A DNA stretch of 64,000 nucleotides from Desulfovibrio sp. (GTDB taxonomy: Bacteria; Desulfobacterota; Desulfovibrionia; Desulfovibrionales; Desulfovibrionaceae), in contig NZ_JAVESS010000004.1 in assembly GCF_034006445.1 (NCBI RefSeq), positions 1-64,000 on the forward strand. The letters are read 5' to 3'. The notes below the pieces were generated by a model that was not told the DNA's origin, ran no database searches, and saw nothing but the letters and a program-made list of their open reading frames with translations. A program made the position numbers and the translations under genes. The first letter of the stretch is position 1. The number at the start of each line of letters is the position of its first letter. Below, in pieces: positions 1-64,000 of this stretch.

Positions 1-254
1 TCACTTATTTTCGCTTTGCTGAAATGATTTCGCTATCGCAAGATAAAGTCATTATTCAGTTTTGTATGAGCGGGAGAAGTCTTATGCACCTCTTTTCGCA
101 CCCCGTCAATCACTTTCTTGCGACCCGGCGAAATTTATTTCGCCTGCGTGTCGTTTCAAGGTCAGTTCCGTTGCGCGAAACGTGAAGATAGTAAAACTAT
201 ACCAAAGAGTCAAGACTCATTTTGCATTTTTTCGACATCCCCCAACATGGTGGC
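1..254. other. non-coding left edge with an 18-bp palindrome
   Basis: I find no convincing gene here. The stretch is richer in A and T than the following genes and repeats the hexamer TTTCGC several times. Positions 127-144 form a near-perfect inverted repeat, GGCGAAAT-TT-ATTTCGCC, with 8-bp arms. It could be a protein-binding site or the 3' region of the minus-strand transcript that ends at 255. The sequence alone does not decide. Confidence 0.35.
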
Positions 255-857
255 TCATACGGAGCCAAAACCACCCTTCCGCAGACGCAAAGCCCGCAGA
301 ACAAGTACCAGCCCGCACCCCGCCAGGGCGCACTGCCAGGGGGGCATTTTGCCGTACATCAGGGTCGCCAGAGCCAGCATGGCCCCCAGGGCCGCCGCCG
401 TGGCATACAGATAGTCCTCAACCAGTCGGGCCATGTCGCCCAGGGCCACGTCGCGCACAAAGCCGCCGGTCAGGGCGGTCAGCACTCCAAGTATCAGACA
501 GCCCGTCACGCCCAGCCCGGAATACAGGCCCGCCACCGTGGCCACGCCTGCGGCCAGGCCCAGGCCAAGGCTGTCCAGCCAGTAGAAAACCAGCCACGAG
601 CGCCGCCAGCGTCCGGTCACGATACCGGCCAGGCCGCCCGCCACAGCCGCGGCAAGATAGTCGCCACGGTTCAGGGCCAGCAGCGGATGCCCCAGCAGCC
701 CTTCACGCAGCAAGGGCGCAGCAAGGCCGACCAGACAGGCCAGCACAGCCGCGCCGCTGAAATGTGCCCCGGCAGAACGCGCCCGGCAGGATGCGGCGGC
801 GGCCAGCATAAAGCTGGCCGCCAGATCAAAAACATATAACAGAGGGTCTTGCGTCAT
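255..857 (-). CDS. TRIC / UPF0126 family membrane protein (YicG-like)
   Basis: This is a 200-residue polytopic membrane protein. The pattern fits the trimeric intracellular cation channel family (formerly UPF0126, YicG-like): about seven hydrophobic segments in two pseudo-repeats, with a glycine-rich loop GVLTALTGGFVRDVAL at about residues 123-138 that matches the family's conserved GGGxxRD motif. Family members are thought to conduct K+ or other monovalent cations in the inner membrane; the role here is inferred. The gene starts 32 bp after the rny stop on the same strand, so the two are probably co-transcribed. An AGG lies 11 bases before the ATG, a weak ribosome-binding site. Confidence 0.8.
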   Translation of the reverse strand: MTQDPLLYVFDLAASFMLAAAASCRARSAGAHFSGAAVLACLVGLAAPLLREGLLGHPLLALNRGDYLAAAVAGGLAGIVTGRWRRSWLVFYWLDSLGLGLAAGVATVAGLYSGLGVTGCLILGVLTALTGGFVRDVALGDMARLVEDYLYATAAALGAMLALATLMYGKMPPWQCALAGCGLVLVLRALRLRKGGFGSV

Positions 858-889
858 AGCATATGACCTGTTCCCTTACTGAACCAAAC

Positions 890-2449
890 CTATTTGGCAA
901 GGCCCACGGCGCGCCGTTCACGAATGACCGTGACGCGGATCTGCCCGGGATACGTCAGATTTTTTTCAATCTTTTCAGCGATATCCTTGCACAAGACATA
1001 GGTCGTATCGTCATCCACCTGATCGGAATTGACCATAACGCGGATCTCACGTCCGGCCTGAATGGCGTAAGCCTTGCTGACCCCTTCAAAACTGGTGGCG
1101 ATGCCTTCAAGGTCTTCAAGGCGCTTCACGTAGTTTTCGAGCAGTTCCTTGCGCGCGCCGGGACGTGCGCCGGAAATGGAATCTGCGGCCTGCACCAGCA
1201 CGGCCAGAGCCGTGGACGGACGCTGATCTTCGTGGTGGGCGGCGATGGCGTGGATTATCTCATGGCTTTCGTTGTACTTCTTGGCCAGATCCGCGCCGAT
1301 GAGGGCATGGGGGCCCTCCACTTCATGGTCCACCGCTTTGCCGATGTCATGCAACAGGCCGGCGCGCTTGGCCTTCTTTACGTCCATGCCGAGTTCCGCC
1401 GCCATCATGCCGCACAGGGCGGACACTTCAAGCGAATGCTGCAGCACGTTTTGCGTAAAGGAGGTGCGGTAGCGCAACTGACCGAGAAGGCGCACGATTT
1501 CCGGGTGGATGCCGTGTACCCCGGCGTCAAAGGTGGCCTGCTCGCCCACTTCGCGCACCTGGGTGTCCAGTTCCTGCTCGCATTTTTGCACAATGTCTTC
1601 AATGCGGGCGGGATGGATGCGGCCGTCCTGGATAAGGCGCTCCAGGGCCATCTTGGCAACCTGGCGGCGCAAGGGGCTGTATGCGGAAAGAATGACGGTT
1701 TCCGGAGTGTCGTCAATGATGAGATCCACGCCGGTGGCGGCCTCTAGCGCGCGGATGTTGCGCCCTTCACGGCCGATGATGCGTCCCTTCATGTCTTCAC
1801 TGGGCAGGGTGACGGCGGTGACTGTCTGCTCGTTCACGTAGTCGCCAGCGTAGCGCTGAATGACGTTACAGAGAATTTCTTTGGCTTTGCGGTCAGCGGT
1901 TTCGCGGGCTTCCATCTCAATCTGACGGATCATCTTTGCAGATTCGTGCCGCGTCTTGGCTTCCACTTCCATGAAAAGCTGGGCTTTCGCTTCTTCAACG
2001 GTAAAGCCCGATATCTGCGCCAGGCGTTGTTCCTGCTCCTCTATGCGGGTTTGCAGAAACATCTCGGATTCGGACAGTTGCCGCTCTTTGCGGGCCAGAT
2101 CCTTTTCGGAGGCGAGCAGTTCGTGCTCTTTGGCGGTGGCTTTTTCCAGTTTTTCTTCAAGGCGGCCGCCCATTTCTTCCAGCTTGCGCTCGCGGGTCTT
2201 AACTTCTCGCTCCCGCTCCTTGAACTCGTTTTCAAGTTCGCGTTTCTGGTTGAAAAGATCGTCCTGCCCCTGGAGCAGAATTTCTTTTTTCTGTGCCTGA
2301 GCTTCTTTACGTGCTTCGGCCACAATACGCTTGGCCAGGTCATCGGCGTCGCCGATGCGTTTTGTGGTAGACCGCTTATACACCACCACGCCCAGTGCCG
2401 CCCCCAGCAGCACGGACGCAAGCAGCGCCACGATGAACAATGGGTCCAT
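890..2449 (-). CDS. rny: ribonuclease Y
   Basis: RNase Y is a membrane-anchored endoribonuclease that starts mRNA decay. The 519-residue length is usual for the family. In order: an N-terminal transmembrane helix (residues about 3-23, [20 protein letters not shown]), a long charged coiled coil (about 45-190), a KH RNA-binding domain with the loop [15 protein letters not shown] (about 220-235), and an HD phosphohydrolase domain with [12 protein letters not shown] (about 365) and [15 protein letters not shown] precedes the ATG by 8 bases. Upstream on the same strand lie a P-type repeat, a probable 6S RNA and zapA. The order zapA - 6S RNA - rny is one I recall from other deltaproteobacteria. Confidence 0.97.
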
Positions 2450-2489
2450 GAATCCAGCCTCTCTTTTATCAATACGGGACCAGTTCTGG

Positions 2490-2609
2490 AGAATTTGACA
2501 CTTGAAATGCTCGTGTACGGCAGGCTAAGCCTGCCTGCTCACATTTCGCGGCAAGGATTTTCAAAAAAATCCTTGCAGAGCAGTTACTCATTTCATGCGT
2601 AAACTGCCC
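2490..2609. repeat. dispersed structured repeat, family P, copy 1
   Basis: About 120 bp that recur at 38285-38409 (same orientation) and at 49646-49768 (inverted). Shared landmarks are CTTGAAATGCTCG, GTACGGCAGGC, CATTTCG, the hairpin GCAAGGATTTTC/AAATCCTTGC, and a terminal CATTTCAT-CGTAAACTGC. This copy lies between the probable 6S RNA and rny and is the most diverged of the three. It contains no gene. Confidence 0.75.
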
Positions 2610-2711
2610 CAGAACCAGCCCGGCGAACACCGGCAGCCAGTACTGGCCGCCGTAGCAATTGAGCCCAAAGGGCTGCTGTAACCTTGGCTGAATGCCGCAA
2701 ACACGGCAATA

Positions 2712-2897
2712 AGGATGGCGTTGCAAGAAGAAGTGACGGCCCCATAGCGGAAGCTGGAATCCCAAACTACTGCTGAAAGCGGCTTTTTCCCCAGAGAGCC
2801 GTGTTATGCTTGCGGTACAGAACCTGGATAACCAGGTCGGGAACCAGTATGTCCCCTTCAGGCGTCCCGGTCGTGGCCGGGCTTGCACACTGAGGAC
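2712..2897 (-). ncRNA. ssrS: probable 6S RNA
   Basis: This gap between zapA and rny has no credible protein gene but folds, on the minus strand, as a long interrupted rod like 6S RNA, which binds the sigma-70 RNA polymerase holoenzyme. Nested pairings I can see are TGCAAG (2882-2887) with CTTGCA (2722-2727), then short GACG/CGTC and GAAG/CTTC helices. CTGG and CCC (2839-2847) then pair with GGG and CCAG (2754-2763). Two apical hairpins follow, ACCTGG-TTAT-CCAGGT and CGGCT/AGCCG. Size (about 185 nt) and position next to zapA agree with known 6S genes. The ends are approximate and no covariance model was run. Confidence 0.55.
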
Positions 2898-2977
2898 AGT
2901 GACAGCTCCCTTTAATATACTTGTCAGGTTAGCACCGAGGCATAGATCACGCGCTCCCCAGGGAAACGCCCAGAGGT

Positions 2978-3250
2978 CTAATCAGACCCCTCTATCTTCG
3001 AAAGCATGGCCTCTACGCGCTCGCGCGCGTCCGCCTGCTCTTTCTGCGATTGCAACAAATCATCCGCCAGCCCAAGGGCCATAAAGGTCAGCAGAATATC
3101 CTTGGTCTGCCCTCCGTGGAACCTCAGCTTCTGGTCAGCAAACCGTTCTTCAACAAGCCTCACGGCCTCATGAACACGGTCCATATCTGCACCAGGCTTA
3201 AAAGCGATGCTTAAGCCTAGAACGGTTAGGTTGATAGCGTCCTGATTCAC
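2978..3250 (-). CDS. zapA: cell division protein ZapA
   Basis: ZapA stabilises FtsZ bundles at the division ring. The 90-residue protein has the family layout: an N-terminal beta-rich part (INLTVLGLSIAFKPGAD), the motif RVHEAVRLVEERFADQK at about residues 25-41, and a C-terminal coiled coil from about residue 50. The start is a GTG that follows the stop of the ZapB-like gene by 6 bases, with GTAGG as a weak ribosome-binding site, so translation is probably coupled. It lies upstream of the probable 6S RNA. Confidence 0.9.
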   Translation of the reverse strand: MNQDAINLTVLGLSIAFKPGADMDRVHEAVRLVEERFADQKLRFHGGQTKDILLTFMALGLADDLLQSQKEQADARERVEAMLSKIEGSD

Positions 3251-3256
3251 AAAAAC

Positions 3257-3502
3257 CTACTCTACGCTGTCGTGCTCCTGAATGTTGCGCAGTACGGCGT
3301 CAATGCGCTTCAGCGCCTGAGCCCGCAACTGTTCTTCATTCTCCAGAGCTTCGCGCAGCCTGTGGTTTTCTTCTTCCAGAGCGGTCTTTTCCGCCCCCAT
3401 AGCGGCAGACTCGGCGCTGATGCGCGCATTCTCCGCCTTGAGGCGGTCAAGCCTGGCTAAAAGAGCCGCAACTTGTGTTTCAAGCTGTCCCAGAAGTTCC
3501 AT
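3257..3502 (-). CDS. zapB: ZapB-like coiled-coil division protein
   Basis: An 81-residue protein that is almost entirely heptad-patterned coiled coil (LETQVAALLARLDRLKAEN and onward, with AEKTALEEENHRLREALE). ZapB partners ZapA at the Z ring, and its position directly upstream of zapA supports this role. Coiled coils of low complexity are hard to assign by sequence, so the symbol is tentative. No ribosome-binding site precedes the ATG, and the best promoter places the transcript start at or within a base of the ATG, so the mRNA may be leaderless. Confidence 0.75.
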   Translation of the reverse strand: MELLGQLETQVAALLARLDRLKAENARISAESAAMGAEKTALEEENHRLREALENEEQLRAQALKRIDAVLRNIQEHDSVE

Positions 3503-3508
3503 GGTTCA

Positions 3509-3537
3509 TAGATAGCATCGCACCAGAGCCTTGGCAA
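3509..3537 (-). promoter_or_regulatory. sigma-70-type promoter of the zapB-like gene
   Basis: On the minus strand TTGCCA (3532-3537) and TATCTA (3509-3514) are separated by 17 bases. Transcription would start near 3502, which is the A of the zapB ATG. The rest of the 3503-3761 gap to glmU holds no gene that I can support. Confidence 0.5.
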
Positions 3538-3761
3538 GAATGGATGCAGTAAATTCGAAAAAAACCCGCGCCACGCACGGCCTGGCGGCGCAATCCCCCG
3601 TTTATGCGCCATGGCAGCGGATTTGCGGCAATTTCGTGACAAACGGTTCCGGCTCCCAACAAGAAATCCGGGAACTGAAGAACCCACGCCGCGTTCCGCT
3701 TTATCCACTCCCGACACAAAAAGCGGCACATGCCCCGTGCAGGCGACACCCAAAATGCGCA

Positions 3762-5117
3762 TCAGTTTTTTCTGCGCGGCAGGTTTTTCTGCTTTCCCCT
3801 GGCGATGCCCAGTTCCCCGGCAGGCACGTCGATGGTGATGACCGACCCCGCGCCCACAAGCGCGTCGTCGCCCACGCTCACCGGAGCCACCAGGGCAGTA
3901 TTGCTGCCAATGAAGGCTCGCTGGCCTATCTTGGTGACATGCTTGTTTTTGCCGTCATAATTGCAGGTGATGGTGCCCGCGCCTATATTGCTGCCCGCGC
4001 CGATATCCGCATCACCAAGATAACTCAGGTGGTTGGCTTTGGCCCCCCGGCCCAGGCGCGCCTTTTTCAGCTCGACAAAATTGCCCACATGCGACTGGGA
4101 CTCAAGCACCGCGCCGGGGCGCAGCCGTGCGTAGGGCCCCACAAGGGCATCGTCCCCCACATGGGCGCCTTCAAGGTGCGAAAAAGAGCGTATCTGCGCC
4201 CCGTTGCTGACGACGCTGTCGCGGATCACGCAGTGCGAGCTCACCGAAGCGCCGCGCAGGATGCGCGAATGCCCGTAAATTTCACAAGGGCCGGTAAGCT
4301 CCACGCCGGGTTCCACCTCGGCCAGAAGGCCCACGCGCACGCTGGCGGCCGCGTGAATGATGACGCCCGAGGCCAGCAGATCACGCACCCGGCGCTCGCG
4401 CAGGGTTTCTTCCATCCGCTCCAGCTCCTGGGGCGAGTTCACCCCCATGAGGCCATCGTCACGTCCGCAGCGCACGCCGAGAACATTGTATTTTTCTGCC
4501 ACAGCCAGGCCCACGAGGTCGGTGATATAGTATTCACCGCTCTTGTTGGCCTTGCCGATACGGGGCAGCAGGCTTTCCACCGCATCCAGCGCGCAGTAGT
4601 ACATGCCCGCGTTGACTTCATTGGTTGGCGGCCCGTAGAGCGCCGGATCGTAATCCTTGGCTTCCACGATGGCACGCACATCTTCGCCCTGCCGCACCAC
4701 ACGGCCATACGCACCGGGGTTGTCCAGTTCAATGGTGGCAAAGGCCAGGTCAGCGCCCACGGCTTCGGCCAGAAACTGGCGCACGAGCGATTCCGAGAGC
4801 AGGGGCGCATCACCGTTGACCACCAGCAGGTGGGTGCAACCCGCCGCTACCAGCGTGGGCAGAGCCTGTATAAGAGCATGCCCGGTGCCGAGCTGCTGTT
4901 TCTGAAGCACAAAGGATGCGTCCGGAAAGGCGGCTTGTACCATTTCGGCCTTGTGGCCGGTCACAATCCAGACGTCTTCGGCAAATACGGGGCGCAAGGC
5001 CGCAAGTACACTGGCCAGCATGGGTTCGCCCAGCATGTTCTGCAAAACCTTGGGCTTGTCGGAATGCATGCGGGTGCCCTTGCCTGCCGCCAGAATGAGG
5101 GCCGCGTTTTTTGGCAT
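3762..5117 (-). CDS. glmU: bifunctional GlmU: N-acetylglucosamine-1-phosphate uridyltransferase / glucosamine-1-phosphate acetyltransferase
   Basis: GlmU makes UDP-N-acetylglucosamine, the precursor of peptidoglycan and lipopolysaccharide. The 451 residues match the usual length. The N-terminal nucleotidyltransferase begins LILAAGKGTRMHSDKPK (about residues 7-23), with the metal-binding VVNGDAPLL near 100. The C-terminal left-handed beta-helix acetyltransferase includes RPGAVLESQSHVGNFVELK and NHLSYLGDADIGAGSNIGAG (about 360-400). AAGGAG lies 6 bases before the ATG. It sits beside the glycan block at 5247-14862, which may use its product, but the 129-bp gap shows no terminator or shared promoter that I can identify. 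Confidence 0.97.
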   Translation of the reverse strand: MPKNAALILAAGKGTRMHSDKPKVLQNMLGEPMLASVLAALRPVFAEDVWIVTGHKAEMVQAAFPDASFVLQKQQLGTGHALIQALPTLVAAGCTHLLVVNGDAPLLSESLVRQFLAEAVGADLAFATIELDNPGAYGRVVRQGEDVRAIVEAKDYDPALYGPPTNEVNAGMYYCALDAVESLLPRIGKANKSGEYYITDLVGLAVAEKYNVLGVRCGRDDGLMGVNSPQELERMEETLRERRVRDLLASGVIIHAAASVRVGLLAEVEPGVELTGPCEIYGHSRILRGASVSSHCVIRDSVVSNGAQIRSFSHLEGAHVGDDALVGPYARLRPGAVLESQSHVGNFVELKKARLGRGAKANHLSYLGDADIGAGSNIGAGTITCNYDGKNKHVTKIGQRAFIGSNTALVAPVSVGDDALVGAGSVITIDVPAGELGIARGKQKNLPRRKN

Positions 5118-5246
5118 TACTGTCTCCTTATCTCCGCGTAAAAACGGAAAACTTCACGCGAGCAATAGCCTCTTGCATGAAAAACGGCAAGGGGGGTAAC
5201 CAGGCACCCAAACAGACATTTAAAAGGCCGCCAGCAGAACCCAGGG

Positions 5247-6923
5247 CTATGCCAATACTCTGACATCAAGAGTTCTATCTAGCCAACCTTCAACACCTGT
5301 GTTTGACCCCAAAGCTTCTTCCGCCAGGGCGATACTTCTTGTTAAGAATACGACGACATCATGGGCCTTCACAGTAATGCCACTTGTTACGAGAACTTGA
5401 GTCGACAGTTCAATAAGATTCAGCGGGACATCGTCTGACGGCCTCGCGACGGTTGAAAACGCACAAAATGTAATAAACAATCCCCTTAACAAAACACACT
5501 GCAAGGAGAGCTTCTCAGCATCGACAAGGTTCCATTCAACATCAAAAGGAATAACCATATCGTTTGCATCAATAAAAAAATTGAATGGAACCATGTCCAT
5601 AGCATTGGGAGGAAGCGCAAGCATGCCATCATCTTGCTTTTCGGCCAGCCGGGCCAGATAGCCAATCCACGGGGCCGCCCAAGCGACTATATCCTGAACT
5701 GTCCAGCCGGGCTGATTGACGACACCAACGAGTCGTTCGTGCAATGTCTCAAGGTACACGTATTCTTCCAGGTGGGATATTGTATTGCTAAGTTTGCCAG
5801 TAGCATGGCTTATATTTTTATCAAGATAATTACGAACAACCGTCACTTTATTATTATTTTTTATAAACAGTGTCTCTTTGGCGAATTCCTTTAATCTTGC
5901 CGCTCCATAGTGAGAAATAAGAATGTCTGGCTGCAAAGGACTTGCTCCTTTATCCACAGAAGCAACAAAAAATAATGAATTGCACAAGTCTTTTAACAAG
6001 CCATTTCTTATCAATGGCCTACTAGCCGCCTCCAATGAAAAACAATGTGGTGACGGCTTTTGCCAATCATAAAAGAAACTGTTTAAGACAAATTGAAAAA
6101 TATTTACAGATTCTTTTTCTTTGCTTTTTTGCATAAAACTGCCTGGGTGTAGAACAGTTACAGGCATTTTGTAATCTGGCAATGGAATTAGCTGGTGTGT
6201 TGCAGCAAATCCAGCATCAAAAAGCATCTCTTCCAGCTCTTGTCTGCCAAATGTTACGACAGTATCTTTTTTGTAAAGATCGTGTACCCCGAAAAAGTAT
6301 TTTCCCTCATGATCTTCCTTGGAACCTGCCAAATATTTCATGCCCAGCTGATTTTCTATGGCCAGAATCAGATGTCCGCCTGGCTTAAGGAAGTTACGCG
6401 CGATTTGCAGAACATTCAGCTCCGGGTTGTCACTCTCGTGATCAAACTTTCGTGCATACTCCAAAACACCAATCAGGGTTACAACGTCAAAACGCTGTGG
6501 AATCTGCACATTTTGAATCGTATCATTTATAACCGTTACTGATTCCAGATCGCTACAGCGTAGCGCTGCAATGCTGGCCCTGGCCAAACTCCCCTCTACA
6601 GAAACGACTCTGCGCGCAGTCTCTCCCAGAAACCGCGTGATCGCGCCACACCCTGCACCAAGCTCCAAGACCAATTTGTCCTGCAAAAGATGCTGAAGCG
6701 GCCGCAACAAATGTGCCCGTTGTGGACTGAGATGATACCTCTTCACCCAATCGGTGCTAGCACGAACAAATTGCGATGACAGCACGCTTTTATCTTCGGC
6801 TTTGCCAATAAACTGTTTAAGGCTTTCTTCAGCAAGGTCGCCATCAGAATAAGAAAACTCTTTTCCCTCTTTTGGCGTAAGGACCCCATCCTTATTTCTT
6901 ATATAACGTGGCGTTTTCAGCAT
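5247..6923 (-). CDS. SAM-dependent methyltransferase with C-terminal kinase-like region
   Basis: A 558-residue protein. A class I SAM methyltransferase fold sits at about residues 80-235, with motif I LVLELGAGCGAITRF and the acidic strand VVSVEGS. The C-terminal half (about 300-558) has no firm family call. The segment VPFNFFIDANDMVIPFDVEWN (about 440-460) resembles the D-x-E-W motif of methyltransferase-kinase proteins in O-antigen and capsule clusters, so modification of a glycan chain is plausible but inferred. I chose the ATG at 6923; a TTG 14 codons upstream is open but less likely. The DNA is clearly more AT-rich than glmU or secA and uses A/T-ending codons, a sign of transfer. Confidence 0.75.
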   Translation of the reverse strand: MLKTPRYIRNKDGVLTPKEGKEFSYSDGDLAEESLKQFIGKAEDKSVLSSQFVRASTDWVKRYHLSPQRAHLLRPLQHLLQDKLVLELGAGCGAITRFLGETARRVVSVEGSLARASIAALRCSDLESVTVINDTIQNVQIPQRFDVVTLIGVLEYARKFDHESDNPELNVLQIARNFLKPGGHLILAIENQLGMKYLAGSKEDHEGKYFFGVHDLYKKDTVVTFGRQELEEMLFDAGFAATHQLIPLPDYKMPVTVLHPGSFMQKSKEKESVNIFQFVLNSFFYDWQKPSPHCFSLEAASRPLIRNGLLKDLCNSLFFVASVDKGASPLQPDILISHYGAARLKEFAKETLFIKNNNKVTVVRNYLDKNISHATGKLSNTISHLEEYVYLETLHERLVGVVNQPGWTVQDIVAWAAPWIGYLARLAEKQDDGMLALPPNAMDMVPFNFFIDANDMVIPFDVEWNLVDAEKLSLQCVLLRGLFITFCAFSTVARPSDDVPLNLIELSTQVLVTSGITVKAHDVVVFLTRSIALAEEALGSNTGVEGWLDRTLDVRVLA

Positions 6924-7015
6924 AGTATATTTGCCTAAGTTTTTTTTGGTGTGAAGCAGTTCCAAAAAAGTTGCCCTGAAAAAATAAAACAGAACATGCG
7001 CCCACCTTCACAGTA

Positions 7016-9124
7016 CTATGTGCGAAAGGCATTAATCATGGCAATATCTGTATTGCTCAGTGGACAATCTGTTTCCAGCACAATGTCTTTCACAGTAAAG
7101 CCTGCTTCTTTCAGCTCCAACAAAAAGTCATCCAGATCTCCATGTTCTCCACGAGGCTCAACTGGTTTCCCTTCACAGTAGTTCCACAATCGCCTTGTTC
7201 CAGGAACAAGGTCTATGGTCACGACAAGTTGCCCACCAGGCTTTGAGATTGAAAACCAATTATGAACATTCTCAATACGATTTTTTCGCGGAATATGTTC
7301 AATGGCACTGCATGAGTATAGCACGTCAAAAGGTTCATCTGATAGATCTTTAGCATCTTTATTCAATGACGTTATCCTGTCATCAATGCATGAATAATCA
7401 AAGAAACCCCACTCATTGCAATTCGGCAAATCTTTTTTGGTAAATACTTTTTCATGCAGATCTGCTGTTGTTACATGCGCATTATTTTTGCTGAACCAGA
7501 GGGGCAATGGGTTAATGCCAGCCCCAATATCAAGTACCCGCTTCCCCGAGGCATTACCTATCGTATGTGCTATCCAGGGGTATTCAAGAACGCGAGTTGG
7601 CGTGCGAGTAAAAAAGCCAAAAGCTTTTCGAGACAGATCGATGAGATCCAACGTGAGGTCCTGATACGGAGAACGCACAAAATTGGCAGCCAATGTATAA
7701 AGGGGAATATCTGCAGGGTGTTTGACAGTGTGCGTCTTTTTATGCGCCAACAGCAGGGTAATGTCCCGGTATTCGCCCAGGACAGTTATTTCTCCGACGC
7801 GAGGATCTTTTTTAAGTGTTTCCACTATTGGTTCATGAAAAAAGCAGACGTGCGAGGAGATTTGTGGTGGCCTGTTAAACGCGGCAAAGACCGCAACTTC
7901 TTTTGTATAATCCAAAATAGACTTTACAAGATCTCTATATTCTTTTTTATGCGGAATATGTATAAGTACATCTATGCATAATGAAATGTCGGCACGTTTT
8001 TCCACGCTTGTGATGTCGCCACATATAAAATTCCAGTCAGGTCTCTTCTCTTTCGCAATATTTAATGCAGCGGCACTTCTGTCCAGACCTGTGTAATGCA
8101 AGGCATCTGATTCGCACATGACCTCGAGGTCGCCGCAACCAACGTCAAGTATGTCTTTGTGCCGAAACAGCGAAAGAAGTGGATATAACACCTTACGCTT
8201 GAAATCCATAAACGCGCCCCGTGAACCGATACCCGAACCCACAGAACTATGAGCCGCATAACGGTAGTCCCAGTATGCTGTATTGTTGAAATTTGTTCTT
8301 CTGTGGTTTCTCAGGGCGTGGTTAACCTTTTCTACGGCAACATCAATAAAAGGAACCCCTACAGGCTTAATATATGCGTTATCGTCCAAACGATCGTGAT
8401 AATGCAGCACACTCACAGGACAACTTTCATTTTCCAGGTAGCTTTCAGGAGCAAAATGAACAGGGTAATTCCACTCCACTGGCAAGGGCCGAAAAGGAAG
8501 GCGCAGCTCGGCCATAGCCATTGCAAAGGCAGTTTGATCAGAATAATGCGTCCAGGGCTGGGGCAGCTCCTGCAGGCAAAAGCGAGCGTACTTTTCCCAT
8601 TTTTCAGCTAAAGAATCCAAAAAATGTGTAGGAATAACATAAAGACCACCATTGCAATAGAATTCAAGTGTAGATTCTTTGGTGTGCGTTGCCGTCGCAC
8701 TAGCACCTGAGCTTGAGATACCAGCCTTTGCTAAAAGACTGTTGAGAATTTCAAGCGGGGGCGTACAAGTGTCAACGTACTTGGCTTGAATGAAAGAGGG
8801 ATCAAGCAATTTATGTATATTTTCCACAAAAGCAATATCAGTATCACACAACACTGCGATATCATAATCGCGAAGCTCTTTTACTTTAAGCTGCCGCAAC
8901 TTGTTGCAGTAGCGTGCTTCCCACCCACCAAATGATTCTATTTGAACAAGATGAACTCCTTGCTCCAGACAACTTTCAATATAGTGCGTTGGGTGTGAGC
9001 CAATAAGGTTAAAAAATATGTCACAATTTTCAAGCGCATACGCGCGGATTGACGCCAGCAAATTGAGTGATTGCATACGAATCACAGGATTCTGGTCTAC
9101 AACACACGAAAAACATATCTTCAT
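7016..9124 (-). CDS. multidomain protein: glycosyltransferase-like domain plus two methyltransferase domains
   Basis: A 702-residue protein. The N-terminal 290 residues look like a nucleotide-sugar glycosyltransferase, with a D-x-D element in LCDTDIAFV near residue 90 and YCNGGLYVI later. A first methyltransferase domain starts near residue 325 (DILDVGCGDLEV) and a second near 525 (KRVLDIGAGINPLPLWF, then YSCSAIEHIP). Such fusions occur in surface-polysaccharide clusters. The ATG at 9124 has GGAGGAG 6 bases upstream, which rules out the in-frame start 36 codons earlier. AT-rich like the next gene at 5247-6923, from which it is separated by 92 bp. The substrate is unknown. Confidence 0.75.
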   Translation of the reverse strand: MKICFSCVVDQNPVIRMQSLNLLASIRAYALENCDIFFNLIGSHPTHYIESCLEQGVHLVQIESFGGWEARYCNKLRQLKVKELRDYDIAVLCDTDIAFVENIHKLLDPSFIQAKYVDTCTPPLEILNSLLAKAGISSSGASATATHTKESTLEFYCNGGLYVIPTHFLDSLAEKWEKYARFCLQELPQPWTHYSDQTAFAMAMAELRLPFRPLPVEWNYPVHFAPESYLENESCPVSVLHYHDRLDDNAYIKPVGVPFIDVAVEKVNHALRNHRRTNFNNTAYWDYRYAAHSSVGSGIGSRGAFMDFKRKVLYPLLSLFRHKDILDVGCGDLEVMCESDALHYTGLDRSAAALNIAKEKRPDWNFICGDITSVEKRADISLCIDVLIHIPHKKEYRDLVKSILDYTKEVAVFAAFNRPPQISSHVCFFHEPIVETLKKDPRVGEITVLGEYRDITLLLAHKKTHTVKHPADIPLYTLAANFVRSPYQDLTLDLIDLSRKAFGFFTRTPTRVLEYPWIAHTIGNASGKRVLDIGAGINPLPLWFSKNNAHVTTADLHEKVFTKKDLPNCNEWGFFDYSCIDDRITSLNKDAKDLSDEPFDVLYSCSAIEHIPRKNRIENVHNWFSISKPGGQLVVTIDLVPGTRRLWNYCEGKPVEPRGEHGDLDDFLLELKEAGFTVKDIVLETDCPLSNTDIAMINAFRT

Positions 9125-9375
9125 GCCCGGCTCCTCCTCCAAAGATATCACTGGAGTGGATGTTAAACACATACAACTACAGGCTGATTGCCGCCTAATT
9201 GCCAAATATCGCAATAAAATAATTTTCCTCAAGCACTTTTGCCGCAGATCACACTGAAAAATTACCTACCTCAGAATCGCAGCGATCTTGTGAGCACCCC
9301 ATAACACAGACAGCAAGCACTGGTGATAACCCAATCCTTACACTGAAAAGCCGTATTCAAAAAGATTGCCTGTGG

Positions 9376-12300
9376 CTACGACTTTACCATCGGTTGGATC
9401 CGGCAGGGGACCACGGCCACATCGCCATCAGCGCAGGCCAGGGACAGCACGCTTTCAAAAAAAGCATCGCCGCGCGTTTCTTGCGGCCAACATGCTTTCA
9501 GTAAAGCACTTTTTCGAAACAACACTTCTGCATATAGGGGGAAAATCTTTCCAGATTTTTTATTGAAGTATTGTAAAAAATCTGCCCCATTAATCTTTAT
9601 AGTATGATTTTCGCAAAGACCTGATACGCCATGCTGCTCCAACAAAGAAGACTTCAGTGTGCAAGCCACGGACGTATCCACAAAGGGCGGCCGCAGCAAA
9701 CGTGGCGTCAGAGGATCGACCCCCTCTGACGGGACGACGAGCCAGATGTATTCACCCCTGGCTTGTGAAAGGGCTGCGGCAAGATAGGTAGTCCCGGCGT
9801 CTTCACTGATACCGCGCGCAGCAGCAAGGTGTTTGTGACAAATCTTTTCCGCCCCCGCGGGAACGAGCACTTCCATCGGGTACGGCGATTGCGCCTGCGC
9901 ACGGCGTATCGTACTCAAAAAATTCTCATTAACGTCAGGCGACAACACAATAACACTGATCTCTACTGCATCACGAAGCTTGATTTGCGCTTGGCGCAAC
10001 ATGTGCGTGCAGGACTCTTTTTGGCAACTGATTGGATTATAAAGCTGCCATTGAAGCAGAGGCGCATGGATGTTTTCTGCTCTCCAAACCTTGCCTTCTT
10101 CTGACTCCAGCAAGACTGGGGGTATAGAGGCATCACAATATATGACGCCTGAACTTATCATCATAATACCTGATGTTTGGTCGTGTGTCAGGGTTTGCGT
10201 AGCAACCACGCTAAGAGCAAAGTTTAGATAGCCGGATGCAGCAAAGAGTTGTTTGATGGTTGAGACGTCTGCGTTGTTCAGGCAGGACAACAACGGGGCC
10301 AACCCCCTGAACGTCCCAGTGGAATGAACGGGTTTGGGCACGAAAACCACAGGGCTGCAGACTGGCGCCACCCTGTTTGCCTGCAACAGACTTTCAAGCC
10401 AGTCTGCCTGATCCCGATTTTCCATATCGCAGATAAAAAGCACATGGGGCAGCCCTGCATCACAAGTAATGGCTTGAGCCGTGGCGTTCAACACAGCAAA
10501 TCCCTGTCGGGCGTCCGGCTCAAGATAAGCCCCTTCAGCCCACTCGTTCCATGCATTGATAGCTATATACTTTTCTCCACCATACGTATCCTGTTCTGCA
10601 AGACCAGACGTTTTTTCCAGCCATGAACTGTACCCTTCAGGAGTGGCGCCAACAAAAAACTTGCCTGTTTCGCTTCTGGCCGAGTTGTCCCAACCGGGCA
10701 TAACACCCCGAAATTTCACAGAGCCGGAAGGGTGCCTTGTCGCGTTTATAAAAAAATCACGTGCTTCGGTATAGCTGTATACAGCTCCCGAATAGTCGAG
10801 CCTGGTGATGGATGAAGCCATGTTATTTGTGGTGATGCCAAACGGAGGAAATTCAATTGTGCCATCAAATCCATAACGTTTTGACTGAGCCGGTGTATTT
10901 TCAAAAGAGAGAACCGAAAAAATAAATATCTCTCCAATACCTTCTAGTCGGCAATATTCGCGCCAACGTTGAAGTGTGGAAGCCACATCCGGCAACAAGC
11001 CCGGCCTGTATATTCCAAGCATTGGCTTGCCCTGAAACCTGATATACCTTCGATCCCGTAATGCCCAAGAAATATCATGAATGAAGTCGAGGTCATCTTT
11101 CGGCGAATGCTGCTGCGCAATAATAACATCCTGACTCCCGCCGTCCCATCGCCTCGTCCATGCTTCATTGGCCCAGCTTAAACAAAAAGGAAAGTCCAAA
11201 TCGCTGTTTTGGCGCAAGTGCTCCAAAGGCGCACGGAGAACCGCCTGGCCAGCAAACCAATAATGATGCAATATAAATCCATATATTCCAGCATGTTTTG
11301 CCAGAAACATCTGCTCTTGCATTGTCTCTTTACGCCGCAGGTCATAAAAACCCAAAGCCCCAGGCAAACAAGGCTGCTGGTGCCCCGCAAATCTTGGTCG
11401 CGCTGCGGCCACATTGCTCCATTCCGTAAATCCCAAACCCCAGGCCGCATCGTTTTCGCCAATGGGGTGAAACTGTGGAAGATACCATGCCAGAAGGCGC
11501 ACACTGTCATTGGGCAAAGCCGCATCACGCAATGCTTCATATTCCCTTGAATAATTACGCAATACTATTTCAGGCTTCTTGTACAATGCCCCTTGCTCTT
11601 TACCTTTTGTGACATAATGCAATAAAGGGTTCTCATTAGTCTCTTTTAACTCTGGATACTGTTTTTGATAAAAAACAACATCAAAATCGGGATTTGGAAG
11701 TCTCCCCTCTGCATACCCATAAGACATATAATGATCAAACGCTGATATCCCTGCTTCTTTTACATCAGGATACAAATCGTAATAGAAATTTTCATCAACT
11801 AACGCGGTTAAGGAAGCAATAAGCTTATCTTCTTTTTTTTGGGGGGGAGATACCAATATTGAAGCACTGGCAATGCTATTATGCGTCTTGCACTGGGAGC
11901 CACTCGCGTATAGCGTCCAGCCTGCTCCCGCAGCCATAAGATTTTCGTTAAAGGGCGCAGGGCGGTCGGCCCATCGAGACGTAAACGCCTTGTCGTCAAG
12001 CCATCTGCCGCATGTGCGCGCCTTTCTGTCATCAAGCTGCATAAATCCCGCAAAGGGCCACCATACGGTGCGCTGCCCTTGTTCGCCAAGTCGCAGGCAG
12101 TAATCCGGCAGAGAAGCATGCGGCAGTGAGGCATCAAGGCCCCCCATGCCAGCAAGCGTTTCAGCACGCGTAAAAAGACACATATCATCCAGGGCGTCCA
12201 CGGTTCTTGCTGATTTAGCCCAGTTGAACCAACCAGGTTCATTGCACAAAAGCCCCTGAAGTACCGGGGCAAGCTTGCCGCTTGCATCCGCGAGATAGCC

Positions 12301-14862
12301 GCCGTGCAGCATGCGCCCATCCCGGCGCAACACCTTGCCCCCCACGGCCCCCACACCGTCCCGCCAGAGGCACGAGACCATTTCTTCAAGCCAGTCTTCA
12401 GTCAGAGGAGCAATACCCCCGGCAAGAAAGCCCAGAACCTGGCCGTATGCCCGCTCTACCCCCGTCATGAGCCGTTCTGGCGGTGACAGCTCCGCAGCAT
12501 AGGGCAGCAGCCGGACATTTTTATGAAGAGCGGCAAACCGCCGTACCGCTGCAATATGCCCTTTGGACACAGCCTCGCTGCACAGCAGGAGTATTTCGTA
12601 TTTCGTGTATGCGGTTTTTGCCGTCAAAGCAGGCAAACACTCTTTCAGCAGAGAAAAATTATCTCCCACATCACAGAGCAGGCTCACCAGGGGGCGTTTT
12701 TCGGGCAGTGGAAATTTCACGCGCAAAAATTGCGAATTGGGCAATATGCACGACTCGGCGCCAGGAGAAAATGCGTCCAGATGCTCTTGAACCGCCCTGC
12801 GTGCGCTGTCCACAACTTCGCTCTTTGCCCCTATATCCAGCGCAGTGCTGCCCGCGTGCGCGCGCCAGTGGTAAAGCACGCGCGGAATGTGCACAAGATT
12901 CTTGGCATCCGCCCCTGCAGTGTAGCGCAGCAGCATGTCAAAATCTTGCGCGCCTCGGAACCCCTCACGAAAGCCGCCGATCTTTCGCAGATTGTCCGTA
13001 CGATATACTCCAAGATGATTGACAAAATTCTGACTGCACAGCAGTTCCCAATCCCACTTGCCATTCTTGAAATAAGGATAAAAGATCAAGCCCTCATCAT
13101 GAACCTTGTCTTCATCGGAATAGAACAGCAGGCCGTCTGGATGCTTTGCAATGGTTTCTGCCACCATGAGCAGTGCTTCGGGAGTAAGCAGGTCATCCTG
13201 GTCCATCAATACCGCATACGGATAACGCGCCATTTCTAGCGCCGTATTGGTTGCGGCGGCGATGTGTCCGTTTTTCTCCCGCCAGGCGACGCGTATCCTG
13301 GAATCCTTCTTGGCATAGCGGGTAAGAATGGCCTTAATGACAGGATTGGTGGAAGCATCGTCAGCAACGCACAGTTCCCAATGCGGATAGTCCTGCGCAA
13401 TAAGGGACTCAAGGGCTGCGACGAGATGCTCCAGTTCCGGATTATACACCGGCATCAGCACAGAAAAGCATATGTCGTCGCGACTGGAGACTGCCCGCGC
13501 AGACTCCATCGTGCGTCGAGGAAGATCAATATTGTGCCGCCACAAGGTGTAGGCCCAGTCTGCATGAGGAGGAAGGGTCATCTGGCTGGCTATCTTCCAG
13601 AAGCCTTCAAGAAAGGGGTAATATTCTTCCGTCTTAAAACGCTCCGTTCCGGCAAGCCATGCCACATATTGCTCTGCCAGTTCACCAAGGCCTATCCTGG
13701 CGCACCACATGCGCGCAGCCTCTGCCGATGACAGATATTCTTCAAAAGGTTTGCAAAAAGACGTCAAAAGGCCAAGCGCACTTGAAACGGCTTTTTGATC
13801 TCGTGCCGCGCATGCGCCATTATAGAGATTGATGGCTCCGTCAAGAGAGGGATACAGCTTGAACCTGGCAAGTTCCAGCCCACTCAAACCAGCCTTTTTT
13901 TCATTGCTTGCGGCCAGAAGGCGCCACCCGTTCTCCCAAAAGGGATGGCGAACGAGAAGAGCAATCAGTTCCTCGTGCGAAGACCTGGCGGCTAGTTGAT
14001 CCAAATACGCGCATTTTTCAGCCGGCAGGGAAGCCTGCAACGTTTGCCAACTCCCCAACCGCAAAAGCATGCCGTCGTTCTTTAAGTGCAGATGCCAATC
14101 TGGAACCAACGAAGACAGCCTGTGTGCTGCGAAATACTGGGCGTTCTCCTCTTCATACTGATGCCTGCCAGGCGTCTGGCTTGTGTGATGAATGACCCTG
14201 GCCTCGGGGTTGACAGTCAAGCGATAGCCTTTGCTTGAAAGTCGGACACAGATATCCACATCTTCAAATCCGTTGACGAAATTCTCGTCAAACATGCCTG
14301 TTTCCATAAAGAGCGCCCGGCGCATCACCATGCAGGCAGCGGTAATGATCTGGAAAAAACGACGTTTTTTTGCCAGCGCACAATCCACCGAAATGCCCTC
14401 GTAAAGGTGCCCAACCTTCATGAGTGGAGAAACAAACACCCCCAAATGCTGCACAGTAAAGCCGAAGGGTTCAGATTCAGGATACAGCAGAAGGGGGCCG
14501 GTGGCGGCAAGGTCAGGCCATGTCGAAAAATCGGCGATAAGCGGCTGATACCAACCAGAAAGGGGAACTGTGTCATTATTGAGAAAAATGAGAAATTCTC
14601 CCACAGCCATCTGCGCACCGAGGTTGGAGGCGGGACCGAAATTACGGTTCGTAGGGCAGCGGTGATAGCGAAAAAATTTGCCGAAAAGTCGTTCGCCCAA
14701 AATGGGGCATGCTTCGGGCGTTTCATCTGAAGAAGCATTGTCGACAACAATAACTTCAATGGCCTTGCCCTCTGTGGTGGCAGCCAAAGCCTTGAGGCAG
14801 GCGCGCGTCAATTCCCACTGATTGAAAACAGGAATAATAACAGAAGATTCAATCTCAGACAT
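9376..14862 (-). CDS. giant multidomain glycosyltransferase with WbsX/GH99-like domain
   Basis: An 1828-residue surface-glycan protein. In order: a GT2 domain (about 5-245, SVIIPVFNQWELTRACL, FLNNDT); a mixed helical region; a second GT2 domain (about 466-700, FSVLMPVYNPELEHL, with the D-x-D-like MDQDDLL near 552); a degenerate third GT2-like domain (about 720-950); and a YPDV-HY-G repeat linker (about 1027-1100). A WbsX/GH99-like domain follows (about 1125-1450, YLPQFHP, GFTEWSNV, SWANEAWTRRWDGG, NAWNEWAEG), then a C-terminal GT-like remnant (about 1633-1828). GGAGG precedes the ATG at 14862 by 4 bases. Probably cytosolic or membrane-associated O-antigen or capsule assembly; the sugar specificity cannot be read from the sequence. 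Confidence 0.85.
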   Translation of the reverse strand: MSEIESSVIIPVFNQWELTRACLKALAATTEGKAIEVIVVDNASSDETPEACPILGERLFGKFFRYHRCPTNRNFGPASNLGAQMAVGEFLIFLNNDTVPLSGWYQPLIADFSTWPDLAATGPLLLYPESEPFGFTVQHLGVFVSPLMKVGHLYEGISVDCALAKKRRFFQIITAACMVMRRALFMETGMFDENFVNGFEDVDICVRLSSKGYRLTVNPEARVIHHTSQTPGRHQYEEENAQYFAAHRLSSLVPDWHLHLKNDGMLLRLGSWQTLQASLPAEKCAYLDQLAARSSHEELIALLVRHPFWENGWRLLAASNEKKAGLSGLELARFKLYPSLDGAINLYNGACAARDQKAVSSALGLLTSFCKPFEEYLSSAEAARMWCARIGLGELAEQYVAWLAGTERFKTEEYYPFLEGFWKIASQMTLPPHADWAYTLWRHNIDLPRRTMESARAVSSRDDICFSVLMPVYNPELEHLVAALESLIAQDYPHWELCVADDASTNPVIKAILTRYAKKDSRIRVAWREKNGHIAAATNTALEMARYPYAVLMDQDDLLTPEALLMVAETIAKHPDGLLFYSDEDKVHDEGLIFYPYFKNGKWDWELLCSQNFVNHLGVYRTDNLRKIGGFREGFRGAQDFDMLLRYTAGADAKNLVHIPRVLYHWRAHAGSTALDIGAKSEVVDSARRAVQEHLDAFSPGAESCILPNSQFLRVKFPLPEKRPLVSLLCDVGDNFSLLKECLPALTAKTAYTKYEILLLCSEAVSKGHIAAVRRFAALHKNVRLLPYAAELSPPERLMTGVERAYGQVLGFLAGGIAPLTEDWLEEMVSCLWRDGVGAVGGKVLRRDGRMLHGGYLADASGKLAPVLQGLLCNEPGWFNWAKSARTVDALDDMCLFTRAETLAGMGGLDASLPHASLPDYCLRLGEQGQRTVWWPFAGFMQLDDRKARTCGRWLDDKAFTSRWADRPAPFNENLMAAGAGWTLYASGSQCKTHNSIASASILVSPPQKKEDKLIASLTALVDENFYYDLYPDVKEAGISAFDHYMSYGYAEGRLPNPDFDVVFYQKQYPELKETNENPLLHYVTKGKEQGALYKKPEIVLRNYSREYEALRDAALPNDSVRLLAWYLPQFHPIGENDAAWGLGFTEWSNVAAARPRFAGHQQPCLPGALGFYDLRRKETMQEQMFLAKHAGIYGFILHHYWFAGQAVLRAPLEHLRQNSDLDFPFCLSWANEAWTRRWDGGSQDVIIAQQHSPKDDLDFIHDISWALRDRRYIRFQGKPMLGIYRPGLLPDVASTLQRWREYCRLEGIGEIFIFSVLSFENTPAQSKRYGFDGTIEFPPFGITTNNMASSITRLDYSGAVYSYTEARDFFINATRHPSGSVKFRGVMPGWDNSARSETGKFFVGATPEGYSSWLEKTSGLAEQDTYGGEKYIAINAWNEWAEGAYLEPDARQGFAVLNATAQAITCDAGLPHVLFICDMENRDQADWLESLLQANRVAPVCSPVVFVPKPVHSTGTFRGLAPLLSCLNNADVSTIKQLFAASGYLNFALSVVATQTLTHDQTSGIMMISSGVIYCDASIPPVLLESEEGKVWRAENIHAPLLQWQLYNPISCQKESCTHMLRQAQIKLRDAVEISVIVLSPDVNENFLSTIRRAQAQSPYPMEVLVPAGAEKICHKHLAAARGISEDAGTTYLAAALSQARGEYIWLVVPSEGVDPLTPRLLRPPFVDTSVACTLKSSLLEQHGVSGLCENHTIKINGADFLQYFNKKSGKIFPLYAEVLFRKSALLKACWPQETRGDAFFESVLSLACADGDVAVVPCRIQPMVKS

Positions 14863-15206
14863 CCAGCCTCCAGAGGATTCGTGAGTGGATAAAGCTACAC
14901 CCGCAAGCAGGCGAGCTCTCATAGGAGCAATACTGCGCGCCTATGTATATTGCATACTCCATCATCAGAAGTCCACATGGGGATATGCGTCCATTGCTGA
15001 TCTCATGCTCTAATGAACTCGCAAAAGTTGCGGCGGCCTCCCACCGGGGACGCCGCCGCAACGCATGGAACAAACATGCAAAAAACTCACCCGCCGCCAT
15101 CGGCCATCCGCACCAGCAAAACTACTTTCGCGCCATAATATTTTCATTTCCAGAGGAACGGAAACAATTGCGACGACGGGTAACTGCTTTGCCGTGCTGG
15201 CCCGCC
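14863..15206. other. 344-bp gene-free gap
   Basis: No gene. It contains the minus-strand hairpin terminator at 15027-15062 and the upstream region of the large glycosyltransferase. I see no clear -35/-10 pair. Confidence 0.5.
15027..15062 (-). terminator. Rho-independent terminator of the OsmC-family gene
   Basis: Read on the minus strand, GTTGCGGCGGC and GCCGCCGCAAC form a perfect 11-bp stem followed by TTTTGC. It lies about 145 bp after the OsmC-family stop codon. Confidence 0.6.
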
Positions 15207-15617
15207 CTAATCCTGCCAGATAAAGGTAAAGACCTGCTCCACGTCAGGGTGCAGCGTCAGGCGCATGGCGCAGGGCGCGGTGCAGCGCTCAATGATGGTC
15301 TTTTCCTTGGCGGAGTACGCGCGCGGCGGCATCTTAAAAATAATCTCAATCTTGCCGATGCGGCGGGGGTTGGCACTCATGGTCTTGGTGATCTCCAGTT
15401 CCGTACCGGTCACATCCACCCCGTGGGCTTTGCCGTAAACGCCTATAACGCTAATGGCGCAGGCTCCGAGAGCCGTAGCGCAAAGGTCGGTAGGCGAAAA
15501 GGACTCACCCTTGCCACCGTTATCGACTGGGGGCTCGGTAATAATCTTGGTTCCGCTCTGGTTATGCACGCATTCCACACGCAGGTCGCCAAGATATCTG
15601 GCGCTGATAGTAGACAT
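15207..15617 (-). CDS. OsmC family protein
   Basis: A 136-residue OsmC/Ohr-type protein, a family of thiol-dependent hydroperoxide reductases in the cytosol. The family signatures are SFSPTDLCATALGACAISV (about residues 40-58) with the first conserved cysteine, and ERCTAPCAMRLTL (about 107-119) with the second. The substrate of this branch is often unknown, so I do not assign the osmC or ohr symbol. The protein may help this presumed anaerobe tolerate oxidants. It is followed by a strong terminator and preceded by a D-type repeat and mntP. Confidence 0.88.
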   Translation of the reverse strand: MSTISARYLGDLRVECVHNQSGTKIITEPPVDNGGKGESFSPTDLCATALGACAISVIGVYGKAHGVDVTGTELEITKTMSANPRRIGKIEIIFKMPPRAYSAKEKTIIERCTAPCAMRLTLHPDVEQVFTFIWQD

Positions 15618-15712
15618 GAGAACTCCTTTTTCCGCACGGCCTGGCGGCCGACATGGCGCGTCTGTAAGCGCGGCGGGCAGGTTTGGTTAAGGTTATGGAA
15701 ACGTTGATTAAA

Positions 15713-15848
15713 AAACCTCCTGAAAACGCTCAGCTATTTCGTTTGGCAAGGCGCGATCTTTTTTTTGAAGCAGGAATGGACTCTGCCGTCCTCGACTGTT
15801 TCAAAAAAAGTGAAGCAACGCAGCCAAACGGAATAAATCCGCGTTTCC
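15713..15848 (-). repeat. dispersed repeat family D, copy 1, directly after the mntP stop
   Basis: In the minus direction the repeat begins immediately after the mntP TAA with GGAAACGC-GATTTATT. It continues through CGTTTGG, TTTTTTTGAAACAGTCGAGGACG and GAAGCAGGA to CTCCTG. About 135 bp match, at roughly 85 percent by eye, the sequence after mgtA at 22156-22285, where the orientation is reversed to follow the plus-strand gene. Internal complementarity (TTTTTTTGAAAC...TTTCAAAAAAA type) suggests an RNA hairpin. Confidence 0.7.
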
Positions 15849-16430
15849 TTAAAAAACCTGATGCTCTCGCAAGATGTTGCAGGCAATGGCAAGCAGCGTC
15901 AAGCCTCCCGCCAGTTCCGCCCACCCATTGAGCGCGCAGAGATTGGCCAGCGTTTTGCCAATACGCAACCCGCCAGCCGTAATACACGCGCAAATAATCC
16001 CTATGACCGCGGCCTCGCCCCAGATGGGCGTTCCAAGAATGGCCAGCGACAATCCCACTGCCAGGGCGTCGATGCTGGTGGCAACGCTCAGCACCAAAAG
16101 ATTGCTGCCCGCTGTGGGGTCCACGGAAGGACAGGCGCAGGATTCCCTGTGCCTGAGCGCACGCAGCCCCGACAGGGCCATCTTGCCGCCTATCCAGGCC
16201 AGCAGGACAAAAGCTATCCAATGGTCCCAGGCTTCCATATACTCGCGTACGGACACTCCGAGGTACCAGCCGATGACGGGCATGGCGAACTGAAAAAAGC
16301 CAAAAGCGGCTGAAAGGCGCACATAGTGGCGCGGGCTGGGCTTTTGCAGGGCGCAGCCCGAAACTACGGCAACGGCAAAAGCGTCCATGGACAGGGCAAT
16401 TGCAAGCAGAAATACGGCGAAAAAGGTCAT
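15849..16430 (-). CDS. mntP: manganese efflux pump MntP
   Basis: MntP exports Mn2+ across the inner membrane. The 193-residue protein has six predicted membrane helices in two repeats. The two conserved acidic signature segments are ALSMDAFAVAVVSG (about residues 11-24) and ATSIDALAVGLSL (about 113-125), the latter carrying the family aspartate. Upstream, between mntP and the divergent gene at 16692, lies a nested dyad (16530-16563) that could be an operator. I looked for the yybP-ykoY manganese riboswitch in the leader and did not recognise it. Confidence 0.93.
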   Translation of the reverse strand: MTFFAVFLLAIALSMDAFAVAVVSGCALQKPSPRHYVRLSAAFGFFQFAMPVIGWYLGVSVREYMEAWDHWIAFVLLAWIGGKMALSGLRALRHRESCACPSVDPTAGSNLLVLSVATSIDALAVGLSLAILGTPIWGEAAVIGIICACITAGGLRIGKTLANLCALNGWAELAGGLTLLAIACNILREHQVF

Positions 16431-16529
16431 GGATCGCGTCTCGTTCGTGGCAGGCCACGGATCTGGTTTATGGTTTGTCGGGCTCAGGACTATAGATCAT
16501 GCCCTGCCGACGGACAAGCATGCCTGTGC

Positions 16530-16563
16530 TGTGATACAAAGTCAGAATGACTGAAGTGTCACA
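16530..16563. promoter_or_regulatory. nested inverted repeat in the mntP / 16692 divergent region
   Basis: AGTCA-GAA-TGACT (16540-16552) is a perfect dyad. It is flanked by TGTGATAC (16530-16537) and GTGTCACA (16556-16563), which are inverse complements but for one position. The two-layer symmetry suggests a regulator site. Its owner is unknown. Confidence 0.35.
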
Positions 16564-16691
16564 CTGCCGATAAAATTCCGCAAAAACCTGCCGGGCAATG
16601 ACGCATTGCGTGGCGCCGCCCGCTTTTTTTTTCATGCCGCCAGCCCAAACTGGCATCTTGCTACAGCGGGCGTCACGGGCTACAAGACGGC

Positions 16692-17771
16692 ATGCAAAAC
16701 ATACCTGAAGGGCTTTTTTACTGGCAATGGGCCTCCAACATACTGAATCTCGGCATGAGCGCCGCCGCGGCCCTGCCGATCATCATGGCCCTTACCCTGC
16801 TGGCCGCAAGACGCGGCAACGCCCGCCTCTGCATTTTGGGAACACAAGGCCTCACACGACTGACACTTGGGCTCGGCCTGCTCGGCCCGCTGCTGACCGC
16901 CGCCGACCTGGCTGCCACGCTCATAAGCCTCGGCGGCTCGGCCAGCCTTCTGAACAGCCTTTCCCTGTGGGACGATGCGGTGCTGCCGTACACCACCACG
17001 GTGCTGGCCTGGATTGGCGGCCTGTGCTGCCTGTGGATTGTGGCCTATATGGACGGGCGCTCTCCCCTTGTTGCGGGACTGCCTGACCAGGAAGAGCCTG
17101 GCCCAAAAGGGCCTGGCAAAGACGGGGCTGGCAAAAGCGCCACTGCCTCCAAAGGCCGATCAGCCCGCAAGGTGCGCCGCGCCCCGGCCCCTGTGGAAGG
17201 TTCCGGCACGAGCGACCAACTGGCGAGCGAAGCCATGCGCGGCAGGCTGTGCCTGTACCTGATGGCCGCTGTCTGCTTTTTTGGCGCGCAGCTTCTGCCC
17301 AACTGGTCTTTTTCCGGGCCGCCGCAGGGTATGGAATGGGGGCGCATGGTTACTGCCGTGCTTGGCACGGCCACGCACAACTACTTCACCTGCTTTGCCC
17401 CTGCGGGCGCTTTTGCCCTGCTGGCCCTGTTTTTCCTGCACCGCAAGGGCGCGCCTTTTCCCGCAGTTGCCGACCTTGAAAAGGCCGCCCGCTGGTGCGC
17501 CCTGTGGGCCATGATAGGATATATCCCCCGCTGCATTGACAGATGGGGCATGTTCATCGGACTGTCGTTCAGCGGCCAGAGTATGCCCGACTGGCTCATG
17601 CCGCAGATTGCCGGCCTCGTGCCCATGACGCTGGCTGTGGCCTGCTGGGCCATACTGTTTACCGTGCGCTTTCGTCTGCGAGTGTTGTGGCTCAACTGGC
17701 TGGCCCTGGCGCTGCTGGTTGTGCGCCAGAGCCTGCCCTTCATCCTGTACCTGCTGCGAAGCGCGTCCTGA
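16692..17771 (+). CDS. conserved-looking polytopic membrane protein, function unknown
   Basis: A 359-residue protein that I do not recognise. It has about eight hydrophobic segments: roughly three or four before residue 120, then a charged Lys/Pro/Gly-rich cytoplasmic-type loop (about 128-180), then four or five more. The second half begins LYLMAAVCFFGAQLLPNWSF and includes a His-containing segment GTATHNYFTCFAPAGAFALL. Codon use and GC are like the neighbours. It is followed after 59 bp by a secreted protein on the same strand, so the two may form an operon. No transporter or respiratory signature is clear enough to name a role. Confidence 0.65.
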   Translation: MQNIPEGLFYWQWASNILNLGMSAAAALPIIMALTLLAARRGNARLCILGTQGLTRLTLGLGLLGPLLTAADLAATLISLGGSASLLNSLSLWDDAVLPYTTTVLAWIGGLCCLWIVAYMDGRSPLVAGLPDQEEPGPKGPGKDGAGKSATASKGRSARKVRRAPAPVEGSGTSDQLASEAMRGRLCLYLMAAVCFFGAQLLPNWSFSGPPQGMEWGRMVTAVLGTATHNYFTCFAPAGAFALLALFFLHRKGAPFPAVADLEKAARWCALWAMIGYIPRCIDRWGMFIGLSFSGQSMPDWLMPQIAGLVPMTLAVACWAILFTVRFRLRVLWLNWLALALLVVRQSLPFILYLLRSAS

Positions 17772-17830
17772 TCCAGACATTCCGCGCGGCCGGAGCGTGC
17801 CGCCCAAATTCATCATACAGCGAGGTTCGC

Positions 17831-18370
17831 ATGCGCATCCCCGGTTTTTTCCCCCCTCTTCTGGCCTGCGTGCTGGTTTTGGGTTCTGGCGTCCTTGCCG
17901 CACACGCGGCTTCTGACGCGCCGTCGGCAGCAACCAGAGACTTTGCCCGCTTCAGCGCCAGACTGCCCGAGGGATGGGATGGCGAAGAACGCACCGGCTT
18001 TCGTTCCGGCAACGATGACGAGTGCATGCTGGTGCTCGGCCTCAAGGACACGGCGGGCGACAACTACAAGGCTCTGGTGAGCGTTTTTGTTCTGCCCAAC
18101 GAAAAAAACGGCACAAGCCAAAGCATAGCCGAAGACTTGCGCCAGTTTCAGGCCGAAGCCACCGAAGCGCAACAGGACGGCCACTACTGGTCATTCAGCG
18201 GCGAACCTCGCAGCCAGGCATTCAAGGCTCCTGCCCTGACCAGGGTTCACGCCACGCCTGACATGGTGCTCATTGCACTTATTCAGGACCCGGAAAACCA
18301 GGGAGCCCTGGCCGTTTTCGACAGCCTGAAAGGACTGACGCCGCAAACCCGCGACTTGCTCGGCCAGTAG
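17831..18370 (+). CDS. secreted protein of unknown function
   Basis: A 179-residue protein with a good Sec signal peptide (FFPPLLACVLVLGSGVLAAHA, cleavage near AHA-AS at about residue 27). The mature domain contains ARLPEGWDGEERTGF and LVLGLKDTAGDNYKALVSVFV, in the style of small periplasmic domains that start with a sentence like 'the profile of a weakly bound ligand-binding fold', but I recognise no family. GAGG precedes the ATG by 5 bases. It follows the membrane protein at 16692-17771 and may act with it at the periplasmic face. Confidence 0.7.
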   Translation: MRIPGFFPPLLACVLVLGSGVLAAHAASDAPSAATRDFARFSARLPEGWDGEERTGFRSGNDDECMLVLGLKDTAGDNYKALVSVFVLPNEKNGTSQSIAEDLRQFQAEATEAQQDGHYWSFSGEPRSQAFKAPALTRVHATPDMVLIALIQDPENQGALAVFDSLKGLTPQTRDLLGQ

Positions 18371-18385
18371 GCGCTCAAAGGCCGG

Positions 18386-18422
18386 AGGAGCCGCCTGCAC
18401 GGGTTTTGTGCGTGCGGCTCCT
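18386..18422 (+). terminator. hairpin after the secreted-protein gene
   Basis: AGGAGCCGC and GCGGCTCCT form a 9-bp stem, with inner CAC/GTG pairs, 16 bp after the stop at 18370. Only a short TT run follows, so termination may be weak. Confidence 0.45.
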
Positions 18423-18614
18423 TGCCCCTGCCGCCCTCTACGCAATCCGCGCGCCTCGGGAGCAATGTAACTGTTACATGGCTCCTGTCGTGCGCTGACG
18501 GCTGGGTGGGCAGACATCGCTACGAAGGCGCGAGCACAGGTTCTCTGCGCAATCAAACGCCGTAGTGAGCGTGTCGTAACCGTTGAGGAAGTACATTCTC
18601 AACGGTACTCTGCT

Positions 18615-18750
18615 CTAGAGCAGATCAACTTTGAAATGCTTCACATTTCAAAGTTTTCATTCAGCAGAAAAATGCGATTTGCGGCTGAATCCACGCCACG
18701 TTGCAGCGTTAGAGCATTTACACTTTTTCAAAGCTAAAAAAGCTCTAGGG
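18615..18750. repeat. dispersed structured repeat family R1, copy 1 (degenerate)
   Basis: It begins CTTTGAAATG-cttca-CATTTCAAAG, continues with ATTCAGCAG...CGGCTGAAT and CCACGCCACGTTG, and ends AGAGCATTTACACTTTTTC. Compared with the copies at 31955 and 35308 it lacks the third hairpin, and the last stem has lost its 3' arm. The surrounding 18423-18976 has no other feature that I can support; a TTGACT (18777 region) may belong to the mgtA leader promoter. Confidence 0.75.
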
Positions 18751-18976
18751 CAGGACATAAAGATTCCCGGCCACGCTTGACTCTTCAGGCAAAATTACCT
18801 AGAGGTTTTGTGTCATACGGCCCCTTTAACCCTTAACCTCAAACCAAGACCCGTTATGGACAGTATACCCGGTAGTAGTCAAACTTGTGCGATCAGTTTG
18901 CCTGAAATAGCACGCTACGGCCTGTAACGGTTCCTTCCCGCTCGCCGCAGCCTGTTTCGGGCATCGGAGGCGAGCC

Positions 18977-19120
18977 ATGAAATTCTCTCTCTTTCTTTGC
19001 ATTATGCTGGGTGTGGCTTTTTTCGCCATCAACCTCTTTCTGGTGCTGACCGCGTCACCCCGGAGTTTGCGAGTGTTTTCTCCCGCGCCTGCGGCCTCTT
19101 GCGTCATTCCCGCAAGATAG
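18977..19120 (+). CDS. small hydrophobic ORF (47 aa) in the mgtA leader
   Basis: The ATG has an excellent ribosome-binding site, GGAGG with a 6-base spacer. The product starts MKFSLFLCIMLGVAFFAINL and is a single membrane-spanning helix (about residues 3-25) followed by a basic, Pro/Ala-rich tail that ends at a TAG. It is too short for homology. It could be a small membrane protein that modulates the Mg2+ ATPase, as MgtR and MgtS do in enterobacteria, or a translated leader that controls mgtA. Both are inference from position. Confidence 0.45.
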   Translation: MKFSLFLCIMLGVAFFAINLFLVLTASPRSLRVFSPAPAASCVIPAR

Positions 19121-19276
19121 CCGTAACCTGCAGGCAGTTATGTAACGGCCTGCCCATTGGCGCAACCCGGTAGTGAAGCAACACCGCCAAACGCAATACA
19201 CCAGCGTTTCCGTAACGCGCATGCCGCGCAAAACCGTCGCCCCTGAGGCGGCCCGCGAAAAAGGAGTTCCTGAGTC

Positions 19277-19402
19277 ATGGACCATCCCCCTAGTAGCTTC
19301 GCAGCGAATGCCCCCAAAGTGTTCGCTGCGGACATGATGCGCTTCAACATTATTACCGCCGCATCGGCCGCAAGGCTGCATTTCCTCTCCTATACCGCAT
19401 AG
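19277..19402 (+). CDS. second small ORF (41 aa) directly before mgtA
   Basis: The ATG follows AAGGAG with a 10-base gap. The product begins MDHPPSSFAANAPKVF and ends HFLSYTA, 47 bases before the mgtA start. It has no membrane segment and no recognisable domain. The location suggests a leader peptide whose translation could affect mgtA expression, but the ORF is short enough that chance is a real alternative. Confidence 0.3.
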   Translation: MDHPPSSFAANAPKVFAADMMRFNIITAASAARLHFLSYTA

Positions 19403-19449
19403 GCAGGACATGCTTCCGCCGCGCGCCCAAGCGGCAGGAGGCCATGCCA

Positions 19450-22155
19450 ATGTTTTTTAATTTCCGCAAGGCGGCGCGCCCCGCGCCTGCCCACACCTCC
19501 CTTAAGGCCGCCGAGGCCGCCCAGAAAAGCCTCAACGAGCTTTTCACCAGCCTTGATTCGAGCAGCGAAGGCCTGCAGGAATCCCAGGCGGTGGCCCGGC
19601 TTGAGACTGAAGGCCGCAACGACGTCGCGCGCGAGCGTGTGCCCAACGTCATGGTGCAGCTCGCCGGGGCTTTTAATAATCCCTTCATTTACGTGCTGCT
19701 TCTTATCAGCGTTGTCAGCTTTTACAGCGACTACTGGCTGCCCCTTGGCGCTGGCGAAGAAACCGACGGCACCAGCGCCGCCATTGTGCTGTTCATGGTG
19801 CTGCTGAGCGGCTTCATGCGCTTCTGGCAGGAATACCGCTCGAACAAGGCCGCCGAAGCCCTGCAGGCCATGGTGCACACAACGGCCGCTGTTACCCGCC
19901 GCAATGAGGATGGACAGTCCGAAACCAGAGAAATCCCGCTGGCAGATCTGGTTCCCGGCGATATTGTGCGGCTTTCCGCCGGGGACATGGTCCCCGCTGA
20001 TATCCGCCTTATCGAGTCGCGCGACCTTTTTGTCAGCCAGGCTGCCCTTACCGGGGAATCCCTGCCTGTGGAAAAATACGACACCCTCGCCGCTGTGGCG
20101 GAAAAATCCGCCGAAACCGCCGGAGCTGCCGCACCCTCTTCTGGCCGCGCCCTTGATTCGGGCAATATGTGCTTTATGGGAAGCAATGTGGTCATCGGCA
20201 CCGCCACGGCCCTTGTGGTGGCCACCGGGGCCAACACCTATTTCGGTTCGCTGGCCAAAAGCATTGTGGGCACCCGCTCCCAGACGGCCTTTGACAGGGG
20301 CGTCAACAGCGTAAGCTGGCTGCTCATCCGCTTCATGCTCTGCATGGTGCCCATTGTCTTTTTTATCAACGGCTTCACCAAGGGTGACTGGAGCGACGCC
20401 TTCATGTTCTCCCTGGCCATTGCCGTGGGCCTCACGCCCGAAATGCTGCCGATGATTGTCAGCGCCAACCTGGCCAAGGGCGCGGTGGCCATGTCACGCA
20501 GCAAGGTGGTGGTCAAACGCCTCAATTCCATCCAGAACTTCGGGGCTATGGACATCCTGTGCACAGACAAAACCGGCACCCTGACGCAGGACAAAATCAT
20601 TCTCGAACGCCATGTGGACGCCCTGGGAAACAGGGACGACGACGTGCTGCGCCTCGCCTGGATCAACAGCTATCATCAGAGCGGCATAAAAAACCTCATG
20701 GACAAGGCCATTGTCCATTTTGGCGAGCAGCACCCCGAAAACGGCCTGCCCCGCCACATGCACAAGGTGGATGAGCTCCCCTTCGACTTTGTACGCCGCC
20801 GCCTCTCTGTCATCGTGTCCGACACTTCCGGCGAGCACCTGCTGGTATGCAAGGGCGCTGTGGAAGAAATGCTCTCCATCGCGTCGGGCGTCTACGTGCA
20901 CGGGCAGGTCGTGCCCATGGACGCCCAGTGGCGGCAAAAGATCATTGATCTGTCCGATGCGTACAACCGTGACGGTTTCCGGGTGCTGGCCCTGGGCGCA
21001 AAGGCCATCAAGGGCGACGACATCCGCCAGCAGTACACCACTGAAGCGGAAAAAGACCTGATCATCAGAGGTTTTCTCACCTTTCTTGATCCGCCCAAGG
21101 ACAGTGCCGAATCCGCCATTGCCGCCCTGCGCGAACACGGCGTGAGCGTCAAGGTGCTCACCGGCGACACGCCGGTCATCACGGCCAAGATCTGCCATGA
21201 AGTGGGCCTGGAACCGGGAACCGTGCTCACCGGCGACCAGATTGACGCCATGAACGAGCAGGAACTGCTTGCAGCCACCCGCGAGCACGATGTGTTCACA
21301 AGGCTCACCCCCCTGCAGAAGTCGCGCATTATCAAAACGCTGCAACAGGGCGGCCACACGGTGGGCTTTCTTGGCGACGGCATAAACGACGCCCCCGGCC
21401 TGCGGGACGCGGACGTGGGCATTTCTGTGGATTCCGCCGCTGATATCGCCAAGGAATCCGCAGATATCATTCTGCTGGAAAAAAGCCTGATGGTGCTGGA
21501 AGAAGGGGTTGTCAAAGGCAGGGAAACCTTCGGCAACATCATGAAATATCTTAACATGACGGCGAGTTCCAACTTCGGCAACGTCTTTTCGGTGCTGGTG
21601 GCCAGCGCGTTCATCCCCTTTTTGCCCATGCTGCCCATTCAGTTGCTGCTCCAGAACCTCATGTACGACTTCTCGCAGCTTTCACTGCCCTGGGACAGGG
21701 TGGACAAGGAGTTTCTGCAAAAACCCCGCAAATGGGACGCCAAGAACATCGGCCGCTTCATGGTCTGGATAGGCCCCACCTCATCCATCTTCGACATAAC
21801 CACCTATGCGCTCATGTGGTTTGTCTTTGGAGCAACCAGCGTCGAGATGCAGTCGCTCTTCCAGTCCGGCTGGTTTGTTGAGGGCCTTCTTTCACAGACC
21901 CTCGTGGTGCACATGCTGCGCACAAGAAAAATCCCCTTTGTGCAAAGCACCGCCGCGCTCCCGGTCTTGCTGCTCACAGGAACCGTCATGGCGCTCGGCA
22001 TATACATGCCCTTCTCCGGGCTCGGCGAACTGGTGGGACTCGAACCCCTGCCCTGGAGCTACTTTCCCTGGCTGGCGGGCACCCTGCTGTGCTACTGCGT
22101 CGTGGCGCAGGCCATGAAGGTGGTGTATATCCGCAAGTTCGGCCGCTGGTTCTAG
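19450..22155 (+). CDS. mgtA: magnesium-translocating P-type ATPase (MgtA/MgtB type)
   Basis: A P3B-type ATPase that imports Mg2+ across the inner membrane. About 901 residues, normal for MgtA. The N-terminal cation-ATPase domain is followed by LTGESLPVEKYDT (A domain). The phosphorylation loop CTDKTGTLTQDK carries the catalytic aspartate, ahead of the nucleotide-binding domain and GDGINDAPGLRDADVG. Around ten membrane helices are arranged as in the family, with the NASSNFGN-type C-terminal block (MTASSNFGNVFSVL). Two ATGs are possible: the one at 19450 has AGGAGG 8 bases upstream, while the one at 19444 is only 2 bases from it, so I prefer 19450. A long leader with two small ORFs precedes it, and a D repeat begins right after the stop. 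Confidence 0.95.
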   Translation: MFFNFRKAARPAPAHTSLKAAEAAQKSLNELFTSLDSSSEGLQESQAVARLETEGRNDVARERVPNVMVQLAGAFNNPFIYVLLLISVVSFYSDYWLPLGAGEETDGTSAAIVLFMVLLSGFMRFWQEYRSNKAAEALQAMVHTTAAVTRRNEDGQSETREIPLADLVPGDIVRLSAGDMVPADIRLIESRDLFVSQAALTGESLPVEKYDTLAAVAEKSAETAGAAAPSSGRALDSGNMCFMGSNVVIGTATALVVATGANTYFGSLAKSIVGTRSQTAFDRGVNSVSWLLIRFMLCMVPIVFFINGFTKGDWSDAFMFSLAIAVGLTPEMLPMIVSANLAKGAVAMSRSKVVVKRLNSIQNFGAMDILCTDKTGTLTQDKIILERHVDALGNRDDDVLRLAWINSYHQSGIKNLMDKAIVHFGEQHPENGLPRHMHKVDELPFDFVRRRLSVIVSDTSGEHLLVCKGAVEEMLSIASGVYVHGQVVPMDAQWRQKIIDLSDAYNRDGFRVLALGAKAIKGDDIRQQYTTEAEKDLIIRGFLTFLDPPKDSAESAIAALREHGVSVKVLTGDTPVITAKICHEVGLEPGTVLTGDQIDAMNEQELLAATREHDVFTRLTPLQKSRIIKTLQQGGHTVGFLGDGINDAPGLRDADVGISVDSAADIAKESADIILLEKSLMVLEEGVVKGRETFGNIMKYLNMTASSNFGNVFSVLVASAFIPFLPMLPIQLLLQNLMYDFSQLSLPWDRVDKEFLQKPRKWDAKNIGRFMVWIGPTSSIFDITTYALMWFVFGATSVEMQSLFQSGWFVEGLLSQTLVVHMLRTRKIPFVQSTAALPVLLLTGTVMALGIYMPFSGLGELVGLEPLPWSYFPWLAGTLLCYCVVAQAMKVVYIRKFGRWF

Positions 22156-22285
22156 GAAACGCTGATTTATTTCGTTTGGCGGCGTTGCTCCGTTTTTTTG
22201 AAACAGTCGAGGACGAAAGAGTCCACTCCTGCTTCAAAAAAAGGTCGCGCCTTGCCAAACAAAATAACTGCGCGTTTCCAGGAGG
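22156..22285 (+). repeat. dispersed repeat family D, copy 2, directly after the mgtA stop
   Basis: It begins GAAACGCTGATTTATTTCG immediately after the mgtA TAG and matches the repeat that begins immediately after the mntP stop (15713-15848), in the same orientation relative to the gene. TTTTTTTGAAAC and the later CTTCAAAAAAA can pair. Confidence 0.7.
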
Positions 22286-22352
22286 CTCTTTATTCAGTGC
22301 TTCCTTAGCAATAGGGAACATGGTGCAATGCTGTGTGGGGGAAAGAATGCTG

Positions 22353-22420
22353 TGTGGGGGAGGGACCCTTTTGTAAAAGGGTCTCCTCCCCCACGCCCCC
22401 TCCCCCTAAAACTTTTATCG
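22353..22420 (+). terminator. repeat family T, copy 1: terminator-like element
   Basis: GTGGGGGAGG-GACCCTTTTG-AAAAGGGTC-CCTCCCCCAC is a long imperfect stem, followed by C-rich sequence and CCTAAAACTTTTAT. Four more copies lie at 25230, 32131, 52593 and 61664, all in sense orientation after a gene. Here it follows mgtA, with the D repeat between. Confidence 0.65.
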
Positions 22421-22443
22421 TATGGTAGTATTGAACTGAAAAA

Positions 22444-22503
22444 CCCGGCAATTCCTGTTGGAATTGCCGGGACAGAACTATAAAGGGGCCGCAATGCGGC
22501 CCC
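22444..22503 (-). terminator. tandem terminators of the minus-strand gene at 22617
   Basis: On the minus strand the first hairpin is GGGGCCGC-att-GCGGCCCC (22485-22503), followed by TTTATAG. The second is CCCGGCAATTCC-aaca-GGAATTGCCGGG (22444-22471), followed by TTTTTCAG. The second is a textbook Rho-independent terminator. Confidence 0.8.
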
Positions 22504-22616
22504 TCACGCGTTTCACTTCAGTACATGTACGGTTGCCCTGGCCGCAGCCTGTAGCTCTGCTGCGGACAGATATGCTGCGAGAGCAAGCTCTTCGCACCCG
22601 GAGGGCTAGACAGTGT

Positions 22617-22964
22617 CTAATCCTGCTCAAGCTCGTGCTTGAGCCAGGACTTAACTTCAGGAGTCGGCGCGCTGATGCCTCGCCAGTCGCCATGCTCCTT
22701 ACGAAATTCAGCCATAAGATTCTTGGGCAGCGGCAGGCTGATGAGATCGTCAGCCCTTTCGGAGTTGCGCCGAACCAGCCGCACCATGGGGGGACTCTGC
22801 CAGCTGTCCACAACAAAATAGTGGGCCACATCGTCCTTGGAACGAACCGGAGGATACTCCGAATGCCAGTCATTATTGCCCCATTCAAGGTACATGGTTA
22901 CAGCATGCTCCGGGGTCAGGTTCCAGTCTATATCGTAAAGTGCAAAGTCCTTTAGTTGCGACAT
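22617..22964 (-). CDS. short conserved protein, DVU0772-like
   Basis: A 115-residue soluble acidic protein (MSQLKDFALYDIDWNLTPEH, EWGNNDW, then VVDSWQSPPMVRLVRR). From memory it resembles the Desulfovibrio DVU0772 family, whose function is not known to me; this match should be treated as tentative. The ATG has GAGGAGG 6 bases upstream, a good promoter is visible at 22992-23020, and two terminators follow, so it is a well-expressed single-gene unit. Confidence 0.75.
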   Translation of the reverse strand: MSQLKDFALYDIDWNLTPEHAVTMYLEWGNNDWHSEYPPVRSKDDVAHYFVVDSWQSPPMVRLVRRNSERADDLISLPLPKNLMAEFRKEHGDWRGISAPTPEVKSWLKHELEQD

Positions 22965-22991
22965 GGCGTCCTCCTCATTGGTCTTGTTCTA

Positions 22992-23020
22992 TTAATAATC
23001 ATTCTTGAAAGCCTTGGCAA
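22992..23020 (-). promoter_or_regulatory. sigma-70-type promoter of the DVU0772-like gene
   Basis: Minus strand TTGCCA (23015-23020), 17 bases, TATTAA (22992-22997). The start would fall near 22985, which gives a leader of about 20 bases with the ribosome-binding site. The remaining intergenic sequence up to 23499 shows no gene. Confidence 0.6.
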
Positions 23021-23499
23021 GTCATGCTGACCGCAAAAAGTCTCAACCTGCTGGCAATGCTGCTGAATTCATGTGACAATTTATTATTAAAATAGTACGT
23101 TAGATCGTGGCTTAATGAAAGGTCGTGGCAACAGTATATTTTCAAAATCCAAACACGCCTGCCCGCGCCTGTTTGCGTGAACCGGCAGTCTCTTTATGCC
23201 AGCCCTCGCCGTGACCACGAACCCTGCTCACGTGGCACAGCGTGCCGGAAACACACTGTGTTGTCCCATGTGCAGCTTTTTTCCGCTGTCTCACTGGTCA
23301 CAAAAGCCTGAAACTTTCACACGGTCACGCACCCCGCCGACCGATGGCATACGCGAAGGAGGTTGGCGGCGCATGCGGGTCTGCCCGCCCCCTTTGTGCA
23401 AGATATATCAGTAAGACGAAGGCTCTATTGCCCGCCAACTCTGGCTATGCTACCCCATAAGAGTAATAGTAACGTTAACCGTCAATTGCGGAGCTATCT

Positions 23500-25122
23500 A
23501 TGGTTATGACAATCCGAGAGGCAACCTTCAAGCTTTTGCGCCAACTGGGCCTTACCACCATCTTTGGCAATCCCGGCTCCACGGAAGAAACTTTTCTTAA
23601 AGATTTCCCCAAAGACTTCCGCTATATACATACGCTTCATGAAGCTTCCGCCGTCGGCGCCGCTGACGGCTACGCCCAGGCCACCCGCAGGCCGGCGCTG
23701 GTGAATCTGCACACCTCGGCCGGAGTGTGCAATGCCATGAGCAATATTCTTTCGGCCAGGATGAACCAGACGCCCCTGATCATCACGGCGGGCAACCAGA
23801 CCCGCGAGATGCTCCTCATGGAGCCGTGGCTCACCAATGTGCAGCCAGCGGAACTGCCCAAGCCCTGGGTCAAGTGGAGTTACGAACCTGTGCGGGCGGA
23901 GGATGTTCCCGCGGCCTTTATGCGGGCGTATGCCATGGCATTGCAGCCCCCGGCCGGGCCTGTATTTCTGTCCATCCCCCTTGACGACTGGGACAAACCC
24001 GCCATGGGCGAACCAGTGGCGCGGTGCGTGGCGCCCCGCATCGGGCCTGATCCCGAGCGCATCGCCAAATTTGCCGACGTGCTCTCCAAGGCCAAAAACC
24101 CCGCGCTTATCTATGGTGCGGCCATTGCCAGGGGCAACGGCTGGAAGCAGGCCATTGCCCTTGCCGAAAAGCTCAATGCCCCCGTTTGGGCGGCTCCCGC
24201 TTCGGAGCGGCCCCCCTTCCCCGAAGACCACCCCCTTTATGCCGGGGGCCTGCCCTTTGCCATTGGGCCGCTGGCCAAAAAACTCGACGGTCACGATGTG
24301 GCCATTGTCATCGGCGCGCCGGTTTTTCGCTACTACCCCTACGTGAAAGGCCCCTATATTCCAGAAAAACTGCACCTGCTGCACATTTCTGACGACCCGG
24401 AAGAAACCGGACGCGCTCCTGTGGGCGACAGCATGCTCTGCGACGCTGTACTGGCGCTGGAAGCGCTGGAAGCCCGCGTCAAGGCGCGCACCTCTGCCCC
24501 CAAGGTCAAAAAACAGGCCCAGCGCATGGCCCCGCAACCAGCCGCGCCCGAGCCTTGCCAATGCAATATGCTGACAGCACTGGAGCTTTTTAAAACCCTG
24601 CACGAAGCCACCCCTGACGAGACCGTTCTGGTGGTAGAATCGCCGTCCAACCTCGGCGAGTTGCACGCGGCCTGGCCGGTGAAGCTGCCAGACACTCTCT
24701 ATACCTTTGCCAGCGGCAGCCTTGGCTGGAACCTGCCCGCCAGCGTGGGCATTGCTCTGGCAGAACGCGACAGTGGCCGCAACCGTCCGGTTTTGGCCAT
24801 TATTGGCGACGGTTCCATGCAATATTCTGTTCAGGGACTCTGGACGGCGGCACAGCTTGAACTGCCCATTCTCTTTGTCATACCCAAAAACAGCGAGTAC
24901 GCCATCCTGAAATCCTTTGCCGCCCTGGAAAAAACCACCGGCGTCCCCGGTCTTGACCTGCCCGGCCTTGACCTCGTCTCCCTTGCCAGGGGCTATGGCT
25001 GCGAAGCCCTGCGCATCGAAAACGCGGACGGCGTGCGCAAGGCCTGCGCTCAGGCTTTCAAGCGTTCTGGCCCCACCCTGCTTGAAGTTCCCATCCTTCC
25101 CACCATTCCTTCCCTGCTGTAG
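23500..25122 (+). CDS. benzoylformate decarboxylase-like thiamine diphosphate enzyme
   Basis: A 540-residue ThDP-dependent 2-keto acid decarboxylase of the benzoylformate decarboxylase (MdlC) type. It has NPGSTEETFL (Ser27), the cofactor glutamate in HEASAVGAADGYAQ (Glu48), His71 in NLHTSAG, and the ThDP-Mg motif GDGSMQYSV...PKN in the C-terminal domain. Benzoylformate decarboxylase has a second catalytic histidine (His281 in the Pseudomonas enzyme) in the context APVFRYH; here the same context reads GAPVFRYYPY, with Tyr279 in its place. The substrate may therefore differ from benzoylformate. GGAG lies 6 bases before the first ATG. It is a stand-alone gene, with a hairpin after it. Confidence 0.85.
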   Translation: MVMTIREATFKLLRQLGLTTIFGNPGSTEETFLKDFPKDFRYIHTLHEASAVGAADGYAQATRRPALVNLHTSAGVCNAMSNILSARMNQTPLIITAGNQTREMLLMEPWLTNVQPAELPKPWVKWSYEPVRAEDVPAAFMRAYAMALQPPAGPVFLSIPLDDWDKPAMGEPVARCVAPRIGPDPERIAKFADVLSKAKNPALIYGAAIARGNGWKQAIALAEKLNAPVWAAPASERPPFPEDHPLYAGGLPFAIGPLAKKLDGHDVAIVIGAPVFRYYPYVKGPYIPEKLHLLHISDDPEETGRAPVGDSMLCDAVLALEALEARVKARTSAPKVKKQAQRMAPQPAAPEPCQCNMLTALELFKTLHEATPDETVLVVESPSNLGELHAAWPVKLPDTLYTFASGSLGWNLPASVGIALAERDSGRNRPVLAIIGDGSMQYSVQGLWTAAQLELPILFVIPKNSEYAILKSFAALEKTTGVPGLDLPGLDLVSLARGYGCEALRIENADGVRKACAQAFKRSGPTLLEVPILPTIPSLL

Positions 25123-25129
25123 CAAAAAA

Positions 25130-25161
25130 CGCTGCCCGGCCTTGTAAAAGGCCGGGCAGCG
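25130..25161. terminator. strong hairpin after the decarboxylase gene
   Basis: CGCTGCCCGGC and GCCGGGCAGCG form an 11-bp stem, 8 bp after the stop at 25122. The T run lies on the minus-strand side (GTTTTTT), so it may end transcripts from both directions. Confidence 0.6.
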
Positions 25162-25229
25162 ACTGTTCACCCGTCAGCAGCCGTGGGCTCTGCACGGACG
25201 CGGCAGCGTTGTGGACGCCCCGCACACAA

Positions 25230-25291
25230 AGGTTTTAGGGGGTGGGGGCGTGGGGGAGGCGACCCTTTTGCAAAAGGGTCCCTCCCCCACA
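25230..25291 (-). terminator. repeat family T, copy 2
   Basis: In the minus direction it reads GTGGGGGAGGGACCCTTTTG, then CAAAAGGGTCGCCTCCCCC, then C-rich sequence and CCTAAAACC. It follows the stop of the 912-residue protein gene by about 60 bp, in sense orientation. Confidence 0.65.
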
Positions 25292-25351
25292 AAACATTCC
25301 CTCCCCACAAAGTATTCCTTCCCCACAAAACATTACCGCCCCCACAAAGCA
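25284..25351. repeat. short tandem repeat of a CCCCACAAA-rich unit
   Basis: About four imperfect 16-19-bp units of the form CCCCACAAA(A/G)CATTNCC run from the T element to the stop codon of the gene at 25352. A related unit occurs beside T copy 1 (GTGGGGGAAAGAATGCTGTG, 22336-22355). Confidence 0.6.
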
Positions 25352-28090
25352 TTACCCACTTTTTTCCTTGAACTTGCGCTGCGCCTCACGGACAGCCATG
25401 GCTTCACGTGACTTTCGGGCTTTTTCCTCTTCTGCGCGGCGCTGCTTGCGAACACGTTCAAGCCGTGCCTGCTGGGCCTGCTCACGTTGCAACCGCGCCT
25501 GTTCCAGCAGTTTTTCGCGTTTGCTGTCAAAAACAAGGGTGGAACGCAGGGCCGCAATGCCGAGGGCCACAACGGACACGATGAGGATAAGCACCTTCTG
25601 TATGGACCACTGATCGTCGCCCAGAACGTCACGCAGCCAGCCCAGGCGCAGGTTGTCGCCCCAAAAGACCACGACGGGCACGCCAATAAAGCAGAGCAGC
25701 AGCCCGATGAGCTCAATCCACAAAAATGTTTTGCCCATGGTGAGGCCGAAAAGCGTACCGTCGCGCACCATACGCAAGAATTGCAGACGCTTGCGCAGAT
25801 TGCGCAGCAGTTCCGCCAGGCGCGGCGTATCGGCCTGCGTACGCCCGAAGGATTCTGCTTCCTTGAAATTGCAGGAAAAGGCGCGGTTGATAATGCCCGC
25901 GCTCTCATTGAAGTCGCGGCTGAACTGGCGCAGAGCAGCGGGAAAGGGAAACCATGAGGCTTCGTCGCGAATTTCTTGAATAATATCAAGATAATATTTG
26001 TACTTATTGCGCAGTTCTTCCACTTCGTGGCTGATGCAGGTTTCAAGCTCTTTTTCCAGAACCGGCAGTTCTTCCACGACCTTGAGGTAGGCAATATAGT
26101 TATTGGTATTGGCGAGTTTTTCCAGTTGCCGCACCTTTGCCCCAAGCTGCAACTGCACGAGATGCTCCGGCGGAAACCAGTCGTCAAGCCGGTCACGCAG
26201 GGAATTGATGGACCCGCCGTCCGCCTCGGCCTTTTTCTTGGCCTCGGCCCACAGGTCGTACAGGGAAGAAAGAATGAGCAGACGCCCCCGCTCCAGGGCC
26301 GGGTCCACCAGCACGCGGTTGAAGTACGTGGGATCTTCGCGGATAAGTTTTACCAGCAGATCCTGCACAGCCTCGGCAAAGCCCATTTTGACCTTGCAGG
26401 CCATTTCACGGTAGCGGACTTCGCGCCATTGGGGCATGACGCGCCATATCTGGGCATACTGCTCAATGGCCGTGCCAAAATGCCCCTGCTCTTCCTCGAG
26501 CCTGGCTTGCAAAAACTCGTTCCATGCCTGAAGCATGGGCGATGGGGCGAGCATGGCCGCTTCGCCAAAGGCTGCGGTGGCTCGGGGGAAGTCCTGCCGT
26601 TGCACGTGGCAGAAGCCCAGAACCATCCGCAAACGCCAGTCGCGTGGTTGCCGTCCAATGCTCAGGCTTGTTTTTTTGTCAATTTCTGCCAGCCCTTCGG
26701 GCGGGGCGGCGGCAAGCTTTTTCAGCAAATCCCAGGCCGGGCTGTCGTCATGGGGGGGCGGGGTCTCGCCTGGTTCGGGGTCACGCATGCGGTACAGCCA
26801 GTGCTGGGGCACATGGCGCAACTGGCACATGCCATTGATGTCCAGCACGCCTTGCAGCACGAGCGCCGCGTCGCCGCCTTCCGCCAGCAGGATGTCATAG
26901 CCCGCCGTATGCTGTTCGGTAAGCACCTGCTCGATGCGGCGAAAGCCGACGTTGATGGCGTCCAGATCCAGATTCGCCACATTGTCCCACAAATCCCGTC
27001 CACTGGGCGGGCATTGGCGTGTGGGGCACTGGGCTGCCGTGTGGCCGTGGATGCCGCAATAAAAACATCCGGCTTCCCCCGCGTCGCCCGCTGTGAGCTG
27101 GGCGGGCATGAGCAGGGGGATGGAACGCTCGCTGAGGCTGTTTTCGTCCAGCAGCACGTTGCACCAGCTGTCCATGCTCATCTGTTCGCCGGTATACCGC
27201 AGATCGCGAACCGTAAAGCCCTCGCCCAGCAGATAGGCGTTGCGATAGCTCAGGTAGGGGAAGTCCGGCATGAGGTTGTCCCACTGCAGGCCGATCTTCT
27301 TGGGCAGGTCGCTGTTGAAATTGAGATTGTTGCGGTCGGCAACCACGCAGACGCAAGGCCAGCAGGCCCCGTTCTCCTTGTCGCAGCCTTGCAGATATTC
27401 GCGCAGAAAGGTGCGCAGCATAAGCAGATTGTCCATGGCCAGCATCACAAAGGAGCCGCTGACGATGGACTTTATCTTGAGCCGCTGCAACAGCGCCTCG
27501 ATCTTTTTGAACATGGCGCTCCAGCCGCTCTGGAAGGCCTTGTCCAAAGGGCTGCCCAGGGGGTGCAGGAGAACGAACCATGCCTGGGTGGAGGCATAGG
27601 GCATGCGCACGTCCACCAACATGGTGGCCCAGTCCACGGCGCTCATGCCCTGGCGGCCGGGGCTGCGCTCAAAATCGATGCCGGGGAGGTTTTTTTTGCC
27701 TTCGCGACTCTTGGGATGCACCCATACTTCAAGGCTGTCGCGCACCAGCATTTCCTGCGTCTGCAGGGCGCCGTCCAGCAAAAGATTCACGTCGCGCTTG
27801 CGGCCAAACTGCAGGCGTCCGGGAAAAAGCTCTATGCTTACAGACAGTTCGTTGAAATTGCCCCAGACCATAAGCCGGGCCAATGCCAGAAAGACGTCAT
27901 CGGTAAAAAAGAACCACAGGGCCTGCTCTTCTTCTTCGCCCACCAGCATGCCGCCGTAGTTGAGCAGCGTCTGCCCCACGGCAGGAGCCAGTTTGCCATG
28001 CCAGCAGACCCACAGAACATGGCCCATGGTGCTCATGCTCATGTCTTGCGTGTCGGGAAGACGGGACAATAACTGCGATAGCTGGGCCAT
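25352..28090 (-). CDS. large TPR/coiled-coil membrane protein with a CCHC zinc knuckle
   Basis: A 912-residue protein of unknown function. The N-terminal 330 residues have no recognised domain. Residues about 340-353 read CFYCGIHGHTAAQC, an exact C-x2-C-x4-H-x4-C zinc knuckle, followed by a short Cys/Pro-rich stretch. Then come TPR-like helices (about 480-620, LRMVLGFCHVQRQDFPRATAAFGEAAML), a coiled coil (about 650-770), and two membrane helices (about 778-800, LWIELIGLLLCFIGVPVVVF; about 825-845). A very basic C-terminal coil closes the protein (about 860-912). The ATG at 28090 has AGGA 8 bases upstream; a TTG two codons earlier is also open. Divergent from moaE. Confidence 0.8.
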   Translation of the reverse strand: MAQLSQLLSRLPDTQDMSMSTMGHVLWVCWHGKLAPAVGQTLLNYGGMLVGEEEEQALWFFFTDDVFLALARLMVWGNFNELSVSIELFPGRLQFGRKRDVNLLLDGALQTQEMLVRDSLEVWVHPKSREGKKNLPGIDFERSPGRQGMSAVDWATMLVDVRMPYASTQAWFVLLHPLGSPLDKAFQSGWSAMFKKIEALLQRLKIKSIVSGSFVMLAMDNLLMLRTFLREYLQGCDKENGACWPCVCVVADRNNLNFNSDLPKKIGLQWDNLMPDFPYLSYRNAYLLGEGFTVRDLRYTGEQMSMDSWCNVLLDENSLSERSIPLLMPAQLTAGDAGEAGCFYCGIHGHTAAQCPTRQCPPSGRDLWDNVANLDLDAINVGFRRIEQVLTEQHTAGYDILLAEGGDAALVLQGVLDINGMCQLRHVPQHWLYRMRDPEPGETPPPHDDSPAWDLLKKLAAAPPEGLAEIDKKTSLSIGRQPRDWRLRMVLGFCHVQRQDFPRATAAFGEAAMLAPSPMLQAWNEFLQARLEEEQGHFGTAIEQYAQIWRVMPQWREVRYREMACKVKMGFAEAVQDLLVKLIREDPTYFNRVLVDPALERGRLLILSSLYDLWAEAKKKAEADGGSINSLRDRLDDWFPPEHLVQLQLGAKVRQLEKLANTNNYIAYLKVVEELPVLEKELETCISHEVEELRNKYKYYLDIIQEIRDEASWFPFPAALRQFSRDFNESAGIINRAFSCNFKEAESFGRTQADTPRLAELLRNLRKRLQFLRMVRDGTLFGLTMGKTFLWIELIGLLLCFIGVPVVVFWGDNLRLGWLRDVLGDDQWSIQKVLILIVSVVALGIAALRSTLVFDSKREKLLEQARLQREQAQQARLERVRKQRRAEEEKARKSREAMAVREAQRKFKEKSG

Positions 28091-28175
28091 GAACAAAATC
28101 CTTTATGAAGGCGCGGGCCTGGTATAGACTGCCCAACGCCACAATCGGATGTGGATCAAAACAAGGCGGTTCCGC

Positions 28176-28541
28176 ATGGATATTAACAAAACTCTTCAGG
28201 AACTCAAAGCCCGTCCCGGCTTCACCGAGCACGTGGGCATGATGCTCGTTCATAATGGCGTGGTACGGGGCTGGTCCCGCAACGATCGCTCCCCGGTCAC
28301 TTCGGTAGACATCACGCCCGACCGGAAAAAGATGGCCGCCATTGTGGCCGAGATGGAGCAGCGCCCCGGCATTTTCGCCATTGTGGCCGATGCCGAGGAA
28401 GGCCTGCTCAAACCCGGCGACGACGTGCTCTTTCTGGTTGTGGCCGGCGACATACGCGAAAACGTCAAGGCCGTCTTTGCAGAGCTGCTGGACAGGATCA
28501 AGGCCGAAGCCGTCATAAAGCAGGAACATCTGCAAGACTGA
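28176..28541 (+). CDS. moaE: MoaE-like molybdopterin synthase large subunit
   Basis: A 121-residue MoaE homologue. MoaE with MoaD forms molybdopterin synthase, which adds the dithiolene sulfurs in molybdenum/tungsten cofactor synthesis. The conserved blocks are MLVHNGVVRGWSRND (for the VGxVR segment), a central PGIFAIVADAEEGLLKPGDDVLFLVV (matching the ...G.L.pGd..v.V region), and the C-terminal IKAEAVIKQEHL (for the lysine-containing ...aPfWKkE end). It is shorter than E. coli MoaE (150 residues) and the end is less typical. No moaD lies next to it. AAGGCGG precedes the ATG. Confidence 0.75.
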   Translation: MDINKTLQELKARPGFTEHVGMMLVHNGVVRGWSRNDRSPVTSVDITPDRKKMAAIVAEMEQRPGIFAIVADAEEGLLKPGDDVLFLVVAGDIRENVKAVFAELLDRIKAEAVIKQEHLQD

Positions 28542-29217
28542 TCGCCAAACGTGACGCCCAAGCCTTACGCGACGCCAAGCCAGACTGAACGCCAAGCCAA
28601 ACGGGATGCCAGGACTGACCGCCCAACCTGGCCAAAAGATTGACCAAAAGGCTGACCGTCATAACTGGCCGCCACCCCTGGCAGCAAGGCTGGCTGCACG
28701 TCTGACTGCAAGGCTGGCTGCGGCCCTGCCCAGCGCCCCCAAAAAATGGTTTCGCGGGCAGTGCTCTTTGTATTATATCGGCAGGGATAACAGAAGAATA
28801 AGTCCTGTGGCGAGAATAAGTCCTGCGGCTATTTTTCTTCCTGCCCGACATCGGCAGCTGCCGCGCGCCAAGGAGCTTCGGCAATATACCCGCACGCAGC
28901 GTGCCCGGCCGTCGCGCATGCGGCTTGCCGTGCCGAATCGATCACGGTCGCAGGGAATGTCGCAGGGGGTAAGTTTGTTCACCGTCACGCATGCGGCTTG
29001 CCGTGCCGCCACGGCGCGGCGGTCCCAATTTCACCTTTTCCGGCGGAGGCCGCGCCCGCCAGCATTGCCAACCCGGCATTTATGTCTTATTTTAGTGAGA
29101 TGCCGCCAGCCCCCCAGGCTGCTCAGGACCGTGGGCCCTGAGCTTGCGCCGACGCGCCATAATGGCGTGTGCATCCGGGCCAATGGCGGCTTGCCCGTGC
29201 CCAACAGAGGAGACTTC
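28542..29217 (+). other. long secA upstream region with short repeats
   Basis: No convincing gene. The secA frame stays open upstream to 28606, but the translation is Arg/Pro/Ala-rich and not protein-like, and secA has its own good start. Repeats include CTG-GCTGC-type units (28620-28735), two AGAATAAGTCCTG copies (28796-28830), and a 27-bp direct repeat at 28909-28935 and 28982-29008 (CCGTCRCGCATGCGGCTTGC then CGTGCCG, one mismatch). Confidence 0.5.
29065..29093 (+). promoter_or_regulatory. sigma-70-type promoter of secA
   Basis: TTGCCA (29065-29070), 17 bases, TATTTT (29088-29093). The start would be near 29100, giving a leader of about 118 bases. Confidence 0.5.
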
Positions 29218-31788
<2,571 letters not shown>

Positions 31789-31920
31789 CAGCCGCGCCTC
31801 GCCGGGCTGCAACGCCAAACTGCGTCCCATACAGGGTACCCCGCACGGGGGAGCATGACCAACCACGGGCAGCATAGCCAGCAGCATGCCCGGCAGCACA
31901 ACAATACAATGAACCGACAA

Positions 31921-31952
31921 AGAGGGGGTCGCGCAAAGCGCGGCCCCCTCTT
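31921..31952 (+). terminator. hairpin after secA
   Basis: AGAGGGGGTCGCGC and GCGCGGCCCCCTCT form a 14-bp stem with an AAA loop, followed by TTGAACATTTT, 133 bp after the secA stop. Confidence 0.65.
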
Positions 31953-31954
31953 GA

Positions 31955-32101
31955 ACATTTTAACTTTGAAATGCTTCACATTTCAAAGTTTTCATTCAGC
32001 CGAAAAATGCGATTTGCGGCTGAATCCACGCCACGTTGTGGCGCGCTGTGCTTTTGCACAGCGTTAGAGCATTTACACTTTTTCAAAGTGTAAATGCTCT
32101 A
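31955..32101. repeat. dispersed structured repeat family R1, copy 2 (complete)
   Basis: Four consecutive hairpins: CTTTGAAATG/CATTTCAAAG; ATTCAGCCG/CGGCTGAAT; CGCTGTGC/GCACAGCG; and AGAGCATTTACACTTT/AAAGTGTAAATGCTCT. Relative to copy 3 (35308) the second, third and fourth stems differ by compensating changes on both arms. It lies between the convergent secA and gcvPB. Confidence 0.8.
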
Positions 32102-32130
32102 TTTGTATCTGAACCTGAAACAGGAATAAA

Positions 32131-32192
32131 AGTTTTAGGGGGTGGGGGTATGGGGGAGGCGACCTTTTTTCAAAAAGGTCCCTCCCCCAAAA
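32131..32192 (-). terminator. repeat family T, copy 3, 8 bp after the gcvPB stop
   Basis: Same element as at 22353, in sense orientation for gcvPB. The inner stem reads GACCTTTTT/AAAAAGGTC instead of GACCC/GGGTC, a paired change that keeps the stem. Confidence 0.7.
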
Positions 32193-32199
32193 GAAGATG

Positions 32200-33648
32200 T
32201 TACGCCATATCTTCCGTAAGGATCATGTTGCGGGCCGCCGCCGTTTCGTCCATGCGGCGCGCGGGCAGGGTCACGGGAGCGTCCAGCAGGGCCTGCGGGT
32301 CGCTCTTGGCCACGAGCATGATGTCTTCCAGAGCCTGCACAAAGGAGTCCAGGGTTTCCTTGCTTTCCGTTTCCGTGGGTTCGGCCATGATGCACTCATG
32401 GACGATCAGCGGGAAGTAGATGGTGGGCGCGTGGAAACCACGGTCCAGCAGGGCTTTGGCTATATCCAGTGCGCGGGTTCCCTGAGGCGCGGAGGCCACG
32501 AACTCGTGAGCGCACAGCCGTGCGGCATAGGGGATGTCCAGGACTTTTTCCAGACGCTTTTTCAGATAGTTGGCGTTGAGCACCGCGTATTCCGAAGCTC
32601 TGGTGAGCCCTTCGGCTCCGAGGCGCATCATGTAGGCAAGCGCACGAATCAGTATGCCGAAGCTGCCGTAGAAAGGCCCCATATAGCCGATGGACTGCGG
32701 CACGTTGTAATCAAGGGTGAACATGCCGTCCGGCCCCTTGCGCACGCGCGGGGCGGGCAGGAAGGGAATGAGGCGCTCGCCCACGCCAACGGGCCCGGCG
32801 CCGGGGCCGCCGCCGCCGTGCGGGGTGGACAGGGTTTTGTGCACGTTGAGGTGCACCACGTCAAAGCCCACGTCGCCCACGCGCATCTTGCCCATGATGG
32901 CGTTCATGTTGGCGCCGTCATAGTACAGCAGGGCGTCGATCTTGCGCAGTTCCGCCACGATGCGGGGCAGATGCACTTCCATAAGTCCCAGCGTGTTGGG
33001 GCAGGTCATCATGAGGCCCGCCACGTCTTCGCCGTGCTTCTGGATGGCGGCCACGATGGCATCGGGGTCAACCATGCCGTCGCGGGATTCGATATTGATG
33101 GTCTCAAAGCCCGCCAGAGCCGCCGAAGCGGGGTTGGTGCCGTGGGCGGCGTCGGGAATGAGTATTTTTTGGCGGTTACGGCCCTTGGCCTTGTGGTAGG
33201 CGGCGATGAGCTTGACGCCCACGAACTCGCCGTTGGCCCCTGCCATGGGCTGCAGGGTAAAGGCCTTCATGCCGGTGAGTTCGCAGAGCAGGTTTTCGGC
33301 CTGATACACGCACTCAAGCGCGCCCTGGGTGCAGCCAACGCCGCTGCCCAGTTGGGCGAGCATGGGGTGCAGACGCGTAAAGCCGGGCAGCGAGGCCACA
33401 TACTCCGTGAACTTGGGGTTGTACTTCATTGTGCAGGAGCCAAGCGGATAGAAATTGGCGTCCACACAATAGTTGAGTTTGGAAAGCCCGGTAAAATGGC
33501 GCACCACGTCCAGTTCGGAGCATTGGGGCAAACGGGGCTCTTCCTTGCGCAGCAAGCCAGCGGGCAGCATGTCCGCAGCCTTGGGGGCGTCGGATTCTAA
33601 GCAAAAGGCGCTGCGACCGGGCACGGATTTTGCGAATATGGTTTTCAC
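32200..33648 (-). CDS. gcvPB: glycine dehydrogenase (decarboxylating) subunit 2
   Basis: The C-terminal half of the P protein in organisms with split glycine decarboxylase. It binds PLP and, with GcvPA, releases CO2 from glycine and passes the aminomethyl group to lipoyl-GcvH. 482 residues, usual length. The PLP lysine region reads DVVHLNVHKTLSTPHGGGGPGAGP (about residues 260-283), preceded by AHGTNPASA and LMMTCPNTLG. The start is a GTG that overlaps the gcvPA stop by 4 bases (GTGA), with GGGAGG upstream, so the two subunits are translationally coupled. A T element follows 8 bp after the stop. Confidence 0.96.
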   Translation of the reverse strand: MKTIFAKSVPGRSAFCLESDAPKAADMLPAGLLRKEEPRLPQCSELDVVRHFTGLSKLNYCVDANFYPLGSCTMKYNPKFTEYVASLPGFTRLHPMLAQLGSGVGCTQGALECVYQAENLLCELTGMKAFTLQPMAGANGEFVGVKLIAAYHKAKGRNRQKILIPDAAHGTNPASAALAGFETINIESRDGMVDPDAIVAAIQKHGEDVAGLMMTCPNTLGLMEVHLPRIVAELRKIDALLYYDGANMNAIMGKMRVGDVGFDVVHLNVHKTLSTPHGGGGPGAGPVGVGERLIPFLPAPRVRKGPDGMFTLDYNVPQSIGYMGPFYGSFGILIRALAYMMRLGAEGLTRASEYAVLNANYLKKRLEKVLDIPYAARLCAHEFVASAPQGTRALDIAKALLDRGFHAPTIYFPLIVHECIMAEPTETESKETLDSFVQALEDIMLVAKSDPQALLDAPVTLPARRMDETAAARNMILTEDMA

Positions 33649-34976
33649 AACAGACCTCCCACGGTTTCGGCCAGCATGCCGATCTGCTGACGGCTGTTGC
33701 GTTCGGTGCAGGCCAGCAGCAAGACGTTTTCCATGCCGGGATAGTACCGGCCAAGAGGATAACCGGGCACGCAACCGTGTCCGGCCAGGGCGTCCACCAG
33801 CGACTGGGCCGGGATGGGCAGACGCAGGGCCACTTCATTGCCGTAAGGAGCGTCGTTGAGCAGCTCAATGCCCTTGATGGCGGTGAGGCGTTCCACGGCG
33901 TAGCGGGTAAGGGCCATGTTGTTTTCAGCCAGCCGCGTGAGGCCGCAGGGGCCGAGCAGCGACATGTAGATAAGCGATCTCAGGGCGCACAGTGCCTGGT
34001 TGGAGCAGATGTTGGACGTGGCCTTGGCCCGGCGGATGTGTTGCTCACGGGCCTGGAGGGTCAACACGTAGCCCGTTTTGCCGTCCACATCGTTTGTGCG
34101 GCCCACAATGCGGCCGGGGAACTGGCGGATATGCTCCTTGCGGCAGGTCATAATGCCCAGGTAGGGGCCGCCGAACGAAAGGGGCATGCCGAGGCTCTGC
34201 CCTTCGGCAACGGCCACATCCGCGCCCATTTCGCCGGGCGTTTTCAGCACCGACTGCATGACGGGGTACACGGAAATGACGCCGAAAGCCTTGTGTTCGC
34301 GCGCTTTGGCAAACACCTGTGTATAGTCGGCCACTGCGCCAAAGAAGTTGGGGTTCTGCACGATGACGGCGGCAGTGGTGTCGTCGATGGCAGCCATGAG
34401 CGCGTCAAGACGGCTCACGCCCTTTTCCTGTTTGACGGTTTTGAGATCAAGGTCAAGGCTGGAAATATAGGATGCCAGCATGACGCGCCAGATGGGGTTG
34501 ACGGCCTCGTCCACCACCAGCACGCGGCGGCGGGTGGCGCGAACGGCCATCATGGCGGCCTCGAAAATGGCGGAACCGCCGTCGTACACCGAGGCATTGG
34601 CGCAATCCATGCCCATGAGGCGGCTTATGGCCGTCTGGAACTCAAAAATGGCCTGCAGGGTTCCCTGCGAGCACTCGGGCTGATAGGGCGTGTAGGAGGT
34701 GTAGAACTCGCTGCGCCCTGAAAGCGCGTCCACAGCCTTGGGGATGTCGTGGGCATAGTAGCCCGCGCCAAGGAAGGACATGATATCCGGGCAGTTTTTG
34801 GCGGCCAGGCCCTCAAAGTAGGCGCAAACGTCAGCTTCTGACTGACCTTTGGGCAGATTGAACTGTTTGGGGCGCATTTCCGGAGGAATATCGGCAAAAA
34901 GGCCGTCCAGATCGCGCACACCAACCACGGAGAGCATTTCTTGCAACTCTTCCGGTGTGTGGGGGATGTATGGCAT
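33645..34976 (-). CDS. gcvPA: glycine dehydrogenase (decarboxylating) subunit 1
   Basis: The N-terminal half of the split P protein, 443 residues as expected. Typical segments are MPYIPHTPEELQEML at the start, FLGAGYYAHDIPKAVD, YTPYQPECSQGTLQAIFEFQ and EGQSLGMPLSFGGPYLG. It forms the alpha2-beta2 glycine decarboxylase with GcvPB. AAGGAG is 5 bases from the ATG. It lies downstream of gcvH in the same direction, but a 480-bp non-coding stretch with an R1 repeat separates them, which could allow different expression of the carrier and the enzyme. Confidence 0.97.
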   Translation of the reverse strand: MPYIPHTPEELQEMLSVVGVRDLDGLFADIPPEMRPKQFNLPKGQSEADVCAYFEGLAAKNCPDIMSFLGAGYYAHDIPKAVDALSGRSEFYTSYTPYQPECSQGTLQAIFEFQTAISRLMGMDCANASVYDGGSAIFEAAMMAVRATRRRVLVVDEAVNPIWRVMLASYISSLDLDLKTVKQEKGVSRLDALMAAIDDTTAAVIVQNPNFFGAVADYTQVFAKAREHKAFGVISVYPVMQSVLKTPGEMGADVAVAEGQSLGMPLSFGGPYLGIMTCRKEHIRQFPGRIVGRTNDVDGKTGYVLTLQAREQHIRRAKATSNICSNQALCALRSLIYMSLLGPCGLTRLAENNMALTRYAVERLTAIKGIELLNDAPYGNEVALRLPIPAQSLVDALAGHGCVPGYPLGRYYPGMENVLLLACTERNSRQQIGMLAETVGGLL

Positions 34977-35307
34977 ATCTGCTCCTTGAGCATGTTACGC
35001 GTGACGGATGCCTGGGAGGTAAGGGCTTATCCGTTGGAATGCGTTTTGGCTGCGCCCGCCGCTCGCGTTGAGCTGGCGGGCCTGTGCGCCGCATCGCCGC
35101 ATCCCGGGCCGCAACCCCGGGTTGCCGTTACCAGTTCCCCAAAGCATGGGGCTGGTCTGGATTCCAGACCAGATTCGAAAAACACCGCCGGGAAAGGGAG
35201 TGCGCTCCGGCATGAAGGGCCATCCTGCGCGGCATGACGGCGGGCAGCCCGCCTTGCACGGCATGACAACGGAATTCGGCCAGAGAACAACACCCGTGAC
35301 GGGTTTT
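34977..35307. other. gene-free part of the gcvH-gcvPA gap
   Basis: No gene. It holds a 19-bp palindrome TGGTCTGGA-T-TCCAGACCA (35153-35171) and a smaller one around CCCGGG (35103-35121). No clear promoter. Confidence 0.45.
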
Positions 35308-35459
35308 AGACCAGATTAACTTTGAAATGCTTCACATTTCAAAGCTGTCATTCTGCCGAAAAATACGGTTTCCGGCAGAATCCACGCCACGTTGTGGCGC
35401 GCTGCACTCCCGTGCAGCGTTAGAGCATTTTACCTTATTTCAAAGGTAAAATGCTCTAA
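35308..35459. repeat. dispersed structured repeat family R1, copy 3, abutting the gcvH stop
   Basis: A complete copy with four stems: CTTTGAAATG/CATTTCAAAG; ATTCTGCCG/CGGCAGAAT; CGCTGCAC/GTGCAGCG; AGAGCATTTTACCTT/AAGGTAAAATGCTCT. The gcvH TAG stop is embedded in the outer base of the last stem, so in the gcvH transcript the hairpin begins at the stop codon. Confidence 0.8.
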
Positions 35460-35842
35460 TGGCCTTCAGTGGCGCAAAAAGCCTCGTACGCTGCCGCGTC
35501 CATAAGGCCTTCGGGCTTGCGGGAAACATTGACCTTCAAAAGCCAGCCCTCGCCGTAGGGATCGCTGTTGCATTTTTCAGGGGCGTCTTCCAGGGCGGTG
35601 TTGACGCTGGTGACATCGCCGCTCACCGGCGAAATCAGGTCGCTGGCCGCCTTGACGGACTCAACGGAACCGAACTCCCCTTCCTCGCTCACTTCGTCGC
35701 CCACCAGGGGCAGTTCCACATAGGTGATGTCGCCGAGGGATTCCTGGGCAAAGTGGGTGATGCCCACCACTGCCTCGTCGCCCTCAAGGCGAACCCATTC
35801 GTGGCTTTTGCTGTACAACAGATTCGTGGGATTGGTAGCCAT
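35456..35842 (-). CDS. gcvH: glycine cleavage system H protein
   Basis: The lipoyl carrier of the glycine cleavage system, which shuttles the aminomethyl group between the P, T and L proteins. 128 residues, normal. It shows [21 protein letters not shown] at the start and [18 protein letters not shown] (about residues 58-75) with the lipoylated lysine (Lys64-65 region), then NPYGEGW-type [17 protein letters not shown] lies 7 bases before the ATG. It is downstream of gcvT by 118 bp; lipoylation probably depends on the LplA-like ligase encoded at 37287. Confidence 0.97.
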
Positions 35843-35960
35843 ATGCGTTCTCCTGAAAGTTGTTGGGAGCTAAGTACGCGCCGTGGCGGCACGCAAACCA
35901 TCACAGATTCAACCCCGTAAGCGGCGTACGGCATGGGCCGCTGGCCGCCTCACGCGGGCG

Positions 35961-37043
35961 TCAGGCCAGTTTTTTGCGGGCCGTGCCTTCTTTGTAGAAG
36001 GGAACGTCCACCTTCGCGGCGGGCAGTTCCGTTCTTGCGGCGCGCACCACAAAGTTTTCCTTGTCGGCATGGGCGGCGTCCACCCAGGCAAAGGCAATGA
36101 CATAACCGAGAGAAGGCGCGATGGAACCGCTGGTGACGCGGCCCACGGCATCGCCGCCGGGCAGGGCCACGACATCGCCATGACGGGCGGAACGGCGGCC
36201 TTCGATCTTCAGGGGCATCAGAACCTCGCGGATGACCTGCGCCCCTTTCTTGCCCACATAGTCCGCCTGACTCGTCATCATGCGGCCCATGCCAGCTTCG
36301 GCCGGGCTGTGGTCTTCATCAAGGTCATGTCCGTACAGGGGCAGGCCCGCCTCAAGGCGCAGGGTGTCGCGCGCGCCAAGGCCCACGGGCTTCACGCGCT
36401 CGTCGGTCAGCAGGGCTTTCCAGAAGTCTTCTGTCTTGCTGGCGGGCAGATAGAGTTCGTAGCCCAGTTCGCCGGTGTAGCCTGTGCGGCTCACCAGCAC
36501 GGGCACGCCCTGCCACTGCGATTCGCGGAAGGAGAAGTAACCGAGGTCATGAAAGTTCTGGCCCATGAGCTTTTCAAGCACGTCCAGCGATTCCGGACCT
36601 TGCAGGTCCACCTTGCCAGTCTCGCTTGAAATATCCGTAATTTTCACGTTTTCCGGCAGGCGGGCACGCAGGGTGGCCAGATCGTTTTCCGCGCAGGCGG
36701 CATTGACCACAGCCATGAAGGATTCCGGCCCAAAACGGTAAATGATGCCGTCGTCAAGCACGCCGCCCTTTTCATTGAGCAAAAAGCCGTAGCGGCATTT
36801 TCCGGGAGCCAGGGTTTCAAGGTTGTGACTTACGGCAAGCGACAGAGCCTCTGTCGCGCCGGGGCCTTCAATGCGGAACTCGCCCATGTGGCAGATATCA
36901 AAAATACCGGCATGGTTTCTGGTATGCAGGTGTTCCGCAAGGATTCCTTCATACTGGATGGGCATGAGCCAGCCGGCGAAAGGGGCCATCTTGGCGCCCT
37001 GGGCTTCATGCCAGGAGGTTAGCGGGGTACGCAAATCCGACAT
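35961..37043 (-). CDS. gcvT: aminomethyltransferase (glycine cleavage T protein)
   Basis: Transfers the methylene group from aminomethyl-lipoyl-GcvH to tetrahydrofolate and releases ammonia. 360 residues, usual length. Signatures are FAGWLMPIQYEGILAEH (about residues 21-37), FDICHMGEFRIEGPGA, and SRTGYTGELGYELYLP in the folate-binding region. AAGGAG is 5 bases before the ATG. It is the first gcv gene after lplA and has its own likely promoter at 37129-37156. I looked for a glycine riboswitch in the 243-bp leader and did not recognise one. Confidence 0.97.
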   Translation of the reverse strand: MSDLRTPLTSWHEAQGAKMAPFAGWLMPIQYEGILAEHLHTRNHAGIFDICHMGEFRIEGPGATEALSLAVSHNLETLAPGKCRYGFLLNEKGGVLDDGIIYRFGPESFMAVVNAACAENDLATLRARLPENVKITDISSETGKVDLQGPESLDVLEKLMGQNFHDLGYFSFRESQWQGVPVLVSRTGYTGELGYELYLPASKTEDFWKALLTDERVKPVGLGARDTLRLEAGLPLYGHDLDEDHSPAEAGMGRMMTSQADYVGKKGAQVIREVLMPLKIEGRRSARHGDVVALPGGDAVGRVTSGSIAPSLGYVIAFAWVDAAHADKENFVVRAARTELPAAKVDVPFYKEGTARKKLA

Positions 37044-37128
37044 GTTTTCTCCTTGTTCTGGGTGTGGTTACAAAATTACTGCGTCATGCCAGGCACTGGG
37101 CGCAGTCCCCTAAAAAACCATCAACGCA

Positions 37129-37156
37129 CTTATACACAGATGATACCACTTGCAAA
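37129..37156 (-). promoter_or_regulatory. possible promoter of gcvT
   Basis: Minus strand TTTGCA (37151-37156), 16 bases, TATAAG (37129-37134). Good -10, fair -35. The leader would be about 80 bases. Confidence 0.4.
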
Positions 37157-37286
37157 GGACGGACACAAGAAGTGTGAAATAATTATCAGCATTCTTTGCG
37201 CACTACGGTTTCGCTCGTAGCACACGCAACACGCTTCAAATATTAATCAAAGTTTTTTTCACGCCTGCCCGTTGTCGTTCAGTTTT

Positions 37287-38273
37287 TTACGCCTGGGCAA
37301 AAAACCTTGTCATAACAGACGGTTCGCAATTGCTGAAATAGCGGGACAAGTCAGCCTGATTCAAAGCGTGTTCCAGGTGTTCCGGTTCTCGTGAAACACC
37401 AATAAGGAGGCGCTCCAACTCTTGAATGCCCTCACCTGCATTGCAGAAAAAATCGCCCAATATTTTACAGGCAGCTATGTGCCCGCCTTTTACGTCCATG
37501 CGCAGTTCAACTGTGCCCCAATCAAAGCGCTGCCGCTTGCGCTCGGTAAAATTGGGCATGGCCCCGTAGTTCCAGCTCCACTGCCGGTATTTTTCATCGG
37601 CCAGCTTTTGGGCCTCGGCCACAAGGGCGTCGTCCACCGTGCCGGGAGCGTCGGCGCAACGGCGCAGCAGGGCCGCTGTCAGAGCCACGATATCACTGCC
37701 GGAACGCCAGTATTCCGAAATATTGCCCACCCGCGACCGCACCGAGGCAACGCCCTTGGAGCGCATTTTTTCCGGGTCCACATTCAAAGCGTCCACAAGC
37801 CGCTCAAAATTCACGTCAATGAGCAGGGTCCCGTGGTGCAGCACCTTGCCCCGCCGCAGCATCTGCCCGCTGCCGGAAATTTTGCGCCCATTGGCCTCAA
37901 TGTCGTTGCGGCCCGACAGCACGGCCTGCACGCCAAGATCGGCCAGCGCAGCGCACACGGGTTCGAGATAACGCCTGAAGTCCACTTTTTCGCGGCCATT
38001 GGCGTGTTCAATAAAGGAAAAATTGAGATTGCCCGTATCGTGGTACACGGCTCCGCCGCCGGTTATACGGCGTACCACAGGCAGATTTTCGCGCCGTATG
38101 AAGTCTGCATTCACTTCATCGGCGGTGCATTGATGGCGGCCCACAATGACCGAGGGGCCATTCTGCCAAAGCAGAAACCAGCCGGGATGACCAGCAGGCA
38201 AGGACTGGAACAGAACTTCTTCAAGCGCAAGGTTAAAGGCTGGATCAAGGGTTGAAAAAGTCAGATGCTCCAT
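37287..38273 (-). CDS. lplA: lipoate-protein ligase A family protein
   Basis: Attaches lipoate (or octanoate) to the lysine of carrier proteins such as GcvH. 328 residues, the length of LplA with a C-terminal accessory domain. Key segments are PAFNLALEEVL, VIVGRHQCTADEVN (about residues 48-61), VRRITGGGAVYHDTGNLNFSF (the RRxxGGGxVxHD motif, about 71-91) and the lysine-bearing GRKISGSGQMLRRGKVLHHGTLL. AGGAG is 5 bases before the ATG. Its place just upstream of gcvT-gcvH suggests that it serves GcvH. Confidence 0.93.
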   Translation of the reverse strand: MEHLTFSTLDPAFNLALEEVLFQSLPAGHPGWFLLWQNGPSVIVGRHQCTADEVNADFIRRENLPVVRRITGGGAVYHDTGNLNFSFIEHANGREKVDFRRYLEPVCAALADLGVQAVLSGRNDIEANGRKISGSGQMLRRGKVLHHGTLLIDVNFERLVDALNVDPEKMRSKGVASVRSRVGNISEYWRSGSDIVALTAALLRRCADAPGTVDDALVAEAQKLADEKYRQWSWNYGAMPNFTERKRQRFDWGTVELRMDVKGGHIAACKILGDFFCNAGEGIQELERLLIGVSREPEHLEHALNQADLSRYFSNCEPSVMTRFFAQA

Positions 38274-38284
38274 GCTTTCTCCTC

Positions 38285-38409
38285 TAGAGCATTTAACACT
38301 TGAAATGCTCGCGTACGGCAGGCAAAAGCCCGCCTACTCGCATTTCGTGGCAAGGATTTTCAGAAAAATCCTTGCAGAGCATTTAACTCATTTCATTCGT
38401 AAACTGCTC
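38285..38409. repeat. dispersed structured repeat family P, copy 2
   Basis: AGAGCATTTAACACTTGAAATGC through GTACGGCAGGC, TCGCATTTCG, the GCAAGGATTTTC/AAAATCCTTGC hairpin and AGAGCATTTAACTCATTTCAT. It is almost identical, in inverted orientation, to the copy at 49646-49768. It begins right at the ribosome-binding region of lplA. The rest of the gap to 38662 shows no gene, only G-rich (GGGGGGGGGAA) and C-rich runs. Confidence 0.8.
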
Positions 38410-38662
38410 CAAAAAAGAGAATGCCGTTCTTCGGGTGGCAAGGTCAAGAGAGCGGGAGGATATTTCCAAGATTATTGACAAAATTTATCAAGGCATCAAG
38501 GATTTCGCCCTGCTCCGAGCCTGTGCCGGGGCATGGCGCGGAGCAAGTCTGGGCATGGCGCGGGGCAGGCGCGGGGTACGGCTTTTTTTCGTGAGCGCGC
38601 GATCCAGTGTCCATTTCGGGGGGGGGGAACCTCCGCCCGCGCCCATTCAAGACGGCTTTGCG

Positions 38663-39427
38663 CTAGCCCGCGTCCGCAAGGGCACGGGCCACGGCCTCGC
38701 CGTCCACCTGCCCGCGCTCAAAAACTTGCTGCACACGGCCTTCCGCCATGATGACCAGCCGCTCTCCCAGGCGCACGGCCTGCTCCGGATTGTGCGAAAC
38801 CACCAGCAGCGGATACTCGGAGGCAAGACGCAAAAGCAGGCTTTCAATCTCCTCCGTGGCATGAACGTCCAGGGATGCCGTGGGCTCGTCCAGCAACAGC
38901 ATGGCCGGCTCCAGAGCCAGCGCCCGCGCCAGGCAGAGGCGCTGCTGCTGCCCGCCGGAAAGTCGATCCGCAGGCGTATCAAGGCGGTCTTTGACCTCCT
39001 CCCACAGGCCCACGCTCACGAGCGCCTCACGGGTTTTCAGGCCGCGCTCCTTTTCGGGCAGGCCCGCCACCACTTCAAGGGGCAGGGCAAGGTTGCGTTC
39101 CACGCTGACGGGCAGGACGTTGGGCGTCTGAAAAACCATGCCCACCAGACGGCGAAGTTGCGCCAGCGGGCGCACGGACACGCCGGGCGCGGGATATATG
39201 GCTTCAAGCCCGCGCCCAAGATCAAGCTCCACCACGCCCGAGGTGCGGCAGTGAAAAAAAGTCTCGTTCAGACGGTTCAAGGCGCGCAGCAAGGTGGTCT
39301 TGCCCGAACCGGAACGCCCGGCAAGCACGGTGATGCCCCGCCCGGGGGCCTCCATGCGGACATTGTGCAGCACCTGCTGCTGCCCGAAATACACGCACAG
39401 ATCATTGATGCGAACCGCAGAACTCAC
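38663..39427 (-). CDS. pstB: phosphate ABC transporter ATP-binding protein
   Basis: ATPase of the high-affinity phosphate importer. 254 residues from the GTG at 39427, which overlaps the pstA stop by 4 bases. Walker A AGRSGSGKTTLLRALN (about residues 33-48), signature LSGGQQQRLCLARALA (about 150-165), Walker B AMLLLDEPTASLD, and the switch histidine in LLVVSHNPEQAVR. PstB proteins usually carry RALNRLNE, present here as LLRALNRLNETF. It is slightly divergent from textbook PstB (LVVSHNPEQA instead of IVTHNMQQA), but the operon context makes phosphate the best substrate. Confidence 0.9.
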   Translation of the reverse strand: MSSAVRINDLCVYFGQQQVLHNVRMEAPGRGITVLAGRSGSGKTTLLRALNRLNETFFHCRTSGVVELDLGRGLEAIYPAPGVSVRPLAQLRRLVGMVFQTPNVLPVSVERNLALPLEVVAGLPEKERGLKTREALVSVGLWEEVKDRLDTPADRLSGGQQQRLCLARALALEPAMLLLDEPTASLDVHATEEIESLLLRLASEYPLLVVSHNPEQAVRLGERLVIMAEGRVQQVFERGQVDGEAVARALADAG

Positions 39428-40311
39428 GCTACCCCCTGCCAGCGCTGGCGAAAGCGCTTTTCCATACGCCGGGCGCAAAAAAGCAGGGCCGACGACAGCA
39501 AAAGCAGCACCAGAGCCGCTCCGAAACCGCGCAGCAATTCGTCCGTATTCTGGTACTGCGCAGCGGTATAGTAAATGGAAAAAGGCAAAGCCTCAAACTT
39601 GTCCGCCAGCCCGCCGGGCAGTCCGGCATTGGCCACAACGCCCGTAAGCATGATCACCGCCGTGTCTTCGGCTGCCCTGCCCGTGGCCAGCAGCACGCCA
39701 CCCCATATGCCAGGCCCGGCGGCAGGCAGCAGAACCCTGCGGGCAAGCTGCCGCCGGGTAAAGCCCAGCGCGGCTCCTGTGAGGCGCAGACTGTCGGGCA
39801 CAGCCTCCAGAGCTTCACAGGTGGTGGTCACAATGACCGGCAACACCAGAAGGGCCAGGCAGCAGGCCGAGAGCAGCAGGGACGTGTTGGCTCCGGGCCA
39901 GACGGAATGACGCAGAAAAAGTATGAGCGTAAAGCCGAAAAGCCCCATGACGATGGAAGGCGTGCCCGCCAGTACATCCATGGCCAGACGGATGCGCCCG
40001 GCCTGACGCGCCGGAGCGAATTCCGCCAGATACAGACCGCAGCCCACGCCGGGAAAAAGGGCCAGCGCCATGGTCAGGCCCACGAGATACAGGGTTCCCG
40101 CGCAGGCTGGCCACAGTCCGTCCCACACAGGGCGGCGTCCCAGCAGGGCGTCCAGGGGCGGCACGTCGCCAAAAAGCAGATGGCTGCCCAACTGCGGAGC
40201 GCCCTTGACGGTCAGAAAGCCCAATAGAAAAAGCACGGCCGCACATGGGATGACGGCACAGGCGCGCAACAGCCAGCGCATGCACATCTGCACAAGAGCG
40301 CCGCGCCTCAT
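39424..40311 (-). CDS. pstA: phosphate ABC transporter permease PstA
   Basis: Inner-membrane channel subunit, 295 residues with about six helices. The permease motif is GGVLLATGRAAEDTAVIMLTG (about residues 204-224), matching the PstA GxxLaxaRaxGETAPLLfT pattern, and the central VLAGTPSIVMGLFGFTLILF is the PstA/PstC GVPSIVxGLF segment. The gene overlaps pstC upstream and pstB downstream by 4 bases each. Confidence 0.92.
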   Translation of the reverse strand: MRRGALVQMCMRWLLRACAVIPCAAVLFLLGFLTVKGAPQLGSHLLFGDVPPLDALLGRRPVWDGLWPACAGTLYLVGLTMALALFPGVGCGLYLAEFAPARQAGRIRLAMDVLAGTPSIVMGLFGFTLILFLRHSVWPGANTSLLLSACCLALLVLPVIVTTTCEALEAVPDSLRLTGAALGFTRRQLARRVLLPAAGPGIWGGVLLATGRAAEDTAVIMLTGVVANAGLPGGLADKFEALPFSIYYTAAQYQNTDELLRGFGAALVLLLLSSALLFCARRMEKRFRQRWQGVA

Positions 40312-41270
40312 GCCGACGCCTCATGCTGCGACGTGGCCGTCGTTTCGTTCTTCCGGCTGACAAGTCGACGCAAGGCCAGGCTTGCCGCCGTATTGACCGC
40401 CAGCAGAACGAGTCCTGCCACAAAAAGGGAATTGTACGCCGCCCCGCCCACCTCATTGGCCGTGACCAGAGCCATGTGCGCCGTGAGGCTGCGCATGCTT
40501 TCGGCCAGGCCGCCGGGCACGTGCGTGGCGTTGCCCGCCAGCATGAGCGGAATGAGCGTGTCGCCCACGGCCCTGCCAAAGCCCAGCACAGCGGCGCTGG
40601 CCAGATTGCGGCCAGATCGGGGCAGCACAAAAAGGCGCACCAGGTCAAAACGGCTGAAACCCATGGCCAGGCCCCAGGGGCAAAGCCGCTCAAACCGCGG
40701 TCGCAGGCCCGCCATCAGGATCAGCGTCATGGTTGGCAAAATCAGCAGAACCAGCATCACGCCAGCGGCGGCCAGACACATGCCAGTGCCGCCCAGCAGC
40801 GCCCGCGCAAAGGGCGTCAGCAGAAAAACGGCGGCAAAACCGTACACAACCGTGGGCACCGTGGTCATGAAGCGCACAAGGGATTCTGTAAAGCGAACCA
40901 GGGGCTGCAGGGCGGGAGATTCTTCGGTAAGCAGCCAGCAGCTCAGGCCCACGGCCAGAGGCCAGCCCAGCAGCAGGGCCACTGCGGCAAGGGCCAGAGA
41001 CCCCACGCACATGGGCAGGATGCCGAACCTCCCCTGCGTGGGCTGCCAGACCCAGTCAAGGGGGCCGCCGGGGCCGGGAAGTCTTATGGCGGGCAGGGCT
41101 GCCATGACGACCATGGCAAAAAGCAGCACCACGGCCAGCACTGCCACCCATACCGACAGGCGCAGGGCAAGGCCCGGACTGTCCGTATGATCCGCCGTTT
41201 GCAGGCCCGCAGGCGGAAGCGCCGCAGCGCTCCCGCCTTGAAGGGCTGACGTAGCCCTATTTTTTGACAT
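40308..41270 (-). CDS. pstC: phosphate ABC transporter permease PstC
   Basis: Partner permease of PstA, 320 residues. After a Ser/Ala/Gly-rich N-terminal tail (about residues 1-35) come six helices, with FMTTVPTVVYGFAAVFLL (the vPSVVyGl motif) and LGFGRAVGDTLIPLMLAGN (the permease EAA-like GfGRAxGET loop; here GD). I chose the ATG at 41270, 14 bases inside pstS. There is no ribosome-binding site, so coupled translation from pstS is likely. Confidence 0.9.
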   Translation of the reverse strand: MSKNRATSALQGGSAAALPPAGLQTADHTDSPGLALRLSVWVAVLAVVLLFAMVVMAALPAIRLPGPGGPLDWVWQPTQGRFGILPMCVGSLALAAVALLLGWPLAVGLSCWLLTEESPALQPLVRFTESLVRFMTTVPTVVYGFAAVFLLTPFARALLGGTGMCLAAAGVMLVLLILPTMTLILMAGLRPRFERLCPWGLAMGFSRFDLVRLFVLPRSGRNLASAAVLGFGRAVGDTLIPLMLAGNATHVPGGLAESMRSLTAHMALVTANEVGGAAYNSLFVAGLVLLAVNTAASLALRRLVSRKNETTATSQHEASA

Positions 41271-42093
41271 AGGGGATGTAGCCAGCCTTGGACACAATCT
41301 CCTGCCCGGCAGGAGTAAAGATGTAGTCCACAAAGCCCCTGGTGATGCCCTGGGGCTCGCCCTTGGTGTTCATGTACAGCAGGCGGGTGACGGTGTACTG
41401 CCCGGAGGCGGCGTTTTCCTGGCTGGGGGCCATGCCGTCCACGCTTACGCCCTTGATGCTCTTGTCCAGGTGGCCGATGCCCACATAGCCGACGGCGTTG
41501 GGATCCTGACTGATGGCGGTTTTCATGGCTCCGTTGGAATTGACCACATTGGCCGCCGCGGCGGATGCGCCCTTGTCCAGAGCGCGCTCTTCAAAGGTCT
41601 CGCGGGTGCCGCTGCCGTCTTCGCGCACATAGAGGGATATGGGGGCGTCAGCGCCGCCCACTTCCTTCCAGTTGGCGATCTTGCCGGAGAAAATATCCTT
41701 GATCTGGGCCTTGGTCAGCCCCTCGACCCTGTTGCCCGGGTTGACGGCCACGGCCACGCCGTCAATGGCGAAAGGAAAGGACACGAGGCCGTACTTTTCC
41801 ACTTCAGCAGGCTTGAGGGCGCGGCCAGTATTGCCGATCTGCACAATGCCCTCGCCCACCTTCTGCACGCCCACGCCGGAACCGCCGCCGGCCACGGTGA
41901 TGCGCACGGCGGGGTTGGCCTCCATAATCTGCCTGGCGGCTTCCTTCATAACAGGGATGTGGGCAGTGCCGCCCGCGATGTCGATAACGCCCTTCTGGCC
42001 CTTGAAGGCGTCCAGGGGCGCTGCCGGAGCGGCGGCCAGGGCCGTGCCCATGCCGCACAAAAGCAAAAGGGCCGCGAGGATTCCACGTTTCAT
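41257..42093 (-). CDS. pstS: phosphate ABC transporter substrate-binding protein
   Basis: Periplasmic phosphate receptor, 278 residues. A signal peptide (AALLLLCGMGTALAAAPAA) ends near residue 21. Phosphate-binding loops typical of the family are AGGTAHIPVMKEAA, ITVAGGGSGVGVQKVGEG (about 64-81) and YVREDGSGTRETFEE (about 155-169); the second ends with INTGR-type IGNTGRALK. First gene of pstSCAB. The upstream region has GTCAGGTG sites that could bind a regulator; I see no clear Pho box. Confidence 0.93.
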   Translation of the reverse strand: MKRGILAALLLLCGMGTALAAAPAAPLDAFKGQKGVIDIAGGTAHIPVMKEAARQIMEANPAVRITVAGGGSGVGVQKVGEGIVQIGNTGRALKPAEVEKYGLVSFPFAIDGVAVAVNPGNRVEGLTKAQIKDIFSGKIANWKEVGGADAPISLYVREDGSGTRETFEERALDKGASAAAANVVNSNGAMKTAISQDPNAVGYVGIGHLDKSIKGVSVDGMAPSQENAASGQYTVTRLLYMNTKGEPQGITRGFVDYIFTPAGQEIVSKAGYIPYVKK

Positions 42094-42552
42094 GATTGTC
42101 TCCTACGGTTAGCGTGAACGGGTGGCGCGCATGCGCCGCACAACACAACAATTGGCGTGACCACGCCGCCGGGAGTCAGGTGTAAGGAAGAAGCCGCCCT
42201 CGCAGACAGCATAAAGGCTATCCGCTACCAGAGCGCGGGAGACATCCAGCCCCACCTGACTAACGGTCAGGTGACGCCCAAAAAACGGAACAGGGATGCT
42301 TTTGCGGTCGCGGATTCCACAAAAAACAGGGAGCCGCGCCAGCACTGCCTCCACAGAGAGGGAGTCGAAGTGTTGCAAAAGTCAACCATGGCAAAAACAG
42401 TATCCGAGGGGTTTTATCTGGTCAAGCGAGGTAACATGCGCTTTCGCGCGCTGTTTCTGTGCAGGACGCCCAGGGCCGCCCGCGCGGCGCGGGGTGGCAA
42501 GTTTGCCCGCGCGAAAAAGGGACGCCTCCTGACCGGCCCGCGCGGCGCGCAT
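42094..42552 (-). promoter_or_regulatory. pstS upstream region with GTCAGGTG inverted repeats
   Basis: The 459-bp gap before tatD has no gene. CACCTGAC-taacg-GTCAGGTG (42253-42273) is a perfect 8-bp-arm inverted repeat, and a third GTCAGGTG lies at 42175-42182. Nearer pstS is the palindrome GGCGTG-ac-CACGCC (42154-42167). No -35/-10 pair is convincing. Confidence 0.4.
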
Positions 42553-43374
42553 CTACAGGCCGAAAAAGCGGCGGGCGTTGTTCCCGCACACGCGCCAGAC
42601 CTCTTCCGGCTCCTGCCCGCGCGCCTCGGCCACGGAGCGGGCCGTAAATACCGTAAACGCGGGTTCGTTGCGCTTGCCGCGCCAGGGCAGGGGCGCGAGA
42701 TAGGGAGCGTCGGTTTCCAGCATGAGGCGGTCGGCAGGGATCAGGGCCACAGCCTGCCGTAGTTCTTCATTGGCCTTATAGGTAACAGGGCCGGGAACCG
42801 AGATATGCCAGCCGTTGCCAAGGATGCGCGCGGCCATGTCCGGCCCCTTGCCAAAGCAGTGCCACAGCAGGGGGTAATCCTTGAATCCCTGCGATTCCAG
42901 AACCATAAGGGTTTCTTCTTCAGCCTCGCGGCAATGGATCACCACAGGCCGCCCCACTTCACGCGCCAGATGCAACTGGGTGGTAAAGGCCTCATACTGC
43001 ACCTCGCGGGGGCAGTCGTCCCAATAAAAATCCAGCCCTATCTCGCCCACCGCTTTCAGGCGAGGGTCTTCGGCAAAGGCGCGGCGCATGGCCTCAAGCG
43101 CCTGCGGCGTGCAGCCCAGCCCGTGGCAGGGATGGATGCCCAGCAGAAAAAACACCTGCGGGTGCGCCTCGAAATACTGCCGCCTGGCGGCGAAGTCTTC
43201 CGGCCCCAGAAAGACGTTGCCCACTTGGGCCACGCCGCAGGCGCGGGCGCGCTCAAGCACTGCCTCACGGTCCTGGTCAAATTCCTCGCCGTCCAGATGG
43301 GCGTGGCTGTCCACGCCTTCAGGCGGCAACGCCACGGTAAGGGGATCAATACGTTCAACGGATTTCTTGGACAT
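42553..43374 (-). CDS. TatD family metal-dependent hydrolase
   Basis: A 273-residue TIM-barrel nuclease/hydrolase of the TatD (YcfH) type in the cytosol. Metal-ligand motifs are GVDSHAHLDGEEF (His-x-His near residue 21), GEIGLDFYWDD (Glu), PVVIHCREAEEETL (His), LLWHCFGKG (His) and LMLETDAPYLAP (Asp). I chose the ATG at 43374 with GAGG four bases upstream; the frame is open 19 codons further but without a better site. It is transcribed divergently from the UDP-glucuronate decarboxylase gene. Confidence 0.92.
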   Translation of the reverse strand: MSKKSVERIDPLTVALPPEGVDSHAHLDGEEFDQDREAVLERARACGVAQVGNVFLGPEDFAARRQYFEAHPQVFFLLGIHPCHGLGCTPQALEAMRRAFAEDPRLKAVGEIGLDFYWDDCPREVQYEAFTTQLHLAREVGRPVVIHCREAEEETLMVLESQGFKDYPLLWHCFGKGPDMAARILGNGWHISVPGPVTYKANEELRQAVALIPADRLMLETDAPYLAPLPWRGKRNEPAFTVFTARSVAEARGQEPEEVWRVCGNNARRFFGL

Positions 43375-43464
43375 GCGTACCTCGCGCCGATACATAGCAA
43401 CGCGTGCGGTCAAGGGCAAGTCGCCGCCCATGCCGTACGTATATCCATATGGCCGTGAACGTCA

Positions 43465-43493
43465 TTGCCAAGCATGGATAATAGGACTATGCT
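43465..43493 (+). promoter_or_regulatory. sigma-70-type promoter of the UDP-glucuronate decarboxylase gene
   Basis: TTGCCA (43465-43470), 17 bases, TATGCT (43488-43493), in the 173-bp gap between tatD and the decarboxylase gene. The start would be near 43500. Confidence 0.55.
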
Positions 43494-43547
43494 TAAGCGT
43501 TTTTGTAGCACCAACGCATGATCCAACAATATCTTCCCGGGGGAAAT

Positions 43548-44504
43548 ATGCATCTCCGCAAACGTATACTTGTTACAGGCGGTTCAGGCTTTCTGGGTTC
43601 TCACCTGTGTGAAAGACTGCTCAACGAAGGCCACGAGGTTCTCTGCCTGGACAACTTTTTTTCCAGCGCCCGCGCCAATGTTGAAGAATTCCTCGACAAC
43701 AGAAGGTTTGAACTCATCCGCCATGATGTGACCTTTCCCCTCTACGTGGAAGTGGACGAAATCTACAATCTGGCCTGCCCGGCCTCGCCCATACACTATC
43801 AGCACGACCCCGTGCAGACCATCAAGACCTGCGTTCACGGGGCCATCAACATGCTGGGCCTGGCCAAGCGGCTCAAGGCGCGCATCTATCAGGCTTCCAC
43901 CAGCGAAGTGTACGGCGACCCCGAAATCCATCCGCAGCCCGAGGACTACTGGGGCCACGTGAACCCCAACGGCATCCGCTCCTGCTACGACGAAGGCAAG
44001 CGTTGCGCCGAAGCCCTGTTTTTCGCCTACTGGCGTCAGGGCGGCCTGCCCATCAAGGTGGGACGCATCTTCAACACCTACGGCCCCAAGATGCACCCCA
44101 ACGACGGGCGTGTGGTGTCCAACTTCATTATCCAGGCGCTCAAGGGCGAAGCCATCACCATTTACGGCGATGGCAGCCAGACGCGCTCCTTCTGCTATGT
44201 GGATGATCTCATCGAATGCATGGTGCGCTTCATGGCCTCGCCGGAAGATTTCATCGGCCCCATGAACATGGGCAACCCCGGTGAATTCACCATCCGCGAA
44301 CTGGCTGAAAAGGTTGTGGAAATGACAGGCAGCAAATCGGTCATCAGCTACGAACCGCTGCCCTGCGACGACCCCAAGCAGCGCAAGCCCGACATCACCC
44401 TTGCCCGTGAAAAACTGGGCTGGGAGCCTCAGGTCAAGCTCGAAGACGGCCTGAAAAAAACCATTGCGCACTTTGAGGATATGCTGAAACAGGGCATGGC
44501 CTAA
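43548..44504 (+). CDS. UDP-glucuronate decarboxylase (UDP-xylose synthase), extended SDR
   Basis: Converts UDP-glucuronate to UDP-xylose, a precursor of surface glycans. 318 residues. Rossmann motif [19 protein letters not shown] near the start, then [19 protein letters not shown] (typical of the UXS family), the active-site [11 protein letters not shown] (Tyr-x3-Lys, about residues 146-156), and [19 protein letters not shown]. The ATG at 43548 has GGGGGA 4 bases upstream; an in-frame ATG at 43518 is the alternative. Only 25 bp separate it from the Hyf-like cluster. Confidence 0.92.
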
Positions 44505-44529
44505 ACGCCGTCCGCAACCCCCGGATGCC

Positions 44530-46578
44530 ATGACGCTCTTTATCATAACCCTGCTCATCCTGGCGGCCGCAGCCGCCGGAACGGCACTGCTGGCTTTTTT
44601 GCCGCCAACGGCGGGCAATGGCCGCGCCGCCAACCTGCTGGGCTCCTGCGGAGCCGCAGCAGGTTGCGTGGCTGGCCTGTGCGCCCTGGCGTTTTCCCCC
44701 TGGAGCGAGGCTGTCTCGTTAAGCCTGCCATGGGGACTGCCCATAGGAGCCTGTACCCTGGGGCTTGACCCCCTGAGCAGGGTCTTCCTGCTGCCGGTCT
44801 TTGGGCTGGGTTTTGTATGCGCCATTTCCGGCGGCATTGCCCTGCGCCATGAGCAGTCGCAGGAGCACAACCTGGCAGCCCACTGGTTCTTCTATCTGCT
44901 GCTGCTTCTGGGCCTGGCGCTCGTCATGGCCGCACGCGATGCCGTGCTCTTCATGCTGTCGTGGGAGCTCATGTCTCTCGCGCCCTTTTTTCTCATCGAC
45001 TTTAACGACGGCGACCGTAAGGTGCGCGACGCTTCATGGGTCTACCTTGTGGCGGCCCATCTTGGCGCGGTGGCCCTCATGGCCTTTTTTGTCCTGCTCT
45101 GGCAAAGCACGGGCACCACGTCCCTTGATGCCCTGCAAGGCGGCGGCGTCATGCTGGGAGTGGTGCGCGACGCTGGCCCCCACGTGCTGACGGCCCTTTT
45201 TGTGCTGGCTGTTCTGGGCTTTGGAGCCAAGATGGGCCTTGCGCCCATGCACGTCTGGCTTCCGGAAGCGCACCCGGCCGCCCCCAGTCACGTGTCTGCC
45301 CTGCTTTCGGGGGCCATGATCAACGCTGGCCTTTACGGCATCATCCGCAGCCTGGGCATGCTGGCCACTCCGGGCGCAGCCCCCGAATGGTGGGGCTGGG
45401 CCTTGTTGCTTGTGGGCCTGGGCACGGGCCTCATGGGTATTTTAAAAGCTCTGGGGCAGAGCAACCTCAAACGCCTGCTGGCCTATTCCAGCGTTGAAAA
45501 CATGGGCCTCATGCTCATGGGCGTGGGTGCGAGCCTTATTGGCCTTTCCTGCGGCAACGCCTGGATTGCGACCCTGGGCCTGGCAGGCTGCCTCATGCAC
45601 ATGCTGAATCACGCAGGCTTCAAGGGGCTGCTTTTTCTGTGCGCGGGCGAAGTGCTGCACGCCACGGGCACGGTGCGTATGGGACTGCTCGGCGGATTAC
45701 AGAAGCGCCTGCCGCTGCTGGGCGCGGCCTTTGCCCTCGGCGCGGCCGCCATTGCCTGTCTGCCGCCGCTCAATGGCTTTGCGGGCGAACTTGTGCTGGC
45801 GCTCTCCCTTCTGGACGGCCCCGCCCTTCCCGGCCTTGAACGCCAGGTAGGGCTTCTGCTGGCGCTGGTGGGCCTCGCCCTCATCAGCGGACTTGCGGCC
45901 GCCCTTTACGCCAAGGCTTACGGCATCACCTTTCTTGGCGAGCCCCGCACCGGTTTTGCGGCCAATGCGCGCCCTCTGGGCTGGAAGACCCTCTGGCCTC
46001 TGGCGCTGCCCGCCGCCGTCTGCGTGATTGGCGGGCTGGCGGCTCCGATGTTTTTTGACCTTGCCTCCATGACGGGCCTTGCCGCGCTGCCCATGCCCAA
46101 CGACATGCAGGCCGCAGCCGCAGCAGGGCAGGATCAGGCACGCACCAGCCTCGCCATGGTGTCGCTGGTGTGTTCCATCGCCCTCGGGCTCTCCCTCGCG
46201 GGCATTATCCTGCGCAAAAGAATGCTCCGGCGGCGCAGCGTGACGTCCATGCCCACATGGGGCTGCGGCTACCAGGGCGGTTCGGCGCGCATCCAGTACA
46301 CGGATGCCGGATTCTCCGAACCGCTGGGCAAAATTTTTGCGCCGGGCATGGGGCTTAACGTGCGCATGAACCTTGATTCCCGTCTGTTTCCCCAAAGCGG
46401 TTCCCTGAGCGTCTCTGCGCCGGACCGCCTGCGCAACGGCTTTTACACCCCCCTGTTCGAGGCTGTGGAACGCTTGTGCAATGCCTGCAAAATCATACAG
46501 CACGGCAAGATCCACCTCTATATCCTGTATATCCTCGCCACTGTGGTGGGCCTGCTTATCTGGGGGCTGAGCGCATGA
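44530..46578 (+). CDS. hyfB: HyfB-like proton-antiporter subunit of an Ehr/Hyf-type complex
   Basis: A 682-residue membrane protein of the Mrp-antiporter/NuoL family with about 15 or more helices. The key charged residues of the ion path are in FMLSWELMSLAPFFLI (Glu) and GFGAKMGLAPMHVWLPEAHPAAPSHVSALLSG (Lys and His, about residues 238-268), then LKRLLAYSSVENMGLMLMG. In hydrogenase-4 and Ehr complexes this subunit translocates H+ or Na+. It is first of six genes in one direction (44530-52556), and its end overlaps the next gene by 4 bases. Follows the UDP-glucuronate decarboxylase by 25 bp without a visible promoter. Confidence 0.9.
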   Translation: MTLFIITLLILAAAAAGTALLAFLPPTAGNGRAANLLGSCGAAAGCVAGLCALAFSPWSEAVSLSLPWGLPIGACTLGLDPLSRVFLLPVFGLGFVCAISGGIALRHEQSQEHNLAAHWFFYLLLLLGLALVMAARDAVLFMLSWELMSLAPFFLIDFNDGDRKVRDASWVYLVAAHLGAVALMAFFVLLWQSTGTTSLDALQGGGVMLGVVRDAGPHVLTALFVLAVLGFGAKMGLAPMHVWLPEAHPAAPSHVSALLSGAMINAGLYGIIRSLGMLATPGAAPEWWGWALLLVGLGTGLMGILKALGQSNLKRLLAYSSVENMGLMLMGVGASLIGLSCGNAWIATLGLAGCLMHMLNHAGFKGLLFLCAGEVLHATGTVRMGLLGGLQKRLPLLGAAFALGAAAIACLPPLNGFAGELVLALSLLDGPALPGLERQVGLLLALVGLALISGLAAALYAKAYGITFLGEPRTGFAANARPLGWKTLWPLALPAAVCVIGGLAAPMFFDLASMTGLAALPMPNDMQAAAAAGQDQARTSLAMVSLVCSIALGLSLAGIILRKRMLRRRSVTSMPTWGCGYQGGSARIQYTDAGFSEPLGKIFAPGMGLNVRMNLDSRLFPQSGSLSVSAPDRLRNGFYTPLFEAVERLCNACKIIQHGKIHLYILYILATVVGLLIWGLSA

Positions 46579-47516
46579 AACAGGACATGGCCGTTTATGC
46601 CGCGCAGTTTGTTCTGGCGCTTGTTCTTGCCCCCCTGCTGCCCGGCATCATCAACCGGGTAAAGGCCAAGTTTGCGGGCAGGCACGGCAAGCCCATCCTG
46701 CAGACCTACTATGACCTTGCCAAACTCATGCGCAAGGGCGAGGTGGTCAGCCACACCACCACCTGGGTTTTCGCCTGCGGTTCCGCCGTGTCCCTGGCCG
46801 CGACCTTGTGCGCCATAGCCCTGCTGCCCCTGGGCGGGGCCACCTCGCCCCTGGCCTTCACCGGCGACTTTATTCTTGCGGCCTATCTGCTGGGCATGGG
46901 GCGCTTTGCCATCATGCTCTCCGCCATGGACACTGGCTCGGCCTTTGAAGGCATGGGCGCCAGCCGCGAGGCCACCTTTGCCGCCCTGGCCGAACCGCTT
47001 TTCTTTCTGGCGCTTCTGGTGCTCACCAGCGTGACGCTGGATATGGGGCGCGGCCCGCACACGGCCTTTTCGCTCTCATCCCTGTTTGGCGGGCAGATCG
47101 CCGGGGCATGGGCCATGGGCCGGGGCGAACTGCTGCTCCTGCCCTGCATCTTCTTTATTCTGCTGCTGGTGGAAAACTGCCGCATTCCCGTGGACGACCC
47201 CAACACGCACCTGGAACTGACCATGATCCACGAGGTCATGGTGCTGGATCACTCCGGCCCCAACCTGGCCATGGTCGTCTACGGGGCTGCCCTCAAGCTG
47301 TGGTTTTTCGCCGCGCTTATTGCCGGTCTCATGACCCCGGCCCTGCCTCTGTGGCAACAGGCAGCACTGCGTATTACCACGGTGCTGCTGCTGGCCGTTA
47401 TCGTGGGCATTGTGGAATCTGTCATGGCCCGTCTGCGCATGGACCGCGTGCCCTTTCTGCTGGGCAGCGCGTCGGCCATGGCGGCCCTGGCCCTCATCCT
47501 GACCCAGGCGAGGTGA
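46575..47516 (+). CDS. hyfC: HyfC-like membrane subunit (NuoH homologue)
   Basis: A 313-residue polytopic protein of the NuoH/HycD/HyfC family, which links the electron-transfer arm to the ion-pumping subunits. Conserved segments are GKPILQTYYDLAKLMRKGEV (about residues 36-55), AMDTGSAFEGMGASREATFA (about 115-134) and ENCRIPVDDPNTHLELTMIHEVM (about 202-224). The ATG overlaps the hyfB stop (ATGA). Confidence 0.93.
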   Translation: MKQDMAVYAAQFVLALVLAPLLPGIINRVKAKFAGRHGKPILQTYYDLAKLMRKGEVVSHTTTWVFACGSAVSLAATLCAIALLPLGGATSPLAFTGDFILAAYLLGMGRFAIMLSAMDTGSAFEGMGASREATFAALAEPLFFLALLVLTSVTLDMGRGPHTAFSLSSLFGGQIAGAWAMGRGELLLLPCIFFILLLVENCRIPVDDPNTHLELTMIHEVMVLDHSGPNLAMVVYGAALKLWFFAALIAGLMTPALPLWQQAALRITTVLLLAVIVGIVESVMARLRMDRVPFLLGSASAMAALALILTQAR

Positions 47517-47520
47517 AAGC

Positions 47521-48144
47521 GTGGAAACCGCACTGCAAAGCTGCCTGTTTTTGCTCATGCTGAACAATCTGCTCATGCTGGGCTCAACACGGATCATGTG
47601 GCTCATACGCTTCACGGCCTTTCAGGGCATTCTGCTGGCTGGCATGCTGCTGACCATGGAACACGCCCTGCTGGCCGCCGCCGTGCTGCTCATCAAGGGG
47701 GCGCTCTTGCCAGGCCTGCTCTGGCGCACCCGTAACCGCCTGCATTCCCACCACCGCATGCGGCCCCGCATGCACGTGGCCGTCGGCGTACTGGCCGGCA
47801 TGGGGGGGCTTGTGCTCTCCCTGTGGCTTGAAGCGCGGCTGTTCACCCTGCCCGCTCTTTTTCCGCCGCTGCTCTTGCCCACGGCCCTGACCACACTGTT
47901 TTGCGGACTTATCCTGGTGGTGGGGCGCACCACGGCCCTGGCCCAGGTCATCGGGTATCTGGTGGCGGAAAACGGCATCTTTCTGCTGGGCATGCCGCTC
48001 ATGACCGCCGGAACCACGTGGTTTGAGCTTGCCCTGCTGCTGGACGTGTTTGTGGCTGTTTTCGTTATGGGCATTGCCATCAACCATATTGGCAATACCT
48101 TTGAATCCATTGACGTTGGCCGCTTTCGCAGCCTCAGGGATTGA
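47521..48144 (+). CDS. hyfE: HyfE-like membrane subunit
   Basis: A 207-residue hydrophobic protein of the HyfE/NuoK-like family. It contains LAQVIGYLVAENGIFLLGMPL (about residues 140-160), whose membrane-embedded glutamate is typical of NuoK-like subunits, and ends with NTFESIDVGRFRSLRD. The start is a GTG 4 bases after hyfC, with GAGGTG as ribosome-binding site. Confidence 0.9.
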   Translation: METALQSCLFLLMLNNLLMLGSTRIMWLIRFTAFQGILLAGMLLTMEHALLAAAVLLIKGALLPGLLWRTRNRLHSHHRMRPRMHVAVGVLAGMGGLVLSLWLEARLFTLPALFPPLLLPTALTTLFCGLILVVGRTTALAQVIGYLVAENGIFLLGMPLMTAGTTWFELALLLDVFVAVFVMGIAINHIGNTFESIDVGRFRSLRD

Positions 48145-48149
48145 CGGCC

Positions 48150-49643
48150 ATGCTGGAAGCCTTGCTTTTTCTTCCGCTTGGGGCGGGCTGCATCATCCTG
48201 CTCGGCACCAAGGCCATGTGCCGGGTTCTTCTGCCCCTGACCGCCCTCGGTCATACGGCTCTGGCCGCCTGGACGACGTATGCCGTCGGCACGGGAGCCG
48301 AACCCAGAGCCATGAACGGCCTGCTGGCCCCCGATCCGCTTGGAGCGCTTTTTCTCATGCTGGCCAGCCTGCTTTTTCTGGCGGCTTCCATATATGCGGT
48401 CTACTACCTGCGAGAGGAAGACCGGCTGGAAGTGCATGCGGACATCCACGGCGGCCCCGGCTTTACCAACGCGCCCCAGCGACGCCTTGCCGCCTGCCTG
48501 TGCTTTTTTCTTTCATCCATGACGCTTGTGACCACCACGCCCCATCTGGGCGCTTTGTGGGTGGGCATAGAAGGCACCACCCTTTCCAGTGCGCCGCTCA
48601 TCTATTTTCACAGGCACCAGCGCTCACTTGAGGCCACGTGGAAGTACCTTATCATCTGCTCCGTGGGCATTGCCCTGGCCATGGTGGGCAACATTCTGCT
48701 TTCCGTGGCCTTCTACACGCCCGAAGGCATGACAGCCATGGTGGAAGGCATGGATCAGCTCGGCTGGTTTGTCAGCCACGCCCGTGCCGGTGAAGAAACC
48801 TGGCTCAAGGCGGCCTATATCTTTCTGCTGGTGGGCTATGGAACCAAGATGGGCCTGGCCCCCCTGCACAACTGGCTGCCCGACGCCCACAGTCAGGCTC
48901 CCTCACTGGTGTCTGCCCTGCTCTCCGGCGCACTGCTCAACTGCGCCCTGCTTGGCATTTTGCGCGGACACCAGATCATGCTGGCCGCCGGACTTGGCGG
49001 CTTCAGCGGCGGGCTGCTCAGCTTTTTCGGCCTGATCTCGCTTGTCACGGCAGCCATCTTCATTGTGGGGCAAGGGCACTACAAGCGCATGCTGGCCTAC
49101 TCCAGCGTGGAACATATGGGCATTCTGGCCCTGGGCATAGGCGTGGGCGGCCTGGCCGTATCCGGAGCCATGCTGCACGCCGTCTGCCATTCGCTGACCA
49201 AGTGCATGCTCTTTCTGCTTTCCGGCAATATTCTGGCCCGCTACCACACCTTTTCCAGCTATGACGTCCGGGGCATGCGCTGGACCATGCCCATAACCGG
49301 AGCCTTATGGATGGCCGGTTTTCTGGCCGTGGCCGGTTCGCCGCCCTTCGGCATCTTCATCAGCGAATTCATCATCTTCAAGGGCATGCTGGCGGCGGAC
49401 TCACCTCTGCTGGCCGCAGCCTATCTGCTGGCCCTTGCCGTGATTTTTGTCGGTCTTTCCGTGGCGGTTCTGCGCATGGTGCAGGGCAACCGCCCCACAG
49501 ACATGCCCCAGACCCTGCGGGAACCGCTGCTGAGCGTGCTGCCGCCCCTGGTTCTGGGGCTGGCCGTGCTTACCCTTGGCTTGTGGATACCCGACTGGCT
49601 TTGGAATTTCTTGCGCAAGGGCGCTGCCCTCGTCGGCGGATAG
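48150..49643 (+). CDS. hyfF: HyfF-like proton-antiporter subunit
   Basis: A second antiporter-like subunit (NuoN/HyfF type), 497 residues. Ion-path residues are in ALWVGIEGTTLSSAPLIYF (Glu) and YGTKMGLAPLHNWLPDAHSQAPSLVSALLSG (Lys), and YKRMLAYSSVEHMGILALG follows. The start is most likely the ATG at 48150, just past the hyfE stop; an overlapping TTG at 48141 is less likely. A P repeat lies between this gene and the next (49646-49768), which is unusual inside an operon. Confidence 0.9.
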   Translation: MLEALLFLPLGAGCIILLGTKAMCRVLLPLTALGHTALAAWTTYAVGTGAEPRAMNGLLAPDPLGALFLMLASLLFLAASIYAVYYLREEDRLEVHADIHGGPGFTNAPQRRLAACLCFFLSSMTLVTTTPHLGALWVGIEGTTLSSAPLIYFHRHQRSLEATWKYLIICSVGIALAMVGNILLSVAFYTPEGMTAMVEGMDQLGWFVSHARAGEETWLKAAYIFLLVGYGTKMGLAPLHNWLPDAHSQAPSLVSALLSGALLNCALLGILRGHQIMLAAGLGGFSGGLLSFFGLISLVTAAIFIVGQGHYKRMLAYSSVEHMGILALGIGVGGLAVSGAMLHAVCHSLTKCMLFLLSGNILARYHTFSSYDVRGMRWTMPITGALWMAGFLAVAGSPPFGIFISEFIIFKGMLAADSPLLAAAYLLALAVIFVGLSVAVLRMVQGNRPTDMPQTLREPLLSVLPPLVLGLAVLTLGLWIPDWLWNFLRKGAALVGG

Positions 49644-49645
49644 GG

Positions 49646-49768
49646 CGTTTTACGAATGAAATGAGTTAAATGCTCTGCAAGGATTTTTCTGAAAATCCTT
49701 GCCACGAAATGCGAGTAGGCGGGCTTTTGCCTGCCGTACGCGAGCATTTCAAGTGTTAAATGCTCTAG
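49646..49768. repeat. dispersed structured repeat family P, copy 3, inside the hyf-like cluster
   Basis: Inverted relative to the copy at 38285-38409 and nearly identical to it. It starts 2 bp after the hyfF stop and could form a long hairpin (GCAAGGATTTTT/AAAATCCTTGC with flanks) in the polycistronic transcript. Confidence 0.8.
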
Positions 49769-49849
49769 GGCTTTTTGCCCTGAAAAGGGGTAGTTGGCCC
49801 AAGGCTGCATGCGTGTGTAACGCGCCGCAACAGGGCGTGGTTTTGCCGC

Positions 49850-49916
49850 AAATCGTATTTTGGCAGAATCACAACGCTGAAATGTGAAGCATTTCAAAGG
49901 TAATCTGGTCTGGGAG
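49850..49916. repeat. partial R1 repeat, inverted, next to the hyfG ribosome-binding site
   Basis: Read on the minus strand, the sequence matches the first half of R1 copy 3: CCAGA, then GATTACCTTTGAAATGCTTCACATTTC, then ATTCTGCC and AATACG. The remaining hairpins are missing. The ribosome-binding site GGGAGG of hyfG lies at its edge. Confidence 0.65.
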
Positions 49917-49922
49917 GATATC

Positions 49923-51782
49923 ATGTCGTTCGACTACCGCGAGGCGGTTGATCTGAAAAGCCTGGCGCGCTTCTCCGTGACTGAACTGCGTGACCACCTG
50001 CGTCACGCCATGGCAGGCGGCTGGCGCGTGCTGGCCTTTTTCGGCATTCCCGACGAAGACGCGACACAAGCCGTGTCCGGCCAGCCTGCATCCGGCCAGC
50101 CTGCATCCGGACAGCCCGTGCCCGTCAGCCTGTGCTGCGTGCTGGCCCATGACGGCACGCGCCGTCTCATGGCCCGACGTACGCCGCCGGTGACGGCCTT
50201 TGTGTCGATGACGCCCGATTTGCCCCAACTGCACTACTTCGAACGCGAAATTTACGAACAATGGGGCGTGGAGCCCGTGGGACACCCCTGGCTCAAAAGC
50301 GTGCGGCGCACTCCCGACACCTTCGAGGCCCAGACGCGCAACGCTGCGGCTGCGGCTGGCGCCAATGTTTCGGGCGCCAATGCTTCTGGCACAGACGTTT
50401 CTGGCACAGACGTTTCTGGAGCAGACGCTTCAGGCGCAAATACGTTAGGTGCGGAATCCGCCGTCCCGCACGAAGCCGCGCCAGCGACTGCCCCGAAGGA
50501 TACTGCAATCCCGACGTCCCCTGCCCAGCCCTACCCCTTTTACCGGGTTGAGGGCGTGGACGTGCATGAGGTGGCCGTCGGCCCTGTTCATGCGGGCATC
50601 ATCGAGCCGGGGCATTTCCGTTTTCAATGCTATGGCGAAAATGTGCTGCATCTTGAAATTGCCCTGGGTTACCAGCACCGGGGGCTGGAGAACATGCTTG
50701 TTCACGGCCCTGCCGCCCGCCGCCTTCCCCTGCTGGAATGCGCAGCCGGAGATTCCACGGTGGCCCACGCCACAGCGCACTGCGTCGTGCTTGAGCGCAT
50801 GAAAGGGCAGCAGCCTGACGAGCGCTCCCAGCTTGTGCGCCGTATCGGCCTTGAGCTGGAGCGTCTGGCCAACCATACGGGCGACCTTGGAGCCATTGCC
50901 GGGGACACGGGCTTTTTGCCCACAGCCTCCTGGAACGGCCGCATTCGCGGAGATTTTCTGAACATGACCGCCAGCCTGTGCGGCAACCGCTTCGGACGCG
51001 GCCTGCTGCGGCCCGGCGGCGTGGCCCATGACCTCAGCCCGCAGGAATGCGAGGATCTGCTCGGCCGCGTGCGGGCGGCCTGGCAGGGCGCGCGCGGCTC
51101 TGTGGACGTCATGCTGGATGCCGTGACCGTGCGCAACCGTCTTGCAGAAACCGGCTCGGTGGAGCCCGCCGTGGCCCGCGAACTGGGACTGGTGGGTGTA
51201 GCTGCCCGCGCCTGCGGTCTGGACGTGGACGCGCGCTTTCACATGCCCCTCAGCGACCTTTCCTGCGAGAATTGCGCCCCACGGCTGGAGATCACGGGGG
51301 ACGTCATGGCGCGCACCTGCGTGCGCAGCCGCGAACTGGACGACAGCCTGAGGCTGCTTGAGCTTGACCTCACCCGTCTGGCGGCCCTGCCCTGTCAGCC
51401 CAATCAGCCCAGTCAAAAAGGCGAAACGCCCACCTGCGCCGCGTCCGCAGGCCATGCCACCCCGGCCCATGCGGCACCCGCACGAGCGACCCCGCCCCAA
51501 ACGACCCCGGCGACGGCCGGGCACGAGTCCGGCGGCCCGGCCACCGACTTTACGGCCCTGCCGCCGCACACCCTCGCCGTGGCCCAGGTGGAAGGCTGGC
51601 GCGGCGAAGTCTGCCATGTGGCGCTTACCGATTCGCGGGGCCAGATACTTGTGTACAAGGTGATAGACCCCTCCTTCCACAACTGGACCGGGCTGGCCGT
51701 GGCCCTGCGCGGCAACCAGATTTCAGACTTTCCTCTCTGCAACAAGAGCTTCAACCTCTCTTATTGCGGGCACGACCTGTAA
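49923..51782 (+). CDS. hyfG: HyfG-like large subunit without Ni-Fe ligands (NuoC-NuoD-like fusion)
   Basis: 619 residues. The N-terminal NuoC-like domain (about 1-125) ends with LHYFEREIYEQWGVEPVGHPWLK. A low-complexity Ala/Ser/Gly/Thr linker follows (about 140-185), then the NuoD/large-subunit domain, which begins VAVGPVHAGIIEPGHFRF. In HycE/HyfG the metal is held by RxCGxC and, near the C-terminus, DPCxxC. Here the first site reads ECAAGDSTVAHATAH (Ala275 and Ser278 at the cysteine positions), and the second reads FNLSYCGHDL (Ser613 and Gly616). The subunit therefore cannot bind Ni-Fe in the usual way, like the Ehr complexes. A second Pro/Ala/Thr-rich insertion lies near 505-545. GGGAGG is 5 bases from the ATG. 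Confidence 0.88.
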   Translation: MSFDYREAVDLKSLARFSVTELRDHLRHAMAGGWRVLAFFGIPDEDATQAVSGQPASGQPASGQPVPVSLCCVLAHDGTRRLMARRTPPVTAFVSMTPDLPQLHYFEREIYEQWGVEPVGHPWLKSVRRTPDTFEAQTRNAAAAAGANVSGANASGTDVSGTDVSGADASGANTLGAESAVPHEAAPATAPKDTAIPTSPAQPYPFYRVEGVDVHEVAVGPVHAGIIEPGHFRFQCYGENVLHLEIALGYQHRGLENMLVHGPAARRLPLLECAAGDSTVAHATAHCVVLERMKGQQPDERSQLVRRIGLELERLANHTGDLGAIAGDTGFLPTASWNGRIRGDFLNMTASLCGNRFGRGLLRPGGVAHDLSPQECEDLLGRVRAAWQGARGSVDVMLDAVTVRNRLAETGSVEPAVARELGLVGVAARACGLDVDARFHMPLSDLSCENCAPRLEITGDVMARTCVRSRELDDSLRLLELDLTRLAALPCQPNQPSQKGETPTCAASAGHATPAHAAPARATPPQTTPATAGHESGGPATDFTALPPHTLAVAQVEGWRGEVCHVALTDSRGQILVYKVIDPSFHNWTGLAVALRGNQISDFPLCNKSFNLSYCGHDL

Positions 51783-51791
51783 GGCTCTACC

Positions 51792-52556
51792 ATGCTGCAC
51801 ATAATCAAGGAACGCATCCGCCAGAAATACCGCACGCTGGACTACCCCCGCCAGCAGCCCGTACTTTCGCCCAGATTTATGGGCAGGCCCAGCCTCACGC
51901 CCGTGAACTGCGGCGGCTGCACGGCCTGTTACGCGGCCTGCCCCACAGGAGCCCTGCTGCCCACCGAGGGCGCGCCCGACAGCACGCCCACCCTGGATAT
52001 GGGGCGCTGCACCTTCTGCGGCGCGTGCCGCCAGGTTTGCCCCCAACAGGCCATAGCCTTTACCGGCGAGCACCGCATGGCGGTTTTCAGGCGTGAAGAC
52101 CTGCTGGTGGTTCCCGGCCAGCCGGCCCCGCAGGCGGCCACACCTTCCACCCCCGGCAAATTCTCCCTCTTCCGGCGTTCGCTCAAGCTGCGCCAGGTCA
52201 GCGCCGCAGGCTGCAATGCCTGCGAGGCGGACTGCAATGTGCTTGGCACCCTGGTCTTCGACCTGCCGCGCTTTGGTATTGATTTTGTGGCCTCGCCACG
52301 CCACGCCGACGGCATTCTGGTAACAGGGCCTGTTTCTGAAAACATGCGCCTGGCTGTCATGGACACCTACGACGCCATACCCGAACCGCGCCTTGTGGCG
52401 GCGGTGGGGGCCTGCGCCATATCGGGCGGGCTTTTCCGCAACGGGCCGCAGTGCAACAACGGCATTACCGACATGCTGCCAGTGGACCTTTTTGTGCCCG
52501 GCTGCCCGCCCAACCCCTGGACCATCCTGGACGGCCTGCTGGCGCTGCGCAGGTAA
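51792..52556 (+). CDS. fused ferredoxin-like / small subunit (HyfH-HyfI type)
   Basis: A 254-residue fusion. The N-terminal half has two complete [4Fe-4S] motifs, NCGGCTACYAACPTGA (about residues 38-53) and CTFCGACRQVCPQQAI (about 73-88). The C-terminal half is the NuoB/HycG-like small subunit with GCNACEADCNV (about 140), VTGPVSENM, VGACAISGG and VPGCPPNPW, which supply the four ligands of one [4Fe-4S] cluster. In E. coli hydrogenases these are separate proteins (HyfH, HyfI). It would carry electrons from a ferredoxin-type donor to the large subunit. It starts 9 bp after hyfG and a T element follows its stop by 37 bp, so the cluster ends here. Confidence 0.9.
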   Translation: MLHIIKERIRQKYRTLDYPRQQPVLSPRFMGRPSLTPVNCGGCTACYAACPTGALLPTEGAPDSTPTLDMGRCTFCGACRQVCPQQAIAFTGEHRMAVFRREDLLVVPGQPAPQAATPSTPGKFSLFRRSLKLRQVSAAGCNACEADCNVLGTLVFDLPRFGIDFVASPRHADGILVTGPVSENMRLAVMDTYDAIPEPRLVAAVGACAISGGLFRNGPQCNNGITDMLPVDLFVPGCPPNPWTILDGLLALRR

Positions 52557-52592
52557 CACCCTGCCGCCACATGCTGTCAGCGTTGCCATCTT

Positions 52593-52660
52593 TGTGGGGG
52601 AGGGACCCTTTTGAAAAAGGGTCTCCTCCCCCACGCCCCCTCCCCCCAAAACCTTTATTC
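52593..52660 (+). terminator. repeat family T, copy 4, after the hyf-like cluster
   Basis: GTGGGGGAGGGACCC-TTTTGAAAAA-GGGTCTCCTCCCCCAC and C-rich tail to AAAACC, 37 bp after the last gene of the complex, in sense orientation. Confidence 0.7.
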
Positions 52661-52682
52661 ACAGTATTCCTGCCGACCTTGC

Positions 52683-54044
52683 CTACTTGCCGTCGCCCAG
52701 TTTGGAGAGCAGCGTCTTGCGGTTGATGCCCAGACGCCGCGCGGCTTCGCTCTTGTTGCCGCCGACCTGCTCAAGGGTATCCTGCACGGCCAGGCGCTCG
52801 ATTTCTTCCAGCGTCATGTTGGCAAAGTCCAGCCTGGACGAACGCGGGCTTTCCTCTTCGGCATCGGCAATGGTGGGCGGCAGTTCGCGCTCGCTGATGT
52901 ATTCCCCCACCAGCAGCACAACGGCGCGCTCCACGGCGTTTTCCAGTTCGCGCACGTTGCCGGGCCAGGTGTGCTTGACCAGCCTGTCCATGGCCGCAGG
53001 GGTGAAGCCCTTGACCATCTTGCCGTTGCGGTCGGCAAAAATCTTCATGAAGTGCATGGCCAGCAGGGGGATGTCCTCATGCCGGTCACGCAGGGGCGGC
53101 AATTGCAGGGAAACCACGTTGAGCCTGTAGTAAAGATCCTGCCGGAAGCGCCCCTCCTCCACCTCAAGGGCCAGATCCTTGTTGGTGGCGGCCAGGATGC
53201 GCACATCCACCTTGATGGTCTGATCGCCGCCCACACGTTGCAGTTCGCGCTCCTGAATGACGCGCAACAGCTTGACCTGCATGGACAAGGGAATCTCGCC
53301 AATTTCATCCAGAAAGATGGTGCCCTTGTTGGCTGCCAGAAAGCGCCCCTCACGGCGTTTTTCCGCTCCGGTAAAGGCCCCTTTTTCATGGCCGAACAGT
53401 TCGGATTCCAGCAGGGTTTCCGTCAGGGCCGCGCAGTTGACGGCCACATACGGCCCCTTGGCCCTGTTGCTGTTGGCGTGGATCAGCTTGGCGATGACCT
53501 CCTTGCCCGTGCCGGATTCACCGGTGATGAGCACCGTGGCCTCCGAGGCCGCAATGGCTGAAACCAGGCCCAGCACCTGGCGCATGGCAGGACTCTGGCC
53601 AATGACGTTGCGGGAATCCACGTTGGCGGCCAGTTCGTGACGCAGGGCGCGCACCTCGTCGCGCAGATTGGCGTGATCCAGCGCGCGCTCCAGCGCCAGC
53701 TTGAGGGCGTCAAAGGCCAGAGGCTTGGTGAGGTAGTCGTAGGCTCCGGCCTTGAGGGCTTCCACCGCGTTGGCCACATCGGAGTACGCCGTCATGATCA
53801 GCACGGGGATGGCGGGATTGTAGCTCTTGATGGCGCGGGTGGCCTCAATGCCGTTCATGCCCCCCATCCTCACGTCCATGAGGATGAGGTCAAAGGGGTT
53901 TTCCTGGCACATGGCCACGGCCTCTTCCCCATTGTCCACTGTAACGGGGTCATAGCCCCACTCTTCCAGCAGGGCCCGGAGCATTTCGCGGTGGTTGCGG
54001 TCGTCGTCCACCACCATCAGTCTGACAGCTGAAGTCGCACTCAT
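52683..54044 (-). CDS. sigma-54-dependent response regulator (ZraR-like)
   Basis: A 453-residue NtrC-family activator. Receiver domain with the phosphorylated Asp57 in DLILMDVRMGG; AAA+ sigma-54 domain (about 150-385) with GESGTGKEVIAKLIH (Walker A), GHEKGAFTGAEKRREGRF (the sigma-54-binding GAFTGA loop) and GTIFLDEIGEIP (Walker B); Fis-type helix-turn-helix at the C-terminus, GGNKSEAARRLGINRKTLL. AAGGA precedes the ATG at 54044. It lies downstream of its kinase on the same strand, and the pair is divergent from an operon with a perfect sigma-54 promoter, the likely target. Confidence 0.93.
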   Translation of the reverse strand: MSATSAVRLMVVDDDRNHREMLRALLEEWGYDPVTVDNGEEAVAMCQENPFDLILMDVRMGGMNGIEATRAIKSYNPAIPVLIMTAYSDVANAVEALKAGAYDYLTKPLAFDALKLALERALDHANLRDEVRALRHELAANVDSRNVIGQSPAMRQVLGLVSAIAASEATVLITGESGTGKEVIAKLIHANSNRAKGPYVAVNCAALTETLLESELFGHEKGAFTGAEKRREGRFLAANKGTIFLDEIGEIPLSMQVKLLRVIQERELQRVGGDQTIKVDVRILAATNKDLALEVEEGRFRQDLYYRLNVVSLQLPPLRDRHEDIPLLAMHFMKIFADRNGKMVKGFTPAAMDRLVKHTWPGNVRELENAVERAVVLLVGEYISERELPPTIADAEEESPRSSRLDFANMTLEEIERLAVQDTLEQVGGNKSEAARRLGINRKTLLSKLGDGK

Positions 54045-54126
54045 GACAATATTCCTTGATCGTTCTGGTTGATAACCAGCGCAGGGTAACAATACTACTA
54101 TTTATTCAAATGGTTGCGGCGCGCTT

Positions 54127-54188
54127 TTCACGGCTGGCGGCGTGCAGACAAAGTGCGCGCCCTTCACGGCTGGCGGCGTGCGGACAAA
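54127..54188. repeat. 26-bp direct repeat between kinase and regulator
   Basis: TTCACGGCTGGCGGCGTGC followed by RGACAAA occurs at 54127-54152 and 54163-54188, with one mismatch and a 36-bp period. It lies in the 158-bp gap between the kinase stop and the regulator start, outside both genes. Confidence 0.75.
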
Positions 54189-54202
54189 CTGCTCCTGGGC
54201 CG

Positions 54203-56275
54203 TCACGCCGAAAAGGCTGCATCCCTGCCGCGAACAGGCAGCACAAGGATGAACTCCGTGCCGTGCCCCGGATCGGAATTGACGCTCACGCTGCCGCCGT
54301 GCCCTTCGACAATCTGGTAGACAATGGCCAGCCCAAGGCCCGTGCCCGAAGGCTTTGTGGTAAAATAGGGCGTAAAGATGGCCGCCTGAATGTCCCTGGG
54401 AATACCGGGGCCATTGTCGCGGACAGAAAGGCTGAAGCTTTGCCCGTCAGGCGACAGACGCGCGCCCACGTGCAGTTGCCCCCCCTCGCCCATGGCCTGC
54501 ACGGCATTGAGAAAGAGGTTGAGCAAAGCCTGGGTGAGGCGTTCAACATTGACCCGTACCGGAGGCAGATCAGGGGCCACGTCAAGGGTGACCTGTATGT
54601 TTCTGGCGCGCACATCGGCTTCGGTCAGACGCAGTGCCCGGTTGATGATTTCGGCCAGATCGGCGTCCGTGGTGTTGATGGCTCCGGGCCGGGCGAATTC
54701 CAGCAGTTCGGAGACGACCCTGTCCAGCCTGTCCACTTCATCAATCATGCGCTGGGCGGCTTCCTCTTCACGGCCGCCGGGCAGCATGCGCTTGGCTATG
54801 TAGAGGGCCACGCCCTTGATGGTGCTCAAAGGATTGCGCACCTCGTGCGCCACACCGGCGGCCAGATGGCCCAGAGCCGACAGGCGGTCGTTGCGCTGCG
54901 CGTCTGCCTGCAGGCGTTTGACCTCGGTAATGTCGCGCAGAATAAACACATTGCCCAGAAAAACGCCGTCCTGATTGCGCATGCTGGCGGCACTGAGGCT
55001 GATGACCGCGCCCGCGCGTCCTGTGGTGAGGACGCATTCGCGCTCAAGCACCTTGCGGCCTCCGGCCAGTTCCGCCACCAGCGCCTTCCAGTCCAGACCC
55101 GGCAACCCGGTCAGAGGCGCGTACACGGCCGTATCCCGGACAAGGTCGAACATGCGCAGGGCAGTGTCGTTGACCATGGCCACCCTGCCCGAAGGATCGC
55201 TGGTCAGAAGGCCCAGAGGCAGATTGGCCACCACTTCTGAAGCCATGGCCCGCGAATCGCGCAGCATCTTGCGTGAATGGCGGTAATTCTGCGCCCAGAA
55301 CAGGGAGACAAAGCCCGCAAGACCCAAAGCCGCCACCAGAGCCGCCGACATGGCGTTGTAGCGCAGATCCGCCGCCAGGGCCGCCTCAAAAGGTTTGAGA
55401 TCAAGTCCTACCACGACCACGCCCTGTGGTTGCCGTGGCTGGCCCGGATGCAGTAGGGCAGATGGCCAGGGGTTGCCGTCGCCCCACATTCCGGCATGGG
55501 GCGGCGGTGGCCTCAAGCCCGGCTGCAGGCCGCCCGCAACGCCCGGCATGCCTGGCCCTGCGGCCTGAGGCTCTGGCTGGAACTGTGGCTCCATCCTTCT
55601 GGGCGACATGGGGCCATGGGGCATATCCACGCCCATCATGCCCCTGCTGCGGCCCATGTTGTGCTGCCCGTGCCCGCGCGTGGGCAATGGCATGGGGCGA
55701 TCATCTTCCAGCGGCACAAAGGCCCGGTATACCTCAAAAACCTTTCTGTCGCCCCACTGGCGCAGACGCCATGCGGGCTTTTCCGTCACCTGCACCGCCG
55801 TGGGCATGATGATGGCCAAAGACTTTTCGCCCTGCTGCGCCTGCGCGGCAGCCCTGCCATCGCCGCCTGCTCCCGGCCCGGATGAAGAAATCTCGTCATT
55901 GCCCCGGCTTTTGTGGCGGGTGCGCACCGGCACGCTGTAGGCCAGCATTTCGCCCGCATTGTTGGCCACAGCCATAAAAACAATGCCGGGCTGCTTGGCT
56001 GTTTCCGCCAGCAGGGACTGCAGGCCGTCCGAATTGCCCAGGGGAGTGCACAAACCCGTGCGCGCGCCCGCCTCCAGAGCCCATATGAGGGCCTCGGCCC
56101 GGTCCAGAAGATTCTGTATCATATATGTCTTGCCGCGCTGGTTGCTGCGCACGGCAAGGGCTGAAATGGTCAGACCGAGAATGATGGCCATGCCCATAAT
56201 CATCCAGGGCGAAAGCCCCAGATGCAGGGCGCGCACCCCTCTGACGGAAAATATTCTTGAAAATCTGCTCTTCAT
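54203..56275 (-). CDS. sensor histidine kinase with Met/His-rich periplasmic domain (ZraS-like)
   Basis: A 690-residue membrane kinase. Transmembrane helix 1 (about 24-43, WMIMGMAIILGLTISALAV), a large periplasmic domain (about 44-307), helix 2 (about 308-330), a PAS domain (about 345-450), HisKA with LSALGHLAAGVAHEVRNPLS (phosphorylated His near 475), and HATPase_c with NLFLNAVQAMGEGG, DNGPGIP and GTGLGLAIV. Within the periplasmic domain about 195-275 is rich in Met, His, Gly and Pro (GHGQHNMGRSRGMMGVDM, PHAGMWGDG), which suggests metal binding (Zn, Cu or Ag; inferred). Partner is the regulator at 52683-54044. Confidence 0.92.
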   Translation of the reverse strand: MKSRFSRIFSVRGVRALHLGLSPWMIMGMAIILGLTISALAVRSNQRGKTYMIQNLLDRAEALIWALEAGARTGLCTPLGNSDGLQSLLAETAKQPGIVFMAVANNAGEMLAYSVPVRTRHKSRGNDEISSSGPGAGGDGRAAAQAQQGEKSLAIIMPTAVQVTEKPAWRLRQWGDRKVFEVYRAFVPLEDDRPMPLPTRGHGQHNMGRSRGMMGVDMPHGPMSPRRMEPQFQPEPQAAGPGMPGVAGGLQPGLRPPPPHAGMWGDGNPWPSALLHPGQPRQPQGVVVVGLDLKPFEAALAADLRYNAMSAALVAALGLAGFVSLFWAQNYRHSRKMLRDSRAMASEVVANLPLGLLTSDPSGRVAMVNDTALRMFDLVRDTAVYAPLTGLPGLDWKALVAELAGGRKVLERECVLTTGRAGAVISLSAASMRNQDGVFLGNVFILRDITEVKRLQADAQRNDRLSALGHLAAGVAHEVRNPLSTIKGVALYIAKRMLPGGREEEAAQRMIDEVDRLDRVVSELLEFARPGAINTTDADLAEIINRALRLTEADVRARNIQVTLDVAPDLPPVRVNVERLTQALLNLFLNAVQAMGEGGQLHVGARLSPDGQSFSLSVRDNGPGIPRDIQAAIFTPYFTTKPSGTGLGLAIVYQIVEGHGGSVSVNSDPGHGTEFILVLPVRGRDAAFSA

Positions 56276-56312
56276 GGCCTGTCCTTGTGTGGCGGAATGA
56301 CCCTATTATGTA

Positions 56313-56386
56313 TTTTTTACCCATATGGTCAAGACCGCTGGTAAAAATTGGACACAGCCCTGACAATGTGGGTAAAAAATGGACAC
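56313..56386. promoter_or_regulatory. upstream activator repeats of the ZraR-like regulator
   Basis: GGTAAAAATTGGACAC (56340-56355) and GGTAAAAAATGGACAC (56371-56386) are direct repeats 31 bp apart, about three helical turns. An inverted copy, TTTTTTACCC, lies at 56313-56322. They sit 90-160 bp before the sigma-54 promoter, where NtrC-type enhancers are found, and between the divergent kinase and target operon. Confidence 0.65.
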
Positions 56387-56473
56387 TTTCCATCTGGTCA
56401 CAGTGTTGCCCTAAAACGGCCATAAAATAATAAACTAAATATTCCCAGATAATTATGAGGACTCGTACACTGT

Positions 56474-56488
56474 TGGCACGGGCTTTGC
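56474..56488 (+). promoter_or_regulatory. sigma-54 promoter
   Basis: TGGCAC-N5-TTGC (56474-56479, 56485-56488) matches the sigma-54 -24/-12 consensus fully. Transcription would start near 56500 and run into the SHOCT gene and the following small genes. Confidence 0.85.
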
Positions 56489-56504
56489 CTTATAGGGGGC
56501 AAGA

Positions 56505-56575
56505 GCGCGTGAAAACGCGCAAACAGGTGACAGCGCAACCCCGCCCCGATGCAGGGCGTGCCCGGTCTCACCGGG
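56505..56575 (+). promoter_or_regulatory. three-hairpin leader, last hairpin touching the ribosome-binding site
   Basis: GCGCGT-gaaa-ACGCGC (56505-56520), CGCCC/GGGCG (56542-56558) and CCCGGT-ctc-ACCGGG (56561-56575). The 3' arm of the last overlaps the GGGAGGA ribosome-binding site (56573-56579) of the SHOCT gene. This could lower translation or stabilise the transcript. Confidence 0.5.
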
Positions 56576-56585
56576 AGGATACATA

Positions 56586-56816
56586 ATGCATGCTTGTAAT
56601 TATCTGAATTTTTTCGGCTTCGGCTGGGGCGGCGGCTGGATAGGAATGCTTCTTGCGATTACGGTACTGGTTCTGGCGATATACTTTATCTTTCGCATCG
56701 TAGGACGCAAACCTTGCAACTTTGACCGCCGCGATACACTGAACATTTTGAAACGACGCCTCGCTTCCGGTGAAATATCGCAGGAAGAATACGAAAAGCT
56801 CAAAAACGTGATCTGA
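56586..56816 (+). CDS. small SHOCT-domain membrane protein
   Basis: 76 residues. A transmembrane helix (about 19-38, IGMLLAITVLVLAIYFIFRI) after an aromatic/Gly-rich start, then a C-terminal SHOCT motif LNILKRRLASGEISQEEYEKL (about 51-71). SHOCT is a short oligomerisation motif often found in stress-linked small membrane proteins. GGGAGG is 7 bases before the ATG. First gene after the sigma-54 promoter, so it is probably induced through the divergent two-component system. Confidence 0.88.
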   Translation: MHACNYLNFFGFGWGGGWIGMLLAITVLVLAIYFIFRIVGRKPCNFDRRDTLNILKRRLASGEISQEEYEKLKNVI

Positions 56817-56873
56817 TTTTCCTTCAAGGGAAGCATTCAAGGTCACGATACATATAAAGTTAAGGAGTCCATC

Positions 56874-57074
56874 ATGAAAACTTCAACCACCAAACCCACA
56901 TTTATCTTTGCAACCCTGGCCCTTGTGTTCGCCATGGCCCTCACCGCCCTGCCCGCGCAGGCCCAGCATGCCACAAGCACCGGGACTGCCTCTCCCTGGT
57001 GCGGTAACGGTGGCAACGGCGGCAGCGGTCACGGCGGCTACGGCCCCCATGGCGGCAATCACATGGGCCGGTAA
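56874..57074 (+). CDS. small secreted Gly/His-rich peptide
   Basis: 66 residues. A clear signal peptide (FIFATLALVFAMALTALPAQAQ, cleavage near residue 30) leaves a mature peptide of about 36 residues with one Cys and the Gly/His-rich tract GNGGNGGSGHGGYGPHGGNH. AAGGAG is 7 bases before the ATG. The composition is typical of periplasmic metal-binding peptides, and the ZraP-like protein downstream has similar tracts. No family is recognisable. Confidence 0.75.
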   Translation: MKTSTTKPTFIFATLALVFAMALTALPAQAQHATSTGTASPWCGNGGNGGSGHGGYGPHGGNHMGR

Positions 57075-57331
57075 GCCCCGGCCGCTGACGCCCTGAGACC
57101 CCAAGGACAACACATGAGACGCCTTACCGGAGTTCTTGGCAGACAATCACAACAGCGGCGTCGCTGTCCGGCTGCGGCGGCCTTAGGGGGCCGGGCTGGC
57201 AAGGCAGAAATGGCATATACGGCCCCCCTGAATCACACTCTCGCACAGATGATAACGACCCCTGGCGGCGCCACGGTTCGCATAGAGACAAAAAACTTCG
57301 GCCTCAACCGAACACCATAAAGGACACTACC

Positions 57332-57946
57332 ATGAAAACATCCAAACTTGCTTCCACCACCGCGGCGCTCGCTCTTGTAGCCCTGCTCGGCACCGCCGGC
57401 ATCGCCAGCAGCGCCCCGGCAGAAGTTCCCGCTCCCCCTGTGGCAGGCCAGATGGGCCCCCATATGGGCCCCCATATGAACATGACTCCTGAGCAGATGA
57501 CCGCCCTGCAGGACATCCACAAGGAATTCGGCCCCAAGATGCAGCCGCTCTTCCAGCAGAAGTACGGCAAGCAGGCTGAAATCAACGCCCTGCTCTATCA
57601 GGGCGTGAAGGCTGACGATCCGAGGATCGTGGCCCTGCAGAAGGATGTGAAGGACGTGGACGGCAAGCTGTACCAGCTTGACGGCGCCATGCGCAAGCAG
57701 ATGCAGGACAAGGGCGTTCCCTACATGGGCGGCCACGGCATGGGCCGCGGCATGGCGGGCGGCATGGGCGACTGCTCCGGCATGGGCGGCAGGGGCATGA
57801 TGGGCCCGCGCGGCGGCCACGGCGGCCCCGGTAATCATGGCGGCCCCGGCAATCACGGCGGCTACGGCGGCCCTGGCATGCACGGCTACGGCATGGGCAT
57901 GATGGACCAGTCCACCAGCAACTCCACGGACTCCAAGACCAACTAA
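57332..57946 (+). CDS. ZraP/Spy/CpxP-like periplasmic protein with Met/His/Gly-rich C-terminus
   Basis: 204 residues. Signal peptide (ALALVALLGTAGIASSAPA, cleavage near residue 28). The helical core has MTPEQMTALQDIHKEFGPKMQPLFQQKYGKQAEINALL (about 50-87), matching the heavy-metal-resistance/ZraP group of the Spy family of periplasmic chaperones. The C-terminal 70 residues are a Met/His/Gly repeat region (GGHGMGRGMAGGMGDCSGMG, GGPGNHGGPGNHGGYGGPGMHGYGMGMM). In E. coli, ZraP works with ZraSR in zinc and envelope stress. AAAGGAC lies before the ATG. A bidirectional terminator follows at 58222. 257 bp separate it from the peptide gene, with no gene I trust between. Confidence 0.85.
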   Translation: MKTSKLASTTAALALVALLGTAGIASSAPAEVPAPPVAGQMGPHMGPHMNMTPEQMTALQDIHKEFGPKMQPLFQQKYGKQAEINALLYQGVKADDPRIVALQKDVKDVDGKLYQLDGAMRKQMQDKGVPYMGGHGMGRGMAGGMGDCSGMGGRGMMGPRGGHGGPGNHGGPGNHGGYGGPGMHGYGMGMMDQSTSNSTDSKTN

Positions 57947-58278
57947 ACTTTACGAATACCGCCAACCCACGGGCGGCTGCCTGAGGCGGCCGCCCGGCAA
58001 CAGAACCCGCGCTATTTGCCCGCGCACGTTCATGACGGTAAGCCCGTTGACTTCGAGAGCGCCACTCTCTTGATATATAGCCACTTCATAGAGACACTTC
58101 CCTGAACCGATTCTCCGGGGCGCACCAGCCCTTCAGCGCCCCGGGGGATCGCAAAAGTCCATCCCTGACACGCAGACAGACACGCACACTCCCTCTCCAA
58201 CGACACTCCCACAAACACAAAAAAGCCGTGAACCCCTGATGTTCACGGCTTTTTTTGCAATCTGCTACTGAGGGAAAA
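57947..58278. other. 332-bp gap between convergent genes
   Basis: No gene visible; the only feature is the terminator at 58222-58257. Confidence 0.5.
58222..58257. terminator. bidirectional terminator
   Basis: AAAGCCGTGAAC-ccctgat-GTTCACGGCTTT with A runs before and T runs after (AAAAAA...TTTTTTT), between the convergent ZraP-like operon and the gene at 58279. Confidence 0.9.
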
Positions 58279-58815
58279 TCAGACGTTATAGTCTCCGCGA
58301 TTGAATTTGAACTTTTCTGTGGTGGCGAGCACCTCCAGATTGTTCACCAGGGTATCCAGGCCGGGGTTCTGCCCGCGCAGGCCCGCGGTATTTTCCTTCA
58401 GTGAGGCAACCTGTCCGTCAATGCCCTGCAAAAGCGCATAGGCCTGACGCAGAGAGCCGTTTTTGCCGGCATCGCCAAGGGTGCTGACGTAAGAATCCCA
58501 CATGTCCAGCGTGCCGGATGCCTGGGTAAAGGCCTCCTGCAGCACGTCTTCAGTGGGATTGGCTTCGTCGGTCTGCCCGGTAGCGCCCAGCAGCATCTGG
58601 CTTATCATGGATGCCTGTGACGCCTGGGCCGTCTGCATGCCGCCCACCGAGAGCGTACCCTCGGCAGTGGAAGACGCGCCACCGTCCACAAGACCCAACT
58701 GTTCGGCCAGAGCGGCCTCAAAGCCCGAACTCTGACCGCCAGACTTGCGGATTGTGCCGGAGGATTGTTCCTGCTGGCGAAGCAGGGCTTCCAGTTGCTC
58801 ATTTTTGATCTTCAT
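58279..58815 (-). CDS. protein of unknown function, Gln/Ser/Gly-rich
   Basis: 178 residues, cytosolic by appearance. It begins MKIKNEQLEALLRQQEQSSG, contains a Ser/Gly/Ala/Gln-rich middle (about 25-75), and ends with a helical part (LRQAYALLQGIDGQVASLKE) and KFKFNRGDYNV. The composition recalls flagellar or secreted hook-associated proteins, but I cannot assign a family. GGAGG is 4 bases before the ATG at 58815; 12 more codons upstream are open without a better site. It ends at the shared terminator. Confidence 0.65.
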   Translation of the reverse strand: MKIKNEQLEALLRQQEQSSGTIRKSGGQSSGFEAALAEQLGLVDGGASSTAEGTLSVGGMQTAQASQASMISQMLLGATGQTDEANPTEDVLQEAFTQASGTLDMWDSYVSTLGDAGKNGSLRQAYALLQGIDGQVASLKENTAGLRGQNPGLDTLVNNLEVLATTEKFKFNRGDYNV

Positions 58816-59109
58816 GTCGCCTCCAGGGTTGGCGTTCCGCATTTGCGCCATTTGTGCAAGAAGTCTGCCAAGTCGCTGGACGACTCAACTAGCTGATTTT
58901 ATAACATACCGAATTTGCAGAAGGGAAAAAATTTCCCACGGCGCAAGCATATGCTGTCCAAAAGACCTTGTCTATTGTTGTAAAAAAAACTAAAATTTAA
59001 CAAAGATTACGGCAAACAGTCGCGAACCCGCCCGCATGGCGAAAACACTGAACGTATGCAGGCTACGCCTTTTATAACTTTATCTTCCCTCGGGGAACAG
59101 GAGCTAGCC

Positions 59110-59550
59110 ATGAAGGAAATCAAGAAGATTCTTTGCGCGGTAGACCTCTCCGAACACAGCAAGGATGTGGCTGAATACGCCGTTCTGCTTGCAAAGGGAT
59201 TGAACGCAAGCGTTGTGGTTGTATACACCGCTCCCTCGCTGAGCCAGTATGTGGGCTTTCACGTGCCCCCCAACACCATAGAAAACTTTGTGGGCGAAAT
59301 CGTCTCCGGTGCTGAAAAGTCCATGGAATCTTTTGTCGCTGAAAACTTTGCTGGCGTAACAGCCACGGGCAAGGTACTCATCGGCTACGCCGCCGAAGAA
59401 ATCCTGGCCCACGCCAAGGAAGAAGAGGTGGACATCATTGTCATGGGCACCCACGGCCGCAAGGGCATTGACAGAATCCTCTTTGGCTCCGTTGCCGAAA
59501 AGGTGGTCAAGAACGCCGACATGCCCGTGCTGACCGTACGCCCCAGCTAG
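59110..59550 (+). CDS. universal stress protein (UspA family)
   Basis: 146 residues. It has KKILCAVDLSEHSKDVAEYAV at the start and the ATP-binding motif GTHGRKGIDRILFGS, an exact G-2x-G-9x-G-S pattern (about residues 117-131), then VVKNADMPVLTVRP. Usp proteins bind ATP and support stress survival. AGGAG lies 6 bases before the ATG at 59110. The gap before it (58816-59109) is AT-rich and shows no gene. Confidence 0.95.
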   Translation: MKEIKKILCAVDLSEHSKDVAEYAVLLAKGLNASVVVVYTAPSLSQYVGFHVPPNTIENFVGEIVSGAEKSMESFVAENFAGVTATGKVLIGYAAEEILAHAKEEEVDIIVMGTHGRKGIDRILFGSVAEKVVKNADMPVLTVRPS

Positions 59551-59767
59551 TGCCAAATATCCTTGAGGGCGTACAGGTGCACAGTACGCCACGCCGCCCA
59601 TGCGGCCACTCGCAAAAACGCCTGGCGTTGCCGGGCATCCAGCCGGATGCGCCGCACATCCCCCAGGCATGACGTCACATCAGGGCCGCGTCTCCGTAAT
59701 AGAGGCGCGGCCCGTCAACAATCCTCTTGTTGCCGAGAGCGCCCCCATGCCCGGCTGTGGAGAAGAC

Positions 59768-60928
59768 ATGTTTGAGATCAGCGTGCGGCAGGAAATTCTT
59801 GCCCTGAAGGCCTATGTTCCCGGTCTGTCCATTGCCGAAATTCAGCAGAAGTACAATCTCGCCAAGGTCATCAAGATGGCCAGCAACGAAAATCCGCTGG
59901 GCATGTCGCCCCTGGCGTGTGATGCCGTACAGCGGCACGCGGCCATGGGCTTTCGCTATCCCCAGGGGGGCAATCCCCGCCTTGCGGCGGCGCTGGGGAA
60001 GCTCCACGGTGTTGATGCCCGCCGCATCGTGGTGGGCAACGGCTCCGACGAGATCATAGACCTGCTCATCCGCATCCTGGCAGAACCCGGCGTGCACAAC
60101 CTGGTCTGCTTTGAACCCTGCTTCAGCATCTACCCCATCCAGGGGCGCGTCTGCGGCGTCGAAGTGCGCCGCCAGCCGCTCAATGACGATTTTTCTTTCA
60201 ACTTTGACGCCTTGCTCGCCAGGGTGGACGCCAATACACGCCTTGTGTTCGTCACCACGCCCGACAATCCTTCCGGCTACTGCCCGCCGCGTGAAGACGT
60301 GGCGCAACTGGCCGAAAAACTGGCCAAAATTGCACCCGCCTGCCTGCTGGTCGTGGACGAAGCCTATATGGATTTTGCAGAAAACGAGCCGGAATCTTCC
60401 CTTCTGGCCAGCGGCCATTTGCCCGAAAACACGGCCTTTATGCGCACTTTCTCCAAAAGTTTCGGCCTTGCGGGCCTGCGCGTGGGCTACGGCATCCTGC
60501 CTCCGGCCATAGCCGACTACTGCTGGCGGGCACGTTTGCCCTTTTCCGTCAATATTCTGGCGGAAGAAGCCGCCCTGGCCGCACAGAAAGACACCACGTT
60601 CTACGCGCTGACCATGCAGACCGTACGGCAGGGGCGCAATGCCCTTACCGTTGGCCTGACGGCCCTGGGCTGCTACGTCTGGCCCAGCGCTGCAAACTTT
60701 ATTCTTTTCCAGCTGCCGCAAAACACGCTGAAAGCCGAGGATTGTTTTGAGGCACTGCTCCGCCGGGGCATCATTATCCGCCCGCTCAAAAGCTACAATC
60801 TCCCCAACCATCTGCGCGTCAGCGTCGGCAATGAACAGGAAAACAGGGCCTTTCTGCTGGCCATGGACGAAATTCTTCTGGAAAACCGCCATGCCGAAGC
60901 TGATGCCGCCCCCAGGGGACACAAATGA
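59768..60928 (+). CDS. hisC: histidinol-phosphate aminotransferase
   Basis: A PLP-dependent aminotransferase of histidine biosynthesis, 386 residues, normal for HisC. It has KMASNENPLGMSPLA (about residues 36-50), GNGSDEIIDLLI, FVTTPDNPSGYCPP, VVDEAYMDFAE and the PLP-lysine loop TFSKSFGLAGLRVGYG (about 235-250). GGAG lies 5 bases before the ATG at 59768. It overlaps the next gene, cmk, by 4 bases. No other his gene is in the window. Confidence 0.93.
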   Translation: MFEISVRQEILALKAYVPGLSIAEIQQKYNLAKVIKMASNENPLGMSPLACDAVQRHAAMGFRYPQGGNPRLAAALGKLHGVDARRIVVGNGSDEIIDLLIRILAEPGVHNLVCFEPCFSIYPIQGRVCGVEVRRQPLNDDFSFNFDALLARVDANTRLVFVTTPDNPSGYCPPREDVAQLAEKLAKIAPACLLVVDEAYMDFAENEPESSLLASGHLPENTAFMRTFSKSFGLAGLRVGYGILPPAIADYCWRARLPFSVNILAEEAALAAQKDTTFYALTMQTVRQGRNALTVGLTALGCYVWPSAANFILFQLPQNTLKAEDCFEALLRRGIIIRPLKSYNLPNHLRVSVGNEQENRAFLLAMDEILLENRHAEADAAPRGHK

Positions 60929-61617
60929 GCGCCCGCCTGCCTGTCGTGACGCTGGACGGCCCCGCCGGGGTCGGCAAGACCACCCTGGCCCGCCGCATGG
61001 CCGAAAGCCTGGGGCTGGCCTATCTGGACACCGGCGCCATGTTTCGCTGTATGGCCCTCAAGCTGGGCCCCGGTGCGGAAAAACTCCCGGAAGACGAACT
61101 GCGCAGCCGCTGTGGGCAATGGACCTTCACCCTCAGTGGCATGGGGCAACAGTCCACCCTGTTCTGCAATGGCGTGGCCGTGCGCGGTGAAGTCCGCACC
61201 GAACAGGTGGGCATGCTGGCAGCCCGCATCGCCACAGTGCCGGTGGTGCGCGACATCCTGCGCCAGACGCAACGAGCCATTGGCGAGAACTCGCCCCTGG
61301 TGGCCGAGGGCCGCGATATGGGCACCGTGGTTTTTCCCGACGCGCGCTTCAAGTTTTTTCTGGATGCTGCCCCGGAAGTGCGCGCCATGCGGCGGCTGCG
61401 CGACCTCGAAGAACGGGGGGAAGCCGCTGAACTGACCAGCCTCACAGAACAGATACGCCAGCGTGACGCCCTTGACCGCAACCGGGCCGTGGCCCCGCTG
61501 CGCCCTGCCCCGGACGCCCTCATTGTGGATACGTCGCGCCTGGACATTGAAGGCGTTCTTGGCGTCATGCTCCACCACATCAATGTGCACGGGGGCAGCC
61601 AGAGCCTGCACGCCTGA
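60925..61617 (+). CDS. cmk: cytidylate kinase
   Basis: Phosphorylates CMP and dCMP. 230 residues. P-loop DGPAGVGKTTLARRM (about residues 10-24), LAYLDTGAMFRCMALKLG, the NMP-binding VAEGRDMGTVVFPDARFKFFLDA (about 127-149) and RQRDALDRNRAVAPLRPA-type LID. The ATG overlaps the hisC stop. A T element follows the stop by 47 bp. Confidence 0.95.
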   Translation: MSARLPVVTLDGPAGVGKTTLARRMAESLGLAYLDTGAMFRCMALKLGPGAEKLPEDELRSRCGQWTFTLSGMGQQSTLFCNGVAVRGEVRTEQVGMLAARIATVPVVRDILRQTQRAIGENSPLVAEGRDMGTVVFPDARFKFFLDAAPEVRAMRRLRDLEERGEAAELTSLTEQIRQRDALDRNRAVAPLRPAPDALIVDTSRLDIEGVLGVMLHHINVHGGSQSLHA

Positions 61618-61663
61618 ACCGGCGTTTTTGCGCGCGGAGTGGCAGTTACGCTGTGAAACACTT

Positions 61664-61731
61664 TGTGGGGGAGGGACCCTTTTGCAAAAGGGTCGCCTCC
61701 CCCACACCCCCACCCCCTAAAACTCTTATTG
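61664..61731 (+). terminator. repeat family T, copy 5, after cmk
   Basis: GTGGGGGAGGGACCCTTTTG, CAAAAGGGTCGCCTCCCCCAC and C-rich tail to CCTAAAACTCTTAT, 47 bp after cmk, in sense orientation. Confidence 0.7.
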
Positions 61732-61946
61732 TATTGCACTATGACGCCAAGGCAGTCCAATGGTGAAATGCCCCGGCGGCTGCGTGCAGTCACCCGCCGA
61801 GTCAACATCAACGCCGTGTACCTGCGGGGCTGAGCACCGTTACGGGCATGGCAGGGTACCGCACTCCCGGTGTTTGCATATCTGATGCGTGAAGGGATAC
61901 AGCCCCTTCAGCCATCACATTGTTTCAAAGAGTCTCTGGCCTGCTT

Positions 61947-62133
61947 TGGCATGGCCTGGTCTGGTCTGGGATGGTCTGGCATGGTCTGGCATGGTCTGGC
62001 ATGGTCTGGTCTGGGATGGCCTGGGATGGCCTGGCATGGTCTGGCATGGTCTGGCATGGTCTGGCCGAAGCTGATCTGGCCTGATCTGGACGAGCCTGCC
62101 TTTCCTGCCCTTCCTGCCCTTCCTGCCCTTCCT
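61947..62133. repeat. two adjacent tandem repeats: TGGCATGGTC-type and CTGCCCTTC
   Basis: 61947-62092 is built from about fourteen 10-bp units of the form (C)TGGNATGG(T/C)C, with interspersed 5-bp TCTGG units. 62096-62133 has four to five copies of the 9-bp unit CTGCCCTTC. Both are non-coding as far as I can see. Confidence 0.85.
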
Positions 62134-62134
62134 G

Positions 62135-62165
62135 AAGCCTTTTGCCTGTGAGCAAAAGGCTTTTT
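62135..62165 (+). terminator. terminator-like hairpin after the tandem repeats
   Basis: AAGCCTTTTGC-ctgtga-GCAAAAGGCTT followed by TTT. It would isolate the TPR gene from transcription coming from cmk. Confidence 0.7.
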
Positions 62166-62332
62166 ACGTATCTGATGGCACGATTCGGCGGCAAAATCTG
62201 GCGGCAAAATCTGCCGCTCGCCCCGTCTGTGGCGGATTTTTGGCGTTTTTTGCGCGGCGGCCTTTGCCGCTCCCCTGCAGTCCTCCTTCTATCGAAAAAG
62301 CAATATGCTGATTTGATTGTACAATTCACAAT

Positions 62333-62348
62333 TGGCACGAGCAGTGCA
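62333..62348 (+). promoter_or_regulatory. probable sigma-54 promoter of the TPR gene
   Basis: TGGCAC-N5-GTGCA (62333-62348) has the invariant GG and GC at the right spacing, with one mismatch (G for T) at -12. The palindrome ATTGTACAAT lies just upstream (62316-62325). A sigma-54 activator gene lies at 63390 on the other strand. Confidence 0.6.
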
Positions 62349-62414
62349 TAGTACGGGGCAAGCCAAAGGCGCATTCTGCGTCTTCGCAAACCAGCCTCAG
62401 TTGGGGAGGAAAAA

Positions 62415-62978
62415 ATGAGCAATCAACTGGATTACGAAATCAATAAAGAATTGGGCGAATGCTACCTGTTCATGGGCGATTTTGACAAGGCTGAAGAATA
62501 TTACCGCAAGGCTGCCAACAGCAATGCCCAGAACGCGGCCCCCTACATGGGCCTGGCCACTGTGGCCGTGCAGCGCTCCGAGCTTGACAAGGCTCTGGTT
62601 CTGTACCAAAAGGCCGCCGCGGTTGAAGAGACCGACAAGGCCCTGTGCGGCATCGGCCTGGTTCTTATGGAACAGGGTCAGCACGAAGGCGCTTTTGACT
62701 ACTTTGCCCGCGCCATGGACAAAAACCCTGAAAACATCATCGCCCTGAACTGCCTTGTGCGTGAAGCCTATCAGCTGGACCGCGTTGAAAACGTGCTGCC
62801 CCATCTGGAAGACACCCTGCGCACCGGTGTTGAAGCCGAAGCCGTTCGCGTGACCCTGGCCGGATGCCTTATCTACCTTGGCCGCAGTGAAGATGCCCGT
62901 CAGCATCTGGAAACTGTGCTTGGCGCCAACCCCGCCAACAGCAACGCCAAAGAACTTTTTGACACAATGGCCGCGTAG
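62415..62978 (+). CDS. tetratricopeptide repeat protein
   Basis: 187 residues made of about five TPR-like helical pairs, e.g. KELGECYLFMGDFDKAEEYYRKAA (residues 11-34), AVQRSELDKALVLYQKAAAV and LIYLGRSEDARQHLETVLGANP. TPR proteins act as protein-binding scaffolds; no partner can be read here. No signal peptide. GGGGAGG is 5 bases before the ATG. Single gene between a sigma-54-type promoter and strong terminators; regulation by the activator at the right edge is inferred. Confidence 0.9.
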   Translation: MSNQLDYEINKELGECYLFMGDFDKAEEYYRKAANSNAQNAAPYMGLATVAVQRSELDKALVLYQKAAAVEETDKALCGIGLVLMEQGQHEGAFDYFARAMDKNPENIIALNCLVREAYQLDRVENVLPHLEDTLRTGVEAEAVRVTLAGCLIYLGRSEDARQHLETVLGANPANSNAKELFDTMAA

Positions 62979-63030
62979 TCATGGCCCCCGGGCCATGCCG
63001 CTGCCAAAACATACTCCCCTCCCCACATGA

Positions 63031-63065
63031 TTTTCCGGCCCCTGGCAGGCGCCGGGGCCGGAAAA
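63031..63065 (+). terminator. hairpin after the TPR gene
   Basis: TTTTCCGGCCCC and GGGGCCGGAAAA form a 12-bp stem, 53 bp after the stop at 62978; followed by TCTCTT. Confidence 0.6.
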
Positions 63066-63145
63066 TCTCTTCCTCGGGGAATGGACAACGCTGTTCACCC
63101 GCTGCGGGCCGCTCGGTCTTCTGGCGTGGCAACACAGCTACAGCG

Positions 63146-63178
63146 AAAAATCCCTGAAGTTTATTCAGGGATTTTTTT
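63146..63178 (+). terminator. Rho-independent terminator
   Basis: AAAAATCCCTGAA-gttta-TTCAGGGATTTTT followed by TT. Symmetric A and T runs would serve both the TPR gene and, on the other strand, the regulator that ends at 63390. The remainder of 62979-63389 has no gene. Confidence 0.85.
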
Positions 63179-63389
63179 ATGCTGCGCCAGCCCCAAAGCC
63201 CCTTAATCACATCAGGCTCTTCGCTGGACAAAATACAGAGCACGCACCCTTTTTCAACGATGCCCGGTTCTGGAAGCAAGCCGGTTCCCCGCCGGGAAGT
63301 GCTGCCACACACGTGGCAGACGCAGGGCGCACGAACAGTTTTTCATGACGCGGACAGCCCGTTGCAGAAAATGCCTGTTCCCACAGGCA

Positions 63390-64000
63390 CTACACGCCGT
63401 ATTCCCTGAGCTTGCGCCACAGGGACGACCGGCTGATGCCCAGCATATCGGCAGCCAGAGTGCGGTTGTCGCCCGCCAGTTCAAGAGCGCGCAGAATGTG
63501 CTGCTTTTCCATTTCTGCCAGTGAAACCAGCGGCAGATCCTGCCCCTGCTCGTGCTGTGGCGCAGAGGGTACCAGGGGTAGAGGGGGCGCGGGCGACGCT
63601 TGCGGCCCAGGCGGCGCTGGCGCTGGCGGCACTGGCGTCGCAGACGCCATGGGCGCAGCGGTAATGGCAGATGCAGTGTCCGCCTGCCCCGCCCTCATGG
63701 CGGCAGGCGCGGCAGAAGCCGTTGTGGAGGGGTGCAGGATTGTGGGTGCAGGCGCGGCAGAAGCTGCCGTTGAAGGCTGCTGTCCCGGCTCGGAAACTTC
63801 CGGCGACAAGTGCGACAGCCCTATGCTGCCGCCCGGCGGGCAGAACACCGCCGCCCGCTCCAGAATATTGGCAAGCTCGCGCACATTGCCGGGGAAGGGA
63901 TACAGCCGCAGCGCATCAAGGGCTGCTTCGTCGATATCCAGCGGCGCAGCCCCACCCTGCTCCGCCAGCCGCGCAAGAAAAAAGCGCGCCAGCATGGGGA
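63390..64000 (-). CDS. sigma-54-dependent Fis-family activator (C-terminal part, runs off the window)
   Basis: Only the C-terminal 203 residues are inside the window; the start lies beyond 64000. They include the end of the AAA+ domain with YPFPGNVRELANILERAAVF (the conserved WPGNVREL motif), then an unusually long Ala/Pro/Thr-rich linker of about 85 residues. The end is a Fis-type helix-turn-helix, LELAGDNRTLAADMLGISRSSLWRKLREYGV. It faces the TPR gene with its sigma-54-type promoter, a likely target. Confidence 0.9.
   Translation of the reverse strand, partial: PMLARFFLARLAEQGGAAPLDIDEAALDALRLYPFPGNVRELANILERAAVFCPPGGSIGLSHLSPEVSEPGQQPSTAASAAPAPTILHPSTTASAAPAAMRAGQADTASAITAAPMASATPVPPAPAPPGPQASPAPPLPLVPSAPQHEQGQDLPLVSLAEMEKQHILRALELAGDNRTLAADMLGISRSSLWRKLREYGV

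Follow-up and report, generated by a model that had tools for sequence, protein, structure and literature searches.

Energy-converting or Ech hydrogenase-related (Ehr) complexes combine a Hyf/Nuo-like gene set with a group 4-related large subunit that is devoid of the CxxC ligands. Such complexes, without Ni-Fe motifs and with a function given as unknown in the portions of the reports available to us, have been described for Sulfobacillus (PMC4378227), comammox Nitrospira (PMC10284858), ammonia-oxidising archaea (PMC10432482), and Riflemargulisbacteria/Margulisbacteria and Saganbacteria, for which a pairing of formate dehydrogenase with Ehr was proposed (PMC6349859). The Geobacter complex is encoded by GSU0739-45, with the subunits EhrA-1, EhrC, EhrL and EhrS, and according to the relevant section of that study its role was never investigated; all Ehr subunits of G. 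sulfurreducens were more abundant on formate than with hydrogen, and the authors took this to connect Ehr with formate dehydrogenases and H2 formation (PMC7894505). Geobacter Ehr is also described as more abundant in syntrophic coculture (PMC8691401, in the part available). The six-gene Ehr cluster of Desulfotomaculum ruminis is an exception to the ligand loss, since it is reported to keep all four cysteines (PMC3569383, in the part available). For Ehr in Desulfovibrio, our limited literature search yielded one further paper, which names ehr solely in a methanogen gene list.

The window studied here, a stretch of 64,000 nucleotides in total, comes from a sulfate-reducing Desulfovibrio and carries six collinear + strand genes of a hydrogenase-like membrane complex at 44530-52556 in its ORF list (Table 1).

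Table 1. Ehr gene cluster, its lost ligand sites and adjoining features (window coordinates)
Feature	Position	Strand	Basis
UXS-like NAD-dependent epimerase/dehydratase, not part of the complex	43518..44504	+	Pfam Epimerase/GDP_Man_Dehyd
HyfB-like membrane subunit of antiporter type, resembling NuoL with a C-terminal addition	44530..46578	+	Pfam Proton_antipo_M 1.4e-49
HyfC-like (NuoH-like) membrane anchor	46575..47516	+	Pfam NADHdh 4.9e-28
HyfE-like membrane subunit	47521..48144	+	NCBIfam hydrogenase 4 membrane subunit 5.2e-14, below cut-off
HyfF-like antiporter-type membrane subunit	48141..49643	+	Pfam Proton_antipo_M 2.6e-49
hyfF-ehrL gap, lengthened, with dispersed hairpin repeat copies, not part of the mechanism	49644..49922	.	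sequence
EhrL, NuoC-like + NuoD-like large subunit without Ni-Fe ligands	49923..51782	+	Pfam Complex1_49kDa 5.4e-27
Former first CxxC of EhrL, A275-G-D-S278	50745..50756	+	alignment of 81
Former second CxxC of EhrL, S613-Y-C-G616, near the C-terminus	51759..51770	+	alignment of 81
EhrS, fused two-cluster ferredoxin (HyfH/HycF-like) + NuoB/HyfI-like domain	51792..52556	+	Pfam Oxidored_q6, Fer4 families

The first-pass annotation had recognised a Hyf/Ehr-type complex with the hydrogenase-4 gene order B, C, E, F, G, I. The type is borne out by the Pfam and NCBIfam matches, by the ligand loss and by the tree, and the gene order holds too, the last gene being in fact a fusion of the H and I parts. 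None of the cluster genes reaches the cut-off of an NCBIfam hydrogenase-4 model, including the HyfB-like gene against subunit B (1.4e-150) and the HyfF-like gene against subunit F (7.9e-102); the HyfE-like gene has no Pfam match, and EhrL matches Complex1_30kDa only below the Pfam cut-off. The likely start of the HyfC-like gene, judged by eye, is at 46575 in an ATGA overlap with the hyfB stop, and a longer EhrL reading from a GTG at 49884 is possible, the ATG at 49923 being the start that matches relatives in the alignment. In a quick tree with a long stem and only seven reference rows, in which the G. sulfurreducens EhrL was not included, the 81 Ehr rows are separated from hydrogenases and NuoD by a branch with SH-aLRT 100, and the window's EhrL groups with members from Geobacter argillaceus and Geomonas. 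Judging from sequence, the cluster almost certainly encodes a bona fide Ehr complex, of a kind that our sample shows in no fewer than 14 named phyla.

The same annotation had considered this member unusually compact, a view that we do not share: the six core families lie in a single span in 70 of the 80 relatives, a six-gene cluster is likewise reported for D. ruminis (PMC3569383, in the part available), and compactness is the usual Ehr layout. It had correctly seen that no electron partner is encoded within the cluster. Ala-rich inserts in EhrL, a repeat-bearing gap of 280 bp, a UXS-like neighbour and a regulator gene (HTH-EIIA, see below) that was not found in the genome set this member apart from other Ehr complexes, none of them a difference of kind. 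This Ehr member is ordinary for its published family; what we add to the earlier annotation is the conserved rebuilt site of EhrL (AGD loop, S613, G616), an apparent lack of dependence on Ni-Fe maturation, a weaker case for quinone, and the regulator linked to Ehr clusters.

In fold and sequence, EhrL is closest, among solved structures, to FHL/hydrogenase-4 (HycE, HyfG; group 4a), with which Ehr shares the NuoC-NuoD fusion, the beta1-beta2 loop Glu, the canopy Arg and the cluster ligation of the small subunit. EhrL differs from these hydrogenases by the absence of the Ni-Fe cysteines, by an Asn in place of the canopy Asp and by the lack of a C-terminal extension, and the Ehr cluster differs by fused HyfH and HyfI parts and by the absence of a HyfA/HycB or formate dehydrogenase gene. 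The closest solved relative of EhrL is HycE (7z0s_E, 9e-70), the best of 54 PDB sequences at 1e-20, none of which is an Ehr by name. An altered Ni-Fe site is also found in the archaeal sulfane sulfur reductase MBS/Mbx. This superfamily member with another acceptor (PMC9474812, in the part available) is more distant (6u8y, 1e-28), in a comparison by overall similarity only.

EhrL residues are numbered from the ATG at 49923, with ligand positions set by alignment to E. coli HycE, whose C241, C244, C531 and C534 correspond to A275, S278, S613 and G616. This is exactly the replacement of both CxxC pairs that had been noticed in the translation. Conservation was scored in 81 sequences, namely the window's EhrL and those of 80 named loci from at least 14 named phyla. 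These loci are the best 80 of 573 confirmed candidates, so that distant Ehr are under-sampled, and they were found by the patterns HAG[VI]IEPG or SDFPLCNK. Such a search presets part of the conservation at positions 223-230 and 601-608, whereas neither pattern covers positions 275-278 or 609-619. At the first site, position 275 is Ala in 74, Ser in five and Cys in two sequences, Gly276 and Asp277 occur in all 81, and position 278 is Thr in 69, Ser in nine, Ala in two and Val in one. At the second site, Ser, Tyr and Gly are each found in 81 of 81, and position 615 is Cys in 77 and Ala in four. D277, S613 and G616 are moreover identical in all 120 EhrL database relatives, the top 120 among 8000 scored candidates. 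No large subunit of the 81 has two or more of the ligand cysteines, and no other cysteine of the window's EhrL falls on a ligand position, C615 coming nearest at one place off. Because S613 and G616 are fixed in the 120 relatives and in the 81 cross-phylum sequences alike, the ligand loss is not the outcome of chance or decay. A substitute metal site built from other cysteines was considered and dropped: C606 is Asn in five of the 81 sequences, C615 is Ala in four, and C564 and C353 are replaced in 20 and seven, which leaves C236 as the only fixed one among these five.

The surroundings of the lost ligands were compared with E. coli FHL, using the residue roles given in the available part of PMC9474812. 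The Glu of the beta1-beta2 loop (HycE E193) is kept as E228 in 81/81 sequences, the canopy Arg as R560 (81/81), and the proton path as H318 and E471 (81/81 each) and R429 (80/81). The canopy Asp (HycE D529), which complex I also has, is replaced by Asn (N611, 80/81), and Ser283 by Asn in 78/81. Further fixed residues (81/81 each) are D277, Q251, C236, D321 and K608, the last of which lies inside a search pattern. The EhrL tail of all 80 relatives reads SY[C/A]GxD[L/I], its last residue being the counterpart of HycE R537 in the alignment; HycE continues for 32 residues, and EhrL stops at the place that matches the hydrogenase cleavage site. EhrL thus lacks a HycE-type extension and would need no maturation peptidase step. 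Such an extension is not universal in hydrogenases, as the C6 and C7 large subunits of the host end at CTER. A structure model of EhrL built from 28 sequences has a mean pLDDT of 73.4, with values below 50 at residues 604-619 and 217-237, and so gives no pocket geometry at the tail and the beta1-beta2 loop. Ala/Ser/Gly-rich inserts at residues of about 150-200 and 500-545, modelled with low confidence, are common to the closest relatives P0003, P0011 and P0016.

EhrS of the window has all twelve cluster cysteines, eight of the ferredoxin type and four of the NuoB type, the latter with a CNAC spacing like that of HyfI, in place of the tandem CC of the two aligned NuoB sequences. Across 73 sequences the single cluster cysteines are kept in 63 to 71, with the lowest counts at C40 and C43 (63) and C83 (64). 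The conserved acidic and basic residues of the membrane arm correspond in type to those on which antiporter-type and NuoH/NuoK-type subunits rely. Only residues conserved to at least 93% were listed, so that this level is a filter and not a result; they comprise E146, K234, K314 and K365 of HyfB (68/68, window included), E163, E237, E243 and E304 (66/66) and E223 (65/66) of HyfC, numbered from 46506, E150 (67/69) and E169 (68/69) of HyfE, and K236 and K354 (78/78) and E144 (75/78) of HyfF. By sequence, the pump half of Ehr looks intact.

The genes around the 80 loci were clustered from their longest ORFs, a procedure that can miss genes, with 3 kb of upstream sequence in only 48 and 3 kb of downstream sequence in 56 loci. 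Among neighbours common to at least two of the loci, no dehydrogenase was recognised by eye, which within the limits of these flanks points to a soluble donor. Neighbour clusters 12 and 13 are histidine kinases (three loci each), and clusters 15-39 comprise two loci each, one pair resembling nitroreductase. Clusters 6-11 and 14 were set aside: by eye, their sequences look like antisense ORFs of core genes, and in GC-rich DNA the ORF calling tends to pick long ORFs of this kind. Single-locus neighbours, which were partly covered, include an iron-sulfur oxidoreductase-like subunit beside the Ehr cluster of L092, on the other strand.

We propose, with confidence that is evenly balanced, that the complex is a ferredoxin-fed ion pump with a rebuilt acceptor site that serves neither H2 nor, probably, quinone; donor, acceptor and ion are what we infer. 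Electrons from a soluble low-potential carrier, probably ferredoxin, would enter EhrS at its two-cluster ferredoxin domain, and from there they would reach the N2-like [4Fe-4S] cluster in the NuoB-like half of the same subunit. This cluster would reduce a small acceptor in the EhrL cavity, at the former place of Ni-Fe, in a pocket rebuilt with the AGD loop, S613 and G616 instead of the second Cys pair, K608, and N611 instead of the canopy Asp. The retained E228 corresponds to the loop Glu that delivers protons in hydrogenases. Reduction of the acceptor, which would not be H+ and probably not quinone, could drive export of H+ or Na+ through the acidic chain of HyfC and the Glu/Lys modules of HyfB and HyfF. 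Against this proposal, the donor is deduced solely from the ferredoxin domain, and HycF has one too, yet electrons in FHL come from formate dehydrogenase; the ferredoxin cysteines of EhrS are not universal, the direction could be reversed, and Ehr abundance on formate in G. sulfurreducens (PMC7894505, in the part available) fits it poorly.

Alternatively, Ehr might be a stripped complex I that carries electrons from ferredoxin to menaquinone at the EhrL/EhrS interface, a reading that we consider rather unlikely. Complex I (NuoD/NuoB) belongs to the same superfamily, has a site without Ni-Fe, and built its quinone site from the same pocket (PMC9474812, in the part available). It differs in the details of this site: the His of the beta1-beta2 loop, part of the quinone site and present in E. 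coli and host NuoD, is Ile (I227) in 81/81 Ehr sequences, clusters are ligated in the hydrogenase manner by CxxC and not by tandem CC, and no NuoEFG genes occur in the cluster. Likewise, Gly occupies, in 81/81, the position of a NuoD Tyr that presumably serves the quinone site. The genomic record is mixed. Among 22 Ehr-bearing genomes chosen for breadth from the 80 loci, most of them metagenome bins by title and without stated completeness, MqnA/D-type genes were not found in 14; MenD matches occur in 13 of these 14 at 1e-3, only two of them above the cut-off, so that both menaquinone-route markers are missing in 12/22. The Desulfovibrionaceae relatives L013 and L016 do have MqnA/D-type genes, and UbiA-superfamily (PF01040) matches occur in 21/22 genomes, a menaquinone test that is uninformative because this family matches all 14 control genomes. 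Given these matches and the 13 MenD-like ones, a loss of quinone is not proven. The markers covered were MqnA/D, MenD and the UbiA superfamily, and on this evidence the case for quinone as acceptor is weakened.

Enzymes of this superfamily are reversible, and nothing in the sequence fixes the direction of Ehr. In the reverse mode, an ion gradient would push electrons uphill onto ferredoxin, taking them from a donor in the EhrL pocket; we regard this as improbable, as no recurrent donor enzyme was seen near the cluster.

Similarly improbable is a formate-linked variant, in which a separately encoded formate dehydrogenase would dock on EhrS and couple formate oxidation to ion pumping. The available parts of two reports speak for it, with the higher Ehr abundance on formate in G. 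sulfurreducens (PMC7894505) and the pairing proposed for Riflemargulisbacteria and Saganbacteria (PMC6349859); against it, formate dehydrogenase is not among the neighbour clusters seen by eye in at least two of the 80 loci, and the FdhH-type gene of the host adjoins its own Hyf cluster with four cysteines and a HycI-type peptidase. This formate dehydrogenase gene (L012, about 12006-14204) is split by an in-frame TGA, probably encoding selenocysteine.

HypD is needed for the Ni-Fe cofactor. It was not found in seven of the 22 genomes, including that of Rectinema subterraneum SURF-ANA1 (L056, G149), which is not labelled a metagenome bin in its record, and Ehr is apparently independent of Ni-Fe maturation. 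The host genome encodes five large subunits: EhrL, a Nuo-type one lacking the cysteines, and three that carry CxxC pairs, a result that bears on the earlier annotation's concern about a separate Ni-Fe subunit encoded elsewhere. That one of these three replaces EhrL, or that EhrL is a decaying hydrogenase, is very improbable on sequence grounds, as a borrowed subunit is unsupported where each of the four other large subunits adjoins its own membrane and small-subunit genes (named by eye), the odd residues of EhrL are fixed across 14 named phyla, and HypD is missing as described.

The sole real neighbour in more than three of the 80 loci, by ORF clustering, is a fusion of an N-terminal HTH_17 with a C-terminal PTS_EIIA_2 domain (HTH-EIIA). 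Of the 80 loci, 40 carry its gene in or near the cluster: 33 have it upstream at a distance of up to 1.5 kb and in the same orientation, although in L082 the upstream match is partial and the full copy sits within the cluster, and seven have it at another place in the cluster or next to it. Linked copies occur across phyla, among them those of L019, L024, L060, L126-L134, L136-L157 and L168-L172. The reverse test, with HTH-EIIA alone as bait, covered 297 genomes of the host phylum and gave 47 matches at 1e-40, spread over 45 genomes; 36 of the matches have Ehr genes within about 9 kb. Three of the 36 are weaker: L127 and L169 rely on HyfB and HyfC matches where the contig breaks off, and L157 has an adjacent HyfB but a large-subunit match of only 127 bits. 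At 1e-79 or better, Ehr is nearby in 31 of 32 cases, and the downstream side of the exception, L135, is cut by a contig end. Ten weaker matches (L158-L167) have no Ehr nearby and may represent another subfamily. Of 73 aligned HTH-EIIA proteins, 69 retain the phosphorylatable His. At 1e-60, the HTH-EIIA model detects the gene in 14 of the 22 genomes; five of these had contributed sequences to the model itself. None was detected in the window's genome at 1e-3 or in the relatives L013 and L016 (G167, G168) at 1e-10; in G029, from the same family as the host, it lies directly downstream of EhrS. A limited literature search found no title on this link, which may still be published. L151 and L153 encode divergent Ehr large subunits with the tail FPVNNKSVNGSYSGHDL and scores of about 250 bits, adjoining HTH-EIIA, and are perhaps a separate Ehr subtype.

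Taken more broadly, Ehr could form a separate energy-converting class, ferredoxin-fed, in which the Ni-Fe pocket has become a site for a soluble acceptor that is neither quinone nor proton (AGD-T/S loop, K608, N611, S613, G616), and which is tied in many lineages to HTH-PTS EIIA as its dedicated regulator; we hold this view tentatively and with more doubt than conviction. Through this tie, the PEP/pyruvate state of the cell, as PTS phosphorylation, would govern the pump. If true, such control would operate elsewhere than in the window's genome, L013 and L016, where the regulator was not found. A search for substrate and ion could start from specific residues, the conserved replacements, and on the regulatory side from HTH-EIIA; Ehr would be a further case of the complex I superfamily re-using one pocket.

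The UXS-like gene upstream, which matches no NCBIfam model above cut-off, is separated from the hyfB start by 25 bp, as the first-pass annotation had correctly counted. The link to the complex that it hinted at does not stand, and the gene was rejected as a partner, since the adjacency is confined to the genus: coordinate comparison, in which many assemblies are fragmented, places the two side by side in seven of the eight genus members with Ehr and in none of 40 Ehr genomes of the family outside the genus. In the eighth genome (G102), the UXS-like gene and the Ehr cluster are on separate contigs. L013 and L015, both named Desulfovibrio, likewise have the gene upstream of Ehr. The gene occurs in 123 of 149 genomes of the family at 1e-90, and this neighbour is best read as inherited genus-level synteny.

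The hyfF-ehrL gap holds two related copies of a hairpin repeat, also present at window 38362-38386, whose core TTAAATGCTCTGCAAGGATTTTT has 52 copies in the genome at up to two mismatches (control, 0); in L013-L016, the gap measures 2-64 bp and the repeat core is missing from those loci. A 6S RNA at window 2784-2967 on the - strand (RF00013, 89.1 bits) is the sole Rfam match in the window at gathering score. Just downstream of the cluster, at window 52683-56275 on the - strand, are a sensor kinase, identified by domain matches, and an NtrC-like response regulator, identified by eye. The region at window 5247-14922, of low GC (0.43-0.48 at 6001-12000 versus 0.53-0.66 elsewhere), contains methyltransferase genes and encodes a protein of 1848 aa with WbsX and family 2 glycosyltransferase domains, and it looks like a surface-polysaccharide island.
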